A stretch of 64,000 bases of DNA from Mesorhizobium terrae (GTDB taxonomy: Bacteria > Pseudomonadota > Alphaproteobacteria > Rhizobiales > Rhizobiaceae). The translations under genes were made by a program, and so were the position numbers. The notes below the pieces were generated by a model that was not told the origin of the DNA, made no database searches, and worked only from the letters and a program-made list of their open reading frames with translations. The stretch covers positions 4,295,501 to 4,359,500 of the forward strand of contig NZ_CP044218.1 in assembly GCF_008727715.1 (NCBI RefSeq), read 5' to 3'. Position 1 is the first letter of the stretch; each line of letters opens with the position of its first letter. Positions 1 through 64,000 of the stretch are shown in pieces.

Positions 1-266
1 CCGGCCATGGCGGCCCGCGCCGTCGGGGCGCTCTCGATCGCTTGCCATATCTCGGTGCCGACCACCTTGTTGTAGTGGTCGGTGGCCTCGAGAAAGAGCG
101 CTTCCTTGCTGCCGAAGGCGGCGTAGAGGCTGGGCGAATTGATGCCCATCGCCGTGGTCAGGTCGCTCAGCGACGCGCCTTCGTAACCTTTCGTCCAGAA
201 CACCTCCATCGCCCGCCCGAGGGCGGCGGTGCGATCGAAACTGCGTGGACGTCCGCGGTCGGCCAT
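1..266 (-). CDS. TetR-family transcriptional regulator, partial (C-terminus outside window)
   Basis: Read on the minus strand from the ATG at 266 the protein begins MADRGRPRSFDRTAALGRAM and continues through a typical TetR N-terminal helix-turn-helix (a segment GYEGASLSDLTTAMGINSPS, then LYAAFGSKEALF), so the DNA-binding domain is complete and only the ligand-binding C-terminal part is cut by the window edge. It is divergent from the dehydrogenase at 367, with an inverted-repeat operator region between them, which suggests that it represses itself and that gene. The inducer cannot be inferred. Confidence 0.85.
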   Translation of the reverse strand, partial: MADRGRPRSFDRTAALGRAMEVFWTKGYEGASLSDLTTAMGINSPSLYAAFGSKEALFLEATDHYNKVVGTEIWQAIESAPTARAAMA

Positions 267-285
267 GGGGTCTTCCTTTCTGTGT

Positions 286-353
286 TGATCAATACATAAA
301 TGTCTTGACGGCGCTGCGCAACATCGCCAGATGTTTATGTATCGATTGATACA
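286..353. promoter_or_regulatory. Divergent operator region between TetR gene and dehydrogenase
   Basis: The sequence shows TGTATC-GATT-GATACA, a perfect six-base-arm palindrome at 338-353, just upstream of the dehydrogenase ribosome-binding site. A related site, with ATACATAAA inverted relative to TTTATGTAT, lies at about 286-302. Paired palindromes between a TetR gene and its divergent target are the usual autoregulatory arrangement; that this TetR protein binds them is inference. Confidence 0.55.
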
Positions 354-366
354 GAAAGGAATATCG

Positions 367-1113
367 ATGACTTCCACCAATTTGCAGGGCAAGGCAGCGC
401 TAGTGACCGGCGGCAGCAGGGGCATCGGCGCGGCGATCGCCCGCAGGCTTGCGGCCGAAGGCGCGGACGTGGCGATTACTTATGTCAACGGCGCCGACAA
501 GGCCGAAGCCGTGGTCAAGGAGATCAAGGCGAGTGGGCGTCGCGCCGTCGCGATCAAGGCCGACAATCGCGACGCCGAGGCGGTCGAACGTTCGGTCAAG
601 GAAGCGGCCGGCGCGCTCGGCCGGCTGGATATCCTGGTCAACAGCGCCGGCATCTGGCGCGCGGCTCCGGTGGGCGAGCTTTCGCTTGCCGATTTCGACG
701 AAACGATCGAGGTCAATCTGCGGGCGCCGTTCGTTGCCTCCAAGGCTGCTGCGGCGCTGATGGGCGAGGGTGGCTCGATCATTTCGATTTCATCCAACCT
801 GGCCGACCGCGTGTCGGACCCGGGGCTTGCCGCCTATTCGGCGAGCAAGGCGGGGCTGGTCGGGCTCACCAAGGCGCTGGCGCGCGATCTCGGGTCCCGT
901 GGCATCACCGCCAACATCGTCAATCCCGGATCGACCAACACCGATATGAACCCTGCCAACGGGCCACATGCCGAACACCAGCGCCAGAAGATGGCAACGC
1001 CGCGCTTCGGCGATGCCTCGGAAATCGCCAGCCTGGTCGCCTGGCTTGCCGGTCCGGAAAGCCGTTTCGTCACCGGCTCGGCCTTCACCATAGACGGCGG
1101 CGCCAACATCTGA
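367..1113 (+). CDS. SDR-family NAD(P)-dependent oxidoreductase
   Basis: Classical short-chain dehydrogenase of 248 residues, the usual length. The Rossmann glycine motif TGGSRGIG is at about residues 14-21, the NSAG motif follows strand 4, and the active-site pair is Y157-x3-K161 (YSASK) with an upstream Ser. The C-terminus ends in the typical FVTGSAFTIDGGANI block, as in FabG-like enzymes acting on 3-oxoacyl or small keto substrates. The start at 367 has AGAAAGGA upstream; an in-frame ATG at 331 lies inside the operator and is unlikely. It is probably controlled by the divergent TetR regulator. The substrate is unknown. Confidence 0.9.
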   Translation: MTSTNLQGKAALVTGGSRGIGAAIARRLAAEGADVAITYVNGADKAEAVVKEIKASGRRAVAIKADNRDAEAVERSVKEAAGALGRLDILVNSAGIWRAAPVGELSLADFDETIEVNLRAPFVASKAAAALMGEGGSIISISSNLADRVSDPGLAAYSASKAGLVGLTKALARDLGSRGITANIVNPGSTNTDMNPANGPHAEHQRQKMATPRFGDASEIASLVAWLAGPESRFVTGSAFTIDGGANI

Positions 1114-1336
1114 GGCAACCGTTCCGGGCCTGATTTCGTTGATAGCGGGGTAGGGATGGATTCCCGCCCCGCTGGCCAGTTCCCACAGGACCATTCTGCA
1201 ACAGTGTGAGTGGTTTCATGGAGGCTTAACCAAAAGGGTGTGAAACGTTATCATCCTGCCATAGAACCGCCACGCCTGTGACCAGAGCATCCGCGGCGGA
1301 ATTCGGGGCCCAGGAACGGGCTGGAGAGGGTGGTTC

Positions 1337-3259
1337 ATGAAATCGCTGGGTAAGAAAACCGTGCTGCTTTCGATCGCGGCTTTGACCGCGACGCTGGCGC
1401 TCGGGGCCCCACAGGCCAGTGCCGACGGGCTGTTCGACATGTTGTTCGGCGGCAGTGGCGGCAGGCCGGGCCAGTCGCCCTCCATGCGCGGCGGCGACGA
1501 TTATTTCGGCGACACCTATGGGCGTGGCGAGCCGCGCAAACAGGTTCGGCGCGGCGAGTTTCCACCACCGCCCGGCACACGCAAGCAGGCGGCGATCGCC
1601 AAGATCACCGGGCCGACCTACAATACCTACAAGGCCGATCCGCTGGTCCGGGTCGATTTTTCGTCGCTGTCGGCAGCGCCGCAGAAGGTGGCGTTCGAGC
1701 CGGGACAGACCGACGGCGCGTTCCGCGATGCTCTTGCCGGGCTGGTGGGCTACGACCTTCTTGCCGAATCGGCCAATGCCAAGGCGCTTGTCGCCTATTA
1801 CGCCGCCAATCCGGGCTTCATCTGGGTGACCGGAACCGAGGTCAACGAGCGCGCCAAGCAGGCGCTGCGCGTGCTGGGCGAAGCGGCGAGCTACGGGCTT
1901 GCCCCGTCGGACTACACGGTCGAGGTGCCGGTTGCGACCGTCACCGATCCGGCAGCCCGCACGAAGGAGATGATCCGCTTCGAAATGGCACTGTCGGCGC
2001 GCGTGCTGCGCTACATCGACGATGCCCAGGACGGCCGCATCGATCCCAACAAAATCTCCGGCTACTATGATTTCCCGGCGAAGCCGTTCGACCGCGAGGC
2101 CGCGTTGAAGGCGCTTGCCCATACCCAGGAGACGGCCACCTATCTGGAATCGCGCCATCCGCAGAATCCCGAATACCAGGCGCTGCGTGTCGAACTCGAA
2201 ACGCTGAAGGCCAGCGAAGAGAACCAGATCGTCGTCGATCCCAAGCTGAAGCTCAAGCCTGGCGAGACCAGCCCGGAGCTACCCAAGCTGTTGTCGCTGA
2301 TCGCCCGCGACCTCGATGACGAGATGGGCGGCGCATATGGCGAGGTGCTGGCGAGGCTCGGCACCAGCGAGACCTATGGCCAGGAACTCGTGCCTGTCAT
2401 CAAGGCGGCGCAGAAGAAGGCAGGCCAGAAGGGCGACGGCGTCATCGGGCCGCGCACAGTGGCGGCTCTCGCCGGTTCGTCCAAGGCCGACCGCATCGCC
2501 AAGGTGCAATACGCGCTGGAGGAATTGCGCTGGCATCCATCCGATCTGGGCAGCCCGCGCGTGTTCATCAATCAGCCTGCCTACACGGCCAGCTATATCG
2601 ATGGCGGCGTGGAGAAGCTGAAGACGCGCACCGTCATCGGCAAGGTCACCAACCAGACCAGCTTCTTCTTCGATGAGATCAAGCAGGTCGACTACAATCC
2701 CTATTGGGGCGTGCCGCAGTCGATCCTGGTCAACGAGATGCTGCCGAGGCTGAGGCGCGATCCGGGCTATCTCGACCGGGCCGGCTATGAGGTAACGGAC
2801 GCGCGCGGCAAACGCATTCCCTCCAACGCGGTCGACTGGGGCGCATACGGTTCGAAGATCCCCTACAATGTGCGCCAGCAGCCGAGCGAGGCCAATGCGC
2901 TGGGCGAACTGAAGATCCTGTTCCCCAACAAGCACGCCATCTACATGCACGACACGCCGCAAAAGGCATTTTTCCAGCGCGACATGCGGGCACTGAGCCA
3001 TGGCTGCGTGCGCCTCCAGGACCCGCGCGGCATGGCCGCCGCGGTGCTCGACACCTCGGTCGACTACATTGCCGACAAGCTGGCGCAGGGCCATTCCTCG
3101 CAGCAGGTGACGCGCAAGATTCCGGTCTATGTCGCCTATTTCACCGCCTGGCCCGACATGTCCGGCAAGGTCGAATATTTCGACGACGTCTACGGTCGCG
3201 ACGACCGCTTGCGGCAGGCGCTGGAAGCAGTCGCCGCGGTGCGCAGCCCGTCGAGCTGA
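1337..3259 (+). CDS. L,D-transpeptidase (YkuD family) with peptidoglycan-binding region
   Basis: A 640-residue protein with an N-terminal signal peptide (basic start, hydrophobic core, cleavage near GAPQASA), so it is periplasmic. The middle holds a peptidoglycan-binding-like segment (VIKAAQKKAGQKGDGVIGPRT, cut here at 20) around residues 350-380. The C-terminal YkuD catalytic domain carries the SHGCVR signature with H555 and nucleophile C557. Size and order resemble YcbB-type enzymes that make 3-3 peptidoglycan cross-links; Hyphomicrobiales rely heavily on such links for polar growth. A GGAGAGG ribosome-binding site precedes the ATG. The gene stands alone and is followed by a hairpin at 3261-3283. 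Confidence 0.9.
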   Translation: MKSLGKKTVLLSIAALTATLALGAPQASADGLFDMLFGGSGGRPGQSPSMRGGDDYFGDTYGRGEPRKQVRRGEFPPPPGTRKQAAIAKITGPTYNTYKADPLVRVDFSSLSAAPQKVAFEPGQTDGAFRDALAGLVGYDLLAESANAKALVAYYAANPGFIWVTGTEVNERAKQALRVLGEAASYGLAPSDYTVEVPVATVTDPAARTKEMIRFEMALSARVLRYIDDAQDGRIDPNKISGYYDFPAKPFDREAALKALAHTQETATYLESRHPQNPEYQALRVELETLKASEENQIVVDPKLKLKPGETSPELPKLLSLIARDLDDEMGGAYGEVLARLGTSETYGQELVPVIKAAQKKAGQKGDGVIGPRTVAALAGSSKADRIAKVQYALEELRWHPSDLGSPRVFINQPAYTASYIDGGVEKLKTRTVIGKVTNQTSFFFDEIKQVDYNPYWGVPQSILVNEMLPRLRRDPGYLDRAGYEVTDARGKRIPSNAVDWGAYGSKIPYNVRQQPSEANALGELKILFPNKHAIYMHDTPQKAFFQRDMRALSHGCVRLQDPRGMAAAVLDTSVDYIADKLAQGHSSQQVTRKIPVYVAYFTAWPDMSGKVEYFDDVYGRDDRLRQALEAVAAVRSPSS

Positions 3260-3260
3260 C

Positions 3261-3283
3261 GCAAGCGCCCAACAGGCGCTTGC
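3261..3283. terminator. Stem-loop between convergent genes
   Basis: A perfect nine-base inverted repeat (GCAAGCGCC / GGCGCTTGC) with a CAACA loop directly follows the L,D-transpeptidase stop codon and lies between two convergent genes. It has no T-run, so it may be a weak or bidirectional terminator or an mRNA-end stabiliser. Confidence 0.5.
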
Positions 3284-3309
3284 CCATCACTCCGGCCAGC
3301 GTGATGACG

Positions 3310-4014
3310 CTAGTCCGCCTTCAGCGGCTGCGGGGTGTCGATGCGGCGGGACCAGTCTTCGGTCTGGCCCGACGACAGCCGGGCGGCGGCGAGGCGGCGC
3401 CAATTGTCCGGCAGGCCGGGCAGGGCGGCGAGACCGGCGAGTGCTGCCCGGTTCATGCGGTCGTGGTAGAGAAGGTGCGATACCCTGGCCACCGACCAGT
3501 CGGGATGTCGCCTCTTAATCAGCCGGCCGTGGTCGCCGGCGGCGATGATGCCTGGTTCTGACACCCGGAAATACCAGCCGCTGCGCCCCGTATCCTGCAC
3601 GCGGCGTGCCATGTCAGGCAGATCGAAGCGCAGGTTGAGCTTCCAGCAGGGCTGGCGGCCCTGGCTGACCTCCAGCAGCGCGCCACCGACGCGCCAGAGG
3701 TCTCCGAGGCAGAGATCGGCTTCGGTTATCCCGTCCAAGACCAGGTTCTCGCCAAAGGCGCCGGGGCTGAAGCGCGCGGCGCGATGCGGCAGTTCGGCTG
3801 CCCAGTCCGGCATGTGCGAAACCGCATAGGCGTGGATCGCCTTGTCGGGGCCGCCGTGACGTTTGCGGTCGCCCTGTTGGTCGCCGTCAAGTCCGAGTTT
3901 TTCCGCCCGAACCGGCCCGTCGACCTTGTGCTTGTCGATGGCACTCAGCGCGCCATCCGGGCCAAACGGCACCGCTTGCCCGATGCGCAGTTCGGTCACA
4001 TGGAAGGTGGTCAT
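3310..4014 (-). CDS. MOSC domain-containing protein (YiiM-like)
   Basis: A 234-residue protein similar along its length to the E. coli YiiM family: KVDGPVRAEKLGLDGDQQGD, then HGGPDKAIHAY, FGENLVLDG and the conserved cysteine region GRQPCWKLN (C123). MOSC proteins handle sulfur or molybdenum-cofactor-linked reductions; YiiM acts on N-hydroxylated compounds such as 6-hydroxylaminopurine. The C-terminal helical extension ending SSGQTEDWSRR also matches YiiM. The start at 4014 (MTTFHVTEL) is chosen over an upstream in-frame ATG at 4035 because family members begin here. No operon partner is visible. Confidence 0.85.
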   Translation of the reverse strand: MTTFHVTELRIGQAVPFGPDGALSAIDKHKVDGPVRAEKLGLDGDQQGDRKRHGGPDKAIHAYAVSHMPDWAAELPHRAARFSPGAFGENLVLDGITEADLCLGDLWRVGGALLEVSQGRQPCWKLNLRFDLPDMARRVQDTGRSGWYFRVSEPGIIAAGDHGRLIKRRHPDWSVARVSHLLYHDRMNRAALAGLAALPGLPDNWRRLAAARLSSGQTEDWSRRIDTPQPLKAD

Positions 4015-4173
4015 GCTGGGCAGTGTCCTCGGCAAAATGAGCAGGTCGCTGCGATATCCGCCCTTATCTGGGGTTTGTCGTCAGCGGCCATCAAGGCGCC
4101 AGGCGATGCAAAGGACTGACCCATGGCTTGGGTGGCCGGGGGCGGTCAAATCGTATCGAGCGATGTCCAGCCT

Positions 4174-4254
4174 TCACCACCAGCCCATCTCGTGGCCTGC
4201 CACGGCGATGGCGATCAGGATGCCGGCAAGGTGAAGCAGCCACTCATAGCGCAT
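4174..4254 (-). CDS. Possible 26-residue membrane micropeptide
   Basis: An ORF of 26 codons starting MRYEWLLHLAGILIAIAVAG, one hydrophobic helix, ending in HEMGWW. An AGGT lies seven bases before the ATG. It sits alone in the 460-base spacer between the MOSC and porin genes. Only length, hydrophobicity and the weak ribosome-binding site support it, so it could be chance. Confidence 0.25.
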   Translation of the reverse strand: MRYEWLLHLAGILIAIAVAGHEMGWW

Positions 4255-4358
4255 CGCTACCTGTTAGCGGTTTGGCCAAAGCGGCGATAGAGCGGGCCGC
4301 GACGATGGTCGTGCCGCCAGCCAACGTAGATGCGGCGGTTTCCGCCTGGCTTTCCATC

Positions 4359-4389
4359 AAAAAAACGACCCGGCCATGGGGGCCGGGTC
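4359..4389 (-). terminator. Rho-independent terminator downstream of porin
   Basis: On the minus strand a GACCCGGCC / GGCCGGGTC stem is followed by a run of seven T. It lies about 90 bases past the porin stop codon and fits as its intrinsic terminator. Confidence 0.8.
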
Positions 4390-4476
4390 GATGTCTGATG
4401 ACGTCTTCACTTGGATAAAAAGAGCGAATGACTGGAGGTCAAACCTTTCACCCGCTAAACCAAAAGAGCCTCAGCC

Positions 4477-5631
4477 TTAGAAGTCGCGCTGGAAGCGGAG
4501 GATGCCGCCGACGCTGCTCTTCTTGTCGGTGGTGGTCCAGCTGCCGAGCCAGTCGGCGTCGCCGCGCTTGCCTTCGTTGAGGTAGTCAACTTCGGCCGTC
4601 ACGGTGAAGCCCGGAACCATCTGGTAAGCCACGTTCGCGGCTACGCCGAGGTTCTTCTGCTCGTCATAAGACACCTGGGTGTTGAAGGTGGTCTTCTCGT
4701 TGAACTTGTACGAGCCACCGCCCCAGAATGCCCAGTTGCCGCCCCACGGCTTGTAGAAGCTGCGAGCCGCGTGGTCGTCCGTGCCGTAACCGCCCATGAT
4801 GAAGAGCGAGATCTGGTCGGTGGCGTTCACGTCCAAGCGAACCTTGCCGGCCCACTCTTCCCAACTCGGATTGTAGGCAACGACACCGGTGATGCCGCCC
4901 CAGCCCTGGGTGTACTTGGCGCCGACCACGACGTTCGGGGCGTAGCTGTCGATGGTGTTGTCGACAATGCCGGGAACCCAGGCGCCGGTGCCATCCTTCA
5001 CGAAGGTATTGTAGCTACCCGAACCCTGTTCGAGCGACACGATCGCCGAGAAGCCGTTGCCTGCGTCGAAAGTGTAGCTGATCAGATTGGTGTCGAATTC
5101 ACCGTAAGGAACCAGCGTATCCTGGATGACGTTGCCGGCGTAACCCGAGAAGGTGTCGTAGGCCGATTCGTCCTTACCGACACGCAGGCCACCGAGCTGG
5201 ATCCAGGCGAAATTCAGCGAAATGCCACGGTTGCGAGCATCGGCATTGCTGTTGTCGTTGCCGAAGTTGAAGCGGGTTTCGGTGTAGGTCTTCAGGGTGC
5301 CGAGCTCGGTCTCCTGACCGGTCCAGGTCTTCAGCGTGAAGCGGGTGTTCTTGTTCCAGGTGTTCTGTTGCTTGCCGGTGAGCACGTCGTTGGTACGCGC
5401 GCCGTCGAAGGTACCCCGGTCGCCAAGACCGGCATCGTAACGGATGTAACCGCCAATGCGCAGGCAGGTTTCAGTGCCCGGGATGTAGAAGTAGCCGGCG
5501 CCGTAAACGTCACAGATCTTGACGTATTCGGCCGGTTCCGGCTCGGCGACGACGACAGCGTCGGCGGCGCGTGCACCCGAGACTGCGAGCAGAGCCGCAC
5601 CGGTGCTGAGAAGTAAAGTATGGATTTTCAC
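4477..5631 (-). CDS. Porin, rhizobial Omp2b/RopA type
   Basis: Outer-membrane beta-barrel porin of 384 residues. It has a cleavable signal peptide (VKIHTLLLSTGAALLAVSG, ending ARA) and the family's N-terminal pattern VKICDVYGAGYFYIPGTETC followed by LRIGGYIRYDAG, with two cysteines. It ends in the aromatic FQRDF that closes the last strand. The start is a GTG at 5631 preceded by AGGGGA; translating further upstream adds a non-porin leader. This family forms general diffusion pores for small hydrophilic solutes in Hyphomicrobiales. The gene is monocistronic, with a promoter at 5795-5823, a leader of about 160 bases and a terminator at 4359-4389. Confidence 0.92.
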   Translation of the reverse strand: MKIHTLLLSTGAALLAVSGARAADAVVVAEPEPAEYVKICDVYGAGYFYIPGTETCLRIGGYIRYDAGLGDRGTFDGARTNDVLTGKQQNTWNKNTRFTLKTWTGQETELGTLKTYTETRFNFGNDNSNADARNRGISLNFAWIQLGGLRVGKDESAYDTFSGYAGNVIQDTLVPYGEFDTNLISYTFDAGNGFSAIVSLEQGSGSYNTFVKDGTGAWVPGIVDNTIDSYAPNVVVGAKYTQGWGGITGVVAYNPSWEEWAGKVRLDVNATDQISLFIMGGYGTDDHAARSFYKPWGGNWAFWGGGSYKFNEKTTFNTQVSYDEQKNLGVAANVAYQMVPGFTVTAEVDYLNEGKRGDADWLGSWTTTDKKSSVGGILRFQRDF

Positions 5632-5794
5632 TGAAATCCCCTGTCCGTGCCTTGGGATCGTCAAGTTCCCCCTGTCGCGATTGCAATCCTCGCCGGAAGT
5701 TCCCGATCCAAACAAGGCGAACTATGCCTAGATCATGGCCGCTATCGTTAGTAACAAAAAAGTGACTGGTCTGTAACATTCGGAATATTTACTA

Positions 5795-5823
5795 AGTATA
5801 TCATTGGATATCGCATAATTGAA
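5795..5823 (-). promoter_or_regulatory. Predicted sigma70-type promoter of the porin gene
   Basis: On the minus strand TTCAAT is followed, after exactly 17 bases, by TATACT. The flanks are very AT-rich. Transcription from here would give a leader of about 160 nucleotides before the GTG start, long enough for post-transcriptional control. Confidence 0.5.
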
Positions 5824-5961
5824 AAGTCATTGATTCCATTGTGTAATTGAGAAATTTATAATTTTACATTGATGGATGGCCCGGCGGAGTGACGGAGTGT
5901 TCGGCGCTGTTCAGCGCCGACATGATTGTCACGGTGTTGCAATAACGTCACGGATCGCAGC

Positions 5962-6351
5962 TCACCAGGCGCCGTTAGACGGCTTGGGCTGTTTCTGATC
6001 GAAAAGATGCTGCGCCCGCGTAATCTGGTCGGCGTTGTCGTGCGTCCAATGGTGGATAGCGTTGAGCAATGTCCGCACCGAACGCCCGAGGTCTGTCACG
6101 CTGTATTCGACGCCAGGAGGCGCGGTGTCGACCAGTCGCCGGCTGATCAGGCCGTTGCGTTCGAGCCGCCGCAAACTCTGTGTCAGCGTTTTCTGGGTGA
6201 TGCCCACCAGTTGGCGCTTCAAGACATTGAAGCGTAAAGCGCTTTCGGCGCGGTAGATGGCCTGCAAAACCAGTATGGTCCATTTGTCGGCGAAAAGTTC
6301 GTGTACGACGCGGTCCTCGTCCTCGCTACGATCCGAGGTACTATTGATCAT
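5962..6351 (-). CDS. HxlR-family winged-helix transcriptional regulator
   Basis: 129 residues with the HxlR/MarR-like winged helix: DKWTILVLQAI, then FNVLKRQLVGITQKTLTQSL, RRLERNGLISR and the wing VEYSVTDLGRSV. AGGAG precedes the ATG by seven bases. HxlR proteins are DUF24-type regulators that often answer to aldehydes, quinones or oxidants and usually control an adjacent oxidoreductase. Here no divergent target is adjacent; the porin lies downstream on the same strand. There are no Cys residues, so a thiol-switch mechanism is unlikely. Confidence 0.88.
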   Translation of the reverse strand: MINSTSDRSEDEDRVVHELFADKWTILVLQAIYRAESALRFNVLKRQLVGITQKTLTQSLRRLERNGLISRRLVDTAPPGVEYSVTDLGRSVRTLLNAIHHWTHDNADQITRAQHLFDQKQPKPSNGAW

Positions 6352-6631
6352 AATGCACTCCTGAAGGACCCCCGGTTGGAAATGGGACGAATGGCCTCTA
6401 ACGGTCTTGGCGGCGCTTAAGTTCCAGCAGATTTTCTGCGGATGTCTCTCGCAAGGTTGGCGAAGAGACGGCGGCCAGAATCGGTGCGACAGGATGCACC
6501 CGCGCGCCGGTTTCAGGGAGCCGGTGCCAGATCAAAATCGCGTTAGCGGAGACTTCGTCAGTCCGCCATGGCGGTGAAACAGGCCCTTGGCGGGAAGAAT
6601 TGCAGTGCCAATGTGGACGTTGCCCGGACGA

Positions 6632-7402
6632 TCAGGGCTCGTCCTGTGGGGTGGATTCCGAGATCGCGGGCATGGCGGTCCCTATCCCCGGCTCATGCTT
6701 GAAGGCAACGAATGTGTCTGAAATCTCGACCCTGCTGAACAAGCCGCTTTCGTCGATCAATCGCGCGCAAACGGCGTTGAAATAGACGATCCAGACGCTT
6801 CTTTCCTCGCGCAGGAGCGCGCTTTCCAGATTGGCAAGAACACCCCGCAGGACGGTTTCGCCGAATGGATTGAACAGGAAAACCAGCAGATTCCCGGAGG
6901 GGAACTGGTAGTCGATCGCGTCCATTTGAAGTGTCGAAACATCCTGGCAGACGCGCCTCGATGCGGGGTACTTCAGAATGTTTTCGGCGGCGACCGCGTT
7001 CAGCTCGTGCGAAAATTCCACGCCGATCACCCGTTTGAAGGGGTATTCGGACGCGATCATGAGGATGCGACCTTTCCCGGAGCCCAGGTCGCAAAAGGAA
7101 AAATCTTCCAGATCTGCCGGCAAAGCCTCGATCGATCTGCGGATCAGAAAGGGCGCCAATGTCTGATAGTGCGCTCCTTCAAGCTGATGGGGACTATCGA
7201 TCTCCAACTGCCATAAAGGAACATTGCCTTCGGTGTCGGTACCGAATTCACGATCGAACGCGCTGCCTTCGGCATTTTGATGCCGCCGACCTCGCAACCT
7301 TGCCAGGCCAAGCCGCACAAGCGCGGCAAACCCGTCGCGATGCAGCCTGAAGCGAAGCCGGTCGAAAGCCAACTTCAGTTGATGTGGTTGAGCAAACCCC
7401 AT
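6632..7402 (-). CDS. Class I SAM-dependent methyltransferase, substrate unknown
   Basis: About 256 residues. The SAM-binding motif I is FCDLGSGKGRILMIA, followed by the acidic VIGVEFSHEL of motif II and a post-motif IV block LLVFLFNPFG. This layout is shared by many small-molecule and lysine methyltransferases (a Dot1-like reading is possible, not proven). I prefer the ATG at 7402 to a TTG at 7435 because a TATAAT-like -10 box lies only about ten bases before the TTG. It is monocistronic and the substrate cannot be told from context. Confidence 0.72.
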   Translation of the reverse strand: MGFAQPHQLKLAFDRLRFRLHRDGFAALVRLGLARLRGRRHQNAEGSAFDREFGTDTEGNVPLWQLEIDSPHQLEGAHYQTLAPFLIRRSIEALPADLEDFSFCDLGSGKGRILMIASEYPFKRVIGVEFSHELNAVAAENILKYPASRRVCQDVSTLQMDAIDYQFPSGNLLVFLFNPFGETVLRGVLANLESALLREERSVWIVYFNAVCARLIDESGLFSRVEISDTFVAFKHEPGIGTAMPAISESTPQDEP

Positions 7403-7444
7403 CCGCGGATCGCTTTCTGAAGAAAGACGGCACAACGAATTGCA

Positions 7445-7473
7445 ATTATATCGTTTTCCCGTTTCGGTGGCCA
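7445..7473 (-). promoter_or_regulatory. Predicted promoter of the methyltransferase gene
   Basis: On the minus strand TGGCCA, 17 bases, then a perfect TATAAT. It lies about 40 bases upstream of the preferred ATG at 7402. Confidence 0.4.
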
Positions 7474-7779
7474 GTGTTCTGCGAGGCCGTCGCCGGTGCC
7501 TGAAGCGGGGGGCGGATGGCGGTTGTAACCGAGGCAGGGCAGGCGGTGGTGATCTCGATCGTTGAGCGTCAATCCAACGTCTCTATGAGCGATTGGCCTT
7601 CCGCCTGATTGCGTGACAGCGATGGCGCGCGGGGTTTCAACCGGCCCGACAAGCGCAGACATTTCCGCCGAAAGCCGGATGAAGTCCGCCGCAAGGTTGA
7701 GGTTCAGATGCGCCAAAAGTGAGTGCTTCATCGGCTTGCCGGTTTTCCAGTGTGTCGTCGTGCGATATAAATCCTTCGT

Positions 7780-7856
7780 GACCTCGGGGCGGGATGGCAA
7801 CGCACGAAACCTGCAAGTTCCGTTAACCCCGGTTCGAATCCGAGGCGAGGTCTCCA
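7780..7856 (+). tRNA. tRNA-Cys(GCA)-like gene with aberrant arms, possibly a tRNA pseudogene
   Basis: A 77-base segment with a perfect seven-pair acceptor stem (GACCTCG / CGAGGTC), a T discriminator and an encoded CCA end. GTTCGAATC falls at the T-loop, and numbering from base 1 places TTC at 54-56 and T33 followed by GCA at 34-36. The U73 discriminator and GCA anticodon both point to cysteine. However, the D-stem has only three pairs, the anticodon arm folds best with a six-base loop and one mismatch, the T-stem has one C-A mismatch, and one extra base separates the T-stem from the acceptor. It is either a degenerate copy or a non-canonical tRNA. Confidence 0.4.
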
Positions 7857-7922
7857 GTCCGCTTCCTGTTTGACCAAAACCGTGGCTTCGGGCGGTAAGG
7901 CCTGCGGGTTGTTAATTGCAAA

Positions 7923-7963
7923 ATATCTATTGCAAAAAAATGTAATCGTTAATATCTAGATAT
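7923..7963 (+). promoter_or_regulatory. Promoter-operator of the sulfide detoxification operon (predicted BigR site)
   Basis: TTGCAA at 7930-7935, a 17-base spacer and TATCTA at 7953-7958 form a promoter. The -10 box lies inside the perfect 12-base palindrome ATATCTAGATAT (7952-7963), and a related ATATCTAT half lies upstream at 7923-7930. In Xylella and Agrobacterium BigR represses by binding an AT-rich palindrome over the -10 region; the same geometry with a bigR gene in the operon supports the assignment, which remains inference. Confidence 0.6.
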
Positions 7964-8023
7964 CGAAAATGATGCCGCGCCATGTGAGTGCGGCGGCTTG
8001 AAGCGATTTCGAGAGGATGTGCG

Positions 8024-8443
8024 ATGATCAAGGTGACCGATAAGCTCTGGGTTTCCGGACAGCCGACCGATGCCGATGTGGCTGCCGCCGGCGAGGCCGG
8101 CGTCCGCAGGATCGTCAACAACCGCCCCGAGAATGAAGAGCCGAGCCAGCCCAGCATGGCGGATGCCGCCGCGCTTGCGGGGCAGGCGGGCATGGATTTC
8201 GTCAACATCCCCGTGGCGCCGGGGCGCTATACGCTTGAGACGGTGCGTGCCTTCCAGAAGGCGGTAGTCGAGGCCGACGGGCCCGTGCTTGCGCATTGCA
8301 AGGGTGGCACACGCTCCGCCACGCTGTGGGCGATCGGCGAGGTTCTCGACGGTAGGATGTCGGCCGACGAACTCGACGCGGTCGGTCAGCGGCTCGGCAT
8401 CAATTTCGCCGGTGCCAAGGACTGGCTGCGCAACAACAACTGA
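8024..8443 (+). CDS. DUF442 / TIGR01244-type phosphatase-like sulfurtransferase
   Basis: 139 residues with a dual-specificity-phosphatase-like fold; the catalytic loop is HCKGGTRS with C92, and the substrate-positioning segment SGQPTDADV is near the N-terminus. In the bigR operons of Agrobacterium and Xylella this domain is fused to the persulfide dioxygenase in the protein Blh and acts in sulfur transfer; here it is a separate gene just upstream of the dioxygenase. The start at 8024 follows a GAGAGGA-like site. It is the first gene of the operon running to 11420 and lies just after the putative BigR operator. Confidence 0.85.
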   Translation: MIKVTDKLWVSGQPTDADVAAAGEAGVRRIVNNRPENEEPSQPSMADAAALAGQAGMDFVNIPVAPGRYTLETVRAFQKAVVEADGPVLAHCKGGTRSATLWAIGEVLDGRMSADELDAVGQRLGINFAGAKDWLRNNN

Positions 8444-8476
8444 CGATTTGAACCTGAACCGATCGTGAGGCTTGCC

Positions 8477-9358
8477 ATGAACCTGAAAGCCGAAGTGACC
8501 GCATTCTTCGATCCCCGGACCTTTTCGGTGCAGTATGTCGTCGCCGATCCGGCAACGAAGAAGTGTGCGATCGTCGATCCCGTGCTCGATTTCGATGAGA
8601 AGTCGGGCACTACGGCGACCGTCAATGCCGACCACATCCTCGACTTCATCGAGGAACGGGGGCTGGCGGTCGAATGGATCCTCGATACCCACCCGCATGC
8701 AGACCACTTCTCCGCGGCCCGTTATCTCAAGTCGAAGACGGGTGCGCCGACCGCCATTGGCGAACGTGTCGTCGACGTCCAGAAACTGTGGAAGGGCATC
8801 TACAACTGGCCGGAGCTGAACGCGGACGGCTCGCAGTGGGACAAGCTGTTCGCAGAGGGCGAGACCTTCTCCGTCGGTGAACTCGAGGGAAAGGTGCTCT
8901 TCTCGCCGGGGCACACGCTGGCCTCGATCACCTATGTCGTCGGCGACACGGCCTTCATCCACGATACGCTGTTCATGCCCGACAGCGGCACCGCGCGCGC
9001 CGACTTTCCCGGTGGCAGCGCCGGGCGGCTCTGGCAGTCGATCCAGGAGATCCTGTCGCTGCCGGCGGAAACGAGGCTGTTCACCGGCCACGACTACCAG
9101 CCGGGCGGCCGCGAGCCGAAATGGGAAAGCACGGTTGCCGAGCAGAAGGCGGGCAATTCACACATCTCGAAGCTCTTGACCGAGGCGGAGTTCGTCGCTG
9201 TGCGCGAGGCGCGTGACCGCACGCTGCCGATGCCAAAGCTGATCCTGCATGCGCTGCAGATCAACATCAATGGCGGCCGCTTGCCGGAGCCCGAGGCCAA
9301 CGGCAAGCGCTACCTGAAATTCCCGCTCGACGCGCTGCAGGGCGCGAACTGGGGGTAG
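8477..9358 (+). CDS. Metallo-beta-lactamase-fold persulfide dioxygenase (ETHE1/Blh-like)
   Basis: 293 residues. The metal-binding signature is THPHADHFSAA, followed by SPGHTLAS and FTGHDYQPGG, the pattern of ETHE1-type sulfur dioxygenases, which use one iron to oxidise glutathione persulfide to sulfite. FMPDSGTARADFP is also typical of the family. In this operon it would remove persulfides produced from sulfide while the downstream membrane proteins export or exchange the products. The start at 8477 has GTGAGG upstream; a codon at 8465 is less likely. Only six bases separate it from bigR. Confidence 0.88.
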   Translation: MNLKAEVTAFFDPRTFSVQYVVADPATKKCAIVDPVLDFDEKSGTTATVNADHILDFIEERGLAVEWILDTHPHADHFSAARYLKSKTGAPTAIGERVVDVQKLWKGIYNWPELNADGSQWDKLFAEGETFSVGELEGKVLFSPGHTLASITYVVGDTAFIHDTLFMPDSGTARADFPGGSAGRLWQSIQEILSLPAETRLFTGHDYQPGGREPKWESTVAEQKAGNSHISKLLTEAEFVAVREARDRTLPMPKLILHALQININGGRLPEPEANGKRYLKFPLDALQGANWG

Positions 9359-9364
9359 AGAACC

Positions 9365-9703
9365 ATGGTCCAGCAACCGAACATGCCGGTTGCCGATCTG
9401 CTCGAACGGGCAGGAGAGGCATCCGAATTCCTCAAGAAGCTCGCCAATCCCAACCGGCTGATGATCGCCTGCGCGCTTGTCGACGGCGAGCACTCGGTGC
9501 GCGAACTGGAAGACAGTCTCGGCATCAGGCAGCCGGGACTGTCGCAGCAGATCGCCGAGCTGCGCGATGCGGGCCTGATCGTCGGACGCAAGGAATCGAA
9601 GTCCGTCTTCTACCGGCTCGCCGATGAACGGGTGAGGGCGGTCGTCACCCTGCTCTACCAGATGTTCTGTGCCCCCGGCGCTGACGCCAGAAACGAGAGC
9701 TGA
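9365..9703 (+). CDS. bigR: BigR-type ArsR-family repressor sensing sulfide/persulfide
   Basis: 112 residues, an ArsR winged helix ([16 protein letters not shown], then [19 protein letters not shown]). Cys residues at 36 and 102 have the same 66-residue spacing as the redox pair C42/C108 of BigR, which forms a disulfide or polysulfide bridge and releases DNA when sulfide rises. No metal-site motif of ArsR or SmtB type is seen. It lies inside the operon it should control, and an AT-rich palindrome overlaps the operon's -10 box at 7952-7963. Confidence 0.88.
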
Positions 9704-9708
9704 GAGAA

Positions 9709-10137
9709 ATGACCGAATTCACACCGATCGCCTCCACCCTTGGCGGCGTCCTCATTGGCTTCTCCGCGGTTCTGCTGATGGCCTGGGAAGGGCGCATCGC
9801 CGGCATCAGCGGCATCGCTGGCCGCTTGCTGCCGCCCTATCTCGACGGCGCTTTCCTGTCGCGCCTTGGTTTTGTTCTGGGGCTGGTCGTCGCGCCCGTG
9901 ATCTATTCCGTGGCGACGGGGCAGGCGGTGCTGCAGTCGGTCTCGTCCAATCTGCCGCTGATCGCCGTGGCCGGGCTGCTGGTCGGCTTCGGTTCGGTCT
10001 ATGGCAATGGCTGCACCAGTGGCCACGGCGTCTGCGGCCTCTCCAGGCTGTCGCCGCGCTCGCTTGTCGCCACGCTGACCTTCATAGCGACAGCCTTCGC
10101 GACCGTCCTCGTCGTCCGTCACATCGTGGGAGCATGA
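9709..10137 (+). CDS. YeeE/YedE family transporter, half protein
   Basis: 142 residues with about four hydrophobic helices and the signature [13 protein letters not shown] near residue 100, holding two of the cysteines that relay thiosulfate-type sulfur in YeeE. It corresponds to the first half of full-length YeeE. The second half is encoded by the next gene, which overlaps it by four bases (ATGA), so the two proteins probably assemble together as an inner-membrane sulfur-compound channel. Confidence 0.87.
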
Positions 10138-10571
10138 CCATGTCGTTTCTCGTCAATCTCGCGCTCGGCCTTTTGTTCGGCATCGGGCTCGTCGTGTCGG
10201 GCATGTCGGACCCGGCCAAGGTGCTCAACTTCCTCGACCTGCTCGGCACCTGGGACCCGTCGCTTGCCTTCGTCATGGGCGGCGCCGTTGTCACGGCCTT
10301 CATCGGCTACCGCATCGTGCTCCGCCGCCCCAAGCCTGTTGCCGCCAGCGCGTTCCACCTGCCGGCGAAGACCGACATCGACAGCAAGGTGCTGGTCGGA
10401 CCGGCCATCTTCGGCATCGGCTGGGGCCTTGGCGGCTTCTGTCCGGGGCCGGCGCTGACCGCGGCAACCTTGGGCGCCACCGGTGCCTACGTCTTTCTGC
10501 CGACGATGTTCCTCGGCATGTGGCTGGCCCGCATCGTGGCCAACAGAAAGCTCGCCGCCGCAGCGGCGTGA
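10134..10571 (+). CDS. DUF6691 / YeeE-YedE second-half membrane protein
   Basis: 145 residues, about four membrane helices, with the sulfur-relay cysteine motif GGFCPGPAL at about residue 105 and the N-terminal [16 protein letters not shown] typical of the family. The start at 10134 overlaps the stop of the previous gene (ATGA); a second ATG at 10140 is possible. Together with the preceding half it makes a split YeeE-type transporter in the bigR operon. Confidence 0.85.
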
Positions 10572-10637
10572 CGACATCGCCGGACCGCAACTGACCGTCC
10601 GGCAACACAGACATTTCAGATCGGAAAGGGCCGGGCC

Positions 10638-11420
10638 ATGTTTCTGGAACCCGTTCAATATGCTTTGGGCGCACTCTCCGGTGGCGTTGTCGGCCTCAGC
10701 CTCGGTCTGTTCGGCGGCGGAGGCTCTATCCTGGCCGTGCCGCTGATGGTCTATCTCGTCGGCGTTCCCAACGCGCATCTCGCCATCGGCACCAGTGCCG
10801 TCTCGGTCGCTGCCAACGCCATGACCGGGCTCGCCAGCCATGCTCGCAACGGCACCGTGAACTGGCGCTGCGCCGCCGTCTACAGCGCTGCCGGCGTGCT
10901 GGGCGCCTTCTTCGGCTCGTCGCTCGGCAAGGCCATTGACGGTCGCCATCTGCTCTTCTTGTTTGCCGGCCTGATGCTGGTCGTCGGGGCGTTGATGTTC
11001 CGGCGCCGGGGCGTTGCCGGCGATCCGACTGCCGTCTGCAGTCGCGAGAACGCGCCCCGAGTAATGGGTTTCGGTAGCGGCACGGGCTTGCTGTCCGGCT
11101 TCTTCGGCATCGGTGGCGGCTTTCTGATCGTGCCGGGCCTGGTCGCGTCGACCGGCATGCCGATGATCAACGCCATCGGCTCATCGCTGGTCGCCGTTGC
11201 TGCTTTTGGCATGACCACCGCCATTTCCTATGCCCTGTCGGGCATGGTCGACTGGTCTCTTGCCTTCGTTTTCATCGCTGGCGGCATAGCGGGCGGCCTC
11301 GGCGGCTCAAGGGCCGCCATGCTGCTTGAGACGCGCAAGGGCGCGCTCAACATGCTGTTTGCGCTGATGATCGTCGTCGTCGCCATCTACATGGCCTGGC
11401 GCAATATGATCGGTGGCTAA
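10638..11420 (+). CDS. TauE/SafE-family sulfite exporter
   Basis: 260 residues, about eight membrane helices in two related halves: the first has SLGLFGGGGSILAVPLMVY, the second GLLSGFFGIGGGFLIVPGL, the inverted-repeat glycine signatures of the TauE/SafE family. In bigR operons it is thought to export the sulfite made by the persulfide dioxygenase. It is the last gene of the operon, 66 bases after the DUF6691 gene. Confidence 0.87.
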   Translation: MFLEPVQYALGALSGGVVGLSLGLFGGGGSILAVPLMVYLVGVPNAHLAIGTSAVSVAANAMTGLASHARNGTVNWRCAAVYSAAGVLGAFFGSSLGKAIDGRHLLFLFAGLMLVVGALMFRRRGVAGDPTAVCSRENAPRVMGFGSGTGLLSGFFGIGGGFLIVPGLVASTGMPMINAIGSSLVAVAAFGMTTAISYALSGMVDWSLAFVFIAGGIAGGLGGSRAAMLLETRKGALNMLFALMIVVVAIYMAWRNMIGG

Positions 11421-11734
11421 TAGCGCTGGCAGAGCGCTGCCTGTGCCGTTCAGCCCTTGCGTCCACAGACCGGTTCGACCGCCATGGGCGCGGCTGTTGA
11501 TCGTGAAGTCGACGGCATAAGTCTCGATAGACCCTGATAGCGGCTGGCTTGGCGAGGCCACGAGGAACATTGGTGCCCGGCCCGTGAACGTGTAACGCGC
11601 AAAGACAGTTGGCATGTGACCGAGGAGCGGTGGGAATAGGCGGGATTTGCCGGGAACCGCCGAGAATTTATGGAAATCAACGTATTGCGCGGGGAAGCGG
11701 TGGAGTGTCGGAGGGCTGCATATCTCTGTCATCT

Positions 11735-11751
11735 GCCAAGTGATGTTGCGC
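11735..11751 (+). repeat. Single copy of a repeat also found near 59.0 kb
   Basis: GCCAAGTGATGTTGCGC differs by one base from the motif GCCAAGTGAAGTTGCGCG that occurs at 59024-59041 and 59088-59105, in the same orientation. Its meaning is unknown; an insertion-sequence remnant is one possibility. Confidence 0.4.
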
Positions 11752-11815
11752 TGGCAAGCGTCTAGAGGATGGCGCGGCGGTTCAAATTCGGAAAAAGGCG
11801 GTCAAGTTGGGGTTG

Positions 11816-11929
11816 AGGTGGGAACTGTGATGGTTTTCAGCCGATCAGTTCCCACCTTGTGATTATCTTAATCGATAAGGGATCTGAACCGGTCGTCTGT
11901 ACTTCGCGCCTTCGAGGTGGGAACTGTGA
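11816..11929. repeat. Three copies of AGGTGGGAACTG, two forming an inverted repeat
   Basis: AGGTGGGAACTG at 11816-11827 is matched by its exact complement at 11846-11857, giving a 12-pair stem with an 18-base loop. A third, direct copy extended to AGGTGGGAACTGTGA is at 11915-11929. No gene is attached to it. Confidence 0.6.
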
Positions 11930-12342
11930 AATTCGGTCGCAGCCCGACAGTCAAAGGATATTGCTGCGGCAACCCGTTGTCTTCGGACAGAGTTTCCACT
12001 TCGGCGTGGAAGAGAGGTGGGTTCCGGTCGGCTTTGTGAGGTACTTTCCGCATTTTAGCACAGGTGTGTGAAAGCGGCTTCCGGGGCGGCGTGGTAGGTC
12101 AAGTAGCCGGATATCACCTCATCCGGTTGCGGTATTGCCCGGAGGGATCGTAGAATTACCTGCGACGAGTTTGGCCTTGCCTTTTGGTGTGCAGGGCCTT
12201 TCAGCAAGATGAACGGCGACCACTTTCTACTACGCCGTAGTTGACAGCTCTACGCTGGGAATCGATGCGTGTCGCCTATATATGGATTGATACGATTGGG
12301 CCGAAACGGACTTCAGCAGCGCTTCAACTTTCCCCGTTTCGA

Positions 12343-13005
12343 TTAACTATCCTCCGGTTCCCTGCGCCCTTGGCGCTGTCCAATTGCGAGTTCGGTAGCC
12401 TTTACGGCATCCACTCGAGGCACTTCGAACACGTCTCTTAAGCGCACATATCGGCCGCTTCCATTAACTCTACCCACTAAATCTAAACGCGCAAAATCGA
12501 TGCCCCCACCGGGCTCGATCAGATCATCACAAATATGTACAGCTATCACCTCTCCAACGAAGATTTGATCGGCTCGCCCTATCTGCAGAGTATGCGTCAC
12601 CCGGCATTCCAATGCGACAGGACTCTGAGATATGCGCGGAGGCGCAACGTCCGTGGATGCTTCGAGACCAATACCTGCTATTTCCACTTCGGACACAGAT
12701 GAAGGGAAGTCGGCAGCTGTCAGATTCATATCTGACACAAGAGCTGCCGTGACGAGATTAACGACCATTTCCCCGCTGCATACAAGGTTTCGCGCTGTGT
12801 CCTTTTGCCCGCCATCGTCGCGGCCATTAACTCCAATACAAATCGTTGCGGGGTCAGTTGAAAATAGATTGAAGTATGAGAATGGAGCTGCGTTCACTTG
12901 TCCGATCGTATCCAGCGTAACAACCCAAGCGATCGGGCGTGGCACTATCACGGATGATAGAATCTTAAAGGTGAGGAATTTGTCCTCATCGCAACGAAAC
13001 AGCAT
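12343..13005 (-). CDS. Flavin reductase-like FMN-binding protein
   Basis: 220 residues of the flavin-reductase-like split-barrel family: SVIVPRPIAWVVTLDTIGQ at the N-terminus, AAPFSYFNLFSTDPATICIG and the FMN-contact segment KDTARNL, then IGRADQIFVGEVIAVH. Such proteins reduce FMN with NAD(P)H or act as flavoprotein components of two-component oxygenases. It is the last gene of the five-gene minus-strand operon and could supply electrons to the Rieske oxygenase at 16386-17480, since no separate ferredoxin reductase is present. Codon use is AT-richer than in the neighbouring chromosome. Confidence 0.82.
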   Translation of the reverse strand: MLFRCDEDKFLTFKILSSVIVPRPIAWVVTLDTIGQVNAAPFSYFNLFSTDPATICIGVNGRDDGGQKDTARNLVCSGEMVVNLVTAALVSDMNLTAADFPSSVSEVEIAGIGLEASTDVAPPRISQSPVALECRVTHTLQIGRADQIFVGEVIAVHICDDLIEPGGGIDFARLDLVGRVNGSGRYVRLRDVFEVPRVDAVKATELAIGQRQGRREPEDS

Positions 13006-13023
13006 CTGTCTAATTTCTCGAAA

Positions 13024-13995
13024 TCAGTCTGCCAAATTGAAGTCAACATGATCCTGCCAGTGCGCAAGCTCACCATATGCCCCGGTTGTTCTAGCCGCTT
13101 CCATCATTTTCTTCCAACGCTCGGGGAGCATCCGCGCCAAATCTTTCTGATCAGCTGAGCCAAGGATACGGTTGTTGAGAAGTTGTAGCCGCGCTTCATC
13201 CATCATAGGTGCTGTTAAGTCTTGGTTTTCCTTCCCAATAAGTTCATGAGCTTTCAGATAGTTGCTGCCAAGGTAGCGGCGGCACCCCTCAAAAGTCGCC
13301 TTTACGAATGCACGTAGAGCGCTACGTCGAGTATCAAGTGTCGCCTTTCCGACGGCGAGGAGATAAGCGTAATCGTCGAACCCGTGATCTGCCAGAAGGA
13401 GCACCTTCGGCTCCACCCCAGCAGCACGGAAGCGCGCAGGCTCGCTGGAGACGAACCCTAGGATTGCTGCTTTCGGCAAACTGAGCGGTAGCTCCAAGGT
13501 TCCCATGTAGTCCCTTGCCTGCTCATCATTCCAATTAAATAGCTTCTTGAGCATTGGCCACACCGCCAGCCTGCTGTGGGCTGACATGAAGATTGGAACT
13601 CCAGAAAACTCCTCAAGAGTCGAAAGGTCGCGATCGGTTCGGGAAATCAGTGCTAACGGTGAACGCTGAAATAGGGCTCCAATGGCCACCAATGGTAGCT
13701 TTTCTTGTTCGTAAATGAAGACCTTTTGAGCGAAAGAAGCCACACCCACATCCGCTTTGCCAGTGAGCAGGGTCTGTTCTACGTTAAGTTTTGGACCTCC
13801 CGGTCGCAATTCTACAGTGAGGCCGGCTTGCTGATAAAGGTTTTCGGCTTGAGCTTGATAGAAGCATCCAAATTCTGGCGCGGGAGACCAGGAGAGCTGC
13901 ACGGTGATACGCTCTTCCGCATTTGCAGAATATACCTGGAGAAGTATTGCTATCAATGAAAATACCAATTTTAGTGCCGCTCTAAACACTGCCAT
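13024..13995 (-). CDS. NMT1/THI5-like ABC transporter substrate-binding protein
   Basis: About 323 residues with a signal peptide (MAVFRAALKLVFSLIAIL to the cleavage at YSANA), so it is periplasmic. The mature start ERITVQLSWSPAPEFGCFYQ and the block GGPKLNVEQTLLTGKADVGV match NMT1/SsuA-type proteins that bind pyrimidines, sulfonates or aromatic acids. No permease or ATPase gene is present, so it is an orphan receptor or borrows a transporter. The start at 13995 overlaps the peroxidase gene by 14 bases, which indicates cotranscription. Confidence 0.8.
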   Translation of the reverse strand: MAVFRAALKLVFSLIAILLQVYSANAEERITVQLSWSPAPEFGCFYQAQAENLYQQAGLTVELRPGGPKLNVEQTLLTGKADVGVASFAQKVFIYEQEKLPLVAIGALFQRSPLALISRTDRDLSTLEEFSGVPIFMSAHSRLAVWPMLKKLFNWNDEQARDYMGTLELPLSLPKAAILGFVSSEPARFRAAGVEPKVLLLADHGFDDYAYLLAVGKATLDTRRSALRAFVKATFEGCRRYLGSNYLKAHELIGKENQDLTAPMMDEARLQLLNNRILGSADQKDLARMLPERWKKMMEAARTTGAYGELAHWQDHVDFNLAD

Positions 13996-15484
13996 TCCTT
14001 TCGTACAGCGTTTCGATACGAGATAATGCTGGAGAAAATAGATAAAGGCCGCCGGTCCCATGAACCCAGGTGGTTTGCAGTCTGGGAGTACTCACGACTT
14101 CGCAGTGACCGAGAGGGTGGCGCACTTCAATTTGGTCCCTGTCGTCGAGGCGCCCCAATAGCGCATCTCGAACGGCACCGTTCTCGGCGGAGCTGAATGT
14201 GAGAAAGTCTGAGACAAGGCGTTCGTACTGGTCTTCGATAGACGACATATAGGCAAGGAAATGCAACCCCCGATCCACTGGATCGACAACGGGTGCTGCC
14301 AATGTCGAAGTCGATGGTCTGCCGTACGGAATGCCACGTCGGAACAGTGGCGGTGTTGGGTTTGGATAGTCTAAACTTGGTCTGCATTTTCTTGCGTGAG
14401 CCGACAAAGGGCACCGACTTCCCGGTGGATCGTCACCATCCCTTGGGAAGATAATGTTCTGATCAGTAACCGCGTTGGGGTCTCGTTCTGGCGAGGAAAA
14501 TAGCGATGCCCCTGAAGGCCATCGCCCCATGACACCTGCTGCAATACTGGACCTCGCCGCGTCGATAGATCCTCCAAATTGCTCAACCGAGCGTCGAGAC
14601 ATCGTGTCAACCCATCGGTGGAAACCAGCGACGTCTTGTCTCAACCTCAAAAAGACAAGAAACGAGCCACCCGTGAAAAATTCCGGGAGCTTAGAGGGCG
14701 TGCCGTTCACCTCTTCTGCTGCCTTCGCTTGGCCGACAATTAGATGCCCAGGCCAAACCAACTCTTGACCGTGTTTGGTGGGGCGGTTGGGATCGTCTGG
14801 GTCGCGTTGGACTATCCAAGAATCCGCGCCTAGGTTCGCCCGGCCTCTTATTACGGGCGTAGCCAGACCGTCACGAAAACCGAAATGCTCAGCCATCGCG
14901 GTTTGCTCGCCCCACCGGTGTTCGAGCGCAGACCCAACCTCATAACCTGGCATGAGAAACTTGTCCCATCCTGCCGGTTTTGCTCCAGAGATGCGTCCAA
15001 AAAGATCTCGCATCCAATCTTGTGTTGAGTTTCGATCGTCTCCCGCAATTATGAATATGCCGTCACAAGCGTTTTCGCCTGTAGTTCCGTCGTGGATAAG
15101 CCAGTTTGCGGAGGAGTTGGCGTTTGAACGCTCGTTGAAGATCCCCAGTTTTTGCGCGGAAGCGTGGTAGCCTTGGCCAAATGCTCCTTGATCTGACCTT
15201 TCGTGGTGAAGCACGAGCTTGCGCAGACCGGCTGCTGTAAAAGCTATGTTTACCCATATGGCGTTCTCAGCTGAACCGCTTTTGCGTAGGGCGCTTCGGT
15301 AAGCCAAGACTTCGGCCGAAGACGTAACATGCGGACGCAGATTTGCTAGAAAGGCCCCGAAAGCGATTCTATCAAGGATTGTAAATCCAGCGGTGATCTG
15401 CGTAGCTTTTCGAAAGCCAGGACAGGCATTTCCTTGTATGTCGGTCAGATCGATTACCGGTTCTTCTGTCGGGTTATTTGCCAT
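13982..15484 (-). CDS. DyP-type heme peroxidase
   Basis: 500 residues. The family signature GFRDG is at residues 202-206 with catalytic D205, and the proximal heme histidine region is in CPLSAHARKCRP; the C-terminal part has RRGIPYG and GLHFLAYMSSIEDQYE, both typical. There is no Tat or Sec signal, so it is cytoplasmic unless carried. DyP enzymes oxidise dyes, phenolics and lignin-like aromatics with peroxide. It sits in an operon with a Rieske oxygenase and a tandem-domain protein whose gene end overlaps its start by 11 bases, suggesting a joint pathway on an aromatic compound. Confidence 0.87.
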   Translation of the reverse strand: MANNPTEEPVIDLTDIQGNACPGFRKATQITAGFTILDRIAFGAFLANLRPHVTSSAEVLAYRSALRKSGSAENAIWVNIAFTAAGLRKLVLHHERSDQGAFGQGYHASAQKLGIFNERSNANSSANWLIHDGTTGENACDGIFIIAGDDRNSTQDWMRDLFGRISGAKPAGWDKFLMPGYEVGSALEHRWGEQTAMAEHFGFRDGLATPVIRGRANLGADSWIVQRDPDDPNRPTKHGQELVWPGHLIVGQAKAAEEVNGTPSKLPEFFTGGSFLVFLRLRQDVAGFHRWVDTMSRRSVEQFGGSIDAARSSIAAGVMGRWPSGASLFSSPERDPNAVTDQNIIFPRDGDDPPGSRCPLSAHARKCRPSLDYPNPTPPLFRRGIPYGRPSTSTLAAPVVDPVDRGLHFLAYMSSIEDQYERLVSDFLTFSSAENGAVRDALLGRLDDRDQIEVRHPLGHCEVVSTPRLQTTWVHGTGGLYLFSPALSRIETLYERNGSV

Positions 15485-16379
15485 TTTGCAGCTCTAACTC
15501 AACTTGCAGCTCCGCCTCAGCCATCTGTAGCCGCCGCCCGTCTGCTTCCTTTTGATCTCCCAGCGGGCGCAAGACGACTGAAAGAAGTTCACTCTGTTCA
15601 CCGAGTGGGTTCAGATTGACCAATTCATCCAATTCTTCCGGTGTTTCAGCGTCGATAACAACCGCCGCACCCTTTTGGTTTGAAACCGGATTGCCAGGAT
15701 GACAAAGGACACCGCTGGCCCAGCCATGTGTTACAGAGCCGCTTTCTACAAGTTTGCTATTGTAGGTGTGCCACCATCTTACCTTCTCGGTTTCGACATT
15801 TCGCTGCAAATCCGAAATAGTCATGCCGGCTTGGGGGGCGTGACCCACAAGCAAATACGAGATCCGATATCTATCGCTTGCGCGGGCGTCAGGAGGCGCT
15901 GGCAAATTTGCAGGCGCTATAAAACCTTGTGTCGTTTCCTCCAACTCCGGCGGCCTTGTGGCAAAAAGCGCGCGGGCGCTTTGTTGCGCCATGCGCGACG
16001 CAGGATCTGACGGCAGCGGTTTTGCCCAATCTCTGTTTTGAACTTCATCGAGATAATCTCGCTCGAGACTCCGCAATGGCACTGTTACATAGCTGCTGTA
16101 TTCCCTTAGCGGATCACGCTCGAGGAGCGTGGTGAACTCTTCCATTCCGTCGCAGTGATAAATGGCGACATGGGTTGATACGATTTGCGAGTCTCTGAAT
16201 TTGCTAATTAGCTGATGGGAGCCCCAAGACCAGGGAAGCTTGCCCGCGGCATGAAGTTGAGCCACGTATTCGTGCCATTTCATAACGGCTCGCCAGCGCA
16301 TAACCTTTTGGCGCGGCGTCCATGACAGATAATCGTCAGGCGAATTGATGATGACCAGTGTTGTGATCGCGTATGCCAT
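15474..16379 (-). CDS. Protein of unknown function with two YCII/ABM-like halves
   Basis: 301 residues, no signal peptide. Each half looks like a dimeric alpha/beta-barrel (YCII or antibiotic-monooxygenase-like) domain: the first ends DPLREYSSYVTVPLRSL at about residue 105, the second ends NPLGEQSELLSVVLRPL near 275, and both have a helix with a Trp-rich block before it (VMKWHEYVAQLHAAGKLPW; VRWWHTYNSKLVESGSVTHG). This is a likely internal duplication with a linker at about 130-165. It overlaps the DyP peroxidase start and lies six bases after the Rieske gene, so it probably acts on the same substrate. Function is otherwise unknown. Confidence 0.6.
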   Translation of the reverse strand: MAYAITTLVIINSPDDYLSWTPRQKVMRWRAVMKWHEYVAQLHAAGKLPWSWGSHQLISKFRDSQIVSTHVAIYHCDGMEEFTTLLERDPLREYSSYVTVPLRSLERDYLDEVQNRDWAKPLPSDPASRMAQQSARALFATRPPELEETTQGFIAPANLPAPPDARASDRYRISYLLVGHAPQAGMTISDLQRNVETEKVRWWHTYNSKLVESGSVTHGWASGVLCHPGNPVSNQKGAAVVIDAETPEELDELVNLNPLGEQSELLSVVLRPLGDQKEADGRRLQMAEAELQVELELQNGK

Positions 16380-16385
16380 ATTTGG

Positions 16386-17480
16386 TCACTCCCCTCCGGA
16401 TAATTTTGACAACATCACCTTTCGTAAGAGCCGGGTAGGTTCGTCGAGCAGTACATGCCTCTCCTCGTAGCTACGGAGATCTATTCCAGACAACGGCAGT
16501 TGCTGAACCATGTTCTTGTCTTCGGCGGTAATCTGTCTCTGCAGCAGCGCCTCTTCCCGCGCTTGTTCTTCGGACAGGTTTGCTCCCTCGCCCCGCAGAA
16601 CGAGCTTGTAAACTAGCGTGGATTGTGTGGTCTCAGGTTGAAGAGCTAAGAAAATGCGATCAAAAATTCCCCGGCGAGGGTAGGCAATTGTCAAAGCGAG
16701 CGAAAATGGAAAGTAATAGCGGTAGGTAAGAATTCTTTCTTCGACATCGTCCGAATTTCCTCCGCCAATCAGCCTTTTGCCTCGGGCGGACACCTCACAT
16801 TCGAAGCCGTCGTCGACCTCAGACAGTCGCCGGACATCCAGCCGCCCCTTCTGTCCAAAAGTGTCGGCATGTACAAAAGGGAAGTGCGTTACATCGATGA
16901 AGTTGTCGATGATCTGGGATGCGGTAGCTGACCATGAATCGACAAGGCAAAAAGTTCGATCGTCGATCGGCCAAAGTCCCTCTGGAAGAGCTGGAAGCGA
17001 GGTGCTCGAAGCCTGCGGTGCGACCCAAAGAAGGCCGTACTTGACGTCTACGCCGTGCGGGCTACTCAAGCAAAATTGGGCGAGTTGGTTAGTAGTTGCG
17101 CTTGGCGCCGCAACGCAATTCCCTTCACTGTTGAAGACAAACCCATGGTATGGGCAAGAAAGGAGGTTTCCGGCGGCTCTGCCCTTGCTTAACGGGGCCC
17201 CTCGATGCGGACATCGATCTTCAAATATAGAGTACTCGCCGTCCAACCTCGCAACCACGTAATGCTGCCCCAATAGGGTCAAACGTCGCGGCTCTACTCC
17301 GATGTCAGCAACTCGAGCCACCGGGTGCCAGAAAGCAGATAGGCGTTCATCTGAATTTACGAGACGATCCGAAGAAAGAACCACCTCACCCCCCTCGGGA
17401 AGTTGTTCAAAACAGAAGGTAGCAGGCTTCTCGATATTTCCAAAGAAGCCTGACCTCAGCAACATTCGAGCTTCAATCAA
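16386..17480 (-). CDS. Rieske non-heme iron oxygenase, alpha subunit-like
   Basis: 364 residues. The [2Fe-2S] Rieske site is C90-x-H92 (CPHRGAPLSKG) and C109-x2-H112 (CPYHGF). The mononuclear iron motif is DNFIDVTHFPFVHADTFG with H199 and H204, preceded by bridging D196. This is the single-component alpha-subunit architecture of vanillate demethylase or phthalate-type oxygenases; no ferredoxin or beta subunit is nearby. The first 40 residues before DERLSAFWHPVA are longer than usual, but no better start codon is seen. First gene of the operon 17480 to 12343. Confidence 0.85.
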   Translation of the reverse strand: MIEARMLLRSGFFGNIEKPATFCFEQLPEGGEVVLSSDRLVNSDERLSAFWHPVARVADIGVEPRRLTLLGQHYVVARLDGEYSIFEDRCPHRGAPLSKGRAAGNLLSCPYHGFVFNSEGNCVAAPSATTNQLAQFCLSSPHGVDVKYGLLWVAPQASSTSLPALPEGLWPIDDRTFCLVDSWSATASQIIDNFIDVTHFPFVHADTFGQKGRLDVRRLSEVDDGFECEVSARGKRLIGGGNSDDVEERILTYRYYFPFSLALTIAYPRRGIFDRIFLALQPETTQSTLVYKLVLRGEGANLSEEQAREEALLQRQITAEDKNMVQQLPLSGIDLRSYEERHVLLDEPTRLLRKVMLSKLSGGE

Positions 17481-17854
17481 CGAATACGAAAACGAGCAAG
17501 CGCGCTCGACACTTTTGAACTCTTCGCCCGCTAGGCACTGCCCATATGAGCTCGTACCACATCTTGCACATTAGGCAGATTACTTCGTGTCTTCAAGTTC
17601 TGCCTGAATTGGTCAAAAGCCGTCCGAACAGAGTCGGCGGGCGTGGTATGACGATAGAAATACGGGTGGGTGCAAGTAGGTCAGGATGGCAGAGTGAACA
17701 ATGGCGCGCCCGCAAATTGGCTTTGGGCGCATCGTTCGCCACTACCTATTTCAGTTCGCTCCGTTTGTCCGGCGAACTTTTGTTCGCAGCTAACCCCCGA
17801 CTAGCTGCCCGCTAGCTTGCCGCCCTAGTCAAAGCGGAAGGCCTCCTTTATTCC
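17481..17854. other. Gene-free stretch expected to hold the left prophage end
   Basis: No supported gene. It separates the oxygenase operon from the phage repressor. GTTCGC recurs several times between about 17735 and 17795, and CGAAC-TTTT-GTTCG forms a small palindrome there; clustered short repeats are expected of transposase-binding sites at a Mu-like left end. I could not pair it with a right end, so the boundary is unresolved. Confidence 0.4.
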
Positions 17855-18502
17855 TCAATCCACCGCGTAGCGCAGCATCATGACGAAACCGCCGAGCAGG
17901 CGCACGACGATGTCCTCGGCCTCGATCGGGATCGGGCGCATATCGACGGCGAGATCGGCGGTGTGCATCATCAGGAAGGGCGGCTTGTAGATGCGCAGGA
18001 CGGTTGCGAGATCGCCGTCGCTATTGCGGATCTCGGCGACGACCGGTTCGCCGTCGCGCGGCTTCTTCGTCGCGCTGAATTCCAGGATATCGCCGGGCAG
18101 AAAGCCGGCCAGTTCGATGGCGCGGCTCATCACCCGCCAGCGCGAGCGGCCGGTCTGTGGCCGTGCCCCGAAAGTGAGCGTGCCGCCACTGTAGCGCGCG
18201 ACATCGCTGCCATCACCATTCACGGGCATGAAGTCTGCGGGCAGGGCGTCGGCGCGACCCTGTTCCGGCAGCCAGTCCATCGGTTCGGCGCAGCTATCGG
18301 CAATGCGGCGCAGATAATCGAGGTTCGGCTTCAGCGTGGTGCCGTTCATGTAATTCTTCAGTGTCTGCAGCGGGATCTCGGCCAGCCGGGCGATGGCCGA
18401 CGGGCCGCCATGGCTGCCGACCACGCGCTTCAGCCAGCGCCGCCACGGCTCGTCGCCCCTTGGCCATTCGGACTGGTGATTGTTGTTTTCTTGGTTATCC
18501 AC
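17855..18502 (-). CDS. Phage repressor, HTH plus LexA/S24-like C-terminal domain
   Basis: 215 residues. The N-terminal half has a helix-turn-helix (GGPSAIARLAEIPLQTLKNY), and the C-terminal half resembles the S24/LexA fold (LAGFLPGDILEF, then EPVVAEIR). The Ser and Lys of the self-cleavage dyad are not at their expected places: the residue before the PGD turn is not the usual SMxP, and a Leu stands where the Lys would be. It may therefore not autocleave. It is divergent from the Ner gene with an operator array between, the usual lysogeny switch of transposable phages. Confidence 0.85.
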   Translation of the reverse strand: MDNQENNNHQSEWPRGDEPWRRWLKRVVGSHGGPSAIARLAEIPLQTLKNYMNGTTLKPNLDYLRRIADSCAEPMDWLPEQGRADALPADFMPVNGDGSDVARYSGGTLTFGARPQTGRSRWRVMSRAIELAGFLPGDILEFSATKKPRDGEPVVAEIRNSDGDLATVLRIYKPPFLMMHTADLAVDMRPIPIEAEDIVVRLLGGFVMMLRYAVD

Positions 18503-18509
18503 CGGCGCT

Positions 18510-18562
18510 ATGGTCCAATTCTGTTGACTTTAGTCCATTTCTGGACCATCTGGAAAACCAGA
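18510..18562. promoter_or_regulatory. Operator array of the lysis-lysogeny switch
   Basis: Nested inverted repeats: ATGGTCCA (18510-18517) against TGGACCAT (18542-18549), GTCCA-TTTC-TGGAC (18533-18546) and TCTGG-AAAA-CCAGA (18549-18562). They lie between the divergent repressor and Ner genes; a TTGACT at about 18524 could be a -35 box. Binding by repressor and Ner is inferred. Confidence 0.6.
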
Positions 18563-18616
18563 AACTGCTCTCGACCGGTTCGGCGGCGGGCCGCCCGGTC
18601 ACTTCAGGGTAGAGCC

Positions 18617-18928
18617 GTGCACAAGGGCAAGCACACGACCCGATACGACCGACACGCGATCCTGGCGGAGATCAAGCGCCGGTATGGCACTTTAAGCGCC
18701 TTTGCCCGGCATACGCCCGTCTCCGCCTCGGAAATCTCGGCCGCGCTCGGCTCATCCTACCCGAAGGCGGAGAACGCGATCGCGGCGGCGCTCGGCATAC
18801 CGGTGCAGACCCTATGGCCCGACCGCTATTGGCCGAACGGCAGGCGGCGTCTTTTCCCTAGCACCGCGCCGGTAAAGGAAGCGAGTCAAAAGGCTCGAAG
18901 TGGTACGGACCAGGAGGGGGCTCGATGA
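18617..18928 (+). CDS. ner: Ner-like DNA-binding protein (early negative regulator)
   Basis: 103 residues. The segment RYDRHAILAEIKRRYGTLSA through EISAALGSSYPKAENAIAAA to LGIPVQTLWPDRYWP matches phage Mu Ner (RYDWHPADIIAAL ... WPKGEWIIADALGIHPSEIWPSRY), with a C-terminal tail of about 35 residues that Mu lacks. Ner damps early and repressor transcription after induction. The start is a GTG at 18617 preceded by AGGGTAGAG. First gene of the rightward early operon. Confidence 0.85.
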   Translation: MHKGKHTTRYDRHAILAEIKRRYGTLSAFARHTPVSASEISAALGSSYPKAENAIAAALGIPVQTLWPDRYWPNGRRRLFPSTAPVKEASQKARSGTDQEGAR

Positions 18929-19176
18929 TGCGACGGCGGTCCGAAAATCGCGACGAAACCGACAGGAACCGCGTCTTCGGCGCGCCGGAGCCGCCGCCGC
19001 GGCGCAACTGGCCGATCACAGTAATCGCTCTGGTGCTGATTGCCTCCAACATCGTCGCCGCCGTGCTGTCCATCGACCTCATGATGGGTGGCTCCACGCT
19101 TGCCCATTTCGTCGCCGGCACCGTCGGGCTGATCTGCCTGTCGCTGGCCATCTGGCTGATGAGGAAAGCGCTTTGA
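18925..19176 (+). CDS. Small phage membrane protein
   Basis: 83 residues with a charged N-terminal 25 residues and two hydrophobic helices (VIALVLIASNIVAAVLSIDL and FVAGTVGLICLSLAIWLM). The start overlaps the Ner stop codon (ATGATG), so it is translated in the early operon. Function is unknown. Confidence 0.6.
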   Translation: MMRRRSENRDETDRNRVFGAPEPPPRRNWPITVIALVLIASNIVAAVLSIDLMMGGSTLAHFVAGTVGLICLSLAIWLMRKAL

Positions 19177-19294
19177 CCGCCTTCCAATCCGTGACCGTTT
19201 GCCCCCCATCGGTCGCGGTCGGTGCGCCCGCCGCTCCACCCCCAGGCGGCGGGCGCATTTTTTCGCATCGGCAAGTTGCCGGGGAGGGGCGCTG

Positions 19295-20143
19295 ATGGCC
19301 GGCGCGCGGGCAACGTTCCAGCGCATCGCGGTCGCGCTGATCGACGTGCCGGAAGACCGCTTGTCGGCAGTGCGTGCCGCTCGTGTCGAGACCATCGCCA
19401 AGACATCGCGCGCCATCGGTCTCCTGCAGCCGGTCAATGTCGAGGCTCTGAAGAATGGCCGTTTCCGGCTGATCGCCGGTGCCAAGCGCCTGGCGGCGTT
19501 AATGAAGGCCGGCGAGGCCGAGATCGATGCCCGCGTCATCGCCGCCGGAACGCTGGACGAGGCCGGACGACGGCTGATCGAGATCGTCGAGAACCTCGAT
19601 CGCCACGACCTGACCAAATTGGAGCGGGCCGAACATCTGGTGGCGCTGAAATCGGCGCATGAGGCGCGTTTCCCAGAGGCCAGGCGCGGCGGCCGGCGCG
19701 GCAACCAGCACAGCGGCGGCATGGTCCGCCAAAGCGAAATCTTTGCGTTCAGCCAGGAAGCCGCCGAGATGACCGGCCTGTCACGTCGCGCCATCGAGGT
19801 GGCGGTGCAGATCGTCTCGGCGCTCTCCGAAGACAGCAAGGTCCGCCTGTGCGGCAACTGGCTGGAAGACCACCAGGCCGGGTTGAAACTCTTGTCGGAA
19901 CAGAAACCGGCCGTGCAGGCGCGCATCCTCGACATTTTGTTCGCTTCGCCGCCCGAGGCCGCCAGCGTCGCCGATGCGCTTGCCCTGGTCGAAGGGCGGC
20001 GCCTTTTGACCACGGCCGAAAAACTGTTCGCCTCGACACTCGGAAACTGGTCGCGGCTGTCGGAACGCCAGCGCAGCGCCTTCCTCGATACGCATGAAGC
20101 GGCGATCAGGGTGCATGCCAGGGCGCGCGGATGGTTTCGATGA
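19295..20143 (+). CDS. ParB/Srx N-terminal-like phage protein
   Basis: 282 residues. The first 120 resemble a ParB nuclease-like domain: IGLLQPVNVEAL, FRLIAGAKRLAALMKAG, RLIEIVENLDRHDLTKLERA, with the typical GxxR-like box (here GAKRL) and the ENLDR helix. A basic stretch RRGGRRGNQ and a helix-turn-helix-like region (FSQEAAEMTGLSRRAIEVA) follow. Such proteins are common next to the transposase of alphaproteobacterial Mu-like phages, role unproven. GGAGG precedes the ATG by eight bases. Confidence 0.7.
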   Translation: MAGARATFQRIAVALIDVPEDRLSAVRAARVETIAKTSRAIGLLQPVNVEALKNGRFRLIAGAKRLAALMKAGEAEIDARVIAAGTLDEAGRRLIEIVENLDRHDLTKLERAEHLVALKSAHEARFPEARRGGRRGNQHSGGMVRQSEIFAFSQEAAEMTGLSRRAIEVAVQIVSALSEDSKVRLCGNWLEDHQAGLKLLSEQKPAVQARILDILFASPPEAASVADALALVEGRRLLTTAEKLFASTLGNWSRLSERQRSAFLDTHEAAIRVHARARGWFR

Positions 20144-20589
20144 AATCCCGCGACCGCTTCACCGCCGACCTGTTCGACTGGCAGCCGCCAAAAGTGGCGG
20201 TGGGGTTCGAGGCGGACCTTTCCGGCAACCGGCTGGGTTCGCGCATCAGCCGCGCCGTCTCGTTGGCTCTTAAGGAATGCGGCAAGAGCCGCGCCGAGGT
20301 GGCCGAGGCGATGAGTTCGGAACTCGGCTACCCGGTCAGCGCCGACATGCTCGACGCCTATGCTTCCGAAGCCAAGGAAAGCCACCGCATCACGCTGGAA
20401 CGTTTCGTGGCGCTGGTCACCGCCACAGGCTGCCTCGACCTGCTCGGTTTCGTCGCCGGCCTGTTCGACCATGTCGTGGTGCCCGGCCGTTACCAGTCGC
20501 TGATCGAGCTGCATCTGATCGAGGAGCATGAAAAGGACCTCGCCAGGATGAAGCAGACGGTCGAGGCGAAATGGAGGGCCGGCCGATGA
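20140..20589 (+). CDS. Conserved Mu-like phage early protein, unknown function
   Basis: 149 residues, no recognisable domain; it contains a possible DNA-binding helix pair (KSRAEVAEAMSSELGYPVSA) near residues 50-70. It begins with ATGA overlapping the ParB-like gene and ends with ATGA overlapping the transposase, so it is translationally coupled to both. An in-frame ATG nine bases earlier is possible. The position and coupling suggest a role with transposition. Confidence 0.6.
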   Translation: MKSRDRFTADLFDWQPPKVAVGFEADLSGNRLGSRISRAVSLALKECGKSRAEVAEAMSSELGYPVSADMLDAYASEAKESHRITLERFVALVTATGCLDLLGFVAGLFDHVVVPGRYQSLIELHLIEEHEKDLARMKQTVEAKWRAGR

Positions 20590-22715
20590 AGGTCTGGTTC
20601 ACCGCCGCCGAATTCGCCGCCCTTGCCGCCGCCGGCGAACTGCCCGGCCTGCCGACGACCAAACGCGGCATGAACATGCTGATCGCGCGGGAAGGCTGGG
20701 ACCGGCACGCCAGCCTGTGCCGCCGGCGCGAAGGCCGCGAAGGCGGCGGCGGCACCGAGTTCCATCTCGACCTGTTGCCGCTGTCGGCCAGGCTTGCCCA
20801 TGCCGGCCGCCATTGCCGCATCGAACAGGACGATGTGCGGCCGGTGCTGACCGGTGGCGATGGCTTGACCATGCGGGCGCGCGGCGAGCGCGACGCCAGG
20901 CTGGCGCTCACCGCCGTGGCCGACCGTTTCCGCCGCGAGCAGGGGCTATCGCTGGCCGCCGCCGACGATCTTGTGGCAAACCTGTTCAACAGTCGTTCAA
21001 TCGCGCTTCCGGCCTGGGTGCAGACGCAGGTCAAGCGTGCCAGCGGTCGTTCGCTGGCACGCTGGCGCTCGGCCCGCGACGCCGGCCAGGCCGACCGGCT
21101 CGGCCACGATCCGGCCGTCGCGCGCAAGGGATCGAGCCAGCTCGACCGGGCGCTGGACGGCCAGGTGCGCAGTGTGCTCCTGGCCGCGATCGCCAAGATG
21201 CCGTTCCTTTCGGCCGGCCGGGCGCTGGAGCTGATCCGTGATCGCTTCGGCGATACCTTCGAGGCGCCGGCGCTCAGAACGCTGCAGCGCCAGCTCGCCA
21301 TCTGGCGCCGGGACTACAGTCACGAGCTGATGCTGCTCACCGATCCCGACGGGTTCCGCAGCCGCATCGAATATGCGGCGGTAGGCGCGACCAGGGCCGA
21401 GCGGCTCAACCAGCTCTGGCAAATCGACGCCTCGCCGGCCGACATCATGCTGAAGGAAGGCCGCCATTCGATCTATCTGGCGATCGACGCCTTTTCCCGC
21501 CGCATCAAGGTGCTGGCGACACCGACACCACGCGCCGCCGGCGTCGGTCTGTTGATGCGCAAATGCCTGCTCGCCTGGGGCGTGCCGGAAAAGGTCAAGA
21601 CCGACAACGGTTCGGATTTTACCGCACAGGCGACGGAGCGGCTTTTCGCGCTGCTCGGCATCGAGACGGAACTGTCGCCGCCTTATCAGCCACGTTCGAA
21701 AGGCATGGTCGAACGTGCCATCGGCACCTTCCAGCGCGATCTCGCCGGCCTGCCGGGTTTCGTCGGCCATTCGGTCGCCGATCGCAAGAAGCTGGAAGGC
21801 CGCAAGGCGTTCGCGCAGCGGCTCGGCGCCGATCCGTCCGAACTGTTCGGCGTCGACATGGACCTCGCCGACTTCCAGGCCTGGTGCGACGACTGGGCGG
21901 ACACAATCTATGCCTCGACGCCGCATGAGGGGCTCGGCCGGCGCACCCCGTTCCAGGCCGCGGCGAGCTTTTCCGGACCGATCCGGCGCATCGACAATCT
22001 TGCGGCGCTCGACATCCTGTTGGCGCCGGTCGCTGGCAAGGACGGTTTGCGCACCGTCGCCAAGACCGGCATCCGCATCGACGGCGCGCATTATTTGTCG
22101 GGGTCGGTCATGCCCGGCCGCACGGTGTTCTGCCGCATGGACCCGGCCGATATGGGTCGCATCCTCCTGTTCGAACCGGACGGCACCAGCTTCCTCGGCG
22201 AGGCGGTCTGCCCGGAACTCGCCGGCCTCGACCCCGTCTCGACAATTGCCCGCGTCAAGGCGGCGCAAAAGGCGCATCTCGACGGCCGCATCAAGGACAT
22301 CCGCCAGGAGATGCGCCGCATCGGGCCGCGCGCCGTGGCCGACGCCATGCGCCGCGCCGGCGAGAAACGGGCGGGCAATCTCGTCGCCTTCCCGCGGCCG
22401 ACACAGGCACATGTCACGCCGGCGCTCGATGCCGCGGCGCGGGCGAGCGCGCGCAACGAACCCGCCGCGCTTTCCGAAGAGGCCGCTGACATCCATGCGC
22501 GGCTTCTGGCCGATGCCAGCCCGGCGGTCGTCGCCTTGCCGGAAACGCGCGAGCAGCGCTTTCGGCGTGCGCTCGACATCGAGGAGCGTGTCGGTCGCGG
22601 CGAGCCGGCGCGGCCACAGGATCTGGTGTGGCTCGGCGGTTACCGCCAGGGCTCCGAATACCGGGCCATGCGGCAGATGCTGGATGAATTCGGTCGCGCC
22701 GCGCTCAGTCTTTAG
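20586..22715 (+). CDS. MuA-like DDE transposase
   Basis: 709 residues. The N-terminus MKVWFTAAEFAALAAAGELP continuing LPTTKRGMNM is the Mu end-binding winged helix, as in MuA. The catalytic rve core has D281 (QIDAS), D340 (KTDNGSDF) and E376 (MVERAIG), a DD35E spacing shorter than in Mu itself. A beta-barrel Mu C-terminal domain and a long helical tail (after about residue 560) follow, where MuB contact is expected. The enzyme cuts and joins the phage ends for integration and replication. The start at 20586 is chosen for the ATGA overlap. Confidence 0.93.
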   Translation: MKVWFTAAEFAALAAAGELPGLPTTKRGMNMLIAREGWDRHASLCRRREGREGGGGTEFHLDLLPLSARLAHAGRHCRIEQDDVRPVLTGGDGLTMRARGERDARLALTAVADRFRREQGLSLAAADDLVANLFNSRSIALPAWVQTQVKRASGRSLARWRSARDAGQADRLGHDPAVARKGSSQLDRALDGQVRSVLLAAIAKMPFLSAGRALELIRDRFGDTFEAPALRTLQRQLAIWRRDYSHELMLLTDPDGFRSRIEYAAVGATRAERLNQLWQIDASPADIMLKEGRHSIYLAIDAFSRRIKVLATPTPRAAGVGLLMRKCLLAWGVPEKVKTDNGSDFTAQATERLFALLGIETELSPPYQPRSKGMVERAIGTFQRDLAGLPGFVGHSVADRKKLEGRKAFAQRLGADPSELFGVDMDLADFQAWCDDWADTIYASTPHEGLGRRTPFQAAASFSGPIRRIDNLAALDILLAPVAGKDGLRTVAKTGIRIDGAHYLSGSVMPGRTVFCRMDPADMGRILLFEPDGTSFLGEAVCPELAGLDPVSTIARVKAAQKAHLDGRIKDIRQEMRRIGPRAVADAMRRAGEKRAGNLVAFPRPTQAHVTPALDAAARASARNEPAALSEEAADIHARLLADASPAVVALPETREQRFRRALDIEERVGRGEPARPQDLVWLGGYRQGSEYRAMRQMLDEFGRAALSL

Positions 22716-22793
22716 CCGGCCAGTTGTCTTGCGTGCGGGTTGTTGGCGTCGGGCCGCGAATGCGGCGGATCGGCTTTCGAGGGGTGGTGTGGA

Positions 22794-23558
22794 ATGAACG
22801 GAAATTCTGTGTCGCATGCGGTGAGGCCGGGTTCGGTGGCGCCGCTCAAGAATGTCGCATCGTGCCTGGCGCTGGTCGATACGCTGGTGCACCGGGCGCC
22901 GCATCTGCCCAATATCGGCGTCTTTTCCGGCTTCTCCGGCTACGGCAAGTCGATGGCGGCGCAATATTGCTGGAACCGCACCGGCGCGCTGTTCGTCGAG
23001 GTGTTCGATTTCTGGACCCGCAAGAAGTTCTGTCAGGCGCTGCTGGCAGAGCTCGGCGTGGCGCAGCCGCGCGGCACCATCGGCGACATGATGGACGAGA
23101 TCATCGCCCGCCTCGGCGACGACCCGGCGCGGCCCGTCATCATCGACGAGGCCGACAAGCTGGTCGACAAGGGCATGATCGAACTGGTGCGCGACATCAA
23201 CAAGGCGGCCCAAGTACCTGTTTTGCTTGTCGGCGAGGAATTGCTACCGCAGAAACTGGAGCAGCATGAGCGCGTGCACAACCGCGTGCTGGAATGGGTG
23301 CTGGCGCAGCCCTGCGACCTCGCCGATGCGCGCGCGCTGGCCGATTTCCTCTATCCGCGTCTCGGCATCAGCGACGAACTGCTCGACCTGATCCGCGAGC
23401 AGACCGGCGGCAAGGCACGAAAGATCGCCACGACGCTGAACGCCGCCGCCTCCTTCGCGCTGACCGCCGGTGTCGGCGAGCTCACCATCGCCAATTATCG
23501 CGGCCGCGTCTTCACCGGCGAGACGCCAAAACGCTTTTCGGCGCGGAGGGCCGCCTGA
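22794..23558 (+). CDS. MuB-like AAA+ transposition target protein
   Basis: 254 residues. Walker A is GFSGYGKS (46-53) and Walker B PVIIDEAD (about 114-121). This ATPase coats target DNA, delivers it to MuA and gives target immunity. It lacks the N-terminal HTH region of the 312-residue Mu protein. It follows the transposase by 78 bases; the ATG at 22794 follows a G-rich stretch. Confidence 0.9.
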   Translation: MNGNSVSHAVRPGSVAPLKNVASCLALVDTLVHRAPHLPNIGVFSGFSGYGKSMAAQYCWNRTGALFVEVFDFWTRKKFCQALLAELGVAQPRGTIGDMMDEIIARLGDDPARPVIIDEADKLVDKGMIELVRDINKAAQVPVLLVGEELLPQKLEQHERVHNRVLEWVLAQPCDLADARALADFLYPRLGISDELLDLIREQTGGKARKIATTLNAAASFALTAGVGELTIANYRGRVFTGETPKRFSARRAA

Positions 23559-24196
23559 TGCCGCCCGCCCTCAAGCTGACGGTGGCCAAGGCCGAACTGC
23601 TCTATCGCGGTCGCGACCATTTCTGGCGGGTGATCCGGGCGCTTGGCGCCGACGGACGCCGTTTCACCGCCGCCGAGGTGCGCGGCGCCTGCGATGAGCC
23701 GCAGCGCGGCACCATCCCGACGCTGTTGCGACGGCTTCAACGCGACGGTTTCGTCGAGGCTTGCGGCGAGCGCCGCAGCGCCGCCGGCAAGCTCGAGAAG
23801 GAATGGCGCCTGATCAAGGCGCCGAAAGCCGCGCCGACCGTGTCGCGCGACGGCCGCCGGCGCCGTCCGTCCACCGCCCAGCAGCAGATGTGGAACGTCA
23901 TGCGCGGGCCGCTGGCGCGCGCCGGCTTCTCCTTCGCCGATCTCGTCGCCTATGGCTCGACCGACGACCTTACCGTGCCGGCCGTGACGGCGAGGAGTTA
24001 CATCGGGGCCTTGTCGAAGGCTGGTTATCTGCTGCGGCTCGATCCGGGCGGACCGGGACGACCGGCGCTGTGGCGATTGCGCCCCTCCATGAACAGCGGC
24101 CCGCTGCCGCCGATGGTGCTGCGGGCGAAACTGGTCTTCGACCAGAACCGCCATCGCGTCGCCGGCGAGGTCTTGGCCGAGGAGGTGGCGCCATGA
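23558..24196 (+). CDS. Phage protein with possible winged-helix repeats
   Basis: 212 residues. Two stretches look like small winged helices: HFWRVIRALGADGRRFTAAE followed by IPTLLRRLQRDGFVEAC, and QMWNVMRGPLARAGFSFADL followed by ARSYIGALSKAGYLLRL. Each ends in the same pattern of an aliphatic helix and a turn before a strand, suggesting duplication. The start overlaps the MuB stop codon (TGATG). Probably a DNA-binding early protein; role unknown. Confidence 0.6.
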   Translation: MPPALKLTVAKAELLYRGRDHFWRVIRALGADGRRFTAAEVRGACDEPQRGTIPTLLRRLQRDGFVEACGERRSAAGKLEKEWRLIKAPKAAPTVSRDGRRRRPSTAQQQMWNVMRGPLARAGFSFADLVAYGSTDDLTVPAVTARSYIGALSKAGYLLRLDPGGPGRPALWRLRPSMNSGPLPPMVLRAKLVFDQNRHRVAGEVLAEEVAP

Positions 24197-24606
24197 AGCG
24201 CGGGCCTCGCGCCGGCGGTGCCGCACCCGGCCGCAGCTTCGCCGACAAGGCGCAGGGTGCCTGGGCGCCGGCGCCGGACTGGGTAGGCGAACTTGCGGCC
24301 TTCTGCGACCGCGAGGGACTGCGCGGTGCGGAAAAGCGCGTCGGCTATTCGCCCTCGGCGCTGTCGACGGTGATCTCGCGGCGCTATCCCGGCGACATCG
24401 CCCGCGTCGAGGAAAAAGTACGCGGCGCGCTGATGGGGCAGATGGTGCTTTGCCCGGCGCTCGGCGAGATCGGCCGCAATGTCTGCCTCGACTGGCAGAA
24501 GAAACCCTTTGCCGCCACCTCGTCGGTTCGCGTCGCGGTCTACCGCGCCTGCCGTTCCGGCTGCCCGCATTCGGCATTGAAGCCGAGCCAGGAAGGGGGT
24601 GGCTGA
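24193..24606 (+). CDS. Phage early protein, possible HTH
   Basis: 137 residues, coupled by ATGA to the previous gene. The segment EGLRGAEKRVGYSPSALSTV followed by ISRRYPGDIARVEEKVRGAL resembles an HTH of the kind that reads DNA from a stop-and-skip repeat, and the C-terminal part has three cysteines (GRNVCLDWQ, YRACRSGCPH), a possible metal site. No family name can be given. Confidence 0.55.
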   Translation: MKRGPRAGGAAPGRSFADKAQGAWAPAPDWVGELAAFCDREGLRGAEKRVGYSPSALSTVISRRYPGDIARVEEKVRGALMGQMVLCPALGEIGRNVCLDWQKKPFAATSSVRVAVYRACRSGCPHSALKPSQEGGG

Positions 24607-24947
24607 TGCGCGCCGGGCGTCAATTGGCGACCGCCGCCGGGTTGGCCGGCCTGTTGCCGCCGGCCGTGCTGGCAAGCGACCGCGCGGCCAGGATCGCCAG
24701 CGACATCGCACCGGCCATTGCTGCAGCCATCGCTGCCGAGATCGACACGTTGCGCCAGTTGCGGGCAGCGCGCGAGCGCGAGGAACAGCGCATTTTCGAG
24801 GCCTGCCGCGGCGTCGGCCTCGCCGTCGACCGGCTGGAGCAGGCGCGTTTCACCGCCGCCGAGCCGGCGGCAAGACGTGGGCTGGAACAGGCGGCGAAAA
24901 CCTTGCGCCGCGCCATCCAGGCCAAGGACGTGCATGCGAGCCGGTGA
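24606..24947 (+). CDS. Small helical phage protein
   Basis: 113 residues, almost entirely Ala- and Arg-rich helix; residues 35-65 could form a coiled coil. It starts on the stop codon of the previous gene (TGATG). Only operon position and ribosomal coupling support it as a real gene. Confidence 0.5.
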   Translation: MRAGRQLATAAGLAGLLPPAVLASDRAARIASDIAPAIAAAIAAEIDTLRQLRAAREREEQRIFEACRGVGLAVDRLEQARFTAAEPAARRGLEQAAKTLRRAIQAKDVHASR

Positions 24948-24967
24948 ACAGGGTCTAGGAGGAAGAC

Positions 24968-25615
24968 ATGCAACCCACATCCCTCAAAATACCGGATGGC
25001 ACCATTGAGGTCGCAGGCCGGTTCTACCTGCCTGACGCGAAAGGCAATCTGGTGCCACTGGAGAGCATCAAGCCCGCCGACAAGCTTCAAGACGAGACCG
25101 TGCGTAAGGTGATGGGACATGCCCGCGACCTTTCTGCTCGGATCGCGCGCTTCAAGCAGCACACCTTCGATGATCTATCGGCTTTCGAGCAACTGCTGGC
25201 GCAAGAATATGACGCCAAGGTCGGCGGCGCGAAGGGCAACAAGACCTTCATGACCTTCGACGGACTTCTGAAGATCTCGGTTCAGGTGCAGGACCATCTC
25301 GACTTCGGCCCGCAACTACAGATCGCCAAGAGGCTGATCGACGACTGCCTGCTCGAGTGGACGGCTGACAGCCGCTTCGAGATCCGCACCATCGTCACGC
25401 GCGCCTTCAACGTTGACAAAAGTGGACAGATCAACCGCGCCGAGATCTTTGCGCTGTTGCGCCACGACATCGACGACGAGCGTTGGGCGAGCGCAATGGC
25501 GGCGATCCGCGACGCCATTCGGGTAGTGGGTTCAAAGACTTATGTGCGCTGTTATGAACGGGTCAGTCTAGACGCAGAATGGCGGGCTGTAACGATCGAT
25601 CTGGCGAAAGCCTGA
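24968..25615 (+). CDS. DUF3164 family phage protein
   Basis: 215 residues. The N-terminal block VAGRFYLPDAKGNLVPLESI, followed by KPADKLQDETVRK and later MTFDGLLKISVQVQDHLDFG and WTADSRFEIRTIVTRAFNVD, are hallmarks of DUF3164, an early protein of unknown function common in Mu-like phages next to the transposition genes. The ATG has GGAGGAAG upstream, the strongest ribosome-binding site in this operon. Confidence 0.85.
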   Translation: MQPTSLKIPDGTIEVAGRFYLPDAKGNLVPLESIKPADKLQDETVRKVMGHARDLSARIARFKQHTFDDLSAFEQLLAQEYDAKVGGAKGNKTFMTFDGLLKISVQVQDHLDFGPQLQIAKRLIDDCLLEWTADSRFEIRTIVTRAFNVDKSGQINRAEIFALLRHDIDDERWASAMAAIRDAIRVVGSKTYVRCYERVSLDAEWRAVTIDLAKA

Positions 25616-25617
25616 GA

Positions 25618-26250
25618 TCAGTGACGTACTTCTGCAATCTCAAATTCTTTCCGGAGAGCCTCAAGCTCGTTCGCGAAAACAGTGAGGTGATCGGTCAATC
25701 GCTCGACGACAATTTTCGCGCGCCGCAGCTGGCGAGAAACACTCATTGGGGAACCGCCGGATGTGTATGCCGCGACCATGTCTGTCAGTTTTCCGTGAAA
25801 TCTATTGATGCTCAAGAATCGATGATGCATCTCTGGTGGAAACAGGCTCTTTGCGTCATCGAAAGTCTGGAGAGAGACGAACCGATCGACGATATTTCGA
25901 AGATTGGGCCAAAGTTTGAGGCTTGTGGGATCCGCTGCTACAGCAGCGAGCCATTCATTGTAGCTCACTACCATCGTTCGGCATCCAACCGCTCGCGCAG
26001 AGCAGCGCTCGATAGTCATTCGGTCTTGCCGAAGAGACAAACGCAAAAGGTCGTTGTGCCGCTTGCCCTGAGCTGCTTCCGTCCTCCGCATCTCAAAAAG
26101 GGTGATTGCTGCTGCGCCGACTGCCAAGATGCCTGCTATGAGGGTCTGCCAGTCATACAGCCGAAATTCCAACTCGGTCATGCCTCCCAAGGCAAGACCC
26201 GCGCAAATGCCTATCAGCAGGGTGGTGATCAGTTCTGCGAAACGGTGCAT
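25618..26250 (-). CDS. Antisense cargo gene: two-helix membrane protein, unknown function
   Basis: 210 residues. Two membrane helices lie at the N-terminus (LITTLLIGICAGLALGGM; LIAGILAVGAAAITLFEM), followed by a soluble helical region of about 150 residues. The gene is opposed to the early operon, begins two bases after the DUF3164 stop codon, and is AT-richer than the phage around it. This is how lysogenic-conversion cargo usually looks; exclusion of other phages at the membrane is a possibility only. No family recognised. Confidence 0.65.
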   Translation of the reverse strand: MHRFAELITTLLIGICAGLALGGMTELEFRLYDWQTLIAGILAVGAAAITLFEMRRTEAAQGKRHNDLLRLSLRQDRMTIERCSARAVGCRTMVVSYNEWLAAVAADPTSLKLWPNLRNIVDRFVSLQTFDDAKSLFPPEMHHRFLSINRFHGKLTDMVAAYTSGGSPMSVSRQLRRAKIVVERLTDHLTVFANELEALRKEFEIAEVRH

Positions 26251-26286
26251 GGATTGTCGTCATGCCTTCCAGTCGGGTGCCATGAG

Positions 26287-26730
26287 TTAGATCTTGCCGC
26301 CCTTCTTCAACACCTGCTGTGCATCGAAAGCGCCGCGTGCTCCGGCTTCATTGGCGTGGAACATGATGACGGTGACGCCGATGTTTGCCGTGCGTGCATA
26401 AACGGGTGTCGAGAAGCTGGTGCCGTTGTATGTGCCGTAAGCGTTGTTGCCGTAGACAGTTGCCGTACCGACCCCGCTGGTCTGGGTCTGCATGCCTACC
26501 AGCCGGCTGCCGGAGGCCATCGTGGCTTGCTCAAGCCGGAAATGCGAATAGCCGCGCGCAAGCGTCGCCTCGGCTGCCTTCTTCATCGTTATGGATGGAG
26601 CGGAACCTACAAAGAGGGCGCCGCTGGCCTGTGTGTCGAGACGCACCACATTAGGCGCCAGCGGCATTTCGCTGGTTGTCGCACAGCCGGCCAATACAAC
26701 CAAAGCAATGCCCACAAGAATCTTGCGCAT
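26287..26730 (-). CDS. Antisense cargo gene: putative lipoprotein
   Basis: 147 residues with a signal peptide and lipobox VLAGCA (Cys at about 15), so the mature protein should be lipid-anchored. The mature part has repeated Gly, Tyr and Thr (TATVYGNNAYGTYNGTSFST) and no known domain. It lies just upstream of the two-helix membrane protein on the same strand and may be cotranscribed with it. Surface lipoproteins carried by prophages often alter receptors, which is inference here. Confidence 0.65.
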   Translation of the reverse strand: MRKILVGIALVVLAGCATTSEMPLAPNVVRLDTQASGALFVGSAPSITMKKAAEATLARGYSHFRLEQATMASGSRLVGMQTQTSGVGTATVYGNNAYGTYNGTSFSTPVYARTANIGVTVIMFHANEAGARGAFDAQQVLKKGGKI

Positions 26731-26819
26731 TGTAGCCCCCCCGAAAAACCCAATCCCAACAGAAGATTAGTCACAGCTTGCGCATACGACAAGGCTGAGA
26801 CGGCGATGGGGCCACGGTT

Positions 26820-27440
26820 GTGAACACCCTTGCCGCAATCCATGTCGCCCGCAGGCAGCTGGGCCTCGACGAGGACACTTATCGTGCACTCGCGCTGCGC
26901 GTCACCGGCAAAGCTTCGGCCGGCGCCATGAATGCCACCGAGCGCGGACGGCTTCTGGAGGCGTTGCGCCGGCACGGCTTCAAGGGCGCGAAAAGAGGGC
27001 TTGAAGGCCCGTTCGCGCGCAAGCTGCAGGCCTTGTGGATCTCGGCCTGGCATCTCGGCCTGGTGCGCGACCGTACAGACGCAGCGCTGCTCGATTTCGT
27101 CCGGCGCCAGACCGGCATCGACCACACACGCTTCCTGGTCGATCCGGTGGACGCGGCCAAGGCGATCGACGCGCTGAAGGCCTGGACGGCGCGCGAAGGC
27201 GGCGTCGACTGGAAGCTCGGCGCTTCGATGCCGGCCTGGCAAAGGCTGCCCGGCGCCAAGATCGTCATCGCGCAATGGTCGACGCTGGAAAGAGCCGGCC
27301 TGGTCGAGCCGGGTTTCAGGGCCTTCGCGGCCTATGTCCAGGACCATGCCTTCAACCCGATCGACAGGATGAGCCCGAAGGAATGGGCCGGCGTTATGGC
27401 GACGCTCGGCACGCGGCTGCGCAAGGTTACCCGGCGATGA
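26820..27440 (+). CDS. gemA: GemA-like regulatory protein (Mu gp16 family)
   Basis: 206 residues, GTG start. The N-terminal half has the gp16/GemA pattern IHVARRQLGLDEDTYRALAL, then VTGKASAGAMNATERGRLLE and LRRHGFKGAK; the C-terminal region FNPIDRMSPKEWAGVMATLG is also typical. In Mu, GemA modulates host gene expression and DNA topology early in infection. It resumes the rightward early operon after the antisense cargo pair. Confidence 0.88.
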   Translation: MNTLAAIHVARRQLGLDEDTYRALALRVTGKASAGAMNATERGRLLEALRRHGFKGAKRGLEGPFARKLQALWISAWHLGLVRDRTDAALLDFVRRQTGIDHTRFLVDPVDAAKAIDALKAWTAREGGVDWKLGASMPAWQRLPGAKIVIAQWSTLERAGLVEPGFRAFAAYVQDHAFNPIDRMSPKEWAGVMATLGTRLRKVTRR

Positions 27441-27445
27441 GAGAC

Positions 27446-27736
27446 CTATTTCGCCAAGTCGCTATCCTTGGCGTCCTGGCGCATGTCGGCGCAATGGGCG
27501 GCGCGCCATTTCGGCGGCGCCTGGCGGATGCGCTCGACGGCCCTTCTCATAGCGTAGGCGACATCCTCGGCATAGCCGGGATAGCGGTCTTCGGCGCCGT
27601 GCAGAATTTGCCTGAGCACTTCCTCGTCGAGCTTGAAACCGCACTCGGCCGAGGCCGCCATCATGGCGCCGATGCCGCGCGCCTCGTTGTCGTGGCCGTC
27701 GGAGGCGATGATCAGGAAAGCGAACAAGATGCCCAT
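27446..27736 (-). CDS. Hypothetical protein, antisense to the early operon
   Basis: 96 residues, not recognised. AAGGACGG precedes the ATG, and codon use looks like the phage genes. It fills an otherwise empty gap between GemA and the next rightward gene, which supports it. The C-terminal half is a charged helix (DVAYAMRRAVERIRQAPPKW). Confidence 0.5.
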   Translation of the reverse strand: MGILFAFLIIASDGHDNEARGIGAMMAASAECGFKLDEEVLRQILHGAEDRYPGYAEDVAYAMRRAVERIRQAPPKWRAAHCADMRQDAKDSDLAK

Positions 27737-27765
27737 GCCGTCCTTGCTAGCGGAGTGCGGCGCTG

Positions 27766-27981
27766 ATGCAAAGGGTGCGCCTGCCGGCCGGTCCGCCGCC
27801 GCTCTTGATCTGGCGCGAACGTTCGGCGCTCGACCAGCTCGAGCGCGATGCCCAGGCGCTGGCCGGGCGCATCGCCAGGCTGCGCCCGCATTGCCATCAC
27901 CGCATCGAGCTGGAGGCGCGGCTGCGTGAGCTGCGCTGCCGGCAAATGCGGCTGGAATGCCAGCTCAAGGGCACGCTGTGA
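27766..27981 (+). CDS. Short helical phage protein
   Basis: 71 residues, mostly a Leu/Arg heptad-like helix (LERDAQALAGRIARLRPHCH, continuing to the C-terminus), consistent with a short coiled coil. GTG of the next gene overlaps its stop, so it is coupled to the Mor-like activator. Function is unknown. Confidence 0.5.
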   Translation: MQRVRLPAGPPPLLIWRERSALDQLERDAQALAGRIARLRPHCHHRIELEARLRELRCRQMRLECQLKGTL

Positions 27982-28346
27982 GCGAAACGCGGCTCTCCTC
28001 GCTGCTGTTGTCGCTGCTCGGCGCCGAGGGGCTGGTGCGGCTCGCCGAACGGCGCGGCGGCACCCGGCTCTATGTGCCGGCCGAAGGCAATGGCCAGCTT
28101 GCCGCCGACATCGGTGCCGCCGCCGCAGGCAGGCTCGCCGACCGCTATGGCGGTTTCTACATCCGCGTGCCGCTTGCGCGCGAATTGCGCGCCAGGCACT
28201 ATCGCGCCGCCGGCTGCTCCAACGCGGAAATCGCGCTCAGGCTTGGCATGAGCGAAAGCGGCGTCGATCGCCTGTTCTACGCCATGCCGAACAAGCCGGC
28301 CAAGGGTTCCGGCGATCCGCGCCAGGGCGATCTTTTCCCCAGATGA
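27978..28346 (+). CDS. Mor-like transcription activator of the phage late/middle genes
   Basis: 122 residues starting with GTG overlapping the previous stop (GTGA). The C-terminal half is a Mor-type helix-turn-helix: RYGGFYIRVPLARELRARHY, then NAEIALRLGMSESGVDRLFY. In Mu, Mor activates the middle promoter, which then drives the late genes. Its position, right before the lysis genes, is the same as in related phages. Similarity is at the pattern level, so C-like activator is an alternative. Confidence 0.65.
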   Translation: MSETRLSSLLLSLLGAEGLVRLAERRGGTRLYVPAEGNGQLAADIGAAAAGRLADRYGGFYIRVPLARELRARHYRAAGCSNAEIALRLGMSESGVDRLFYAMPNKPAKGSGDPRQGDLFPR

Positions 28347-29188
28347 CGATACCGATGCCCGCCTCGGCGGGCATGGCTGCCGCGCGCGGCGGCGCCCATG
28401 CTCCAGGCCGTTTCCAGCCGCCGGAGCCGCCCGCCATGCGCCAGAATTTCGAGGCCAGTCTCAAACTTACACTGAAGCATGAGGGCGAATGGGCCGACCA
28501 TCCGCGCGACCCCGGCGGCGCCACCATGAAGGGCATCACGCTCGCCACCTATCGGCGTTTCGTGCCCAACGCCACCAAGACCGCCCTGCGCAACATCGCG
28601 CCGGCCATGGTCGCGCGCATCTACCGGCTCGACTATTGGGACAAGGTCGGGGCCGACCGGCTGGCCACCGGCGTCGATCTTGCTACTTTCGATGCCGGCG
28701 TGATGAGCGGGCCGGGGCGGGCGAAAAAATGGCTGGCCGCCTCGCTCGGCGGCGCCGACCACCAGACGGTGAAGATGCTTTGCGGCAAGCGCCTCGGTTT
28801 CGTGCGTTCGCTCGCCATCTGGCGCAGTTTCGGCGGCGGCTGGGGCAAACGCATCGCGGCGATCGAGGCCAGGGGCGTCGCCTGGGCGCTGGCCGCCTCG
28901 CTCCCCGGTCACGAGGTCAAGGCGGCGCTCGCCGACGAACACAGGGCGGCGCAGGCCAAGGCAAGGACACGCGCGGCCGGTAGCGGCGGCACCGGTGCTG
29001 CGACGGCCGGCGGAGGCGGCGACCTCATGCTTAATCCCGGTCATGCCGAGCAGCTCGCCGGCTGGTCGATCGCAGCACTTCTGGCGGCCGGCATGCTGGT
29101 GGCGCTGGTCTTCGCCGTTCGCGCCGTCCTGCATCGCCAGCGCGCCGCCGCCTATCGCGCCGAGATCGAAGCGATGGGGGATGCCTGA
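28343..29188 (+). CDS. GH108-type endolysin with C-terminal membrane helix
   Basis: 281 residues from the ATGA-coupled start, or 250 from an ATG at 28436 (MRQNFE), which is closer to the usual start of the family. The glycoside hydrolase 108 signature LKHEGEWADHPRDPGGATMK holds the catalytic Glu of HEG (about 47 from the first start). A muramidase that cuts the glycan strand is expected. Unlike most relatives it ends with a membrane helix (SIAALLAAGMLVALVFAVRA) after a Gly/Ala linker, where a peptidoglycan-binding domain would normally be. Its neighbour is the holin. Confidence 0.82.
   Translation: MTIPMPASAGMAAARGGAHAPGRFQPPEPPAMRQNFEASLKLTLKHEGEWADHPRDPGGATMKGITLATYRRFVPNATKTALRNIAPAMVARIYRLDYWDKVGADRLATGVDLATFDAGVMSGPGRAKKWLAASLGGADHQTVKMLCGKRLGFVRSLAIWRSFGGGWGKRIAAIEARGVAWALAASLPGHEVKAALADEHRAAQAKARTRAAGSGGTGAATAGGGGDLMLNPGHAEQLAGWSIAALLAAGMLVALVFAVRAVLHRQRAAAYRAEIEAMGDA
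28355..28374. promoter_or_regulatory. Hairpin at the start of the endolysin gene
   Basis: Nine-base perfect arms (ATGCCCGCC / GGCGGGCAT) with a two-base centre lie between the two possible endolysin starts. A very similar GCCCGC...GCGGGC hairpin recurs at 39816. It may favour the downstream start or act as a weak terminator. Confidence 0.35.
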
Positions 29189-29709
29189 TGGATCCGCTGG
29201 TCGGCTCGGTCCTCATCGAGGCAGCGCGCAAGGTCGGCGCGCCGCTGGTCAAATCGGTGCTGGAGCGTTTTCTTGGCGGCGAGGCCGCCGATATCGGCGC
29301 CGCCGTCATCGACAGCGTCGCCGAAAAGCTCGGCGTGCCGCCAGACAAGATCCCGGCGCAGCCGCCCGAAAGGATCGAGGCGGCGGTCGCCGCCACCGAG
29401 GACGAGACGCCGGAACTGATCGCCGCCGAGGTGGCGCGCATGAAGGCCGGCCATGCCTTTGTCCAGGACAAGGCGACGCCGGCATGGGTGCCGGCCTGGC
29501 AATGGTTCATCATGGCGCTGTGGGCTTACAGCTGGGTGCTGGTGCCGGTCGTCAATGCCGCCACCGGCGCTGCCATCGAGCGGCCGTCGATCGCCGACCT
29601 GATCTGGCTCACCACCTGCTACCAGGTGCTCAACATGGGCGGCAACACGGTGCTGCGACTGGCCGACAAGGCGCGCGACCTGTGGGGCGCAAGGCCGGGG
29701 AGCGCCTGA
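29188..29709 (+). CDS. Three-TM phage holin
   Basis: 173 residues of the 3-TM holin family also found with gene transfer agents: an N-terminal amphipathic region, then helices at WVPAWQWFIMALWAYSWVLV, continuing VPVVNAATGAA, and IADLIWLTTCYQVLNMGG. It would permeabilise the inner membrane to release the endolysin. It follows the endolysin directly (ATG within one base of its stop). Confidence 0.78.
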   Translation: MDPLVGSVLIEAARKVGAPLVKSVLERFLGGEAADIGAAVIDSVAEKLGVPPDKIPAQPPERIEAAVAATEDETPELIAAEVARMKAGHAFVQDKATPAWVPAWQWFIMALWAYSWVLVPVVNAATGAAIERPSIADLIWLTTCYQVLNMGGNTVLRLADKARDLWGARPGSA

Positions 29710-30098
29710 TGCCGGAGACCGTGAGCGAATGGCTGTCCTTCGCGCTGTCCTTCATCGCGCTCGCCGTCATCGTCTATGGCTGGTTCACCTCCGGCGAGAA
29801 GACGATCGCCAGGGATCTCGACGGCCACAAGGAGACAAGCGCCAAGGCGCTGACCGCCATCGACGCGGGGCTCGATGCGCATGAGCGCCGCATCCAGGCG
29901 CTGGAGACCGAACTGAAACATCTGCCCGACCGCGAGCAGGCGCACCGACTGGAGCTCGCCATGGTCGAGCTGACCGGTTCGATGACGGCGATGGACGAAC
30001 GCCTGTCCGGCCGCATCGACGCGTTGAGCGAACGGTTGCAGCCGGTGCAGGCGATCGCGTCGCGGTTGCAGGAGCTGGAACTCGAGAGGAAACGATGA
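29709..30098 (+). CDS. DUF2730 family phage protein
   Basis: 129 residues: one N-terminal membrane helix (WLSFALSFIALAVIVYGW) followed by a long coiled coil (LDAHERRIQALETELKHLPD and beyond). This is the layout of the Mu-like DUF2730 protein found between the lysis and packaging genes, possibly an o-spanin-like or lysis accessory factor, though unproven. It overlaps the holin stop codon. Confidence 0.75.
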   Translation: MPETVSEWLSFALSFIALAVIVYGWFTSGEKTIARDLDGHKETSAKALTAIDAGLDAHERRIQALETELKHLPDREQAHRLELAMVELTGSMTAMDERLSGRIDALSERLQPVQAIASRLQELELERKR

Positions 30099-30397
30099 GC
30101 CTGGAGCGCATCATTCGCGAGGAGGCGCGCCTGATCATCCTGCGCGCGCTGGCCGAGGAACCGAACGAGAGCGCCACCTCGAGCGCGCTGCGCGAACATC
30201 TGGCCGACATGTTCATGATCGTGCGCGAGCGCGAATGGGTCGAGCGCGAGCTTGCCTGGCTGAAGGAGATGGAAGCGGTGCGGCTGACGCCGGCGGGAAC
30301 CGTGATCATCGCCACGCTTCAGCCGGCCGGCACTGAGCATCTTTCGCACCGGCGTTTTCTGGCCGGCGTCAAGCGCACCAGCCGGCCTGTGCGCTGA
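30095..30397 (+). CDS. Mu gp26-like winged-helix phage protein
   Basis: 100 residues, a small winged-helix protein (IIREEARLIILRALAEEPNE, then VREREWVERELAWLKEMEAV, and a wing VRLTPAGTVIIATL). It matches the small protein that precedes gp27 in Mu-like phages. ATGA overlap with the previous gene. Function is unknown. Confidence 0.7.
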   Translation: MSLERIIREEARLIILRALAEEPNESATSSALREHLADMFMIVREREWVERELAWLKEMEAVRLTPAGTVIIATLQPAGTEHLSHRRFLAGVKRTSRPVR

Positions 30398-30398
30398 G

Positions 30399-30962
30399 AT
30401 GGCCGAGCGCCGGGTTCTCTCCTCACTCGACCTGTTGCCGGAAGAGTGCCAGGACGATGTGGCGTGGGCGCTGTGCCAGCTCAACCAGCGCAGCCGCACC
30501 CAGGTCGACATTCTTGCCGATCTGAACCGCCGTCTCGCCGAAAAGGGGCAGGGGCCGCTGTCGCGCTCCGCTTTTTCGCGCCGCAATGTGCGGCTGAAGC
30601 GCCGCCGCGACCGGCTGGAGGAACGCAGCGCCATCTATGCCGGGATCGCCGAGCAATTGCAGCCGGACAAGGTCGGCGATGCCGATGTGGTGCTGGGCGA
30701 ACTGATCAAGACGCTGATCGACGATCTGCTCGACGAGGCCAAGACCACCAAGCAGGCGCAGGAACTTGCCGCCGCCTACAAGAATGTCGTCACCGGCCAG
30801 CAGGTCTCGGCCGACCGCCGTGCGACGGAAAACCGCCGCGCCGCCGAAAAACTCGACCGCACGGTGGAAAAAGTGGCCGAGGAGGTCTGCAGGACCGGAC
30901 GGCCGGTCGATGCCGGGCAGGTGCTCGAACTGATCCGCAAGGCCTACCGGGAGGGCGCCTGA
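30399..30962 (+). CDS. DUF3486 (Mu gp27-like), terminase small subunit candidate
   Basis: 187 residues. SSLDLLPEECQDDVAWALCQ, then GPLSRSAFSRRNVRLKRRRD, are the DUF3486 hallmarks. In Mu-like phages the protein sits directly before the large terminase and is taken as the small terminase subunit recognising phage DNA. It ends on the start of the terminase (TGATG). Confidence 0.82.
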   Translation: MAERRVLSSLDLLPEECQDDVAWALCQLNQRSRTQVDILADLNRRLAEKGQGPLSRSAFSRRNVRLKRRRDRLEERSAIYAGIAEQLQPDKVGDADVVLGELIKTLIDDLLDEAKTTKQAQELAAAYKNVVTGQQVSADRRATENRRAAEKLDRTVEKVAEEVCRTGRPVDAGQVLELIRKAYREGA

Positions 30963-32344
30963 TGCGGCCGATCCTCTATGGCTACCAGCGCCGCTGGTTC
31001 GACGACCGCTCCCGCTTCAAGCTGGGCAAGTTCGCGCGACAGACCGGCAAGACCTTCACGACGACGCTGGAGACCGTCGACGACAGTTTCGAACATGTAG
31101 TCAGGCAGGCGCGCACGCGCTGGGTGATCCTGTCGCGCGGCGAACGCCAGGCGCGCGAGGCGATGGACGAGGGCGTCAAGCTGCATGCCAGGGCCTATGG
31201 CATGACTTTCCAGGAGTATGAGCAGGACTACGATATCGGCGCGGTCCGATACACCGCGCTCGAAGTGGCGTTGCCGCACGGCTCGCGTATCCTGGCGCTG
31301 CCCGCCAATCCCGATACGGCGCGCGGTTTTTCGGCCAATGTCTTCCTCGACGAATTCGCCTTCCACAAGGACAGCGCCGCCATCTGGAAGGCGCTGTTTC
31401 CGGTGATCTCGGCCGGCTGGAAGCTGCGTGTCACGTCCACGCCCAACGGCAAGTCGGGCAAGTTCTACGAGCTCGACACCGGTACCGACAGCGCCTGGTC
31501 GCGCCATGCCGTCGATATCTACCAGGCGGTGGCCGACGGACTGCCGCGCGACATCGAGGAACTGCGCGCCGGCCTCGCCGACGAGGATGCCTGGGCGCAG
31601 GAATACGAGCTGAAATATCTCGACGAGGCGTCGAGCTGGTTGTCCTACGAACTGATCAGTTCGGTCGAGGATGCGCGGGCCGGCGAGCCGGAAGCCTATC
31701 AGGGCGGCGTTTGCTTCGTCGGCGTCGACATCGGCCGCCGCAACGACCTCTTCGTCATCTGGGTGCTGGAACAGGTCGGCGACGTTTTGTGGACGCGCGA
31801 GATCGTCGAGATGAAGCGCGCCACCTTCGCCGCGCAGGACCAGGCGCTGGACGAGGTGATGCGGCGCTACCGCGTCGGCCGGGCCTGCATGGACCAGACT
31901 GGCATGGGTGAAAAGCCTGTCGAGGATGCGCAGCGCCGTTATGGCGAACACCGCATCGAGGGTGTCCTGTTTACCGGGCCGAACAAGCTGGTGATGGCGA
32001 CGGCGGGCAAGGAACGTTTCGAGGACCGCACCATCCGTATTCCCGAAGGGCGGCCGGCCTTGCGGTCCGACCTGCACAAATTGCGCAAGGTGGCCGGTCC
32101 GACCGGCGCGCCGCGCTTCGTCGCCGAACGCGACGACGACCATGCCGACCGCGCCTGGGCCTGTTTCCTGGCGGTCAATGCCGCCGCCGGCCCGCGTTAC
32201 CAATATGGCTACGAGCCGGTTTCAAGCCGCCGTGAAGCGGCATTGAACAGGCGCGGCTTCGAGCGTGCGGACGACGATGATTTCGGCGACGACGATGCCT
32301 TTCGCGGGCCGCTCGGCGCCTCGATCCGGGGAGGGACCTGGTGA
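30962..32344 (+). CDS. Large terminase subunit (Mu gp28-like)
   Basis: 460 residues. The ATPase part has KFARQTGKTFT (Walker A-like, K30) and NVFLDEFAF (Walker B) near 125-133. The RuvC-like nuclease starts at VGVDIGRRNDLFVIWVLEQV (about residue 255) and has the later acidic DQTGMGEKPVED and DDHADRAWA. It packages headfuls of DNA through the portal. Its start is in TGATG overlap with the gp27-like gene. Confidence 0.92.
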   Translation: MRPILYGYQRRWFDDRSRFKLGKFARQTGKTFTTTLETVDDSFEHVVRQARTRWVILSRGERQAREAMDEGVKLHARAYGMTFQEYEQDYDIGAVRYTALEVALPHGSRILALPANPDTARGFSANVFLDEFAFHKDSAAIWKALFPVISAGWKLRVTSTPNGKSGKFYELDTGTDSAWSRHAVDIYQAVADGLPRDIEELRAGLADEDAWAQEYELKYLDEASSWLSYELISSVEDARAGEPEAYQGGVCFVGVDIGRRNDLFVIWVLEQVGDVLWTREIVEMKRATFAAQDQALDEVMRRYRVGRACMDQTGMGEKPVEDAQRRYGEHRIEGVLFTGPNKLVMATAGKERFEDRTIRIPEGRPALRSDLHKLRKVAGPTGAPRFVAERDDDHADRAWACFLAVNAAAGPRYQYGYEPVSSRREAALNRRGFERADDDDFGDDDAFRGPLGASIRGGTW

Positions 32345-33909
32345 TGGTGCAGATCCTCGACGCCTATGGCAGGCCGATAGACCGGAAAGCGCTGGTGCAG
32401 GAACGCGAGGGGCCGACGCTGACCGGTGTGCGCTCGCCAATGTCAGGCTATCCGGCAGACGGGCTGAACCCGATCAGGCTCGCCGCCATCCTACGCGAAG
32501 CCGACCAGGGCGACCCGGTGCGCTATCTCGAGCTCGCCGAACAGATCGAGGAACGCGACCTGCATTATCTCGGCGTCATCGGCACCCGCAAACGGTCGGT
32601 GGCGCAGCTCGAGGTGACGGTGGATGCCGCAAGCGATGCCGCCGCCGATGTCGAGAAGGCGGACCGGATCCGCGCCTGGCTGCAGCGCGACGAATTGCAG
32701 GACGAGACCTTCGACGTGCTGGACAGCGTCGGCAAGGGTTATTCCTTCACCCGCATCCAATGGGACACATCGGAAGGGCAATGGCAGCCGAAGCGGCTCG
32801 ACCGCTGGGACCAGCGCTGGTTCCGTTTCGCCAGGCAGGATCTCGCCACGCCGCTGATGCTGGACGAGGACGGCCGCGAACTGCCGCTGCCGCCCGGCGA
32901 ATTCATCTTCGCGGTGATGAAGGCGAAGTCCGGCCTGCCGATGCGTTCCGGCCTGGCGCGCGTCGCCGCCTGGGCCTGGATGTTCAAGGCCTTCGCCAAC
33001 CGCGACTGGGCGATCTTCACCCAGACCTATGGGCAGCCGATCCGCATCGGCAAATATGGCGCCGACGCCACCGACGACGACAAGCGCAAGCTCTATCGGG
33101 CGGTGGCCAATATCGCTGGCGATTGCGCCGCGATCATGCCGGACGGCATGGCGATCGAGTTCGTCGAGGCGAAATCGATCGGCGCCTCGATCGACCTTTA
33201 TGAAAAGCGCGTCGACTGGCTGGACCGGCAGGTCTCCAAGGCGGTGCTCGGCCAGACCACGACGACAGACGCCATCTCCGGCGGCCATGCCGTGTCGGAG
33301 GAACACCGCAAGGTGCAGGAGGACATCGAGCGCGCCGACGCCCGCGCGCTGGCCGCGATCCTCAACCGCGATCTGGTCAGGCTGTGGATCGACCTCGAAT
33401 ACGGGCCGCAGAAAGCCTATCCGCGGCTAACCATCGCCCGGCCGGAAAAGGAGGACCTGGCGCAATTGTCGACGGCGCTGTCACAGCTGGTGCCGATCGG
33501 GCTCAGGGTGCAGGCCTCGGAGATCCGCGACAAGTTCGGCCTGGCCGAACCCGGCCCGCAGGACGAGGTGCTGGCGCCGGCGGTGCCGAAAGAGCCGGGC
33601 AGGGCCGAGCGGTCGGAAAAGCCCCGAGAGAAGCCTGCGCTGCAGCATCAGCACACGCCAGCCGCCGCCTTGCCGGACGAGCTGATCGGGCAGCAGGGCG
33701 CGAATCTCGGTGCGCCGGCTGTAGCCGCGTTAGTCGACCGCGTGCGCGGGTTGGTTGGCCGCGCCGGCAGCCTGGAGGCGGCCGAGGCGGTTCTGTTTCG
33801 CGTTGCCGCGGTCGAGCGCACGCCGGCCGAGCTGGTGACCGCGCTGCGGCAGGCGATGCTTCTGGCCTGGCTGGCCGGCGAGGCGGCGGAGGTCGACCGT
33901 GGCGACTAG
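32344..33909 (+). CDS. Portal protein (DUF935, Mu gp29-like)
   Basis: 521 residues of the DUF935 portal family: ILREADQGDPVRYLELAEQI, IGTRKRSVAQLEVTVDAASD, ANRDWAIFTQTYGQPIRIGK and TDAISGGHAVSEEHRKVQED are characteristic. It forms the ring at the head vertex for DNA entry and exit. TGATG overlap with the terminase; the 3' end overlaps gene F by 11 bases. Confidence 0.92.
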   Translation: MVQILDAYGRPIDRKALVQEREGPTLTGVRSPMSGYPADGLNPIRLAAILREADQGDPVRYLELAEQIEERDLHYLGVIGTRKRSVAQLEVTVDAASDAAADVEKADRIRAWLQRDELQDETFDVLDSVGKGYSFTRIQWDTSEGQWQPKRLDRWDQRWFRFARQDLATPLMLDEDGRELPLPPGEFIFAVMKAKSGLPMRSGLARVAAWAWMFKAFANRDWAIFTQTYGQPIRIGKYGADATDDDKRKLYRAVANIAGDCAAIMPDGMAIEFVEAKSIGASIDLYEKRVDWLDRQVSKAVLGQTTTTDAISGGHAVSEEHRKVQEDIERADARALAAILNRDLVRLWIDLEYGPQKAYPRLTIARPEKEDLAQLSTALSQLVPIGLRVQASEIRDKFGLAEPGPQDEVLAPAVPKEPGRAERSEKPREKPALQHQHTPAAALPDELIGQQGANLGAPAVAALVDRVRGLVGRAGSLEAAEAVLFRVAAVERTPAELVTALRQAMLLAWLAGEAAEVDRGD

Positions 33910-34573
33910 CGGCGTGCGTTTCGACGAGGCTATCGATTTCCTGCGACGCCGGCTGGCGCTGCCGCCCGAACGCTGGCTCGAACTGTTGCGCGCCGTCGAC
34001 GCCGGGGCAACCGACCGCGCCGCCGGCATGAGCGATGCGCTGGTGCATGACATCACGCAGGCCGTGCTCGACGCGCTGGAGGAGGGCACGGGCCTGCCGG
34101 GGTTCCTGGCCGAATGGGACGGGATCGTCGAGCGGCACGGCTGGGAGAGCGACGGCCGGCGCGCCGCGCTCGCCTTTCGTATCGCCACCGCGCAGGCCTA
34201 TGCCGCGGGGCGCTGGCAGCAGATCCAGCGGCTGAAACATATCAGGCCCTATCTTCGCTACGTCCATGTCGACCCGGCGCTCACGCAACCAGGCAGCCGC
34301 GAGGAACACGCCGCCTGGCATGGGGTCATCCTTCCTGTCGACCACGACTGGTGGCAAACGCATTATCCGCCGAACGGCTGGAACTGTCGCTGCTACGTGC
34401 AGTCCCTGTCGGCGCGGGATATCGCTCGCTACGGCTGGTCGGTTGATGAGGACGCGCCGCCCGAACGCACCATCATCAAGTGGCAACACGGCCGTCCGGT
34501 CGAGATGCCGGCCGGCATCGATCCGGGCTTTGGTGTGAATGTTGGGGTCGTCGGGCTCCGGTTGCCCAGTTGA
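33899..34573 (+). CDS. Head morphogenesis protein (Mu F / SPP1 gp7-like), short form
   Basis: 224 residues with the family core REEHAAWHGVILPVDHDWWQ, then THYPPNGWNCRCYVQSLSAR, a conserved Cys-containing motif of the minor head protein that joins portal and capsid. Mu F is nearly twice as long, so this is a short form. The end, from GRPVEMPAGIDPGFGVNV to LRLPS, recurs in damaged form at 35498-35625, downstream of a cargo gene, so this 3' end has been involved in recombination. Confidence 0.85.
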   Translation: MATSGVRFDEAIDFLRRRLALPPERWLELLRAVDAGATDRAAGMSDALVHDITQAVLDALEEGTGLPGFLAEWDGIVERHGWESDGRRAALAFRIATAQAYAAGRWQQIQRLKHIRPYLRYVHVDPALTQPGSREEHAAWHGVILPVDHDWWQTHYPPNGWNCRCYVQSLSARDIARYGWSVDEDAPPERTIIKWQHGRPVEMPAGIDPGFGVNVGVVGLRLPS

Positions 34574-34946
34574 AGGCCGAAACGCGGCTGAAAGCGTTCA
34601 AAACCGCTTTAGCATGCGGGAAATCGGGAAACGAAACCTCGGCATAACACGAGGCTTCGATGTGTGAACAAAATCATAGAGGTATAATAAAAGCGCAAAT
34701 AAATGACCTATAGGCTCAATCATTGGAATAGAGGTGGAAATTACAGCCGCCTCGGGCCTGGTTGCAAACTATCGGCCGCGTTGAATATTGCCCGCGTCGT
34801 GCAGCTACCGATCCAATCGGCACCGGATTTAAGTCGAGATTTCGAGGCGGTGGGGATCAATTATCGCATTCGACAAAGGCTATGCTGATCGCGCTCCGAT
34901 CTTGGGCAGCCGACGCAAGCTTAGATCAGATTTTGGAGCAATCGCG
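34574..34946. other. Non-coding left part of the F-I insertion
   Basis: 373 bases, AT-richer than the phage. The first 50 resemble the sequence that follows the F remnant at 35625-35650 (CGGCTGAAAGCGTT shared). No gene is convincing: an open frame of 61 codons at 34703 has neither a ribosome-binding site nor phage-like codon use. Confidence 0.5.
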
Positions 34947-35243
34947 ATGTTTACATACGTAATTCGTGCATCTGCTGCAGTGGCTATTCTTGCAGCAAGT
35001 GCTTCATATGCAATGGCGGGGAAACTTACCTGTTCACAGGGGTCGGAAGCAGTCTGCGATGCCTGGTGCGGACATGTGGGTGGCGGGATGTCTTCGAACC
35101 CGGATGGCTCGGTGAGCTGCTCTTACGCCATGGCTTCGTACAAGGCGAAAATGGACGCCAAGAAAAAATACGACATCACGAAATTGAACAAGGGCGACTG
35201 GAAAATCACGGCCGTCTCGAAGAAGAAGCCGAAAGCTAAGTAA
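34947..35243 (+). CDS. Small secreted protein, prophage cargo
   Basis: 98 residues with a clear Sec signal peptide (MFTYVIRASAAVAILAASAS then YAMAG). The mature domain of about 75 residues has four cysteines (CSQGSEAVCDAWCGH...CSY) that could form two disulfides, and a lysine-rich tail. GGAG lies ten bases before the ATG. It is alone in AT-richer DNA inside the head gene cluster, with a stem-loop just after it. Not recognised; a lysogenic-conversion role is possible. Confidence 0.65.
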   Translation: MFTYVIRASAAVAILAASASYAMAGKLTCSQGSEAVCDAWCGHVGGGMSSNPDGSVSCSYAMASYKAKMDAKKKYDITKLNKGDWKITAVSKKKPKAK

Positions 35244-35280
35244 GGCAATGGCAAACGTCTTTCCAATGTCGAGACTGCCC

Positions 35281-35304
35281 CCAGCGTGCCTAACGGCGCG
35301 CTGG
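35281..35304 (+). terminator. Stem-loop after the secreted-protein gene
   Basis: CCAGCGTGC pairs with GCGCGCTGG (one G-T wobble) around a six-base loop, 38 bases after the stop codon. There is no immediate T-run, although CCTTTTT follows shortly, so termination strength is uncertain. Confidence 0.4.
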
Positions 35305-35439
35305 TTGGGGCACATCCTTTTTGGCGATATCCACTTCCGTGACGACTGGATGCCATGTCGATAGCGAAATGCGGCACGCCGACTGATGGTCTCGATATTG
35401 GAGGATGCTCTTCGCTTCTTCTTCGCTTCAAGCATGGAT

Positions 35440-35632
35440 TTGAGTGCTATCTCGCCGGTACGGCTGGAAGCTAGTGGAAGTCGCGACGCCCCAAAGCACT
35501 GTCGTCAAATGGCAGAGCGGCCGTCTGATCGAGTCGTCGGCTGGCATCGATCCGGGTGTCGACATGAATGTCGAGGCGGTCGGACTCCGGTTGCCAAGCT
35601 TAGCGCGGGATCACGGCTGAAAGCGTTTTGAA
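35440..35632 (+). pseudogene. Remnant of the 3' end of head gene F (second copy)
   Basis: Read from 35498 the sequence gives TVVKWQSGRLIESSAGIDPG then VDMNVEAVGLRLPS, clearly homologous to the end of F at 34473-34570 (TIIKWQHGRPVEMPAGIDPG...VGLRLPS). DNA similarity starts further left with CGGTACGGCTGGAA, equal to the RYGW region of F, but a five-base difference before 35498 breaks the frame. The non-coding sequence after it also resembles that after F. It is a divergent, not recent, copy, so it probably came from a related phage. Confidence 0.75.
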
Positions 35633-35707
35633 TTGCTTGAGCGTGTCTGTCTTTCAACGGCGCAAGACGCAGCCGGTGCCTTTCCCTTCGTCGTCTTATG
35701 TCTTTCA

Positions 35708-38700
35708 CTAAATGCCACGATTTGCTTGGCTGACGCTTAGTTGCTTCATCCGCTCCTCAATTTGAATTTCTGCGCGGCTGACATCCTCAGTAGGAAGGAA
35801 ATGGCCGACAAGCCAGCGGCCGATATACTGCTGGATGGGGGCAGCACACTCCCTTTTGATCAAAGTAAGAACAAGCGCCCAATGGGTGGAGTGATATCGT
35901 ATCATCTGTTCTAGCAGGACGCCTGTGGCCTGCTGGCAGGCGACATCGAACTGGTCGCTTACGAGCCAAAGCTGATTGAGGAACTCCACTGCTACATTGA
36001 TATGCGATCGCATGTCTGCATTTTTGGTACCCATAAAATGAGCGAGCGCCTTGAAGTTTTCCAGATTTCTCTCTCGACTGTCCTCATAGGCGACAAGCAA
36101 CGTGGCGGCGTCCAACGAGAGGTGGCCGTGACGATGCCACGCGAGTTTTACAACAAGATCAACATAGTCACGCTGGTCGATGGTTCCGAGTGCGCGTGCG
36201 AATGCAAACACGGCCTGAAGCCATACACCTCTGGTTGAACAGGCTGCTTCACCAAACTGGCGGAAGTTCATGTCCTCGGAGAGGAGAATGTGCTTCGTTC
36301 CTGCGAGATTAGCCGCGTCGAGCACATGGGCACCCAAGGATTGGTGGGTCAAGATCGCCAACTCAGATGGCTTGTTTTCAATAATGACCGGCCGAATATC
36401 GCAAGCTGCCTCGATCCTGGCGATTTTCTCTATGATATAGTTGCGACGAACTGCGACATCGCCTGCAGTGAATTCCTGCTTGATGTATTCGCCATCATGC
36501 CAAGCGATTGTCATCGCCTCTTGGCCAACAAATTCCTGATCGTCTCTTAGCGTTCTTAACTCATCAATAACGGATTGAGGAACTATCACCGATCCAACCA
36601 CCGACTTCAGTGCTGCGAAAGCATCCATCGTGGCAACTGTCCATGCCGTGTAGGTATCAAGGACCGCGCCAGTATGTCTGTAATCGCTTAGTATTTTCTC
36701 CGCTGCTACACGCTCCGCTTCGGTGCCTGCGCACGTGCGGATATCGAAGTCGAGAAAGCGGATATAGTCCACAAAACTGATGGCGTCGCGGTCGCCCCTC
36801 GAGACAACTAGGCTGATGGGATAGTTGTTCTCCAGATAGAGATCGGCGAGCTTTCGATTGCTCTCCGATACGCGACGAACCTGATCCAGCGCTGGCTGGA
36901 TATTGTCATCCTCGATCGTGACTTTGTAGAAGCCCTTGGTATCCGGAAATCTTTTCTCGAAATTCTCCATGACGTCGTGCAAAGCGTGGAGATATTTGTG
37001 CTTGATCTCTACGACACGCCACTTTCGAACCCGGCCAAAACCAGCCGGCATCTCGAATTCGTCATTGATCTTCAGACCAAGGGCCGCCGCAACAGTCGGA
37101 TGAGCTGGGCTCAAGATATCCTCGGCAGGTCGATCACTGCCTTCTTCAATGAGGAACGCATGCGTCTCGTGCTTATCGCTTTCTAGGCTGACCCATGTTC
37201 CAACTGCTACGGTTTCAACAGGCGGGATGAGACCGTCCGCCGGATTCATCATGATGAGACCGAAATAGCGAAGAGCTGCGTTCTGGTCATTTCTAGCAGA
37301 TCGGAGTACTTCATAGGCGTACTCGAGTGCTTTGGCTCCCTCCCCGATCTTTCGCACGATTTGGGCTAGGAACATCTTCTGACCAGGTGTTCCATCCACC
37401 GTCTTGAGATCGATTGCTTCAACGACCTCTTTCAATTCGTCATTTCGATCTGAGCGGTAGAGCACCGAGATGAGCGCAAGGTAGTTTTCAAGGTCCGGTC
37501 GTACCTGGACGGCCTTTCTGAGTGCCGCTTCTGCTTCGGAGAGGGCGCCGCGGTTGAAGTGCAACAAACCTTCAGCATTCAGGAAGAAGGGGAGTGCTCT
37601 TAACTCGACGGACAATCGTTCGAAGAAAGCCAAGGCACGCTGCCGGATGGGGTAATCATTGACCAATGCGCGTGCAAGTGTCCGCAATTCGTCATTGTCA
37701 TGGTCTTCCGCTACATGATTGTCCAACAGGTCCACGACGATCGAATAATCTCCGCGCCGTGCCGCATGATGTGCCACCATCAACCTGTCCGCGACGTGAC
37801 TTTCATCACTGATATGGGTGAGGGCTACTTTGTAGGTATCATCAGCAATGCCCTGAATTCCTTCTCTTCGCGCAAAGTCAGCGACGATAATGCTGGCGCG
37901 AGCATCGCCAGAGGCCTCGGAGGCAATAGAGGATATCTGTTGCCTGAGCGTTTCCTGATCACCATGACTGATCTTAATCTTTGCTAGCTTTCCGGTCGTT
38001 AAGATAGCCGGGGCTTCCGACGCTGGGATCAACAAAGCGTCATCCTCAGCGATACGCACTACTTCTTCCCAATCTCCACGTGCGGCGTGAAATCGGAACT
38101 TTAGGACAGCTGCGTCCGAACTTCTCGGTAGCTTAGCAAGGAGCGATCGAGCGAAGAGCTCGTCATCGGCGTCGATGGCGACTACGGCTGCGCGGGTAAT
38201 GATCTCGACGTCATTAGGCGCTAGCGAGAGCCCTTGATGTGCGATGTCGATCGCTGCATTCAGGTTGCCGAGGGCATGAAGCGTAACCAAGATATTGCAG
38301 CAAACAGCTGCATCCTCTGGCCGTATTGCACCGTCAGCAACCCTCGCATGATCCCATCGTGAAATGAGTATTGTTGCTGCAGCTTCGAGCCTACTTCGTT
38401 CCGTCGGTGAGAGCAGGCGCCGGTTTTGAAAGCCTTCACTTGCTAATATTTCCTCGAGGTCAGCCTCCGCTGCAAATTGCATCGCATAAGGCTCCAGGGG
38501 ATGTGCTTCAAACACCTTTCGAGCGATCGGCCACCAATCACCCGGCTTGCCATTGCGTCTGACGAAATCAATCCTTCCGATCTGAACTGAAGCAGTTGCG
38601 TGCAGTTGTTCAGGAACGATGCCGAGCGGATCGCTGATCGATGTATCGAACCTGGCGGCCTGTACGACGTAGCCTGCGAGCCATTCATTCGTTGGATTGG

Positions 38701-39703
38701 CTTCCAGCATTGAGCTTCCGAATGCCAGAACCTCCTCGTATTCCTCCCTCAGCAAGTGCCCGAAAGCCTTGTTTGCAACAGCTTTGGGCTCGTCAGGCGC
38801 GTGGCTGTAGGATGCCAGCAACATCGCGGCGGCGTCATCGTCCTTGCCGAGCGCCACCAGGCAATGGCCGATGTTCGCTTTTATGCGGAAGAGGATGCGA
38901 CCGGAAGCTGATGTCTTGACACGATCCAGGAGCCTTTCCAGCAGCGGTAATGCGGTCAGCGTTTTTCCGTTGTTGTTCAGTTCGCGATATTCGTCGATCT
39001 CGGCATCGAGATGCTCCTCAAGCAAGCTCATTGCGACTGTTGTGTCACCTGGTGGCACAACCCTCAGCGCGCTTACTTCGGTGATCATTGCTTCTATACG
39101 AGAGAAGCCAGCGCTCATGTCCGCACGTGTCTCATGCTGAGCAACGAGCATCGCCCGCGTTTCGTCTAGAAGTTTCCCACTGAACGGGTCGTAGGTTGGA
39201 TCGAACGAGTTGCGGGCGTCGGCATCCTCGTTGATTTTTTCTTCCAGCGTATTCCACCCCCAAACGAAGACGCGAAGTTTGTGATTTGATTTCGCTAGCT
39301 CCGTCGTGATGACACGCGCGAGTTCCTGCATCGCGACATCATCCGATGCAGTTGTCGTTATGTAGAATTCTCTAAGAAGAGGCTTGAATGTCAGAGCCTT
39401 CCGGACCTCACTGCGAACTTCTGCCTCTGTGAGGAAATGTCCTTCACTTTTGAGTTTGCATTGAATGCCAACCAGCCAATCCGTGTCATTGTCACGAATT
39501 CCGAAGAGATCGACGCCATTCTGTCGTTGCCCCCGTCGACCGTTCCGCTGCACCGATCGATCGTTGAGCAAGCTGCGCCACAGCACAACTGAAGCGCGCT
39601 CGAAAGCTTGTTCGTCAGCTGGCTTGGGGATCTGGGTTGCGGCAAGAAGTGACATGAGAGAAGCAGAGTGTGATTCGTTGTACTTGAGTGCACATTGATA
39701 CAA
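35708..39703 (-). CDS. Nuclease-TPR-GreAB-C-PIN conflict-system protein, reversed in the phage head operon
   Basis: 1331 residues from a TTG with AAGG seven bases upstream (an ATG at 39655 is the alternative). Residues 30-165 look like a PD-(D/E)XK nuclease: GQRQNGVDLFG with D65 and IQCK with Q81/K83. Residues about 230-800 are helical TPR-like repeats. About 830-905 is a GreA/GreB C-terminal-type domain (ILSPAHPTVAAALGLKINDE). About 960-1160 is a PIN RNase with acidic VLDTYTAW (about D1016), IDELRTL, HVLDAANL and LLSEDMNF. A helical tail of 170 residues follows. This order matches the TPR-GreAB-C-PIN systems predicted by comparative genomics as antiviral; function here is inferred. It is AT-richer than the phage and opposed to the late genes. 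Confidence 0.8.
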   Translation of the reverse strand: MYQCALKYNESHSASLMSLLAATQIPKPADEQAFERASVVLWRSLLNDRSVQRNGRRGQRQNGVDLFGIRDNDTDWLVGIQCKLKSEGHFLTEAEVRSEVRKALTFKPLLREFYITTTASDDVAMQELARVITTELAKSNHKLRVFVWGWNTLEEKINEDADARNSFDPTYDPFSGKLLDETRAMLVAQHETRADMSAGFSRIEAMITEVSALRVVPPGDTTVAMSLLEEHLDAEIDEYRELNNNGKTLTALPLLERLLDRVKTSASGRILFRIKANIGHCLVALGKDDDAAAMLLASYSHAPDEPKAVANKAFGHLLREEYEEVLAFGSSMLEANPTNEWLAGYVVQAARFDTSISDPLGIVPEQLHATASVQIGRIDFVRRNGKPGDWWPIARKVFEAHPLEPYAMQFAAEADLEEILASEGFQNRRLLSPTERSRLEAAATILISRWDHARVADGAIRPEDAAVCCNILVTLHALGNLNAAIDIAHQGLSLAPNDVEIITRAAVVAIDADDELFARSLLAKLPRSSDAAVLKFRFHAARGDWEEVVRIAEDDALLIPASEAPAILTTGKLAKIKISHGDQETLRQQISSIASEASGDARASIIVADFARREGIQGIADDTYKVALTHISDESHVADRLMVAHHAARRGDYSIVVDLLDNHVAEDHDNDELRTLARALVNDYPIRQRALAFFERLSVELRALPFFLNAEGLLHFNRGALSEAEAALRKAVQVRPDLENYLALISVLYRSDRNDELKEVVEAIDLKTVDGTPGQKMFLAQIVRKIGEGAKALEYAYEVLRSARNDQNAALRYFGLIMMNPADGLIPPVETVAVGTWVSLESDKHETHAFLIEEGSDRPAEDILSPAHPTVAAALGLKINDEFEMPAGFGRVRKWRVVEIKHKYLHALHDVMENFEKRFPDTKGFYKVTIEDDNIQPALDQVRRVSESNRKLADLYLENNYPISLVVSRGDRDAISFVDYIRFLDFDIRTCAGTEAERVAAEKILSDYRHTGAVLDTYTAWTVATMDAFAALKSVVGSVIVPQSVIDELRTLRDDQEFVGQEAMTIAWHDGEYIKQEFTAGDVAVRRNYIIEKIARIEAACDIRPVIIENKPSELAILTHQSLGAHVLDAANLAGTKHILLSEDMNFRQFGEAACSTRGVWLQAVFAFARALGTIDQRDYVDLVVKLAWHRHGHLSLDAATLLVAYEDSRERNLENFKALAHFMGTKNADMRSHINVAVEFLNQLWLVSDQFDVACQQATGVLLEQMIRYHSTHWALVLTLIKRECAAPIQQYIGRWLVGHFLPTEDVSRAEIQIEERMKQLSVSQANRGI

Positions 39704-39815
39704 TCACATACCTTCGTCAGTTGCTGCGTCATTCAAAGTTGGAATCTGATAGTCAACAGGTAGAAAAAGAGCGGTAGAAGCAAAGCTTTGCAGAACCAAT
39801 AGCGAATTGGTGCCA

Positions 39816-39870
39816 CGCCCGCGCCGGCGGGCATGGTTTGAGCTTTTCCATGGCGGCAAGCTGCCGCCAT
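39816..39870 (+). promoter_or_regulatory. Two hairpins before and over the protease start codon
   Basis: A GCCCGC-GCCG-GCGGGC-like hairpin lies at about 39816-39831, and ATGGCGGCA-AGC-TGCCGCCAT at 39850-39870. The last two bases of the second arm are the first two of the protease ATG (39869). They mark the return to GC-rich phage DNA and could hide the start codon or act as an insulator after the cargo. Confidence 0.45.
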
Positions 39871-40942
39871 GCTTCGCTCCTCGCTTCACTCCGCCGAAAT
39901 CGCCGCCGTGGCGCTCTGCGCCGCCGTCGGCTTGCCTGAGGGCGCGCCTGATTGGGTGCATCTTCTTCCAGCCGGCGAGATCCGCACCGGCGATGGCCGG
40001 GGGCCGTACCGCGTGCCTGACGCCGCCCGCCTGGCGACTGCGAGCCTTGGCGCCGGCGAGCGGCTGCCGATCGACGAGAACCACGCCACCGATCTCGCCG
40101 CCCCGCGTGGGGAGCCTGCGCCGGCGCGCGGCTGGATCGTCGAGTTGCAGGCGCGCGCCGACGGCGTCTGGGGCAGGGTGGAATGGACCGAGGACGGCCG
40201 CCACCTGGTCGCCAGCCGCGCCTATCGCGGCATTTCGCCGGCGATCCAGCACGCCGCCGACGGCACCGTCACCGCCATCCTGCGCGCCTCGCTGGTCAAC
40301 CGGCCGAACCTGCGCGGACTGACCACGCTTCACCAGGAGACAGAGATGAACCCGCTGCTCGAAAAGTTGCTCGCCGCGCTCGGCCTGCCTGCCACTACGG
40401 CCGAGGACGCGGCACTGGCCGCTGTCACCACGCTGCATGCCGAAAAGGCGAAGTCCTTGACGGCGCTGCAGGCCGCCCTCGATCCGATTGCGGTGGCGCT
40501 CGGCCTGCAGGCTGGCATCGATGCCGGCGCCGTGCTGACCGGTGCCCAGGCGCTCGCCACCGGCAAGGGCGGCAAGGACAGCGAGCAAGCCCTTACCGCG
40601 CTGCAGAGCGAGCTCGCCACCGTCACCAAGAGCCTGAATTCCCTGCAGGAGACGACAAAACGCGAGAAAGCCGAAGCCTATGTCGACGGCGCCATCAAGG
40701 CCGGTCGCGTCGGCGTCAAGCCGCTGCGCGACCGCTACATCGCCATGCACATGGCCGATCCCGCCGGCACAGCCGAACTGATCGCCGGCCTGCCAGTGCT
40801 TGGCGGCGGTGGCGAGATCGTGCCGCCGCCGGCTCCGGCGGGCGAGATCGCGCTGCAGGCGGAACAGCGCCAGGCCGCGCGCCTGCTCGGCATCGCCGAG
40901 AAGGACTATCTCGCCACGCTGAAGGCCGAACGCCAGGCCTAG
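39869..40942 (+). CDS. Mu-like prohead protease (gp I family) with scaffold domain
   Basis: 357 residues. The N-terminal 155 residues are the protease part (GERLPIDENHATDLAAP, then ARGWIVELQARADGVWGRVE, with the SRAYRGISPAIQ region typical of Mu I). The C-terminal 200 residues are helical and would act as scaffold, as in Mu where I and Z share a frame. No ribosome-binding site is visible before this ATG, which lies inside a hairpin; an earlier start may have been lost when the cargo entered. Confidence 0.85.
   Translation: MLRSSLHSAEIAAVALCAAVGLPEGAPDWVHLLPAGEIRTGDGRGPYRVPDAARLATASLGAGERLPIDENHATDLAAPRGEPAPARGWIVELQARADGVWGRVEWTEDGRHLVASRAYRGISPAIQHAADGTVTAILRASLVNRPNLRGLTTLHQETEMNPLLEKLLAALGLPATTAEDAALAAVTTLHAEKAKSLTALQAALDPIAVALGLQAGIDAGAVLTGAQALATGKGGKDSEQALTALQSELATVTKSLNSLQETTKREKAEAYVDGAIKAGRVGVKPLRDRYIAMHMADPAGTAELIAGLPVLGGGGEIVPPPAPAGEIALQAEQRQAARLLGIAEKDYLATLKAERQA
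40346..40942 (+). CDS. Internal in-frame scaffold protein (Mu Z-like)
   Basis: An ATG at 40346 in the protease frame follows AGGAGACAGAG, a far better ribosome-binding site than that of the full-length gene. The 198-residue product (MNPLLEKLLAALGLP...) would be the helical scaffold alone, with a coiled-coil stretch near LTALQSELATVTKSLNSLQE. Mu and lambda use the same nested protease-scaffold arrangement. Confidence 0.7.
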   Translation: MNPLLEKLLAALGLPATTAEDAALAAVTTLHAEKAKSLTALQAALDPIAVALGLQAGIDAGAVLTGAQALATGKGGKDSEQALTALQSELATVTKSLNSLQETTKREKAEAYVDGAIKAGRVGVKPLRDRYIAMHMADPAGTAELIAGLPVLGGGGEIVPPPAPAGEIALQAEQRQAARLLGIAEKDYLATLKAERQA

Positions 40943-40975
40943 CCACCTCATTCATCCGCCACCGGAGACAAAATC

Positions 40976-41410
40976 ATGACCGCCCTGACCGCCGACCGCA
41001 ACACGCCGAGGATGATCGGCGACGACCGTTCCGGCCCGATGGCGGCCGGCGTCACCATCTTCGCCGGCGCCATCGTCATGCGGGCAGTCACCGGCCATCT
41101 CACCAAGGGCCAGACGGCGCTCGGCCTGATCGGTGTCGGTCGCGCCGAGGAGCAGAAAGTCAATGCGGGCGCGGCGGGTGCGGTCGACGTCAAATACCGG
41201 CCGGGCATCTATCGCTTCGCCAATTCGGCCGTCGCCGACCTCATCTCCGCCGCCGATATCGGCGGACCGGCCTATGCCGTCGACGACCAGACGGTGGCCA
41301 AGACCAGCGCCACCAACACGCGCTCTATCGCCGGCTTCGTCGACGGGGTCGACGAGCTAGGCGTCTGGGTACGTTTCGACGAGGCGCTCGCCAAGGCCTA
41401 TCTCACCTGA
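40976..41410 (+). CDS. Head protein, probable capsid decoration protein
   Basis: 144 residues between the scaffold and the major capsid genes. It is Gly/Ala/Val-rich beta-type sequence (GVTIFAGAIVMRAVTGHLTK, GIYRFANSAVADLISAADIG), like the small decoration proteins found at this position in Mu-like phages. No exact family is assigned. Confidence 0.6.
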   Translation: MTALTADRNTPRMIGDDRSGPMAAGVTIFAGAIVMRAVTGHLTKGQTALGLIGVGRAEEQKVNAGAAGAVDVKYRPGIYRFANSAVADLISAADIGGPAYAVDDQTVAKTSATNTRSIAGFVDGVDELGVWVRFDEALAKAYLT

Positions 41411-41456
41411 CCGTTGGCGCTACGAAAAGGCTTTCGCTTCAACAGGATCAACGTCC

Positions 41457-42350
41457 ATGCTCATCAACGCCGCCAATCTCGACAGCCTGCGCGTCGGCTT
41501 CAAGACCTCGTTCCAGGCCGGCCTCGGCCAGGCCTCGACCCTGCATTCGCGCATTTCGACCGGCGTGCCGTCGTCGACCAAGACGCAGAAATATGGCTGG
41601 CTCGGCAAGATCCCCAATGTGCGCGAATGGATCGGGCCGCGCGCGGTGCAGAACCTGCAGCAGCATGACTATTCGATCACCGAAAAGCCGTGGGAACTGA
41701 CCATCGGCGTCGACCGCGACGACATCGAGACCGACAATCTCGGCATCTATGCGCCGATGTTCACCGAAATGGGTCAGTCGACCGGCGCCAAATGGGACCA
41801 GCTCGTCTTCAGCCTGCTGAAATCCGGCTTCTCCGAGAAGTGTTATGACGGCCAGTATTATTTCGACATCGACCATCCGGTGCTCGACGAGGCAGGCCAG
41901 CCGGTCTCGGTCGCCAACACCGATGGCGGCGCTGGCACCGCCTGGTTCCTCATGGATGCTTCGCGCGCGCTGAAACCGGTCATCCTGCAGAAGCGCCGCG
42001 ATTTCGACTTCCAGGCCAAGGACAAGCTCACCGACGACAATGTCTTCATGAACAAGGAATTCGTCTATGGCGCCGACGCGCGCGCCAATGTCGGCTTCGG
42101 CTTCTGGCAGTTCTGCTGGGGCTCGCGGCAGCCACTCGACGCCGCCCGCTACGAGACCGCGCGTGTCGCCGTCTCGTCGATGAAGGGCGACTACGGCCGC
42201 CCGCTCGGCCTTACGGCAAGCCTGATGGTGGTGCCGCCGGCGCTGGAAGGCACGGCGCGCAAATTGCTCAACAACGACTATGGCGCCGGCGGCGAGACCA
42301 ACCAGTGGAAAGGCACGGCCGAATTGCTGGTCGTGCCCTGGTTGGCCTGA
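41457..42350 (+). CDS. Major capsid protein (Mu gpT-like)
   Basis: 297 residues of the Mu gpT family: MLINAANLDSLRVGFKTSFQ, then TKTQKYGWLGKIPNVREWIG, HDYSITEKPWELTIGVDRDD and IYAPMFTEMGQSTGAKWDQL. It builds the icosahedral head with an HK97-type fold. The sequence is complete, which supports an intact head module. Confidence 0.93.
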   Translation: MLINAANLDSLRVGFKTSFQAGLGQASTLHSRISTGVPSSTKTQKYGWLGKIPNVREWIGPRAVQNLQQHDYSITEKPWELTIGVDRDDIETDNLGIYAPMFTEMGQSTGAKWDQLVFSLLKSGFSEKCYDGQYYFDIDHPVLDEAGQPVSVANTDGGAGTAWFLMDASRALKPVILQKRRDFDFQAKDKLTDDNVFMNKEFVYGADARANVGFGFWQFCWGSRQPLDAARYETARVAVSSMKGDYGRPLGLTASLMVVPPALEGTARKLLNNDYGAGGETNQWKGTAELLVVPWLA

Positions 42351-42374
42351 CCGTTCCCGACCCGGAGACCGCTC

Positions 42375-42761
42375 ATGACCAGGAAATCGAAAGCCGCGGC
42401 CCAGCCGGCTGCGGAACCCCTTCAGCCTATCCAGACATCCGCGCCGGCCCCGGAGCCTGCCGGCCCGGATGCCCCGCAGCCCGCCGTCGCTGCGGGGACC
42501 CCTTTGCCCGACGATGCGCAACCAGCCGAAGAGGCGTTCCGTCTGCGCTTCCCGCTCCTGGCGGCGGCGCTCGCGGCCTGGCGAGCGGCGCATGACGCCC
42601 CGCCATCCTGCCTGCGCGTTGTTTCCCGCATCGACGGCTTCCGCCGCGCCGGCATGGCGCATAGCGCCGTTGCGGTCTTGCACGATCTGTCTGCCTTCCG
42701 GTTGCCGGAACAGGTCGAGGCGCTGCTCGCCGAGCCGATGCTCACTGTCGAGTTTGTCTGA
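42375..42761 (+). CDS. Mu gp35-like (HI1506-related) head-tail protein
   Basis: 128 residues. The first half is Pro/Ala-rich linker; the second half (RLRFPLLAAALAAWRAAHDA, then FRRAGMAHSAVAVLHDLSAF) resembles the small domain of Mu gp35, found right after the capsid gene. It ends on the start of the DUF1320 gene. Role probably at the head surface or completion. Confidence 0.65.
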   Translation: MTRKSKAAAQPAAEPLQPIQTSAPAPEPAGPDAPQPAVAAGTPLPDDAQPAEEAFRLRFPLLAAALAAWRAAHDAPPSCLRVVSRIDGFRRAGMAHSAVAVLHDLSAFRLPEQVEALLAEPMLTVEFV

Positions 42762-43192
42762 TGGCCGCCTATTGCACGCTAACCGAGCTGAAGGACCGCT
42801 ATTCGGAACGGTTGCTGATCGAGTTGTCCGATCGCGGCGAGGTGCCGGCGACCGTTGTCGACGTCGCGCTGTTCAACCGGGCGATCGCCGACGCCGGCGC
42901 GCTGATCGACGGCCATCTCAAGCTGCGTTACGCGCTGCCGCTGGCCGAGGTGCCGCGCCTGGTCACCGATCTCGCCCTGCGCATCTCGATCTATTACGCG
43001 CATGGCCGCGTCGCCGCCGAAAAGATCAAGGCCGATCACGATGCCGCGTTGAGGACGCTGCGCGACATCGCCTCGGGGCTGATCCGCCTCGATGTCGCCG
43101 GCGCCGAGCCGCCGGCCTCGGCTGCAGCCGAAGTCATCACCAACGATCCGGAGCGGCCGCTCTCGGCTGCGACGCTGAAGGGCTACATCTGA
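42761..43192 (+). CDS. DUF1320 (Mu gp36-like) head-completion protein
   Basis: 143 residues. MAAYCTLTELKDRYSERLLI, then ADAGALIDGHLKLRYALPLA, are characteristic of DUF1320, taken as a head-tail adaptor in Mu-like phages. Start in TGATG overlap with the previous gene. Confidence 0.88.
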   Translation: MAAYCTLTELKDRYSERLLIELSDRGEVPATVVDVALFNRAIADAGALIDGHLKLRYALPLAEVPRLVTDLALRISIYYAHGRVAAEKIKADHDAALRTLRDIASGLIRLDVAGAEPPASAAAEVITNDPERPLSAATLKGYI

Positions 43193-43710
43193 GCGAGGCG
43201 GCGCGGGGCGCGCGGCTTGCCTTCGATGGTTACGAGGTCGTGCTTTCGAGCCTGAAACAAGCTGCCGTCCGGGCCGAGCGGCCGCGCGAATTGTGGGACG
43301 AGGTCGGCGCCGCGTTGGTCGTCTCGACCCAGCAGCGTTTCGAGGATGAAGAGGACCCGCAAGGCAATCCCTGGCCGCAATCGCTGCGCGCCCGTTTCTT
43401 CGGCGGCCGTACCCTGACCGATACCGCCAGCCTGGTGCAGTCGATCACCCATGAGGCGAGCGACGACGGCGTCGCCGTCGGCACCAATGTACTTTACGCC
43501 GCCATCCACCAGACCGGCGGCCGCATCGAGGCGAAGAAGGCGCGCGCGCTGCGTTTCCGGCTGCCGGGCGGCAATGGTTTTATCGCCGTCAAGGCAGTGA
43601 CAATGCCGCGGCGTGCTTTCCTCGGTCTGGACGAAGCGGACGGCAAGGAGATCGCTGCGATCGCCGGCGCCTATCTCGGCGCGGAGGAGGGCGGCGATGC
43701 TGGTCGCTGA
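43189..43710 (+). CDS. Phage virion morphogenesis protein (Mu gpG-like), apparent CTG start
   Basis: About 173 residues of the virion-morphogenesis family: LAFDGYEVVLSSLKQAAVRA, WDEVGAALVVSTQQRFEDEE, DPQGNPWPQSL, and YAAIHQTGGRIEAKKARALR. Family members begin just before the AFDGYEV segment, and the only initiator-like codon there is a CTG at 43189 overlapping the upstream stop (CTGA), with GAAGGG eight bases before it. The frame is open far upstream, so a different, less likely start cannot be excluded. It joins head and tail. Confidence 0.8.
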   Translation: MSEAARGARLAFDGYEVVLSSLKQAAVRAERPRELWDEVGAALVVSTQQRFEDEEDPQGNPWPQSLRARFFGGRTLTDTASLVQSITHEASDDGVAVGTNVLYAAIHQTGGRIEAKKARALRFRLPGGNGFIAVKAVTMPRRAFLGLDEADGKEIAAIAGAYLGAEEGGDAGR

Positions 43711-44137
43711 GCTCGTTGCCCGCATCGACAGCCGCGTGCCCGAGCTCGCCCGCCGGGTCGAGGGCGCCGCCGAACTGTCGGAACTGGTGCGCAAGGGCGG
43801 TCTGCCGCAGGCGCCGCGGCATGCCTTCGTCCTGCCGCTCGGCCTTGTTGCCCGCAATCAGGGCGACGCAGCGGCCGGCGCTTTCACGCAACTGGTCGAC
43901 GAGGTGTTCGCCGTCATGCTGGTCATCCACGCGGCCGGCGATATCGCCGGTGCCCGTTCGCTCGCCACCGTCGACCAACTGATCTGGAAGCTGATCGCGG
44001 CACTCGCCGGCTGGGGACCGGAAGAGGCGGTTGGCGTTTTTTCGCTCCGGCGCGGTCAGCTGCTGTCGGCCGAAGCCGGAACCGTCATCTACCAGCTCGA
44101 TTTCGCCATCCAGAACCAGTTGAGGGTGCTGCCATGA
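43697..44137 (+). CDS. Tail terminator-like protein (Gp37 family position)
   Basis: 146 residues with the usual pattern of the small tail-completion proteins: ARIDSRVPELARRVEGAAEL near the N-terminus, PRHAFVLPLG, and the C-terminal strand VIYQLDFAIQNQL. It overlaps the previous gene by 14 bases. It should cap the tail tube at the head side. Confidence 0.68.
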   Translation: MLVAELVARIDSRVPELARRVEGAAELSELVRKGGLPQAPRHAFVLPLGLVARNQGDAAAGAFTQLVDEVFAVMLVIHAAGDIAGARSLATVDQLIWKLIAALAGWGPEEAVGVFSLRRGQLLSAEAGTVIYQLDFAIQNQLRVLP

Positions 44138-44283
44138 GCAAAAAACCGGTGGTGGAAGACAAGGCGTTGCCGGCGCCGTTGCCGTCGTCCGGTGGCAGTT
44201 TCGAGCGCCAGCCGGACGGTTCGCTGAAACGCGTCGAATTCACGGCCGAGCCGCCAGCCGGGGCGCCGTCGAAGGAGGCTTGA
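44134..44283 (+). CDS. 49-residue phage protein (DUF2635-like position)
   Basis: An ATGA-coupled ORF, MSKKPVVEDKALPAPLPSSG and on to EPPAGAPSKEA, ending one base before the tail tube gene. It is Pro-rich and low-complexity, and its place corresponds to the very small DUF2635 protein of Mu. Coupling on both sides supports translation. Confidence 0.6.
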   Translation: MSKKPVVEDKALPAPLPSSGGSFERQPDGSLKRVEFTAEPPAGAPSKEA

Positions 44284-44284
44284 A

Positions 44285-45217
44285 ATGCCGATCAAATGGA
44301 AATCGAAGATCCTGCTGTGCAAGCGCGAGACGGTCTATGGCGTCGATGCGGCGCCCACCGGTACGGTCGACGGCATCCTGGCCACCAATGTCGTGCTGTC
44401 GCCGATGGAAGGGCAGGATATCAGCCGCGAGCATGAATTGCCCTGGCTTGGGCCGCAGGCCACGGTGCCGACGCAGCTGGCGATGCGGCTGCAATACCGT
44501 GTCGAGATGGTGCCGTCCGGAACCGTCGGTGTTCCGCCGGCCTGGGGAACCTCGCTCAGGGCCTGCGCGGTTGGCCAGACGATCACGGCCGCCACATCCG
44601 TCGTCTACAATCCGATCAGCGACGGCCATGAAAGTGTCACCCATCATTTCTGGATCGGTCCGACCCGTTTCGTGCTAAAGGGCAGCCGTGGCAGCGCCGT
44701 GATGCGGATCGACGCGCAGGGCATTCCTTATTTCGAATTCGATTTCCGCGGCCTGTTTTCGCTGCCCAGCGATCCCGGGGTGCGGCCCACCGTCGACCTG
44801 ACCGCCTTCCTGGCGCCCGATATCGCGACCAGCCTCAATACGCCTGTTTTCACGCTCGGCGCCGTGCCGCTGGTCTTGCGCAATTTCTCGCTCGACCTCG
44901 GCAACGACGTGCAGGGCCGTTTCCTGATCGGCGCCGAGAGCATTCTGGTCGTCGACCGCACTGATGCGATCTCGTGCCAGGTCGAGGCGGTGCCGCTTTC
45001 GACATTCGACCCCTTCGCCGCCGCCGCCGGTCAGACGCGGACAGCGCTTTCCCTGCAGCATGGCCGCAGCGCCGGCCGCAAGGCGACGCTTGCGGTTGCC
45101 GGCGCGCAATTGCAGCGGCCGAGCTTCGCCAACCAGCAGAACATCCTGGAATGGGTGCTGCCGATGGTGCCGCTGACGACCGCCGGCAACGATCAATGGA
45201 CGCTGACGCTGACCTGA
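44285..45217 (+). CDS. Phage tail tube protein
   Basis: 310 residues: KSKILLCKRETVYGVDAAPT at the N-terminus, a duplicated beta domain with SLDLGNDVQGRFLIGAESIL in the second half. This is the tail tube type of siphophages with Mu-like heads (for example B3-like phages) rather than the Mu sheath/tube pair; no sheath gene is present. A non-contractile tail is therefore expected. Confidence 0.8.
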   Translation: MPIKWKSKILLCKRETVYGVDAAPTGTVDGILATNVVLSPMEGQDISREHELPWLGPQATVPTQLAMRLQYRVEMVPSGTVGVPPAWGTSLRACAVGQTITAATSVVYNPISDGHESVTHHFWIGPTRFVLKGSRGSAVMRIDAQGIPYFEFDFRGLFSLPSDPGVRPTVDLTAFLAPDIATSLNTPVFTLGAVPLVLRNFSLDLGNDVQGRFLIGAESILVVDRTDAISCQVEAVPLSTFDPFAAAAGQTRTALSLQHGRSAGRKATLAVAGAQLQRPSFANQQNILEWVLPMVPLTTAGNDQWTLTLT

Positions 45218-45229
45218 CGGGAGGATTTG

Positions 45230-45556
45230 ATGTTTCGCCTCGATGCCAATCCGAGTTTCTGGACGACGGTTGCGGTGCGCTCGCCGGATGGCGAGACTGA
45301 GCTCGGTTCCTTCCGCGCCGAGTTCCGGGCGCTGACCATCTCCGAGCTGGAGGGTTTCGACATAACCACCGGCGCCGGCGCACGCGCGCTCTTGGAGGCA
45401 GCCCTTGCCGCCATCGACGAGGTCGAGGACGACGACGGTTCGCCGCTGGCGCTGACCCCGCAGAGCTTCGCGCGCCTCGCCGACATCAACCATGTCCGCC
45501 AGGCGCTGCTGACCGCCTTTCTCGGCGCCATCGGCGGAGCCCGCCGGGGAAACTGA
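45230..45556 (+). CDS. Tail assembly chaperone, short form (G-like)
   Basis: 108 residues: MFRLDANPSFWTTVAVRSPD, then FRALTISELEGFDITT. It sits between tail tube and tape measure, as lambda G does. GGAGG stands five bases before the ATG at 45230. The last codons before TGA are GGA AAC, part of a GGGAAAC slippery site, so some ribosomes should shift to -1 and add the next open frame. Confidence 0.8.
   Translation: MFRLDANPSFWTTVAVRSPDGETELGSFRAEFRALTISELEGFDITTGAGARALLEAALAAIDEVEDDDGSPLALTPQSFARLADINHVRQALLTAFLGAIGGARRGN
45547..45553 (+). promoter_or_regulatory. -1 programmed ribosomal frameshift site GGGAAAC
   Basis: The heptamer G GGA AAC (zero-frame codons GGA AAC) is directly followed by the TGA of the short chaperone. 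Slipping back one base reads GGG AAA CTG AAG and continues in the frame of the next gene, which has no ATG near its beginning. Lambda G/GT uses the nearly identical GGGAAAG. Confidence 0.78.
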
Positions 45557-45966
45557 AGGCGGCCGCGCGGGCCTGGGCGGCCGGCGGCCTCGTCGAGACA
45601 AGCGCCCGCACCGATCTGGAGGATTTATCCCATGCCGCGCTCGATGACGCGCGCGCCTTCGCCGTGCCGCAGGATCAGCTGCTTGCCCTTGCCGAACGGC
45701 TGGCCGGGCATCGGCCGGGCGGTTTTGCCGGCGTGTGGCCGGAAAATGCAGCGGCGGTCGAGGCCTTCCTTGCCGCCGCCAGCCAATGGCGCACCACGCT
45801 TGGCCTGGAGGACGGGAGGCTGCGCGCCGTCTTCATCGGCCTCGATTATGCCGGTGCCGCCGTCGCTTTTGGCGCGGCCGGCATCCACCTCGACCGAAAG
45901 CTGCTGGCCGATCTGCAGACCCTCGAAGCCGCTGCGCGCGATGCGCTCAACGGGGCGCTGAGATGA
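45553..45966 (+). CDS. Tail assembly chaperone, frameshift extension (T-like)
   Basis: About 137 residues, open from the frameshift point: LKAAARAWAAGGLVETSART, then DLEDLSHAALDDARAFAVPQ, DQLLALAERLAGHRPGGFAG. The first ATG in frame is only at 45664, well inside, so most product is probably the G-T fusion of 45230-45966. The fused protein would bind the tape measure during tail assembly. It ends in ATGA overlap with the tape measure gene. Confidence 0.7.
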   Translation: MKAAARAWAAGGLVETSARTDLEDLSHAALDDARAFAVPQDQLLALAERLAGHRPGGFAGVWPENAAAVEAFLAAASQWRTTLGLEDGRLRAVFIGLDYAGAAVAFGAAGIHLDRKLLADLQTLEAAARDALNGALR

Positions 45967-47927
45967 CGCTGAGGCTGGCGCTCGTCATCGACGGAGATGC
46001 CAAGGGTGCCCGCCAGGCGCTCGACGAGACGGCGCGCGGCGTCGAGGATCTCGGCAAGAAGGCGGCCAAGACGTCCGGCGATCTCGACAAGGTGACGGCG
46101 CGCGACACCAAAAAGCCGATCGAATGGGCGCCGGTCAACGAAGAGCTGGACAAGCTTGCCAGGAAGGCGCCGCCGGCGGCCGATGCGCTGGACAAGGTCG
46201 GCGCCGGGCTCGGTGACACTGCGCGCGCGGCGCCGGGCGCAGCAACCGGTCTCGGCGATGTCGGCAAGGCGGCCGGCGGCGCCGCCGACCATCTTGGCCG
46301 CTTCCGGGGCGCAACGGTCGGGCTGCTCGCCGGTCTCGCAGGCGGCGTTGCCGGTGCGGCCGTCGCCGCCGGCCTCGGTTTCGCCACCGAAGCTTTCGTC
46401 TCCTATGCCCGCGAGGTGTTCGACAACACGCCGCGCATCAACCGCGATCTCAAGGAACACACCGAACTCATCCGTCGCATCAAGGGCGCCTATGACGAGG
46501 CGAGGGGCGGGGCCTCCTCCTACGGTCTCGAGAGCAGCTCGCTTTTGCGCTTCCAGGCGCAGCAGGACATCGGCCGCCTCGAAAAGGACGTCGAACTGGC
46601 GATCGGCGACTTCAACGGTCGCGACCTGTTCGGCCCGCTGGCGCTGCAGAACGGGCTCGAAACCTTCCTCGAGGATTTCGGCGCCGTCGGTGAGGCGGTG
46701 TTGAAGCTGCGCCGGCAGCTGGCCGAGGGCAAGGCCGACCTCATCGCCTTCCGCAACGAAATCGGCAAGGCGGCCGAGGAACTGCCGGTCGGCTCACCCT
46801 TGCGCCAGACCGCCGAGCGGCTGATCGCCGACACCGAGCAGGCGGCCAAATTGCAGGCCGAGCTCGCCCGCGCCAAGGATCTGTTGAAGGGGCTGACCGG
46901 CGATGCCGAGGCGGCCGCGACAGCGCTGGGCGGCTCGGCCGAGAAATATCGCGACATCGGCGGCAGTGCCGCCGCGGCCAACGCGCCGATATCGGGCGTT
47001 TCCGGCGAGATCGCCGCCTCCGGCACCGCCGCCGGCGCGGCCAACGCGCAGCTTGCCGAATATGAGCGGCTGCTGCGTTCGATTTCCGGTCTTTCGGTGC
47101 AACCGACGCTCCCGGCTGGGCCGGGCGGATTGCCGGCGGGCGGTTTCGCCGCCGGCGGCTATACCGGCCATCTGCCGGCCGACCGCGTCGCCGGCTTCGT
47201 GCACGGCCGGGAATTCGTCTTCGACGCGGCCTCAACCGCCCGCATCGGCGTCGCCAATCTGGAGGCGATGCGCACCGGCATTTCCGGCTACGCCTCCGGC
47301 GGTTTTGTCGGTAATAGTGCGGCCTATGCCCGGCGCGGCGGAGCCGGCGGCAGTGCGGCGGAACTCGCCGACGAGTTCGGCGCGCTGCAAGGCGTCATGC
47401 ACCAGTTCGGCATGACGGTCTGGCGGGCCGGCAGCGCCGGCGAAGCGCTTGGCGGCGTCATCCAGATGGTCTCGCAGCGTTTCCTCGATTTTTCGCTGCG
47501 CGCGCTCGACCAGGCCTTGTTCGGCGGCCGAGGCGGCGGGCTTGGCATGCTCGGCGACCTGTTCGGTCTCAACGCGCTCAACATGTTCCCGGCCGCTCCG
47601 GGCGCGCTTGGCGTCGGTCTCTACCATGGCGGCGGCCCCGTCGGTGCCGCGCCCGGACCAACGCGCCGGGTGCCGCCGTCGCTGTTCGTCGGCGCGCCGC
47701 GCCTGCATGGCGGCGGCTGGCTGAAACCCGGCGAGCGACCGGTGATCGCCATGGACGGCGAGGAGATCGGCTGGCCGGAAGACCTGCAGCGCAAATATGG
47801 CGGCGGCCGGACGGTGGTCAACAATTGGCATGTCGAGACGCCGAACCCGAAAGCCTTCGCCGAAAGCCGGGCGCTCGCCGCCCGCGCCGCCGGGCGATTG
47901 GCGGCGCGCAGCGGCAGGTATTCGTGA
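45963..47927 (+). CDS. Tail tape measure protein
   Basis: 654 residues: MTLRLALVIDGDAKGARQAL at the start, a long helical region, a hydrophobic stretch (TVGLLAGLAGGVAGAAVAAG) at about residue 120, and a Gly-rich second half (GFAAGGYTGHLPADRVAGFV; YASGGFVGNSAAYARRGGAG) with the HGREFVFDA motif. Length sets tail length, here implying a short tail of about 100 nm by the usual 1.5 angstrom per residue rule. ATGA overlap with the chaperone. Confidence 0.85.
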   Translation: MTLRLALVIDGDAKGARQALDETARGVEDLGKKAAKTSGDLDKVTARDTKKPIEWAPVNEELDKLARKAPPAADALDKVGAGLGDTARAAPGAATGLGDVGKAAGGAADHLGRFRGATVGLLAGLAGGVAGAAVAAGLGFATEAFVSYAREVFDNTPRINRDLKEHTELIRRIKGAYDEARGGASSYGLESSSLLRFQAQQDIGRLEKDVELAIGDFNGRDLFGPLALQNGLETFLEDFGAVGEAVLKLRRQLAEGKADLIAFRNEIGKAAEELPVGSPLRQTAERLIADTEQAAKLQAELARAKDLLKGLTGDAEAAATALGGSAEKYRDIGGSAAAANAPISGVSGEIAASGTAAGAANAQLAEYERLLRSISGLSVQPTLPAGPGGLPAGGFAAGGYTGHLPADRVAGFVHGREFVFDAASTARIGVANLEAMRTGISGYASGGFVGNSAAYARRGGAGGSAAELADEFGALQGVMHQFGMTVWRAGSAGEALGGVIQMVSQRFLDFSLRALDQALFGGRGGGLGMLGDLFGLNALNMFPAAPGALGVGLYHGGGPVGAAPGPTRRVPPSLFVGAPRLHGGGWLKPGERPVIAMDGEEIGWPEDLQRKYGGGRTVVNNWHVETPNPKAFAESRALAARAAGRLAARSGRYS

Positions 47928-48559
47928 TGGCGATCCCGTTCCTCGAGGAGCAGCTCTTCCCGGTCCATGTCTCGTCGGGTTCCGCCGGCGGGCCGGACTG
48001 GCCGGCCGAAATCATCGAAAAATCTTCCGGCCATGAGGAGCGCAACACCCGCATCGCGCAGCCCTTGCGTTTCTACGATGCCCGCTACGGCGTGCGCACG
48101 CCGGATGAGCTCTACCAGGTGCTGGAGCTCTATTACGTCGCCATGGGCCGGCTGAAGGGCTTTCGGCTGAAGGACTGGTCCGACTACCGTTCGCGCGGGC
48201 CGCACCAGCCGGTGAGCCGAACCGACCAGGATCTCGGCACCGGCGACGGCGTGCGCAGGACCTTCCAGCTGGTCAAACGTTATGCGCGGGGTCCGCACGA
48301 ATTCTTCCGGCCGATCGGCAAGCCGGTGGCTGGCACGGTGCAGATCGGCATTGGCGGTGCGGCGGCCACCGGTTGGACGCTCGATGCCGCGACCGGCATC
48401 GTCACCTTCGCCGTTGCCCCGGCCGCCGGTGCCGCGCTCAGCTGGGGCGGCGAATTCCACGTGCCGGTGCGCTTCGACTGCCGCCTCGACCAGATAAGCC
48501 ATCGCACGGCGACGCTCGGCGACATTCCGTCCATTCTCCTGAAGGAGATCCGGCCATGA
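47927..48559 (+). CDS. DUF2460 / TIGR02217 distal tail protein (GTA gp12-like)
   Basis: 210 residues: FLEEQLFPVHVSSGSAGGPD, GHEERNTRIAQPLRFYDARY, RLKGFRLKDWSDYRS and LGTGDGVRRTFQLVKRY are hallmarks of the distal tail subunit of the Rhodobacter gene transfer agent and related siphophages. It starts the four-gene host-contact module. TGATG overlap with the tape measure. Confidence 0.92.
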   Translation: MAIPFLEEQLFPVHVSSGSAGGPDWPAEIIEKSSGHEERNTRIAQPLRFYDARYGVRTPDELYQVLELYYVAMGRLKGFRLKDWSDYRSRGPHQPVSRTDQDLGTGDGVRRTFQLVKRYARGPHEFFRPIGKPVAGTVQIGIGGAAATGWTLDAATGIVTFAVAPAAGAALSWGGEFHVPVRFDCRLDQISHRTATLGDIPSILLKEIRP

Positions 48560-49434
48560 TGGCGCTGCCGGCAGGCCTCGCCGCGCTTGTCGCGTCCGGC
48601 GTCACCACGCTTTGCCATTGCTGGCGTTTCCAGCGTCGCGACGGGCTGGTGCTGGGCTTCACCGACCATGACCGCGACCTTGTCTTCGGCGGTGTCACCT
48701 ATCAGGCCGAAACCGGTTTCACCGCCGCCGAGACCGAAAGCTCGCTCGGCCTTGCCGTCGATACCGACGAGGTTTCCGGCGCGGTCTCGGCCGATGCCAT
48801 CGCCGATGCCGACATCGCGCTCGGTCTCTGGGACGACGCCGATGTCGAGGTCTGGATCGTCGACTGGACGCAGGTCGATAACCGCTTGCTCGAGCGGGCG
48901 GGCTCGCTCGGCGAAGTGACGCGTGGCGACCTTGCCTACGAGGCCGAGATCCGCGGCCTCGTCCATCGCCTCAACCAGGACGAGGGCAGCACCTACCAGC
49001 GCCAGTGCGACGCGGTGCTAGGCGACGCCCGCTGCGGCGTCGACCTGACCAATCCGGCCCGTCGCGGCGCCGGCACCGTGCTCGGCGCGAGCGACGACCG
49101 GCTGCTTGTGGTCTCCGGTCTCGCCGGTTTCGCCAGCGACCTGTTCACCCATGGCGTGCTTGCCTGGACCGCCGGCGCCAACAAGGGCGCCCGCGTCGAA
49201 CTGCGCGGCCATGCGGGCGACAGGCTCGTTCTGTGGCGTCGTGCCGCCCGGCCGGTCGTTGCCGGCGATGCCTTCGTTGTCACCGCCGGCTGCGCCCGCA
49301 CCTTCGATATGTGCCGTTCGCGTTTCGGCAACGGCGCCAATTTCCGGGGCTTCCCGCACATTCCGGGCAATGATTTCGCGCTCGGCATCGCCAAGAAATC
49401 GGAGGTGAACGATGGTTCGTCCTTCTTCCGATGA
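48556..49434 (+). CDS. DUF2163 / TIGR02218 tail hub protein (GTA gp13-like)
   Basis: 292 residues: CHCWRFQRRDGLVLGFTDHD and RDLVFGGVTYQAETGFTAAE at the N-terminus, YQRQCDAVLGDARCGVDL and FDMCRSRFGNGANFRGFPHI at the C-terminus, with the conserved cysteines that in the GTA hub bind an iron-sulfur cluster. It overlaps the distal tail gene by four bases and the peptidase gene by 23. Confidence 0.92.
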   Translation: MMALPAGLAALVASGVTTLCHCWRFQRRDGLVLGFTDHDRDLVFGGVTYQAETGFTAAETESSLGLAVDTDEVSGAVSADAIADADIALGLWDDADVEVWIVDWTQVDNRLLERAGSLGEVTRGDLAYEAEIRGLVHRLNQDEGSTYQRQCDAVLGDARCGVDLTNPARRGAGTVLGASDDRLLVVSGLAGFASDLFTHGVLAWTAGANKGARVELRGHAGDRLVLWRRAARPVVAGDAFVVTAGCARTFDMCRSRFGNGANFRGFPHIPGNDFALGIAKKSEVNDGSSFFR

Positions 49435-49867
49435 GGTTTTCCGCGCGGCAATCGTTGCCGAGGCACGCGGCTGGATCGGCACGCCCTATCGCCACCAGGC
49501 GTCGCTGAAGGGTATCGGCGCCGATTGCATCGGCCTGGTGCGCGGCGTCTGGCGCGCCTTCCATGGCGAGGACCCCGAACCGCTGCCGGCCTATAGCGGC
49601 GACTGGGCGGAGACGACCGGCGAGGAAACCTTGCTCGATGCCGCGCATCGCCACTTCACCGCCGTGCCGGTCGCGGCGATGCGGCCTGGCGACGTCTTGG
49701 TCTTTCGCTGGCGGCCTTCGCTGCCGGCCAAGCATTGCGGTTTCCTGGTCGAGCCGGAACGGCTCCTGCATGCCTACCAGTCGGCCGGCGTCGTCGCCGA
49801 GGGCTGGCTGGCGCCGCAATGGCGCGCCCGCATCGCCGGTGTCTTTTGCCTGCCGGGGAGGGCGTGA
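49412..49867 (+). CDS. NlpC/P60 tail peptidase (GTA gp14-like)
   Basis: 151 residues with the catalytic Cys C39 in IGADCIGLVRG and His H108 in AKHCGFLVEP. In gene transfer agents this peptidase is part of the tail tip and opens peptidoglycan during DNA delivery. It lies between the hub and the host-specificity protein. Confidence 0.9.
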   Translation: MVRPSSDEVFRAAIVAEARGWIGTPYRHQASLKGIGADCIGLVRGVWRAFHGEDPEPLPAYSGDWAETTGEETLLDAAHRHFTAVPVAAMRPGDVLVFRWRPSLPAKHCGFLVEPERLLHAYQSAGVVAEGWLAPQWRARIAGVFCLPGRA

Positions 49868-52800
49868 TGGCAACCATCCTGCTCGGCCTTGCCGGTGCGT
49901 CGCTAGGGGCGGCCTTCGGACCGATCGGACTGATCGCCGGCCGCGCCATCGGCGCGCTGATCGGCTCGATGGCCGACCAGGCTCTGGTCTCGGCGCTGAC
50001 ACCGACGCAGAAACGCGAAGGCCCGCGTCTCACCAGCTCCGACGTGCAGACCTCGACCGAAGGCAGCCCGATCAACCGGCTTTACGGCCGCGCCCGCACC
50101 GCCGGCCATTTGTTCTGGGCGACGCGGTTCGAGGAGGAGATCCGCAAGGAGAAATCCGGCGGCAAGGGTTTCGGCGGGCCGAAGGTCGAGACCACGACCT
50201 ACGTCTACCACGCCAATTTCGCGGTCGGCCTGTGCGAGGGGCCGGTCGCCGGCATCGGCCGCATCTGGGCGGACGGCAAGGAGATCGACCAGGACGAGGT
50301 CGAATTCCGTTTCCATCCGGGTTCGGAAAGCCAGCTCGCCGATCCGCTGATCGAGGTCAAGGAGGGTGCGGCGCCGGCCTATCGCGGGCTTTGCTACATC
50401 GTCTTCGAACGGCTCGACCTGACCGCCTATGGCAACCGCATCCCGCAGATCAACGCAGAAGTGTTTCGCCTTGTCGGCGCGCTGGAAACACAGGTGGAGG
50501 CCGTGGCGCTGATCCCCGGCAACGAACATGGGCTGGACACGCGCCATGTCTGGGTCAAGGACGGCGAGAGCCAGAACCGCCACACGCTTCTGGCCGCGAC
50601 CGATATCGCCGCCTCGATCGACCGGCTGCAAATGTTGTGCCCGGCGCTGAAGAGCGTGATGCTGGTCGTGTCCTGGTTCGGCACCGATCTGCGCTGCGGC
50701 GCCTGTCGCGTCGAGCCGCGCATCGAGGCGGTCAAGACCACCGAGCCGGTGACGTGGCGTGTCGCCGGCCTGACCAGGCAGACCGCGACCTTGGTCTCCA
50801 CCATCGAGGGCGCGCCAGCCTATGGCGGCACGCCGGACGACGCCTCGGTCATCCGCTGCATCCAGGCGCTGAAGGCGAGGGGGCTCGATGTCTGCCTGCT
50901 GCCCTTCATCATGATGGATGTGCCGCACGGTAATGCCTTGCCCAACCCCTATTCGGCGGGGGCGTCGTCTCCCGGCCAGCCGGCCTATCCGTGGCGCGGC
51001 CGCATGTCTTGCTCGCCGGCGCCGGGTTTCGCCGGTTCACCCGACAAGACGACCGCGGCCGCCGATCAGGTCGCTTCCTTCGTCGGCACGGCGCGCGCCG
51101 TGCATTTCGGCGGCTCCGGCACCACCGTCACCTATTCCGGCCCGGCCGAGTGGAGCTTCCGCCGCTTTATCCTGCACAATGCCAGGCTGGCGGCGCTGGC
51201 CGGCGGTGTGGAGTCCTTCCTGATCGGCTCGGAGCTGGTCGGGCTATCGCAGGTGCGCTCGTCCGGCTCGACCTATCCGTTCGTCGACGCGCTGAAGGCG
51301 CTGGCGGCCGAGGCGCGCGTCATGCTGGGCGCTGGCGTGAAGCTCGGCTACGCCGCCGACTGGTCGGAATATCACAGCCACCGGCCGGGCGACGGTTCGG
51401 GCGACGTCTTCTTCAACCTCGATCCGCTCTGGGCCGATGCCAATATCGACTTTATCGGCATCGACAATTACCTGCCGCTGTCGGACTGGCGCGACGGCTC
51501 GGCGCATCTGGATTTCGACCCGGCCGGACCGTCGACCATCTATGACCAGGCCTATCTTCGCGGCAACGTCGCCGGCGGCGAATATTTCGACTGGTTCTAC
51601 GCCTCGGAGGCCGCGCGTAACGCGCAGGCACGCACGCCGATCACCGACGGCGCCCATGGCGAGCCCTTCGTTTTCCGCAACAAGGACATTCTGGGCTGGT
51701 GGCGGAATGCCCATCACAACCGGCCGGGCGGGGTTCGGAGCGGCGGCTCGACCAGCTGGGTGCCGCGTTCGAAGCTGTTGCGTTTCACCGAATTGGGCTG
51801 CCCGGCCGTCGACAAGGGCTCCAACCAGCCGAACCTTTTCCCTGATCGCCGCTCCTCGGAGGGCGGCTTTCCGTGGTTTTCCAGCCGTGCCCGCGACGAC
51901 CAGATGCAACGCAGCTGGCTGGAGGCGATGATCGGTCACTATGCGCTGGCCGCCAACAATCCGGTCTCGCCGGCCTATGGCGGCCGCATGGTCGATCTTG
52001 GTCATTCCAACATCTGGTGCTGGGACACGCGACCCTGGCCGTCCTTCCCGGTGAGTTCGGGCCTGTGGGGCGATTGGCGCAACTGGCAGACCGGACACTG
52101 GCTGTCCGGCCGACTGGGCACGGCGCCGGCGGCCGAAACCATTCGCGCCATCCTCAACGATGCCGGTTTCAGCCACTATGCCATCGAACCCATCCCGGGC
52201 GTCGTCGACGGCGTGACGGTCGGCAACCTGACCTCGGCGCGCGCTTTGCTCGATGCGTTGCGGCCTGCCTACCAGTTCGACGCGGTCGAAAGCGGCGGCA
52301 TCGTCAAGTTCCTCGCCCGCCATGGCCGCGCACCTGTCGCCACCATCACGGCCGACGAACTGGTGGTGGCGAGCGATGCGCCGGCGCGTTTTCGCCGGAC
52401 GCGGGCGCAGGAGACCGACCTGCCGGACGCGGTCAAGCTGCGTTATGGCGACCAGTCGCGCGACGACCAGGCCGGCGCCGCCGAGGCGCGGCGCTCGGCC
52501 GGCTCGTCGCGTCGCGTCGTCGATTTCTCGCCGCCCGTGGTGATGGGCGAGACCCGTGCCCGCGAGATCGCGGAGTTGGAGCTCAATGCCGCCTGGGTCG
52601 GCCGCGAACGTTATGCCTTTGCGCTGGCACCATCGCGGCTGGCGCTGGAGCCGGGCGACGTCGTCGCCTTCCAGCCGGCCGGGCAGGCGGTGCGCATCGA
52701 GCGCGCGGCGATTGGCGAGGCGCGCCGCATCGAGGCCTTTGAGGTCGATCCGCTCGCCGGCGGCAGTTTCGGCACCGACCCGACCGGCGGCCAGCAGCCG

Positions 52801-53754
52801 CCACGGCAGCCGATCGTGCCGGCGCAGGTGATTGTCGCCGACGCGCCGCTGCTGCGCGACGGTGATATTGCGCACGCGCCTTACGTCGCCGGCGTTATGT
52901 CGCCGTTCCGCAGCGGCATCGCCTTGTGGCGTTCGCCCTCCGATGCGGGTTTCGAACTCGACACGCTGCTGCCGGTGCCGGGCGCGATCGGCCGCACCGC
53001 TTCGCCGCTCCATAGCGGGCCGGTGGGCCGCTGGGACCGGGTCAACCGGCTCGACGTCGAGTTGCTGCGTGGCACGCTGGCATCGGTGCCGGAGCTTGCC
53101 GTGCTCAATGGCGCCAACGCCATGCTGGTCGAGAATGCCGATGGCGAATGGGAGGTGCTGCAATTCGCCAATGTCACGTCGACCGGCGCGCGCACGTTCC
53201 GGCTTGCCGGTCTCCTGCGCGGCCAGCGCGGCTCGGAGCACGCGATGCGCGCGCCGGTGGCCGCAGGCGCGCGCTGCCTGATGCTCGATCCGAGCGTCGC
53301 CCAGGCGACCTTGCCGGCCTCGCTGCTCGGCCTGCCGCTCAATTGGCGCGCCGGCTCGGCCGAGCGTGGCGTCGCCGATCCCGGCGTGTCGTCTTTCACG
53401 ATGACGCTGCGCGGGCGCGGGCGGCGACCGCTTTCCCCGGCGCGGCTGATCGGCCGCCGTAGCGAGACCGGCGATTGGCGGCTCAGCTGGATCAGGCGCA
53501 GCCGCATCGGTGGCGACAGCTGGGACGAGGTGCCGCTCGGCGAGGAACGTGAGGCCTACCGACTGGAGATCCTGGACGGTGCCGGCGGCACGGTTCTGCG
53601 TACCTTCGAGACCACCGTGCCCGAGCAGACCTACACGGCCGCTTCTCAGGTTGCCGATTTCGGCGCGCAGCGCACCGCCTTCCATGCCCGCGTCGCGCAG
53701 CGCAGCACCAGCTACGGGCCGGGCATCTTCCTTGAAACCCTGGTCACCATTTGA
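49867..53754 (+). CDS. GTA TIM-barrel host-specificity megatron protein (GTA gp15-like)
   Basis: 1295 residues. The N-terminus has membrane-like GASLGAAFGPIGLIAGRAIG and then SSDVQTSTEGSPINRLYGRA and RVWVKDG-type hub domains. The middle (about 400-720) is the TIM-barrel glycoside-hydrolase-like part with SRSKLLRFTELGCPAVDKGS (read as VPRSKLLRFTELGCPAVDKG). The C-terminus carries the phage-tail receptor region FAGRTRAQETDLPD-like and GTGSSV-type end. It is the central spike and receptor contact; complete reading frame supports a working tail. Confidence 0.9.
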   Translation: MATILLGLAGASLGAAFGPIGLIAGRAIGALIGSMADQALVSALTPTQKREGPRLTSSDVQTSTEGSPINRLYGRARTAGHLFWATRFEEEIRKEKSGGKGFGGPKVETTTYVYHANFAVGLCEGPVAGIGRIWADGKEIDQDEVEFRFHPGSESQLADPLIEVKEGAAPAYRGLCYIVFERLDLTAYGNRIPQINAEVFRLVGALETQVEAVALIPGNEHGLDTRHVWVKDGESQNRHTLLAATDIAASIDRLQMLCPALKSVMLVVSWFGTDLRCGACRVEPRIEAVKTTEPVTWRVAGLTRQTATLVSTIEGAPAYGGTPDDASVIRCIQALKARGLDVCLLPFIMMDVPHGNALPNPYSAGASSPGQPAYPWRGRMSCSPAPGFAGSPDKTTAAADQVASFVGTARAVHFGGSGTTVTYSGPAEWSFRRFILHNARLAALAGGVESFLIGSELVGLSQVRSSGSTYPFVDALKALAAEARVMLGAGVKLGYAADWSEYHSHRPGDGSGDVFFNLDPLWADANIDFIGIDNYLPLSDWRDGSAHLDFDPAGPSTIYDQAYLRGNVAGGEYFDWFYASEAARNAQARTPITDGAHGEPFVFRNKDILGWWRNAHHNRPGGVRSGGSTSWVPRSKLLRFTELGCPAVDKGSNQPNLFPDRRSSEGGFPWFSSRARDDQMQRSWLEAMIGHYALAANNPVSPAYGGRMVDLGHSNIWCWDTRPWPSFPVSSGLWGDWRNWQTGHWLSGRLGTAPAAETIRAILNDAGFSHYAIEPIPGVVDGVTVGNLTSARALLDALRPAYQFDAVESGGIVKFLARHGRAPVATITADELVVASDAPARFRRTRAQETDLPDAVKLRYGDQSRDDQAGAAEARRSAGSSRRVVDFSPPVVMGETRAREIAELELNAAWVGRERYAFALAPSRLALEPGDVVAFQPAGQAVRIERAAIGEARRIEAFEVDPLAGGSFGTDPTGGQQPPRQPIVPAQVIVADAPLLRDGDIAHAPYVAGVMSPFRSGIALWRSPSDAGFELDTLLPVPGAIGRTASPLHSGPVGRWDRVNRLDVELLRGTLASVPELAVLNGANAMLVENADGEWEVLQFANVTSTGARTFRLAGLLRGQRGSEHAMRAPVAAGARCLMLDPSVAQATLPASLLGLPLNWRAGSAERGVADPGVSSFTMTLRGRGRRPLSPARLIGRRSETGDWRLSWIRRSRIGGDSWDEVPLGEEREAYRLEILDGAGGTVLRTFETTVPEQTYTAASQVADFGAQRTAFHARVAQRSTSYGPGIFLETLVTI

Positions 53755-53765
53755 CGGAGGCACCG

Positions 53766-54488
53766 ATGCCCGAGACGCTCAAACTGAAGCTGCAGACCAT
53801 CGCGCCCGACCAGGCGCAGAAACATATCCCGGTCAACGAGGCGCTGCACCGGCTGGACGCTTTGGTGCAGCTTGCCGTGCTCGACCGCGATCTCGCCGTG
53901 CCGCCGGCGGCACCCGCCGAAGGCGACCGCTACATTCCGGCCGCCAGCGCTTCCGGCGCATGGCTGGGCTGGGATCTCAACATCGCGCTCTTCGCCGATG
54001 GCGCTTGGACCAAGATCGTTCCCCGCCAGGGCTGGCTCTGCTTCGTCGCCGACGAGGGGCTGCTGCTGGTCCATTCCGGCACCGCCTGGCGCGAAACGGC
54101 GGCGGTCGGCACCACCATCGTCTCGGAAAGCCCGAATGGCGCCCGCAACGTACTGGCGGTCGCCGAGACGTTGGTCTCGGGGCTGGCCGGGGCCTTTGCT
54201 GACACCGCGATTTCGATCCCGAACCGCGCCATCGTCTTTTGCGTCTCGACCCGCACCGTCACCGCCATCACCGGTGCGGCCTCCTACGATTGCGGGCTGG
54301 CCGGCGAGCGTTCGAAATTCGGCGGCTCGCTGGGCATCGCCGCCGGTTCGAACAATGCCGGTGTCATCGGCCCGACCGCGTTTTATGCCGACACGCCGGT
54401 CCGGCTTTCGGCCAATGGCGGCAATTTCACCGGCGGCGCCGTGCGCGTCGCTATCCACTACATCCTGCCGAGGGTGCCGCAGACATGA
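53766..54488 (+). CDS. DUF2793 tail-associated protein
   Basis: 240 residues. LQTIAPDQAQKHIPVNEALH, continuing RLDALVQLAVLDRDLA, then EGDRYIPAASASGAWLGWDL and WTKIVPRQGWLCFVADEGLL are the DUF2793 pattern, found in phages and GTA-like elements right after the host-specificity gene. The last 80 residues look like a beta-rich receptor-contact part. GGAGG precedes the ATG by seven bases. Confidence 0.88.
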   Translation: MPETLKLKLQTIAPDQAQKHIPVNEALHRLDALVQLAVLDRDLAVPPAAPAEGDRYIPAASASGAWLGWDLNIALFADGAWTKIVPRQGWLCFVADEGLLLVHSGTAWRETAAVGTTIVSESPNGARNVLAVAETLVSGLAGAFADTAISIPNRAIVFCVSTRTVTAITGAASYDCGLAGERSKFGGSLGIAAGSNNAGVIGPTAFYADTPVRLSANGGNFTGGAVRVAIHYILPRVPQT

Positions 54489-54503
54489 CCGAATGAACGG
54501 GTG

Positions 54504-54599
54504 GCCAGCGCCGAGGCGCTGGCAGCGGGCCGATCGCCAAACCAGTCCCGCCTGACGATGATCCGAGATAACCGCCACACCCGCTGCCCGGCCGGGCAG
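54504..54599. terminator. Two strong hairpins after the tail operon
   Basis: GCCAGCGC/GCGCTGGC arms at 54504-54523 and the perfect palindrome CTGCCCGGCCGGGCAG at 54584-54599 lie between the DUF2793 and methylase genes. Neither has a T-run. They probably mark the end of the late operon. Confidence 0.45.
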
Positions 54600-54631
54600 G
54601 ACAAGAGTGGCCGATTCTCGAAAGCACTGAA

Positions 54632-55438
54632 ATGAGCCTTGAAGATGAGTTTATGGCGGTCGAAACGGTGCAGCCGCCGGCGCCCTATATCGGCGGCAAG
54701 CGCCGCCTTGCGGCACACATCGCTGCACGGATTGCCGCTATTCCACATCGTACCTATGCCGAGGTTTTTGTCGGCATGGGTGGCGTCTTCTTTCGTCGAC
54801 GCCACCGGCCACGGTCCGAGGTGATCAACGACCGCAGCGGCGAGGTGGCGAACCTGTTCCGCATCCTGCAGCGGCACTATCCGCAGTTCTTGGACACGCT
54901 CCGCTTCCAGATCACCGGCCGCAAGGAATTCGAGCGGCTGAAGGTGTCCGATCCGGCGACGCTGACCGATCTAGAGCGGGCCGGCCGTTTTCTCTACCTT
55001 CAGCGGATCGCCTTTGGCGGCAAGGTTTCCGGCCGAAATTTTGGTGTCGATCCGGGTTCGGGAGGTGCCTTCAACCTGTCGCGTCTGGAGCCGCTTCTGG
55101 CCGACGTGCATGAGCGCCTCGCCGGCGTGGTCATCGAATGCTTGGATTGGCTGGAATTCATCGAGCGTTACGACCGAGCGGAGACGCTGTTTTACCTTGA
55201 TCCACCCTATTTCGGCTCAGAAGGCGACTACGGCCGCGATCTGTTCGACCGTGAGCAATTTGGGTTGATGGCTGAGCGGCTGGCGCGCCTGAAAGGTCGC
55301 TTCCTGCTCTCCATCAACGACGTGTCCGAGATCCGCACTGCCTTCGCTGGCTTTGCTTTTGAAGGGGTGGAACTCGCCTATTCGGTCGGCGGTGGCCGAC
55401 GCACCAAACGGGCACGGGAGCTGATTATCTCGAGATAG
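54632..55438 (+). CDS. Dam-type DNA adenine methyltransferase
   Basis: 268 residues of the D12 class: PYIGGKRRLAAHIAARI (SAM site FxGxG-like), FVGMGGVFFRRR, and the catalytic DPPYFGSEGDYG near residue 190. It methylates adenine N6, most likely protecting phage DNA from host restriction, as the right-end modification genes of Mu-like phages do. A second ATG at 54653 is possible. Last gene of the phage core. Confidence 0.9.
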   Translation: MSLEDEFMAVETVQPPAPYIGGKRRLAAHIAARIAAIPHRTYAEVFVGMGGVFFRRRHRPRSEVINDRSGEVANLFRILQRHYPQFLDTLRFQITGRKEFERLKVSDPATLTDLERAGRFLYLQRIAFGGKVSGRNFGVDPGSGGAFNLSRLEPLLADVHERLAGVVIECLDWLEFIERYDRAETLFYLDPPYFGSEGDYGRDLFDREQFGLMAERLARLKGRFLLSINDVSEIRTAFAGFAFEGVELAYSVGGGRRTKRARELIISR

Positions 55439-55557
55439 CGCAGGACACTGTGTCGCGTGGTCGAGTTACCAACGATGGAGAGATCCAAACTCCAACATTA
55501 TGTTGATTTCACACAGTTTACCTGCCAGCGATGAGTGTCGATTTGTAGGGGGGAACG

Positions 55558-56502
55558 ATGCCTATAGGCGGACACTTACTCGATGTCCTTAACGGATACG
55601 CGTTGGCGAAGAACGAGACATTTGAGGGCCATGCCCTCGCGCAAAAAATTCGCGTTGAATTGCCAAAATCAATTCGTGCTGCATTGCCAGGCGAGGATTT
55701 GTTGCTCTTGATCAAGGGCAGTGCGGGACAGGGAGCCTGGGCGCGAGGGCCTTGGGCTGCCATCTTCGACCGCCTAGTTACTAACAGTGCGCAACGTGGT
55801 TTCTATCCAGTCTATCTGTTCGCTGAGGACATGAAAGGCGTCTACCTAAGCCTCAACCAGGCTATGACCGAGGCGAAGAAGCGCTATCGCGCTGATGCCA
55901 AGACAGCACTACGTGCTAGGGCCGAGAATTTCCGTGCGATGCTTGGGTCCAATATCCAGCCGTTTGATGCAAACGCGATCAACCTCGCTCCCAGTAGCGT
56001 CAGCAATGACACGGCATTTTACGAAGCCGGCAATATTTGCTCGGTCTATTATCCTGCTGACAAAATTCCTGCTGAATCTGCGTTGGTCAGGGATCTCGTA
56101 AGAGTCTTAGACCTCTACCGGATTTTGATTGAAGCGGGCGCTGGTGACGAACAAAACGGGCAGGAAGAGCTCGAAATTTTCTTCGAAGGAGATGGTCGAG
56201 CAAGGACACATCTGAGGATTGAGCGGAACCGAAAATTGGTTGCCAGAGTGAAGAAGCTCAAAGGCTGTCGTTGTGAAGCATGCGACATGAGTTTCTCAGA
56301 ACGCTACGGAGAGCTAGGGGTGGACTTTATCGAGGCCCATCATCTGGTGCCGTTCTCTCAATTGAAAGGGAACGCCATTCCCTTAGATCCCGTCGCCGAC
56401 TTCGCTGTTCTTTGCGCCAATTGCCACAGGATGGTTCATCGAATGAAGGATATAGCCGACATCAATGGGTTACGCGCTGCTCTTCAAACCAACAAGGCTT
56501 GA
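55558..56502 (+). CDS. McrB N-terminal domain fused to HNH nuclease (modification-dependent restriction enzyme)
   Basis: 314 residues. Residues about 35-130 match the MrcB_N (DUF3578) domain: LLLLIKGSAGQGAWARGPWA, YPVYLFAEDMKGVYLSLNQA. The C-terminal 75 residues are an HNH nuclease with zinc-binding CRCEACDMSF and LCANCHRMVH around VDFIEAHHLVPFSQ. In ScoMcrA-type enzymes this pairing cuts DNA carrying modified bases. It is AT-richer than the phage and sits between the Dam gene and the integrase, so it may belong to either element. Its 3' end overlaps the integrase by 33 bases. Confidence 0.82.
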   Translation: MPIGGHLLDVLNGYALAKNETFEGHALAQKIRVELPKSIRAALPGEDLLLLIKGSAGQGAWARGPWAAIFDRLVTNSAQRGFYPVYLFAEDMKGVYLSLNQAMTEAKKRYRADAKTALRARAENFRAMLGSNIQPFDANAINLAPSSVSNDTAFYEAGNICSVYYPADKIPAESALVRDLVRVLDLYRILIEAGAGDEQNGQEELEIFFEGDGRARTHLRIERNRKLVARVKKLKGCRCEACDMSFSERYGELGVDFIEAHHLVPFSQLKGNAIPLDPVADFAVLCANCHRMVHRMKDIADINGLRAALQTNKA

Positions 56503-57846
56503 GCGTGAGCTCCTTGTTCCATCATTTGAACTTTTGGAGACGGGTACTCTCGTCGATTTCTGCACCAGCGAAGCGAATTTGTCGCGGATCTCTGCTTTGC
56601 GGATGTCTGGTGCAAGATGGCCATAGGTACGGCTGACCGTGTCGATGTTAGCGTGGCCGAGCTGTTCGGCAACGACGATCAGCGGCGTGCCGTCCTGGAC
56701 AAGTTGGCTAGCATAGGTGTGGCGCAAGCCATGGAAACAGAAATCCTCCGGCAATTCAGCGTCAAAGACAGCGCGTTTGAAGCCTGGACGATGGTTGGTG
56801 TACCATTGCCTGCCGTCTTTTCGCACGAATAGCAGGTCGTTGGGTTTCTTGCCGGCCGCTAATTTTTGGAAGAAGGCGAGCCCCTCATCGGGCAACATCA
56901 CCACCCGCGGGCGGTAGCATTTGACAGGTGTGACATAGACGCCTGCACCGTCGCGACCGAAATGCGATGCCTGCATGTTGAGCAATTCCTTGATGCGGCA
57001 CCCGGTGTAGAGCGCACCCAGAACCAGGGTTCGCAAATCCGGCGCGCAGTGTTCGAGCAGCCGGAAGCATTCCGGTCGGCTGAGATGCAACATGCGCGGT
57101 CGGTCGACATTGTTCAGCCGGCGTATGCAACGCCAGGGACGATCCGATTCTATATAGCTGTTTTCCCAAGCCATCAGCAGCGCCATACGCAGCACTCCGA
57201 TCAGCGTGTTGGTCGTCTTCCTGCGTTTCCTAAGTTCCTCCTCCGACATGGCCTCGATCGGTCGCCGTGGCTTGAGCGGCTGGTTTCCCCTTTTAGGCGG
57301 TGTCTCGAGAACATCCTTGATGAAAAACCGCAGTCGTTCGGAATTCATGTCTTTCGCGGGAAGAGAAAACAGCCGCGGCACGAAGTGGAGGTTGATCAGG
57401 GTGACAAGGGCGACAAAATGCGAGCGCGCGGCAACCACGCGCTTCCACTCGATGTAGTCGCTCAAGGCACGTCCTATTGTGTAGACATCGCCGATCGGAG
57501 AGGCTTTCAGAAAGTCGATGGAGCCGATTGGCCTGGCGTCGGTGGCCAGGTGTTTGAAGGGGTTCGCCGCGAACCATTCCTGGGCAGCCTCGCAAGCGGC
57601 TTCGAACGAAAGCCCTTGGTCGCCAATGTCCGGATTGTCTTCGGTGAAGGCAAGCCGGTGTTGTTGATAGCTTGCATCCTTCAGTCTGATCTTGGCGACC
57701 CAATGGGTCGCGCCGGAGCGATATTTTTGGTAGCCGACGGCGCGGCCATACTCCAAAGTCTGCCAATAGGGTGCGTAACGCCCGCGTAAAGATTGACGCA
57801 GTTCGACGTCCGACAGATCAAAGCCGAAGACGGTTTTTCCAGCCAT
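56470..57846 (-). CDS. Tyrosine recombinase / integrase
   Basis: About 458 residues from the ATG at 57846 (MAGKTVFGFDLSDVELRQSL); upstream ATGs up to 57921 are possible. The catalytic set is visible: Arg in YTGCRIKELL, HGLRHTYASQL (H-x-x-R), GHANIDTVSRTYGHL (H and Tyr). N-terminal SAM-like and core-binding domains precede. The last 25 residues (SSNDGTRSSRSSLVGLKSS) look like read-through into flanking sequence. It is oriented away from the tRNA-Val at 59148, the usual arrangement for an integrase placed near its tRNA attachment site. Confidence 0.88.
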   Translation of the reverse strand: MAGKTVFGFDLSDVELRQSLRGRYAPYWQTLEYGRAVGYQKYRSGATHWVAKIRLKDASYQQHRLAFTEDNPDIGDQGLSFEAACEAAQEWFAANPFKHLATDARPIGSIDFLKASPIGDVYTIGRALSDYIEWKRVVAARSHFVALVTLINLHFVPRLFSLPAKDMNSERLRFFIKDVLETPPKRGNQPLKPRRPIEAMSEEELRKRRKTTNTLIGVLRMALLMAWENSYIESDRPWRCIRRLNNVDRPRMLHLSRPECFRLLEHCAPDLRTLVLGALYTGCRIKELLNMQASHFGRDGAGVYVTPVKCYRPRVVMLPDEGLAFFQKLAAGKKPNDLLFVRKDGRQWYTNHRPGFKRAVFDAELPEDFCFHGLRHTYASQLVQDGTPLIVVAEQLGHANIDTVSRTYGHLAPDIRKAEIRDKFASLVQKSTRVPVSKSSNDGTRSSRSSLVGLKSSA

Positions 57847-57899
57847 GCTCGCATCCCAGCGCCTATCGTGGTCGGACAATGGCATTGTAGGGTGACAAT

Positions 57900-58307
57900 A
57901 TGACGAGCCCGTCTGATGCACTGCATGCGGTAATGGTGGCCCGGTTGAGGGCGTTGGACATGATGCCGGTTGCGGTTGCAGAGGCGAGGCCGCGCGAGGA
58001 GCCGAGGGAATTTCCCTATGCTTCGATCGGTGTCACCGCTGCCGACGAGGATGGCGGCAGCGTCAGTTTGCTGGCCACCGTCCACTTCTGGGATCGTTCG
58101 GGCGACGCATCCACCAGAAAACTGCTCAAGAAAATCCAATCCGCCTTCGTCGAACCGCCGACGGTTGACGGCTACGAATTCGTCACCTGGGCGCCGGACT
58201 ACTCTGAAATCAGGGCAGAAGACGAGTATTCGGCCTTCCACGGGTTGGCGCGGTTCAGCGCCCAGATCCAACGAAGGCCTGATTGGCAGCAAGAGTCAGC
58301 TGTCTGA
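57900..58307 (+). CDS. DUF3168 tail-completion protein (phage remnant)
   Basis: 135 residues: LHAVMVARLRALDMMPVAVA, EPREFPYASIGVTAADEDGG, TVHFWDRSGDASTRKLLKKI, of the DUF3168 family (GTA gp8, head-tail joining). It is not part of the Mu-like late operon and stands with the integrase, so it is a leftover of a second, lambda- or GTA-like prophage. Confidence 0.82.
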   Translation: MTSPSDALHAVMVARLRALDMMPVAVAEARPREEPREFPYASIGVTAADEDGGSVSLLATVHFWDRSGDASTRKLLKKIQSAFVEPPTVDGYEFVTWAPDYSEIRAEDEYSAFHGLARFSAQIQRRPDWQQESAV

Positions 58308-58358
58308 TCCACACCCAGCGCTGGCCGGTGACAATGTCTCCAGCAACAGGAGGCAAAA

Positions 58359-58478
58359 ATGAACCGCTTTGAAATCTCGATCTTTGGAGTTCGGCTCATC
58401 GCGCGCGGTTATGCAGGCATTGTCGGCGCCATCATCGTCACCGCCATGCTTCTGGCCTATGCCGTGGGTTCGACATGA
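58359..58478 (+). CDS. 39-residue membrane micropeptide
   Basis: MNRFEISIFGVRLIARGYAG, then IVGAIIVTAMLLAYAVG as one membrane helix. AGGAGG stands six bases before the ATG, so translation is very likely. Such micropeptides are found in alphaproteobacterial prophages; function is unknown. Confidence 0.7.
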   Translation: MNRFEISIFGVRLIARGYAGIVGAIIVTAMLLAYAVGST

Positions 58479-58568
58479 GGTGTTGCGATGGCGGCGATCG
58501 GCTGCGCTCAACACAGTGCCTTGGCTGCCTTAGTGTCGGCCGGGGATTGAACCGAACAGGAACTCCGC

Positions 58569-58961
58569 GTGAAGACGCTTTGGGTGTTGGTCATAGCATG
58601 GGCGAGCGTAGCGCCAGCGGCGTCCATGCCCGTTTGTTCTGGAGGGCATCGGGTCAATTGCGTCGTGGACGGCGATACATTCTGGTGGCGCGGCAAGAAG
58701 TACCGCATCGCCGATATCGATGCGCCCGAGACGGATGCATCCTGCGAGGCCGAGAGGCGGCTGGCGGCAGAAGCAACATCGAAGTTGAAGGATCTGCTGG
58801 CGAATGACTTCGCCGTCGAGCCTACAGGCCGGTTCGATCGCTACGGGCGGCGGTTGGTGATCGTAAAGATCGACAACAAAAGTGTTGGCGAGACTTTGAT
58901 AGCAGCTGGACTGGCGCGCCGTTGGCAGGGACGCAAGGAACATTGGTGCCCTGCACCTTGA
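58569..58961 (+). CDS. Secreted SNase-like (thermonuclease) protein
   Basis: 130 residues, GTG start, with a signal peptide (MKTLWVLVIAWASVAPAAS). The SNase OB-fold motifs are CVVDGDTFWWRGKKYRIADI, then DAPET, and the catalytic pair around FDRYGRRLV with the GETLIAAGLAR end. Staphylococcal-nuclease homologues of this size are frequent in rhizobia and in prophages; the periplasmic placement suggests nucleic-acid breakdown. Confidence 0.82.
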   Translation: MKTLWVLVIAWASVAPAASMPVCSGGHRVNCVVDGDTFWWRGKKYRIADIDAPETDASCEAERRLAAEATSKLKDLLANDFAVEPTGRFDRYGRRLVIVKIDNKSVGETLIAAGLARRWQGRKEHWCPAP

Positions 58962-59106
58962 ACGGGCTTTCAATCCGCTTTCAACACATTCCGAATTGAT
59001 GCCAAATGAAGTTGCGCGATCCTGCCAAGTGAAGTTGCGCGCTACAGAACGGGCCTTCAACCGGCTTTCAAAGCATTCTGAATTGATGCCAAGTGAAGTT
59101 GCGCGC
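58960..59106 (+). repeat. Imperfect tandem repeat with three GCCAAGTGAAGTTGCGCG-type motifs
   Basis: A unit of about 60 bases (GAACGGGC...CAATCCGCTTTCAA...GAATTGATGCC..., ending GAAGTTGCGCG) occurs at 58960-59018 and again, diverged, at 59047-59106. Inside are three direct copies of the 18-base motif (59001-59018, 59024-59041, 59088-59105). The motif also occurs with one difference at 11735. Multiple short terminal repeats are typical of some insertion sequences such as the IS21 family; no transposase gene is attached. Confidence 0.7.
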
Positions 59107-59147
59107 TGCAAAACCAAGAAAACCATGGGGAAAAAGCGCGAGCGGAA

Positions 59148-59222
59148 TGGTGGGCGATGTAGGGATTGAACCTACGACCCCACCCGTGTGAAGGGTGTGC
59201 TCTCCCGCTGAGCTAATCGCCC
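59148..59222 (-). tRNA. tRNA-Val(CAC)
   Basis: On the minus strand GGGCGAT pairs with ATCGCCC; D-arm GCTC/GAGC, anticodon stem CACCC/GGGTG with loop TTCACAC (anticodon CAC), T-arm GTAGG/CCTAC with TTCAATC loop, A discriminator and encoded CCA. All arms pair. Its 3' end faces the integrase remnant, so it is a plausible integration site. Confidence 0.95.
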
Positions 59223-59333
59223 GCTCCGTGCCCGAAGGCCAAGCGCGCCGCGATATAAGGGAGGCCGTGGTCGGAAGTCAACCGTCCCAACCATGCTTCC
59301 ACGGCAGGAAAGCATGATGCGGCAAAAGATTTT

Positions 59334-60014
59334 TCAGCGCGCCGCCGCGATCAGTTTTTCAACGAGGCCCAGCGTCAGTTCATCGAAGTGCGAGATGATC
59401 GCCGAAGGCTCGAATTCGCGGACATGGCGGTCGGTGTAACCGAAGTCGACGGCCACGACGGGAATGCCCGCCGCCTTGGCGGTGTCGATGTCGGTCTGCG
59501 AATCGCCGACCATGACGGCGCGCTCGGGATCGCCGCCGGCCATGGCGATGGTTTCGAGCAGATGGCGTGGGTCCGGCTTGCGGAAGGCGAAGGTGTCCTG
59601 GCCGGCGATGGCCGAAAAATGCCGCTTGAGGCCCAGCGCTTCGATCAGCGCCAGCGAATTCGCCTCGTATTTGTTGGTGCAGACGGCAAGCGCGTAACCT
59701 GCGCTCTCCAGCCGGTCGATCGCCTCGACGACGCCGGGATAGGGCAGGGACTTGCCGGGGATGTTCCCGGTGTAGTGGGTCATGAACAGGCCGAGCAGGC
59801 GGTCGAGCTCTTCGGACTTCAGCGCCTTTTGCTGCGCGGCATAGGCCCGTTCGATCATGACGCGCCCGCCCTGGCCGACGAAGCGCTTGAAGCCGGCATA
59901 ATCGACGCTCGCCATCGCGCCCGCCACCAGGCTGTGGTTCAGGCTGTCGAGCAGGTCCGGAGCGGTGTCGACGAGCGTGCCGTCGAGGTCGAACACGATG
60001 ATAGGGCGCTTCAT
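59334..60014 (-). CDS. gph: Phosphoglycolate phosphatase
   Basis: 226 residues, HAD superfamily: DLDGTLVDTAPDLLDSLNHS with D9/D11, Thr-Asn in AVCTNKYEAN, Lys in FAFRKPDPRH and VMVGDSQTDI. This matches Gph, which removes 2-phosphoglycolate formed in oxidative DNA repair or photorespiration-like reactions. The start at MKRPIIVFDLDG is used; 19 residues upstream are not conserved-like. It is monocistronic beside the tRNA gene. Confidence 0.88.
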   Translation of the reverse strand: MKRPIIVFDLDGTLVDTAPDLLDSLNHSLVAGAMASVDYAGFKRFVGQGGRVMIERAYAAQQKALKSEELDRLLGLFMTHYTGNIPGKSLPYPGVVEAIDRLESAGYALAVCTNKYEANSLALIEALGLKRHFSAIAGQDTFAFRKPDPRHLLETIAMAGGDPERAVMVGDSQTDIDTAKAAGIPVVAVDFGYTDRHVREFEPSAIISHFDELTLGLVEKLIAAAR

Positions 60015-60091
60015 GATCCGTTCCGTGGCTGTTTGCGCCAACGGCCTAACCGTTCGGCCGGTTCGAGGCAAGCCGCGTGGCCTTGTCCGCG

Positions 60092-61896
<1,805 letters not shown>

Positions 61897-61900
<4 letters not shown>

Positions 61901-62841
61901 TCGAACACGCAGCGCGGGAAGTAGAACGACACCACCCAGTTCGGCATGTCGACGATCTCGCTGATCCTGAGGTCGCCGCAGACCGAAACCAGCATGTAGG
62001 CGTCGACCGGATCCATCTGGTAGCGCGCGGCAAGCAGGTCGACCATCTGGGCGACGGCTTCCTTGGCGCCGGTCATCAGGTCCGGGCCGATGCCGGTCGT
62101 CACCTCATAGCCCTTGGCATCGAGATGGCGTGTCACCGGGCCCGGCGTGGTGAAGCGCGGCGTCTTCAGCCGCGCGTCCTTGACCAGATCGAGCGTGAGC
62201 ACGACATCCATCGGGCTTTCGATCGCCGTGCCGCAGACCTCGCCGTCGCCCTGGGCGGCGTGAGTGTCACCGACCGAGAACAGCGCGCCCGCCACTTCCA
62301 CCGGGAGGTAGAGCGTGGTGCCGGCGGCAAGGTCGCGGATGTCGAGATTGCCGCCGACGCGGCGCGGCGGCACCACCGAATGCAGACCCTTTTCCGCCGG
62401 GGCGTTGCCGATCGTTCCGGCGAACGGCTTGAGCGGCACCCGACCGTTCTTGCCGAACAACGCCGGTTCCAGCGATGTCGGGTCGTATTTCCAGATGGCG
62501 AGCGCCGGCTCCTTGAAGTCATCCGCGAGCAGGCCGAAGCCTGGAATGTTCGCCGTCCAGCCGAAGCCGGACGGTTTGAACTGCTCGATGGTGATCTTCA
62601 GCGCGTCGCCAGGCTCGGCGCCGTCGACATAGATCGGCCCGGTCACCGGGTTGATCTTGCCGAAGTCGAGCTTGGCGATGTCGGCGACCGTGCTGTCGGG
62701 CTGCAACTGGCCGCCGGACGAATCCAGGCAGTTGAACTCGATGGTCGTGCCCGGCTTCACCCGCTCGGCCGGGACAAACGAATTGTCCCAGCCGAAGTGA
62801 TGATGGCGCCCGTGGATGGTGTAGTTGCAGTTATTGCACAT
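61897..62841 (-). CDS. Acetamidase/formamidase family protein
   Basis: 314 residues of the FmdA_AmdA family: HHHFGWDNSFVPAERVKPG, then GPIYVDGAEPGDALKITIEQ, GDTHAAQGDGEVCGTAIES and PDLMTGAKEAVAQMVDLLA. These zinc-type amidases release ammonia from formamide, acetamide or related amides. Lying between a peptide-type ABC binding protein and ATPase, it probably acts on an imported amide as a nitrogen source. Start overlaps the binding-protein gene by 11 bases. Confidence 0.88.
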
Positions 62842-64000
62842 CGTTTACATACACATAGTCGTAGTTGATCGGGATATGGACCGGGTCGACATAGAGCTTG
62901 TCGTCGCCGCCCATGCGCGGGGAGCGCATGGTGAAGCGCTGCTCGTTGAAGACCGGCGCCCAGGGCGCGTCTTCCATGACCTTGGAGTAGATTTCGCCCC
63001 ACAGCTTGTAGCGCTCGTCGGCCTTGGCCGGATCGACGATGGAATCGGCTTTCGCCGCCTTGGCGTCGAGGTCCTTGTTGCAATACCAGGCCCAGTTCCA
63101 GCCGCCGGCGACGGCGCCGCCGCAGCCGAGGATCGGGCCGTAGAAGTTCGACGGATCGGGGAAGTCGGCGATCCACGCCATGCCGCCCGACCAGATCATC
63201 GGCGCGCCGGCCTTGTCGCCACCGGCGGCGATGACATTGGCCTGCGCCAGCGACTGGATCGAAGCCTTGATGCCGATGGCGGCCAGATCCTGCTGGATCG
63301 CCTGGGCGATGCGCGGGTTCGGGTCGGTGTTCATGACGAAGAGCTGCGTTTCGAAACCGTCCGGGTGGCCGGCTTCGGCGAGCAGCGCCTTGGCCTTGGC
63401 GACATCGTATTTATAACCGGCGAAACTCTTGTCGTAGCCCGGCATCGACGGCGGCAATGGCTGGTTGGCCGGCACCGCGCGGTTGTTGATGATCTTGACG
63501 ACGCGTTCCTTGTTGATGGCCATGTTGACGGCCTGGCGCACCTTCACATTGTCGAAGGGAGCCATGGTGGTGTTCATGGTGACGTAGCCGGTCTGCAACT
63601 GGCCGCCTTCGACGACGCGTGCCTTCTGGGCGGGGTCTGCCATCACTTCCTGGAACTTGGCCGGCGGGATGCCGTCGCCGGGCACGTCGACCTCGCCCTT
63701 CTGCAGGCGCAGCAGCGCCACGATCGGCTCCTGGCCGATTTCGAAGGTGATCTTGTCGAGATAAGGCAGGCCCTTGTGCCAGTAGTCGGGGTTGCGCTCG
63801 AAGACGAGGCGCTGGCCGAGCGTCCATTCGGCGAGCTTGTAGGCACCGGTGCCGACAGGATGCTTGCCGAAATCGGCGCCGTATTTCTCCACCTCTTCCT
63901 TCGGCACGACATGGCTGAAATTGATCGCCATCACATGCAGGAAGGTGGCATCGGGCCGCGACAGCTCGATCTTGACGGTCGAAGGATCGACGACGGTAAC
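62831..64000 (-). CDS. Family-5 ABC transporter substrate-binding protein, partial (N-terminus outside window)
   Basis: The frame runs open to the window edge, giving at least 390 residues of the C-terminal part of a SBP_bac_5 protein: GTGAYKLAEWTLGQRLVFER, NPDYWHKGLPYLDKITFEIG, VRQAVNMAINKERVVKIINN and WIADFPDPSNFYGPILG are hallmarks. It is the periplasmic receptor of a dipeptide/oligopeptide/nickel-type importer, first visible gene of the minus-strand operon with the amidase and fused ATPase. The permease genes must lie beyond the window or elsewhere. Confidence 0.9.
   Translation of the reverse strand, partial: VTVVDPSTVKIELSRPDATFLHVMAINFSHVVPKEEVEKYGADFGKHPVGTGAYKLAEWTLGQRLVFERNPDYWHKGLPYLDKITFEIGQEPIVALLRLQKGEVDVPGDGIPPAKFQEVMADPAQKARVVEGGQLQTGYVTMNTTMAPFDNVKVRQAVNMAINKERVVKIINNRAVPANQPLPPSMPGYDKSFAGYKYDVAKAKALLAEAGHPDGFETQLFVMNTDPNPRIAQAIQQDLAAIGIKASIQSLAQANVIAAGGDKAGAPMIWSGGMAWIADFPDPSNFYGPILGCGGAVAGGWNWAWYCNKDLDAKAAKADSIVDPAKADERYKLWGEIYSKVMEDAPWAPVFNEQRFTMRSPRMGGDDKLYVDPVHIPINYDYVYVNDVQ

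Follow-up and report, generated by a model that had tools for sequence, protein, structure and literature searches.

A TPR-GreA/B-C-PIN protein with an Mrr-like N-terminal domain as a probable anti-phage cargo of a Mu-like prophage in Mesorhizobium terrae

A single gene in a 64,000-nucleotide stretch of Mesorhizobium terrae DNA (contig NZ_CP044218.1; the whole stretch is hereafter the window) probably encodes a one-protein defence against phages, a TPR-GreA/B-C-PIN system whose N-terminal effector is Mrr-like, captured by a Mu-like phage and seated in an exchangeable slot between the head genes F and I. Its Mrr-like nuclease domain is followed by a superhelix of TPR repeats, the C-terminal domain of GreA/GreB (Gre-C) and a PIN nuclease. 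The protein is likely to serve in defence, and we infer that the protein docks on RNA polymerase. The domain architecture has already been described (Kaur et al. 2021) and the window protein is a further member of that family; its seat in a phage is the newer element. The features of the slot and of the protein, in window coordinates, are as follows.

33899-34573, plus strand: F-like minor head protein, the left slot gene (phrog_220, 5.6e-62)
35449..35627, plus strand: diverged (73-74%) second copy of the F 3' end, a probable recombination scar (sequence comparison)
35455..39809, no strand: exchangeable cargo module, swapped whole in L036, a nearly identical phage (phage comparison)
35708..39703, minus strand: gene of the TPR-GreA/B-C-PIN protein, Mrr-like nuclease at the N-terminus; 1331 codons if read from TTG, but probably 1315, with ATG 39655 as start
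36248..36664, minus strand: PIN nuclease domain, residues 1014-1152, or 1004-1189 by model match (Pfam, conservation, models)
36929..37003, minus strand: helix after Gre-C, residues 901-925, the best-conserved stretch of the protein (conservation)
36995..37234, minus strand: GreA/GreB C-terminal domain, residues about 824-903 (Pfam, structural matches)
37229..39028, minus strand: TPR superhelix, residues about 226-825 (Pfam, models)
39194..39637, minus strand: Mrr-like PD-(D/E)XK nuclease domain, residues 23-170, with D65, Q81 and K83 (below the Pfam cut-off in the window protein)
39823..39842 (approximate), no strand: imperfect GC-rich inverted repeat just upstream of I, the right border of the slot (by eye)
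39869-40942, plus strand: I-like head maturation protease, the right slot gene (phrog_328, 1.6e-70)

The original prediction had placed the gene as reversed cargo between F and I of a Mu-like prophage head operon, and the phrog_220 and phrog_328 matches of the flanking genes, together with the opposite strand of the gene, confirmed this location. The gene is also AT-richer than its surroundings, as had been noted, with 53% GC against 66% and 68% in the phage DNA on either side. Its nature as phage cargo was borne out by L036, a phage 93-95% identical, which holds an unrelated gene at exactly window positions 35455-39809. A 113-aa ORF between F and the gene (34902-35243) is also present in that phage. 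The cargo of L036, which includes a 1346-residue protein, had no Pfam or PADLOC match. Inside the window's cargo module the gene has no co-directional neighbour; a promoter scan of the module found one candidate against 3.0 expected, that is, below chance, and a terminator scan found six against 4.0.

The reading frame is single and intact, and is opened by a TTG that stands immediately after a stop codon. A methionine at residue 17 (ATG 39655) was found in 105 of the 114 full-length sequences, the window protein counted in, and about 95% of these aligned sequences have gaps before that residue. Judged from this alignment, the true start is probably the conserved ATG, giving a protein of 1315 codons. 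A chance ORF was ruled out by the 186 homologous proteins recovered at E ≤ 0.001 among 8000 candidates scored, a set that contains the window's own record.

Profiles and models upheld the predicted succession of TPR, Gre-C and PIN domains. Several Pfam TPR families matched the core of the protein, PIN-TPR-GreABC (PF20698) matched residues 1014-1152 at 4.1e-20 (72.9 bits, cut-off 27.8), and the structure models bore out all three folds. GreA_GreB (PF01272) matched at 1.6e-5, yet its 25.3 bits fall short of the 26.9-bit cut-off, and it was absent at E ≤ 0.01 from five distant cores and from the relative P0101. The ten best structural matches were all of the Gre family, in four cases as part of an RNA polymerase complex or model, and a PDB sequence-profile search gave a GreB match at 0.0018 only. 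The N-terminal coiled-coil hairpin of Gre factors, with its acidic tip, was absent from the models, in which TPR helices precede the Gre-C domain. PADLOC returned weak matches only for the window protein, the best being PDC-S70 PIN at 5.5e-4.

The N-terminal PD-(D/E)XK-like nuclease stood in part. No Pfam cut-off was passed by this domain in the window protein (Mrr_cat_2, 0.037), whereas two relatives, P0101 and L175, exceeded the Mrr_cat (PF04471) cut-off of 21 with 25.4 and 26.2 bits, and the motif itself is conserved. The PDB sequence-profile search with the window protein listed no PD-(D/E)XK chain; a fold search with the whole model, the listing of which was filled by TPR proteins, returned a restriction endonuclease as the 19th match in the viral library (E 5.6e-3). 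The predicted active-site residues proved near-invariant: among ungapped sequences the nuclease motif D...(D/E/Q)-x-K is kept at D65 (112/112), Q81 (113/113) and K83 (113/113), and the PIN acidic residues at D1016 (114/114), D1047 (111/114), D1129 (114/114) and D1144 (113/114). Across the 114 aligned sequences, the putative catalytic residues of both predicted nucleases are thus nearly invariant.

Of 83 related Mu-like loci, 21 had an F-I interval of 1.5 kb or more, a length that three neighbouring intervals reached in 0/58, 0/80 and 0/78; F-I is the only expandable interval of those compared. When intervals of at least 2.5 kb were searched with PADLOC (E ≤ 1e-10), 6 of these 11 longest intervals held defence families, such as PD-Lambda-4, PD-Lambda-5 and PifA. 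The slot cannot be called purely defensive, since the cargo of L036, the cargo ORFs tested in L135, L096 and L038, and two L040 ORFs had no PADLOC match. In phage JBD30, two small ORFs, which we take to be its anti-CRISPR genes, lie directly upstream of the I homologue, a place equivalent to the slot. Anti-CRISPR genes are also carried by the plastic region RGP G of Pseudomonas Mu-like phages (PMC4378225), which, in the part of that paper drawn on here, resembles the slot in having low-GC accessory genes amid head genes, apparently just ahead of the protease, a placement deduced from the lettering; it differs in holding counter-defence genes of 78-79 codons rather than large defence genes. As in the hotspots of P2, P4, Vibrio K139-like and Bacillus prophages (Rousset et al. 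2022, PMC9122126), a conserved gene pair surrounds changing antiviral cargo, although the phage kind and the site (head operon, F-I) are others and Mu-like phages are unnamed in the relevant passages of that paper. Among the titles and abstract openings returned by a literature search, none stood out as describing a defence hotspot in the Mu-like F-I slot.

The search for homologues and their neighbours proposed with the original prediction spoke against a housekeeping context. Homologues were found sporadically (13 of 298 relatives, the own genome included) and sit on plasmids and, here, on a prophage. Plasmid copies adjoin Gabija, Shedu, Pycsar and CBASS genes; in the plasmid neighbourhoods H4 and H12 the annotation pointed to no clear defence system. 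Three plasmid relatives (Bosea, Ancylobacter and Sinorhizobium) have an HTH gene and an AbiD/PD-T4-5-like gene upstream, the latter matched at 6.5e-15 in Ancylobacter, the sole copy of the three tested. Because it is cut down to 91 codons in Sinorhizobium, this partner does not seem to be required everywhere. When 42 loci with a homologue or the N-terminal domain were compared with ten genes of the window phage, each gave at most one weak match (MuA, 2.2e-6, in L165); tblastn of the protein against 50,697 phage records gave no match, and a pattern scan of IMG/VR, able to find close relatives only, returned no contig matching the protein. Since the 42 loci gave so little similarity to these ten genes and neither collection held a match, carriage by a phage looks, from these comparisons, like one single capture.

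The original prediction knew of no mechanistic account of such systems, but one has been proposed. In the passages of Kaur et al. (2021, eLife, PMC8195603, Figure 2K) on TPR-GreA/B-C-PIN conflict systems, GreA/B-C would engage the β' coiled coil of a virus-hijacked RNA polymerase, PIN would cut the extruded transcript, and a swappable N-terminal effector (REase, HNH, PNPase, TIR, SIR2, others, or EAD10) would act as a second line. The window protein agrees with that system in domain order, PIN family (PF20698), REase-type N-terminal effector and standalone gene, but it is exchangeable cargo of a Mu-like phage, and phage carriage is not discussed in those passages. For the window protein, placement on the opposite strand would permit expression even from a silent prophage. 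The protein might be produced in the lysogen and held inactive, with Gre-C docked close to the secondary channel of RNA polymerase, until the nucleases were freed, either by what a rival phage does to transcription or by some other ligand that the TPR superhelix binds; PIN would then cleave RNA and the N-terminal domain DNA, ending the rival infection. More tentatively, and on the doubtful side, the slot upstream of the protease-scaffold gene I could be an old arms-cargo site shared by Mu-like phages, with anti-phage systems in alphaproteobacterial and other lineages and counter-defence in Pseudomonas, moved by homologous exchange anchored in F, the border inverted repeat and I, the window protein being an RNA-polymerase-docked double nuclease that destroys both template and transcript of a rival.

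A defence protein with a different trigger is a serious contender, if short of probable: the TPR superhelix would bind a phage protein directly, in the way suggested for the TPR sensors of STAND systems, leaving Gre-C as a mere scaffold or an FKBP-like binding domain. The ten best structural matches, all of the Gre family and four of them from an RNA polymerase setting, argue against it. Carriage on plasmids and prophage, and toxin-antitoxin genes annotated in several homologue neighbourhoods, would fit a selfish module, that is, an addiction or plasmid/prophage-maintenance gene harming cells that lose it or competing elements, with phage defence secondary. We consider this improbable, given that the neighbours tested are anti-phage systems, that the slot contains anti-phage families and that the window offers no antitoxin-like partner; a toxin-antitoxin pair was rejected on the same observation, no partner adjoining the gene within the window. 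Gre-C and PIN domains are known from transcription and RNA decay factors, so that a host transcription or RNA quality-control factor picked up by chance was also weighed, but sporadic presence, defence genes as neighbours and the missing Gre hairpin make it very improbable. A housekeeping elongation factor was likewise set aside, the protein having the Gre C-terminal domain alone, a sporadic distribution and mobile or defence neighbours.

The anti-phage reading bears on a predicted immune family for which a literature search turned up no assay of any member; searches with the name TPR-GreAB-C-PIN and its variants returned no paper, and the passages of PMC7159879 and PMC10907252 consulted held nothing on the system. 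A hijacked RNA polymerase as trigger, if true, would be an unusual way of sensing infection. Because nature supplies a near-isogenic partner, the same phage with different cargo, this prophage-borne single-gene member can be tested directly, and the F-I slot offers a route to more phage-borne defence genes, its contents being candidates, among them the sister phage's unrecognised protein of 1346 residues.

DS-3 (DefensePredictor, PMC13092281) is also a single protein, whose defence needs its PIN catalytic residues; unlike in the window protein, its PIN is divided between the N- and C-terminus, and Gre-C is unmentioned in the passages of that paper on DS-3. Among the relatives, the Mrr match was absent from cores L181, L182, L217 and L218, and a Nostoc core (L215) has a PNP_UDP_1 domain. 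Double-PIN sibling proteins (PF24407, ~2070 residues, for example L172 and L175) share the N-terminal Mrr-like type, the helical middle and the PF20698 PIN, but are ~740 residues longer and carry PF24407 upstream of the PIN region; the single sibling tested lacked a PF01272 match.

The open reading frame at 35708-39703 on the minus strand comprises 1331 codons when counted from a TTG, the earliest start available, which immediately follows a stop codon. Because a methionine occupies residue 17 in 105 of 114 full-length sequences (the window protein included), and about 95% of the sequences are gapped before that residue, the true start is probably the ATG at 39655, giving a predicted 1315 residues; residue numbers are counted here from the TTG, as in the original prediction. 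The reading of this gene as a nuclease-TPR-Gre-C-PIN protein proved sound, the gene being intact, its modules recognisable and its active sites conserved. When 8000 database candidates were scored against the window protein, 186 reached E ≤ 0.001, and 113 of the 120 homologues listed were 1250-1370 residues long. The PIN family PF20698 was sporadic in host relatives, occurring at E ≤ 0.001 in 13 of 298 genomes (its own included) and over the cut-off in 11.

The window protein agreed in every structural feature tested with the published TPR-GreA/B-C-PIN conflict systems and is a further member of that family, a kind already known. Kaur et al. 2021 (eLife, PMC8195603) describe mostly standalone genes. 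In their proposal, Gre-C contacts the beta' coiled coil in a hijacked RNA polymerase and PIN cleaves the transcript being extruded, the N-terminal effector stepping in if that fails; no assay of the family was found in the literature searched. The effector swap of that study is apparent in the present sequences also, because a distant family member (core) on a Nostoc plasmid carries a phosphorylase-like domain (PNP_UDP_1, 2.3e-8) where the nuclease would be, and a profile check gave no Mrr match in four other distant cores. Sibling proteins of about 2070 residues (L172, L175; G128:C73) combined the same kind of N-terminal nuclease with helices and a double-PIN region; the L175 sibling matched PF24407 (4.6e-16) and PF20698 (9.4e-8), and the G128 sibling had two PF20698 matches within one frame. 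The best conserved of the segments compared was not a nuclease: the helix after Gre-C (residues 901-925, KHKYLHALHDVMENFEKRFPDTKGF; window 36929-37003) had a mean entropy of 0.69 bits, versus 0.92, 1.48, 1.54 and 1.63 bits in the nuclease, PIN, TPR and Gre-C segments, respectively. As a guess, this helix may contact a conserved host partner.

The seat of the gene between the head genes F and I is an exchangeable slot, and cargo exchange there is precise. A near-identical sister phage, IMG/VR contig IMGVR_UViG_3300035005_000003 (L036), matched the window at 94.7% identity over 11.1 kb of the right flank and 93.4% over 5.7 kb of the left, with homology ending at window 35454 and returning at 39810. 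Between these breakpoints the window has a 4355-bp module (53% GC) holding the 1331-codon gene, and the sister phage a 4223-bp module (56% GC) encoding an unrelated minus-strand protein of 1346 residues (L036 5764-9804). That protein carries a Walker A motif (residue 38) and, towards its C-terminus, a D ... E-x-K stretch; it had no Pfam or PADLOC match, and its gene may be a defence gene of a yet undescribed NTPase-nuclease type. The 3' end of F recurs at 73-74% identity in window 35449-35627, where one frame stays readable until a stop; such a scar would be expected had the module come along with the terminal part of F from a donor phage.

Between F and the cargo lies a 113-aa ORF (34902-35243, plus strand) with a signal-peptide-like start, retained in the sister phage and without a Pfam match. 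In 16 loci viewed by eye, short inverted repeats were noted at the right slot border, about 15-125 bp upstream of I: a GCCCGC/GCGGGC type in seven (the window, L036, L037, L038, L039, L206, L211), a GACACCTGTC type in six (L130, L129, L092, L078 and, as variants, L066 and L041), and neither in L040, L074 and L058.

The more novel part of this work, in our view, is the F-I slot, a putative defence hotspot in Mu-like phages for which the window prophage and its sister phage form a natural near-isogenic pair. Four gene intervals were surveyed in Mu-like loci from viral-contig scans made with I, T and F (from the first, the best 80 of 92), in eight stretches from host-genus genomes and in the window; removal of five duplicate contigs left 91 loci with F and I, or 83 after clustering. 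One stretch, L213 (G000:C2:1906000-1922000), is a second, distant Mu-like prophage of the window's genome (F 36% and I about 40% identical). Within the 10-kb flanks that bounded what was visible, F-I measured at least 1.5 kb in 21/83 loci and at least 2.5 kb in 11/83, and none of the comparison intervals reached 1.5 kb (TerL-portal 0/58, portal-F 0/80, I-T 0/78). A length of at least 1.5 kb alone is no proof of cargo, because the median gap of 1231 bp is filled by other phage sequence in most lineages. PADLOC matches at E ≤ 1e-10 were obtained in six of the 11 intervals of at least 2.5 kb.

F-I cargo with PADLOC matches at E ≤ 1e-10, by locus
L206: PD-Lambda-4_A, full length, 5.8e-304
L040: PifA
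L039: PD-Lambda-5 A and B
L130: PDC-S06 and Old
L074: PDC-S49
L211: AriA/Old-like

Among the other intervals of at least 2.5 kb, matches were weak in L073 (DrmC, 2.8e-8) and in the window cargo (PDC-S70, 5.5e-4), and the one ORF tested in each of L036, L135 and L096 had no match. Three of the ten intervals of 1.5-2.5 kb were put through PADLOC, yielding PDC-S20 in L041 (3.4e-75), a weak PDC-M01B/PtuB match in L112 (6.3e-7) and no match in one of the two ORFs of L038. PD-Lambda-4 reportedly comes from the same study as PD-Lambda-5. The latter was validated in E. coli, according to the part of the source available (PMC9519451). Beside PD-Lambda-4_A, the L206 interval (G111) contains, by eye, a Ku-like ORF of 277 aa and an SRAP-resembling ORF of 235 aa; an SRAP gene (PF02586) likewise lies in the L130 interval.

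An older parallel comes from Pseudomonas phage JBD30, in which JBD30_037 corresponds to I (profile E 1.1e-58) and JBD30_038 to T (5.3e-119). Immediately upstream of I lie two ORFs of 78 and 79 codons, hypothetical in the record, which we take to be AcrIF1 and Aca1. Work on Mu-like phages of Pseudomonas published in 2014 (PMC4378225) places anti-CRISPR genes in the low-GC plastic region RGP G, and RGP H between the protease-scaffold and major head genes; from this lettering, RGP G would directly precede the protease gene. Hotspots of such kind are reported for P2, P4, Vibrio P2-like and Bacillus prophages by Rousset et al. 2022 (PMC9122126), in the available text of which the term 'Mu-like' is absent.

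The family spreads horizontally in the company of defence genes. By tblastn, 31 of 72,556 plasmid records matched, and in 12 of these a single place covered 80% or more of the query. Eleven plasmid loci were opened with 10-12 kb flanks (H1-H8, H11-H13) and four with 3-4 kb; PADLOC, run on neighbours in five of the eleven, picked by annotation, gave strong matches in all five.

PADLOC matches in plasmid neighbourhoods picked by annotation
S. meliloti LMB1: GajA 5.3e-272, SduA 5e-128
A. tumefaciens: GajA 1.8e-272; Dsr1 1.8e-56, N-terminal quarter covered
R. johnstonii: GajA 1.6e-239
Mesorhizobium B2-1-1: Pycsar cyclase 1.4e-219
Salipiger: CBASS cyclase 6.2e-158

The last two homologues are distant cores (25-26% identity). 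In Bosea and Ancylobacter an AbiD/PD-T4-5-like gene lies immediately upstream of the homologue (PADLOC on the Ancylobacter copy). Annotation is suggestive of defence around the Acetobacter (CHAT) and Qipengyuania (AAA plus helicase) homologues and showed nothing clear around those of Bradyrhizobium 2S1 and Pseudohalocynthiibacter. Three plasmids (L015, L016, L017) have a conserved HTH gene and an AbiD/PD-T4-5-like gene just upstream, with 91 codons left in Sinorhizobium.

In the working proposed here, the window protein would be expressed in the lysogen, Gre-C would dock on RNA polymerase, a rival phage would activate the protein, and RNA and DNA would then be cut. An anti-phage role is likely; whether both nucleases are needed is evenly poised, and docking on RNA polymerase as the trigger or targeting step is put forward tentatively, the odds leaning slightly against it.

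Near the right end, 55432-56561 (versus 3439-5109 of sister contig L205) is a second exchangeable block in which sister phages differ again; the L205 version has a KAP NTPase matching PDC-S20 (1e-73).

Genes at the second block in the window
54632-55438: D12 methyltransferase gene, adjoining the block
55558-56502: MrcB_N-HNH protein, the window's version of the block

A third block, 24971-26820, is of low GC and has no counterpart in sister contig L143; its 414-aa ORF (25579-26823) had no PHROG match. Right of the second block, 56473-58304, 96% identical in the sister contig, encodes a phage integrase, gave a weak match to tail-completion gp17 and may belong to another prophage. Left of the prophage, an AT-richer minus-strand block (12343-17480) looks catabolic, with flavin reductase, NMT1-like, DyP_N and Rieske oxygenase genes.
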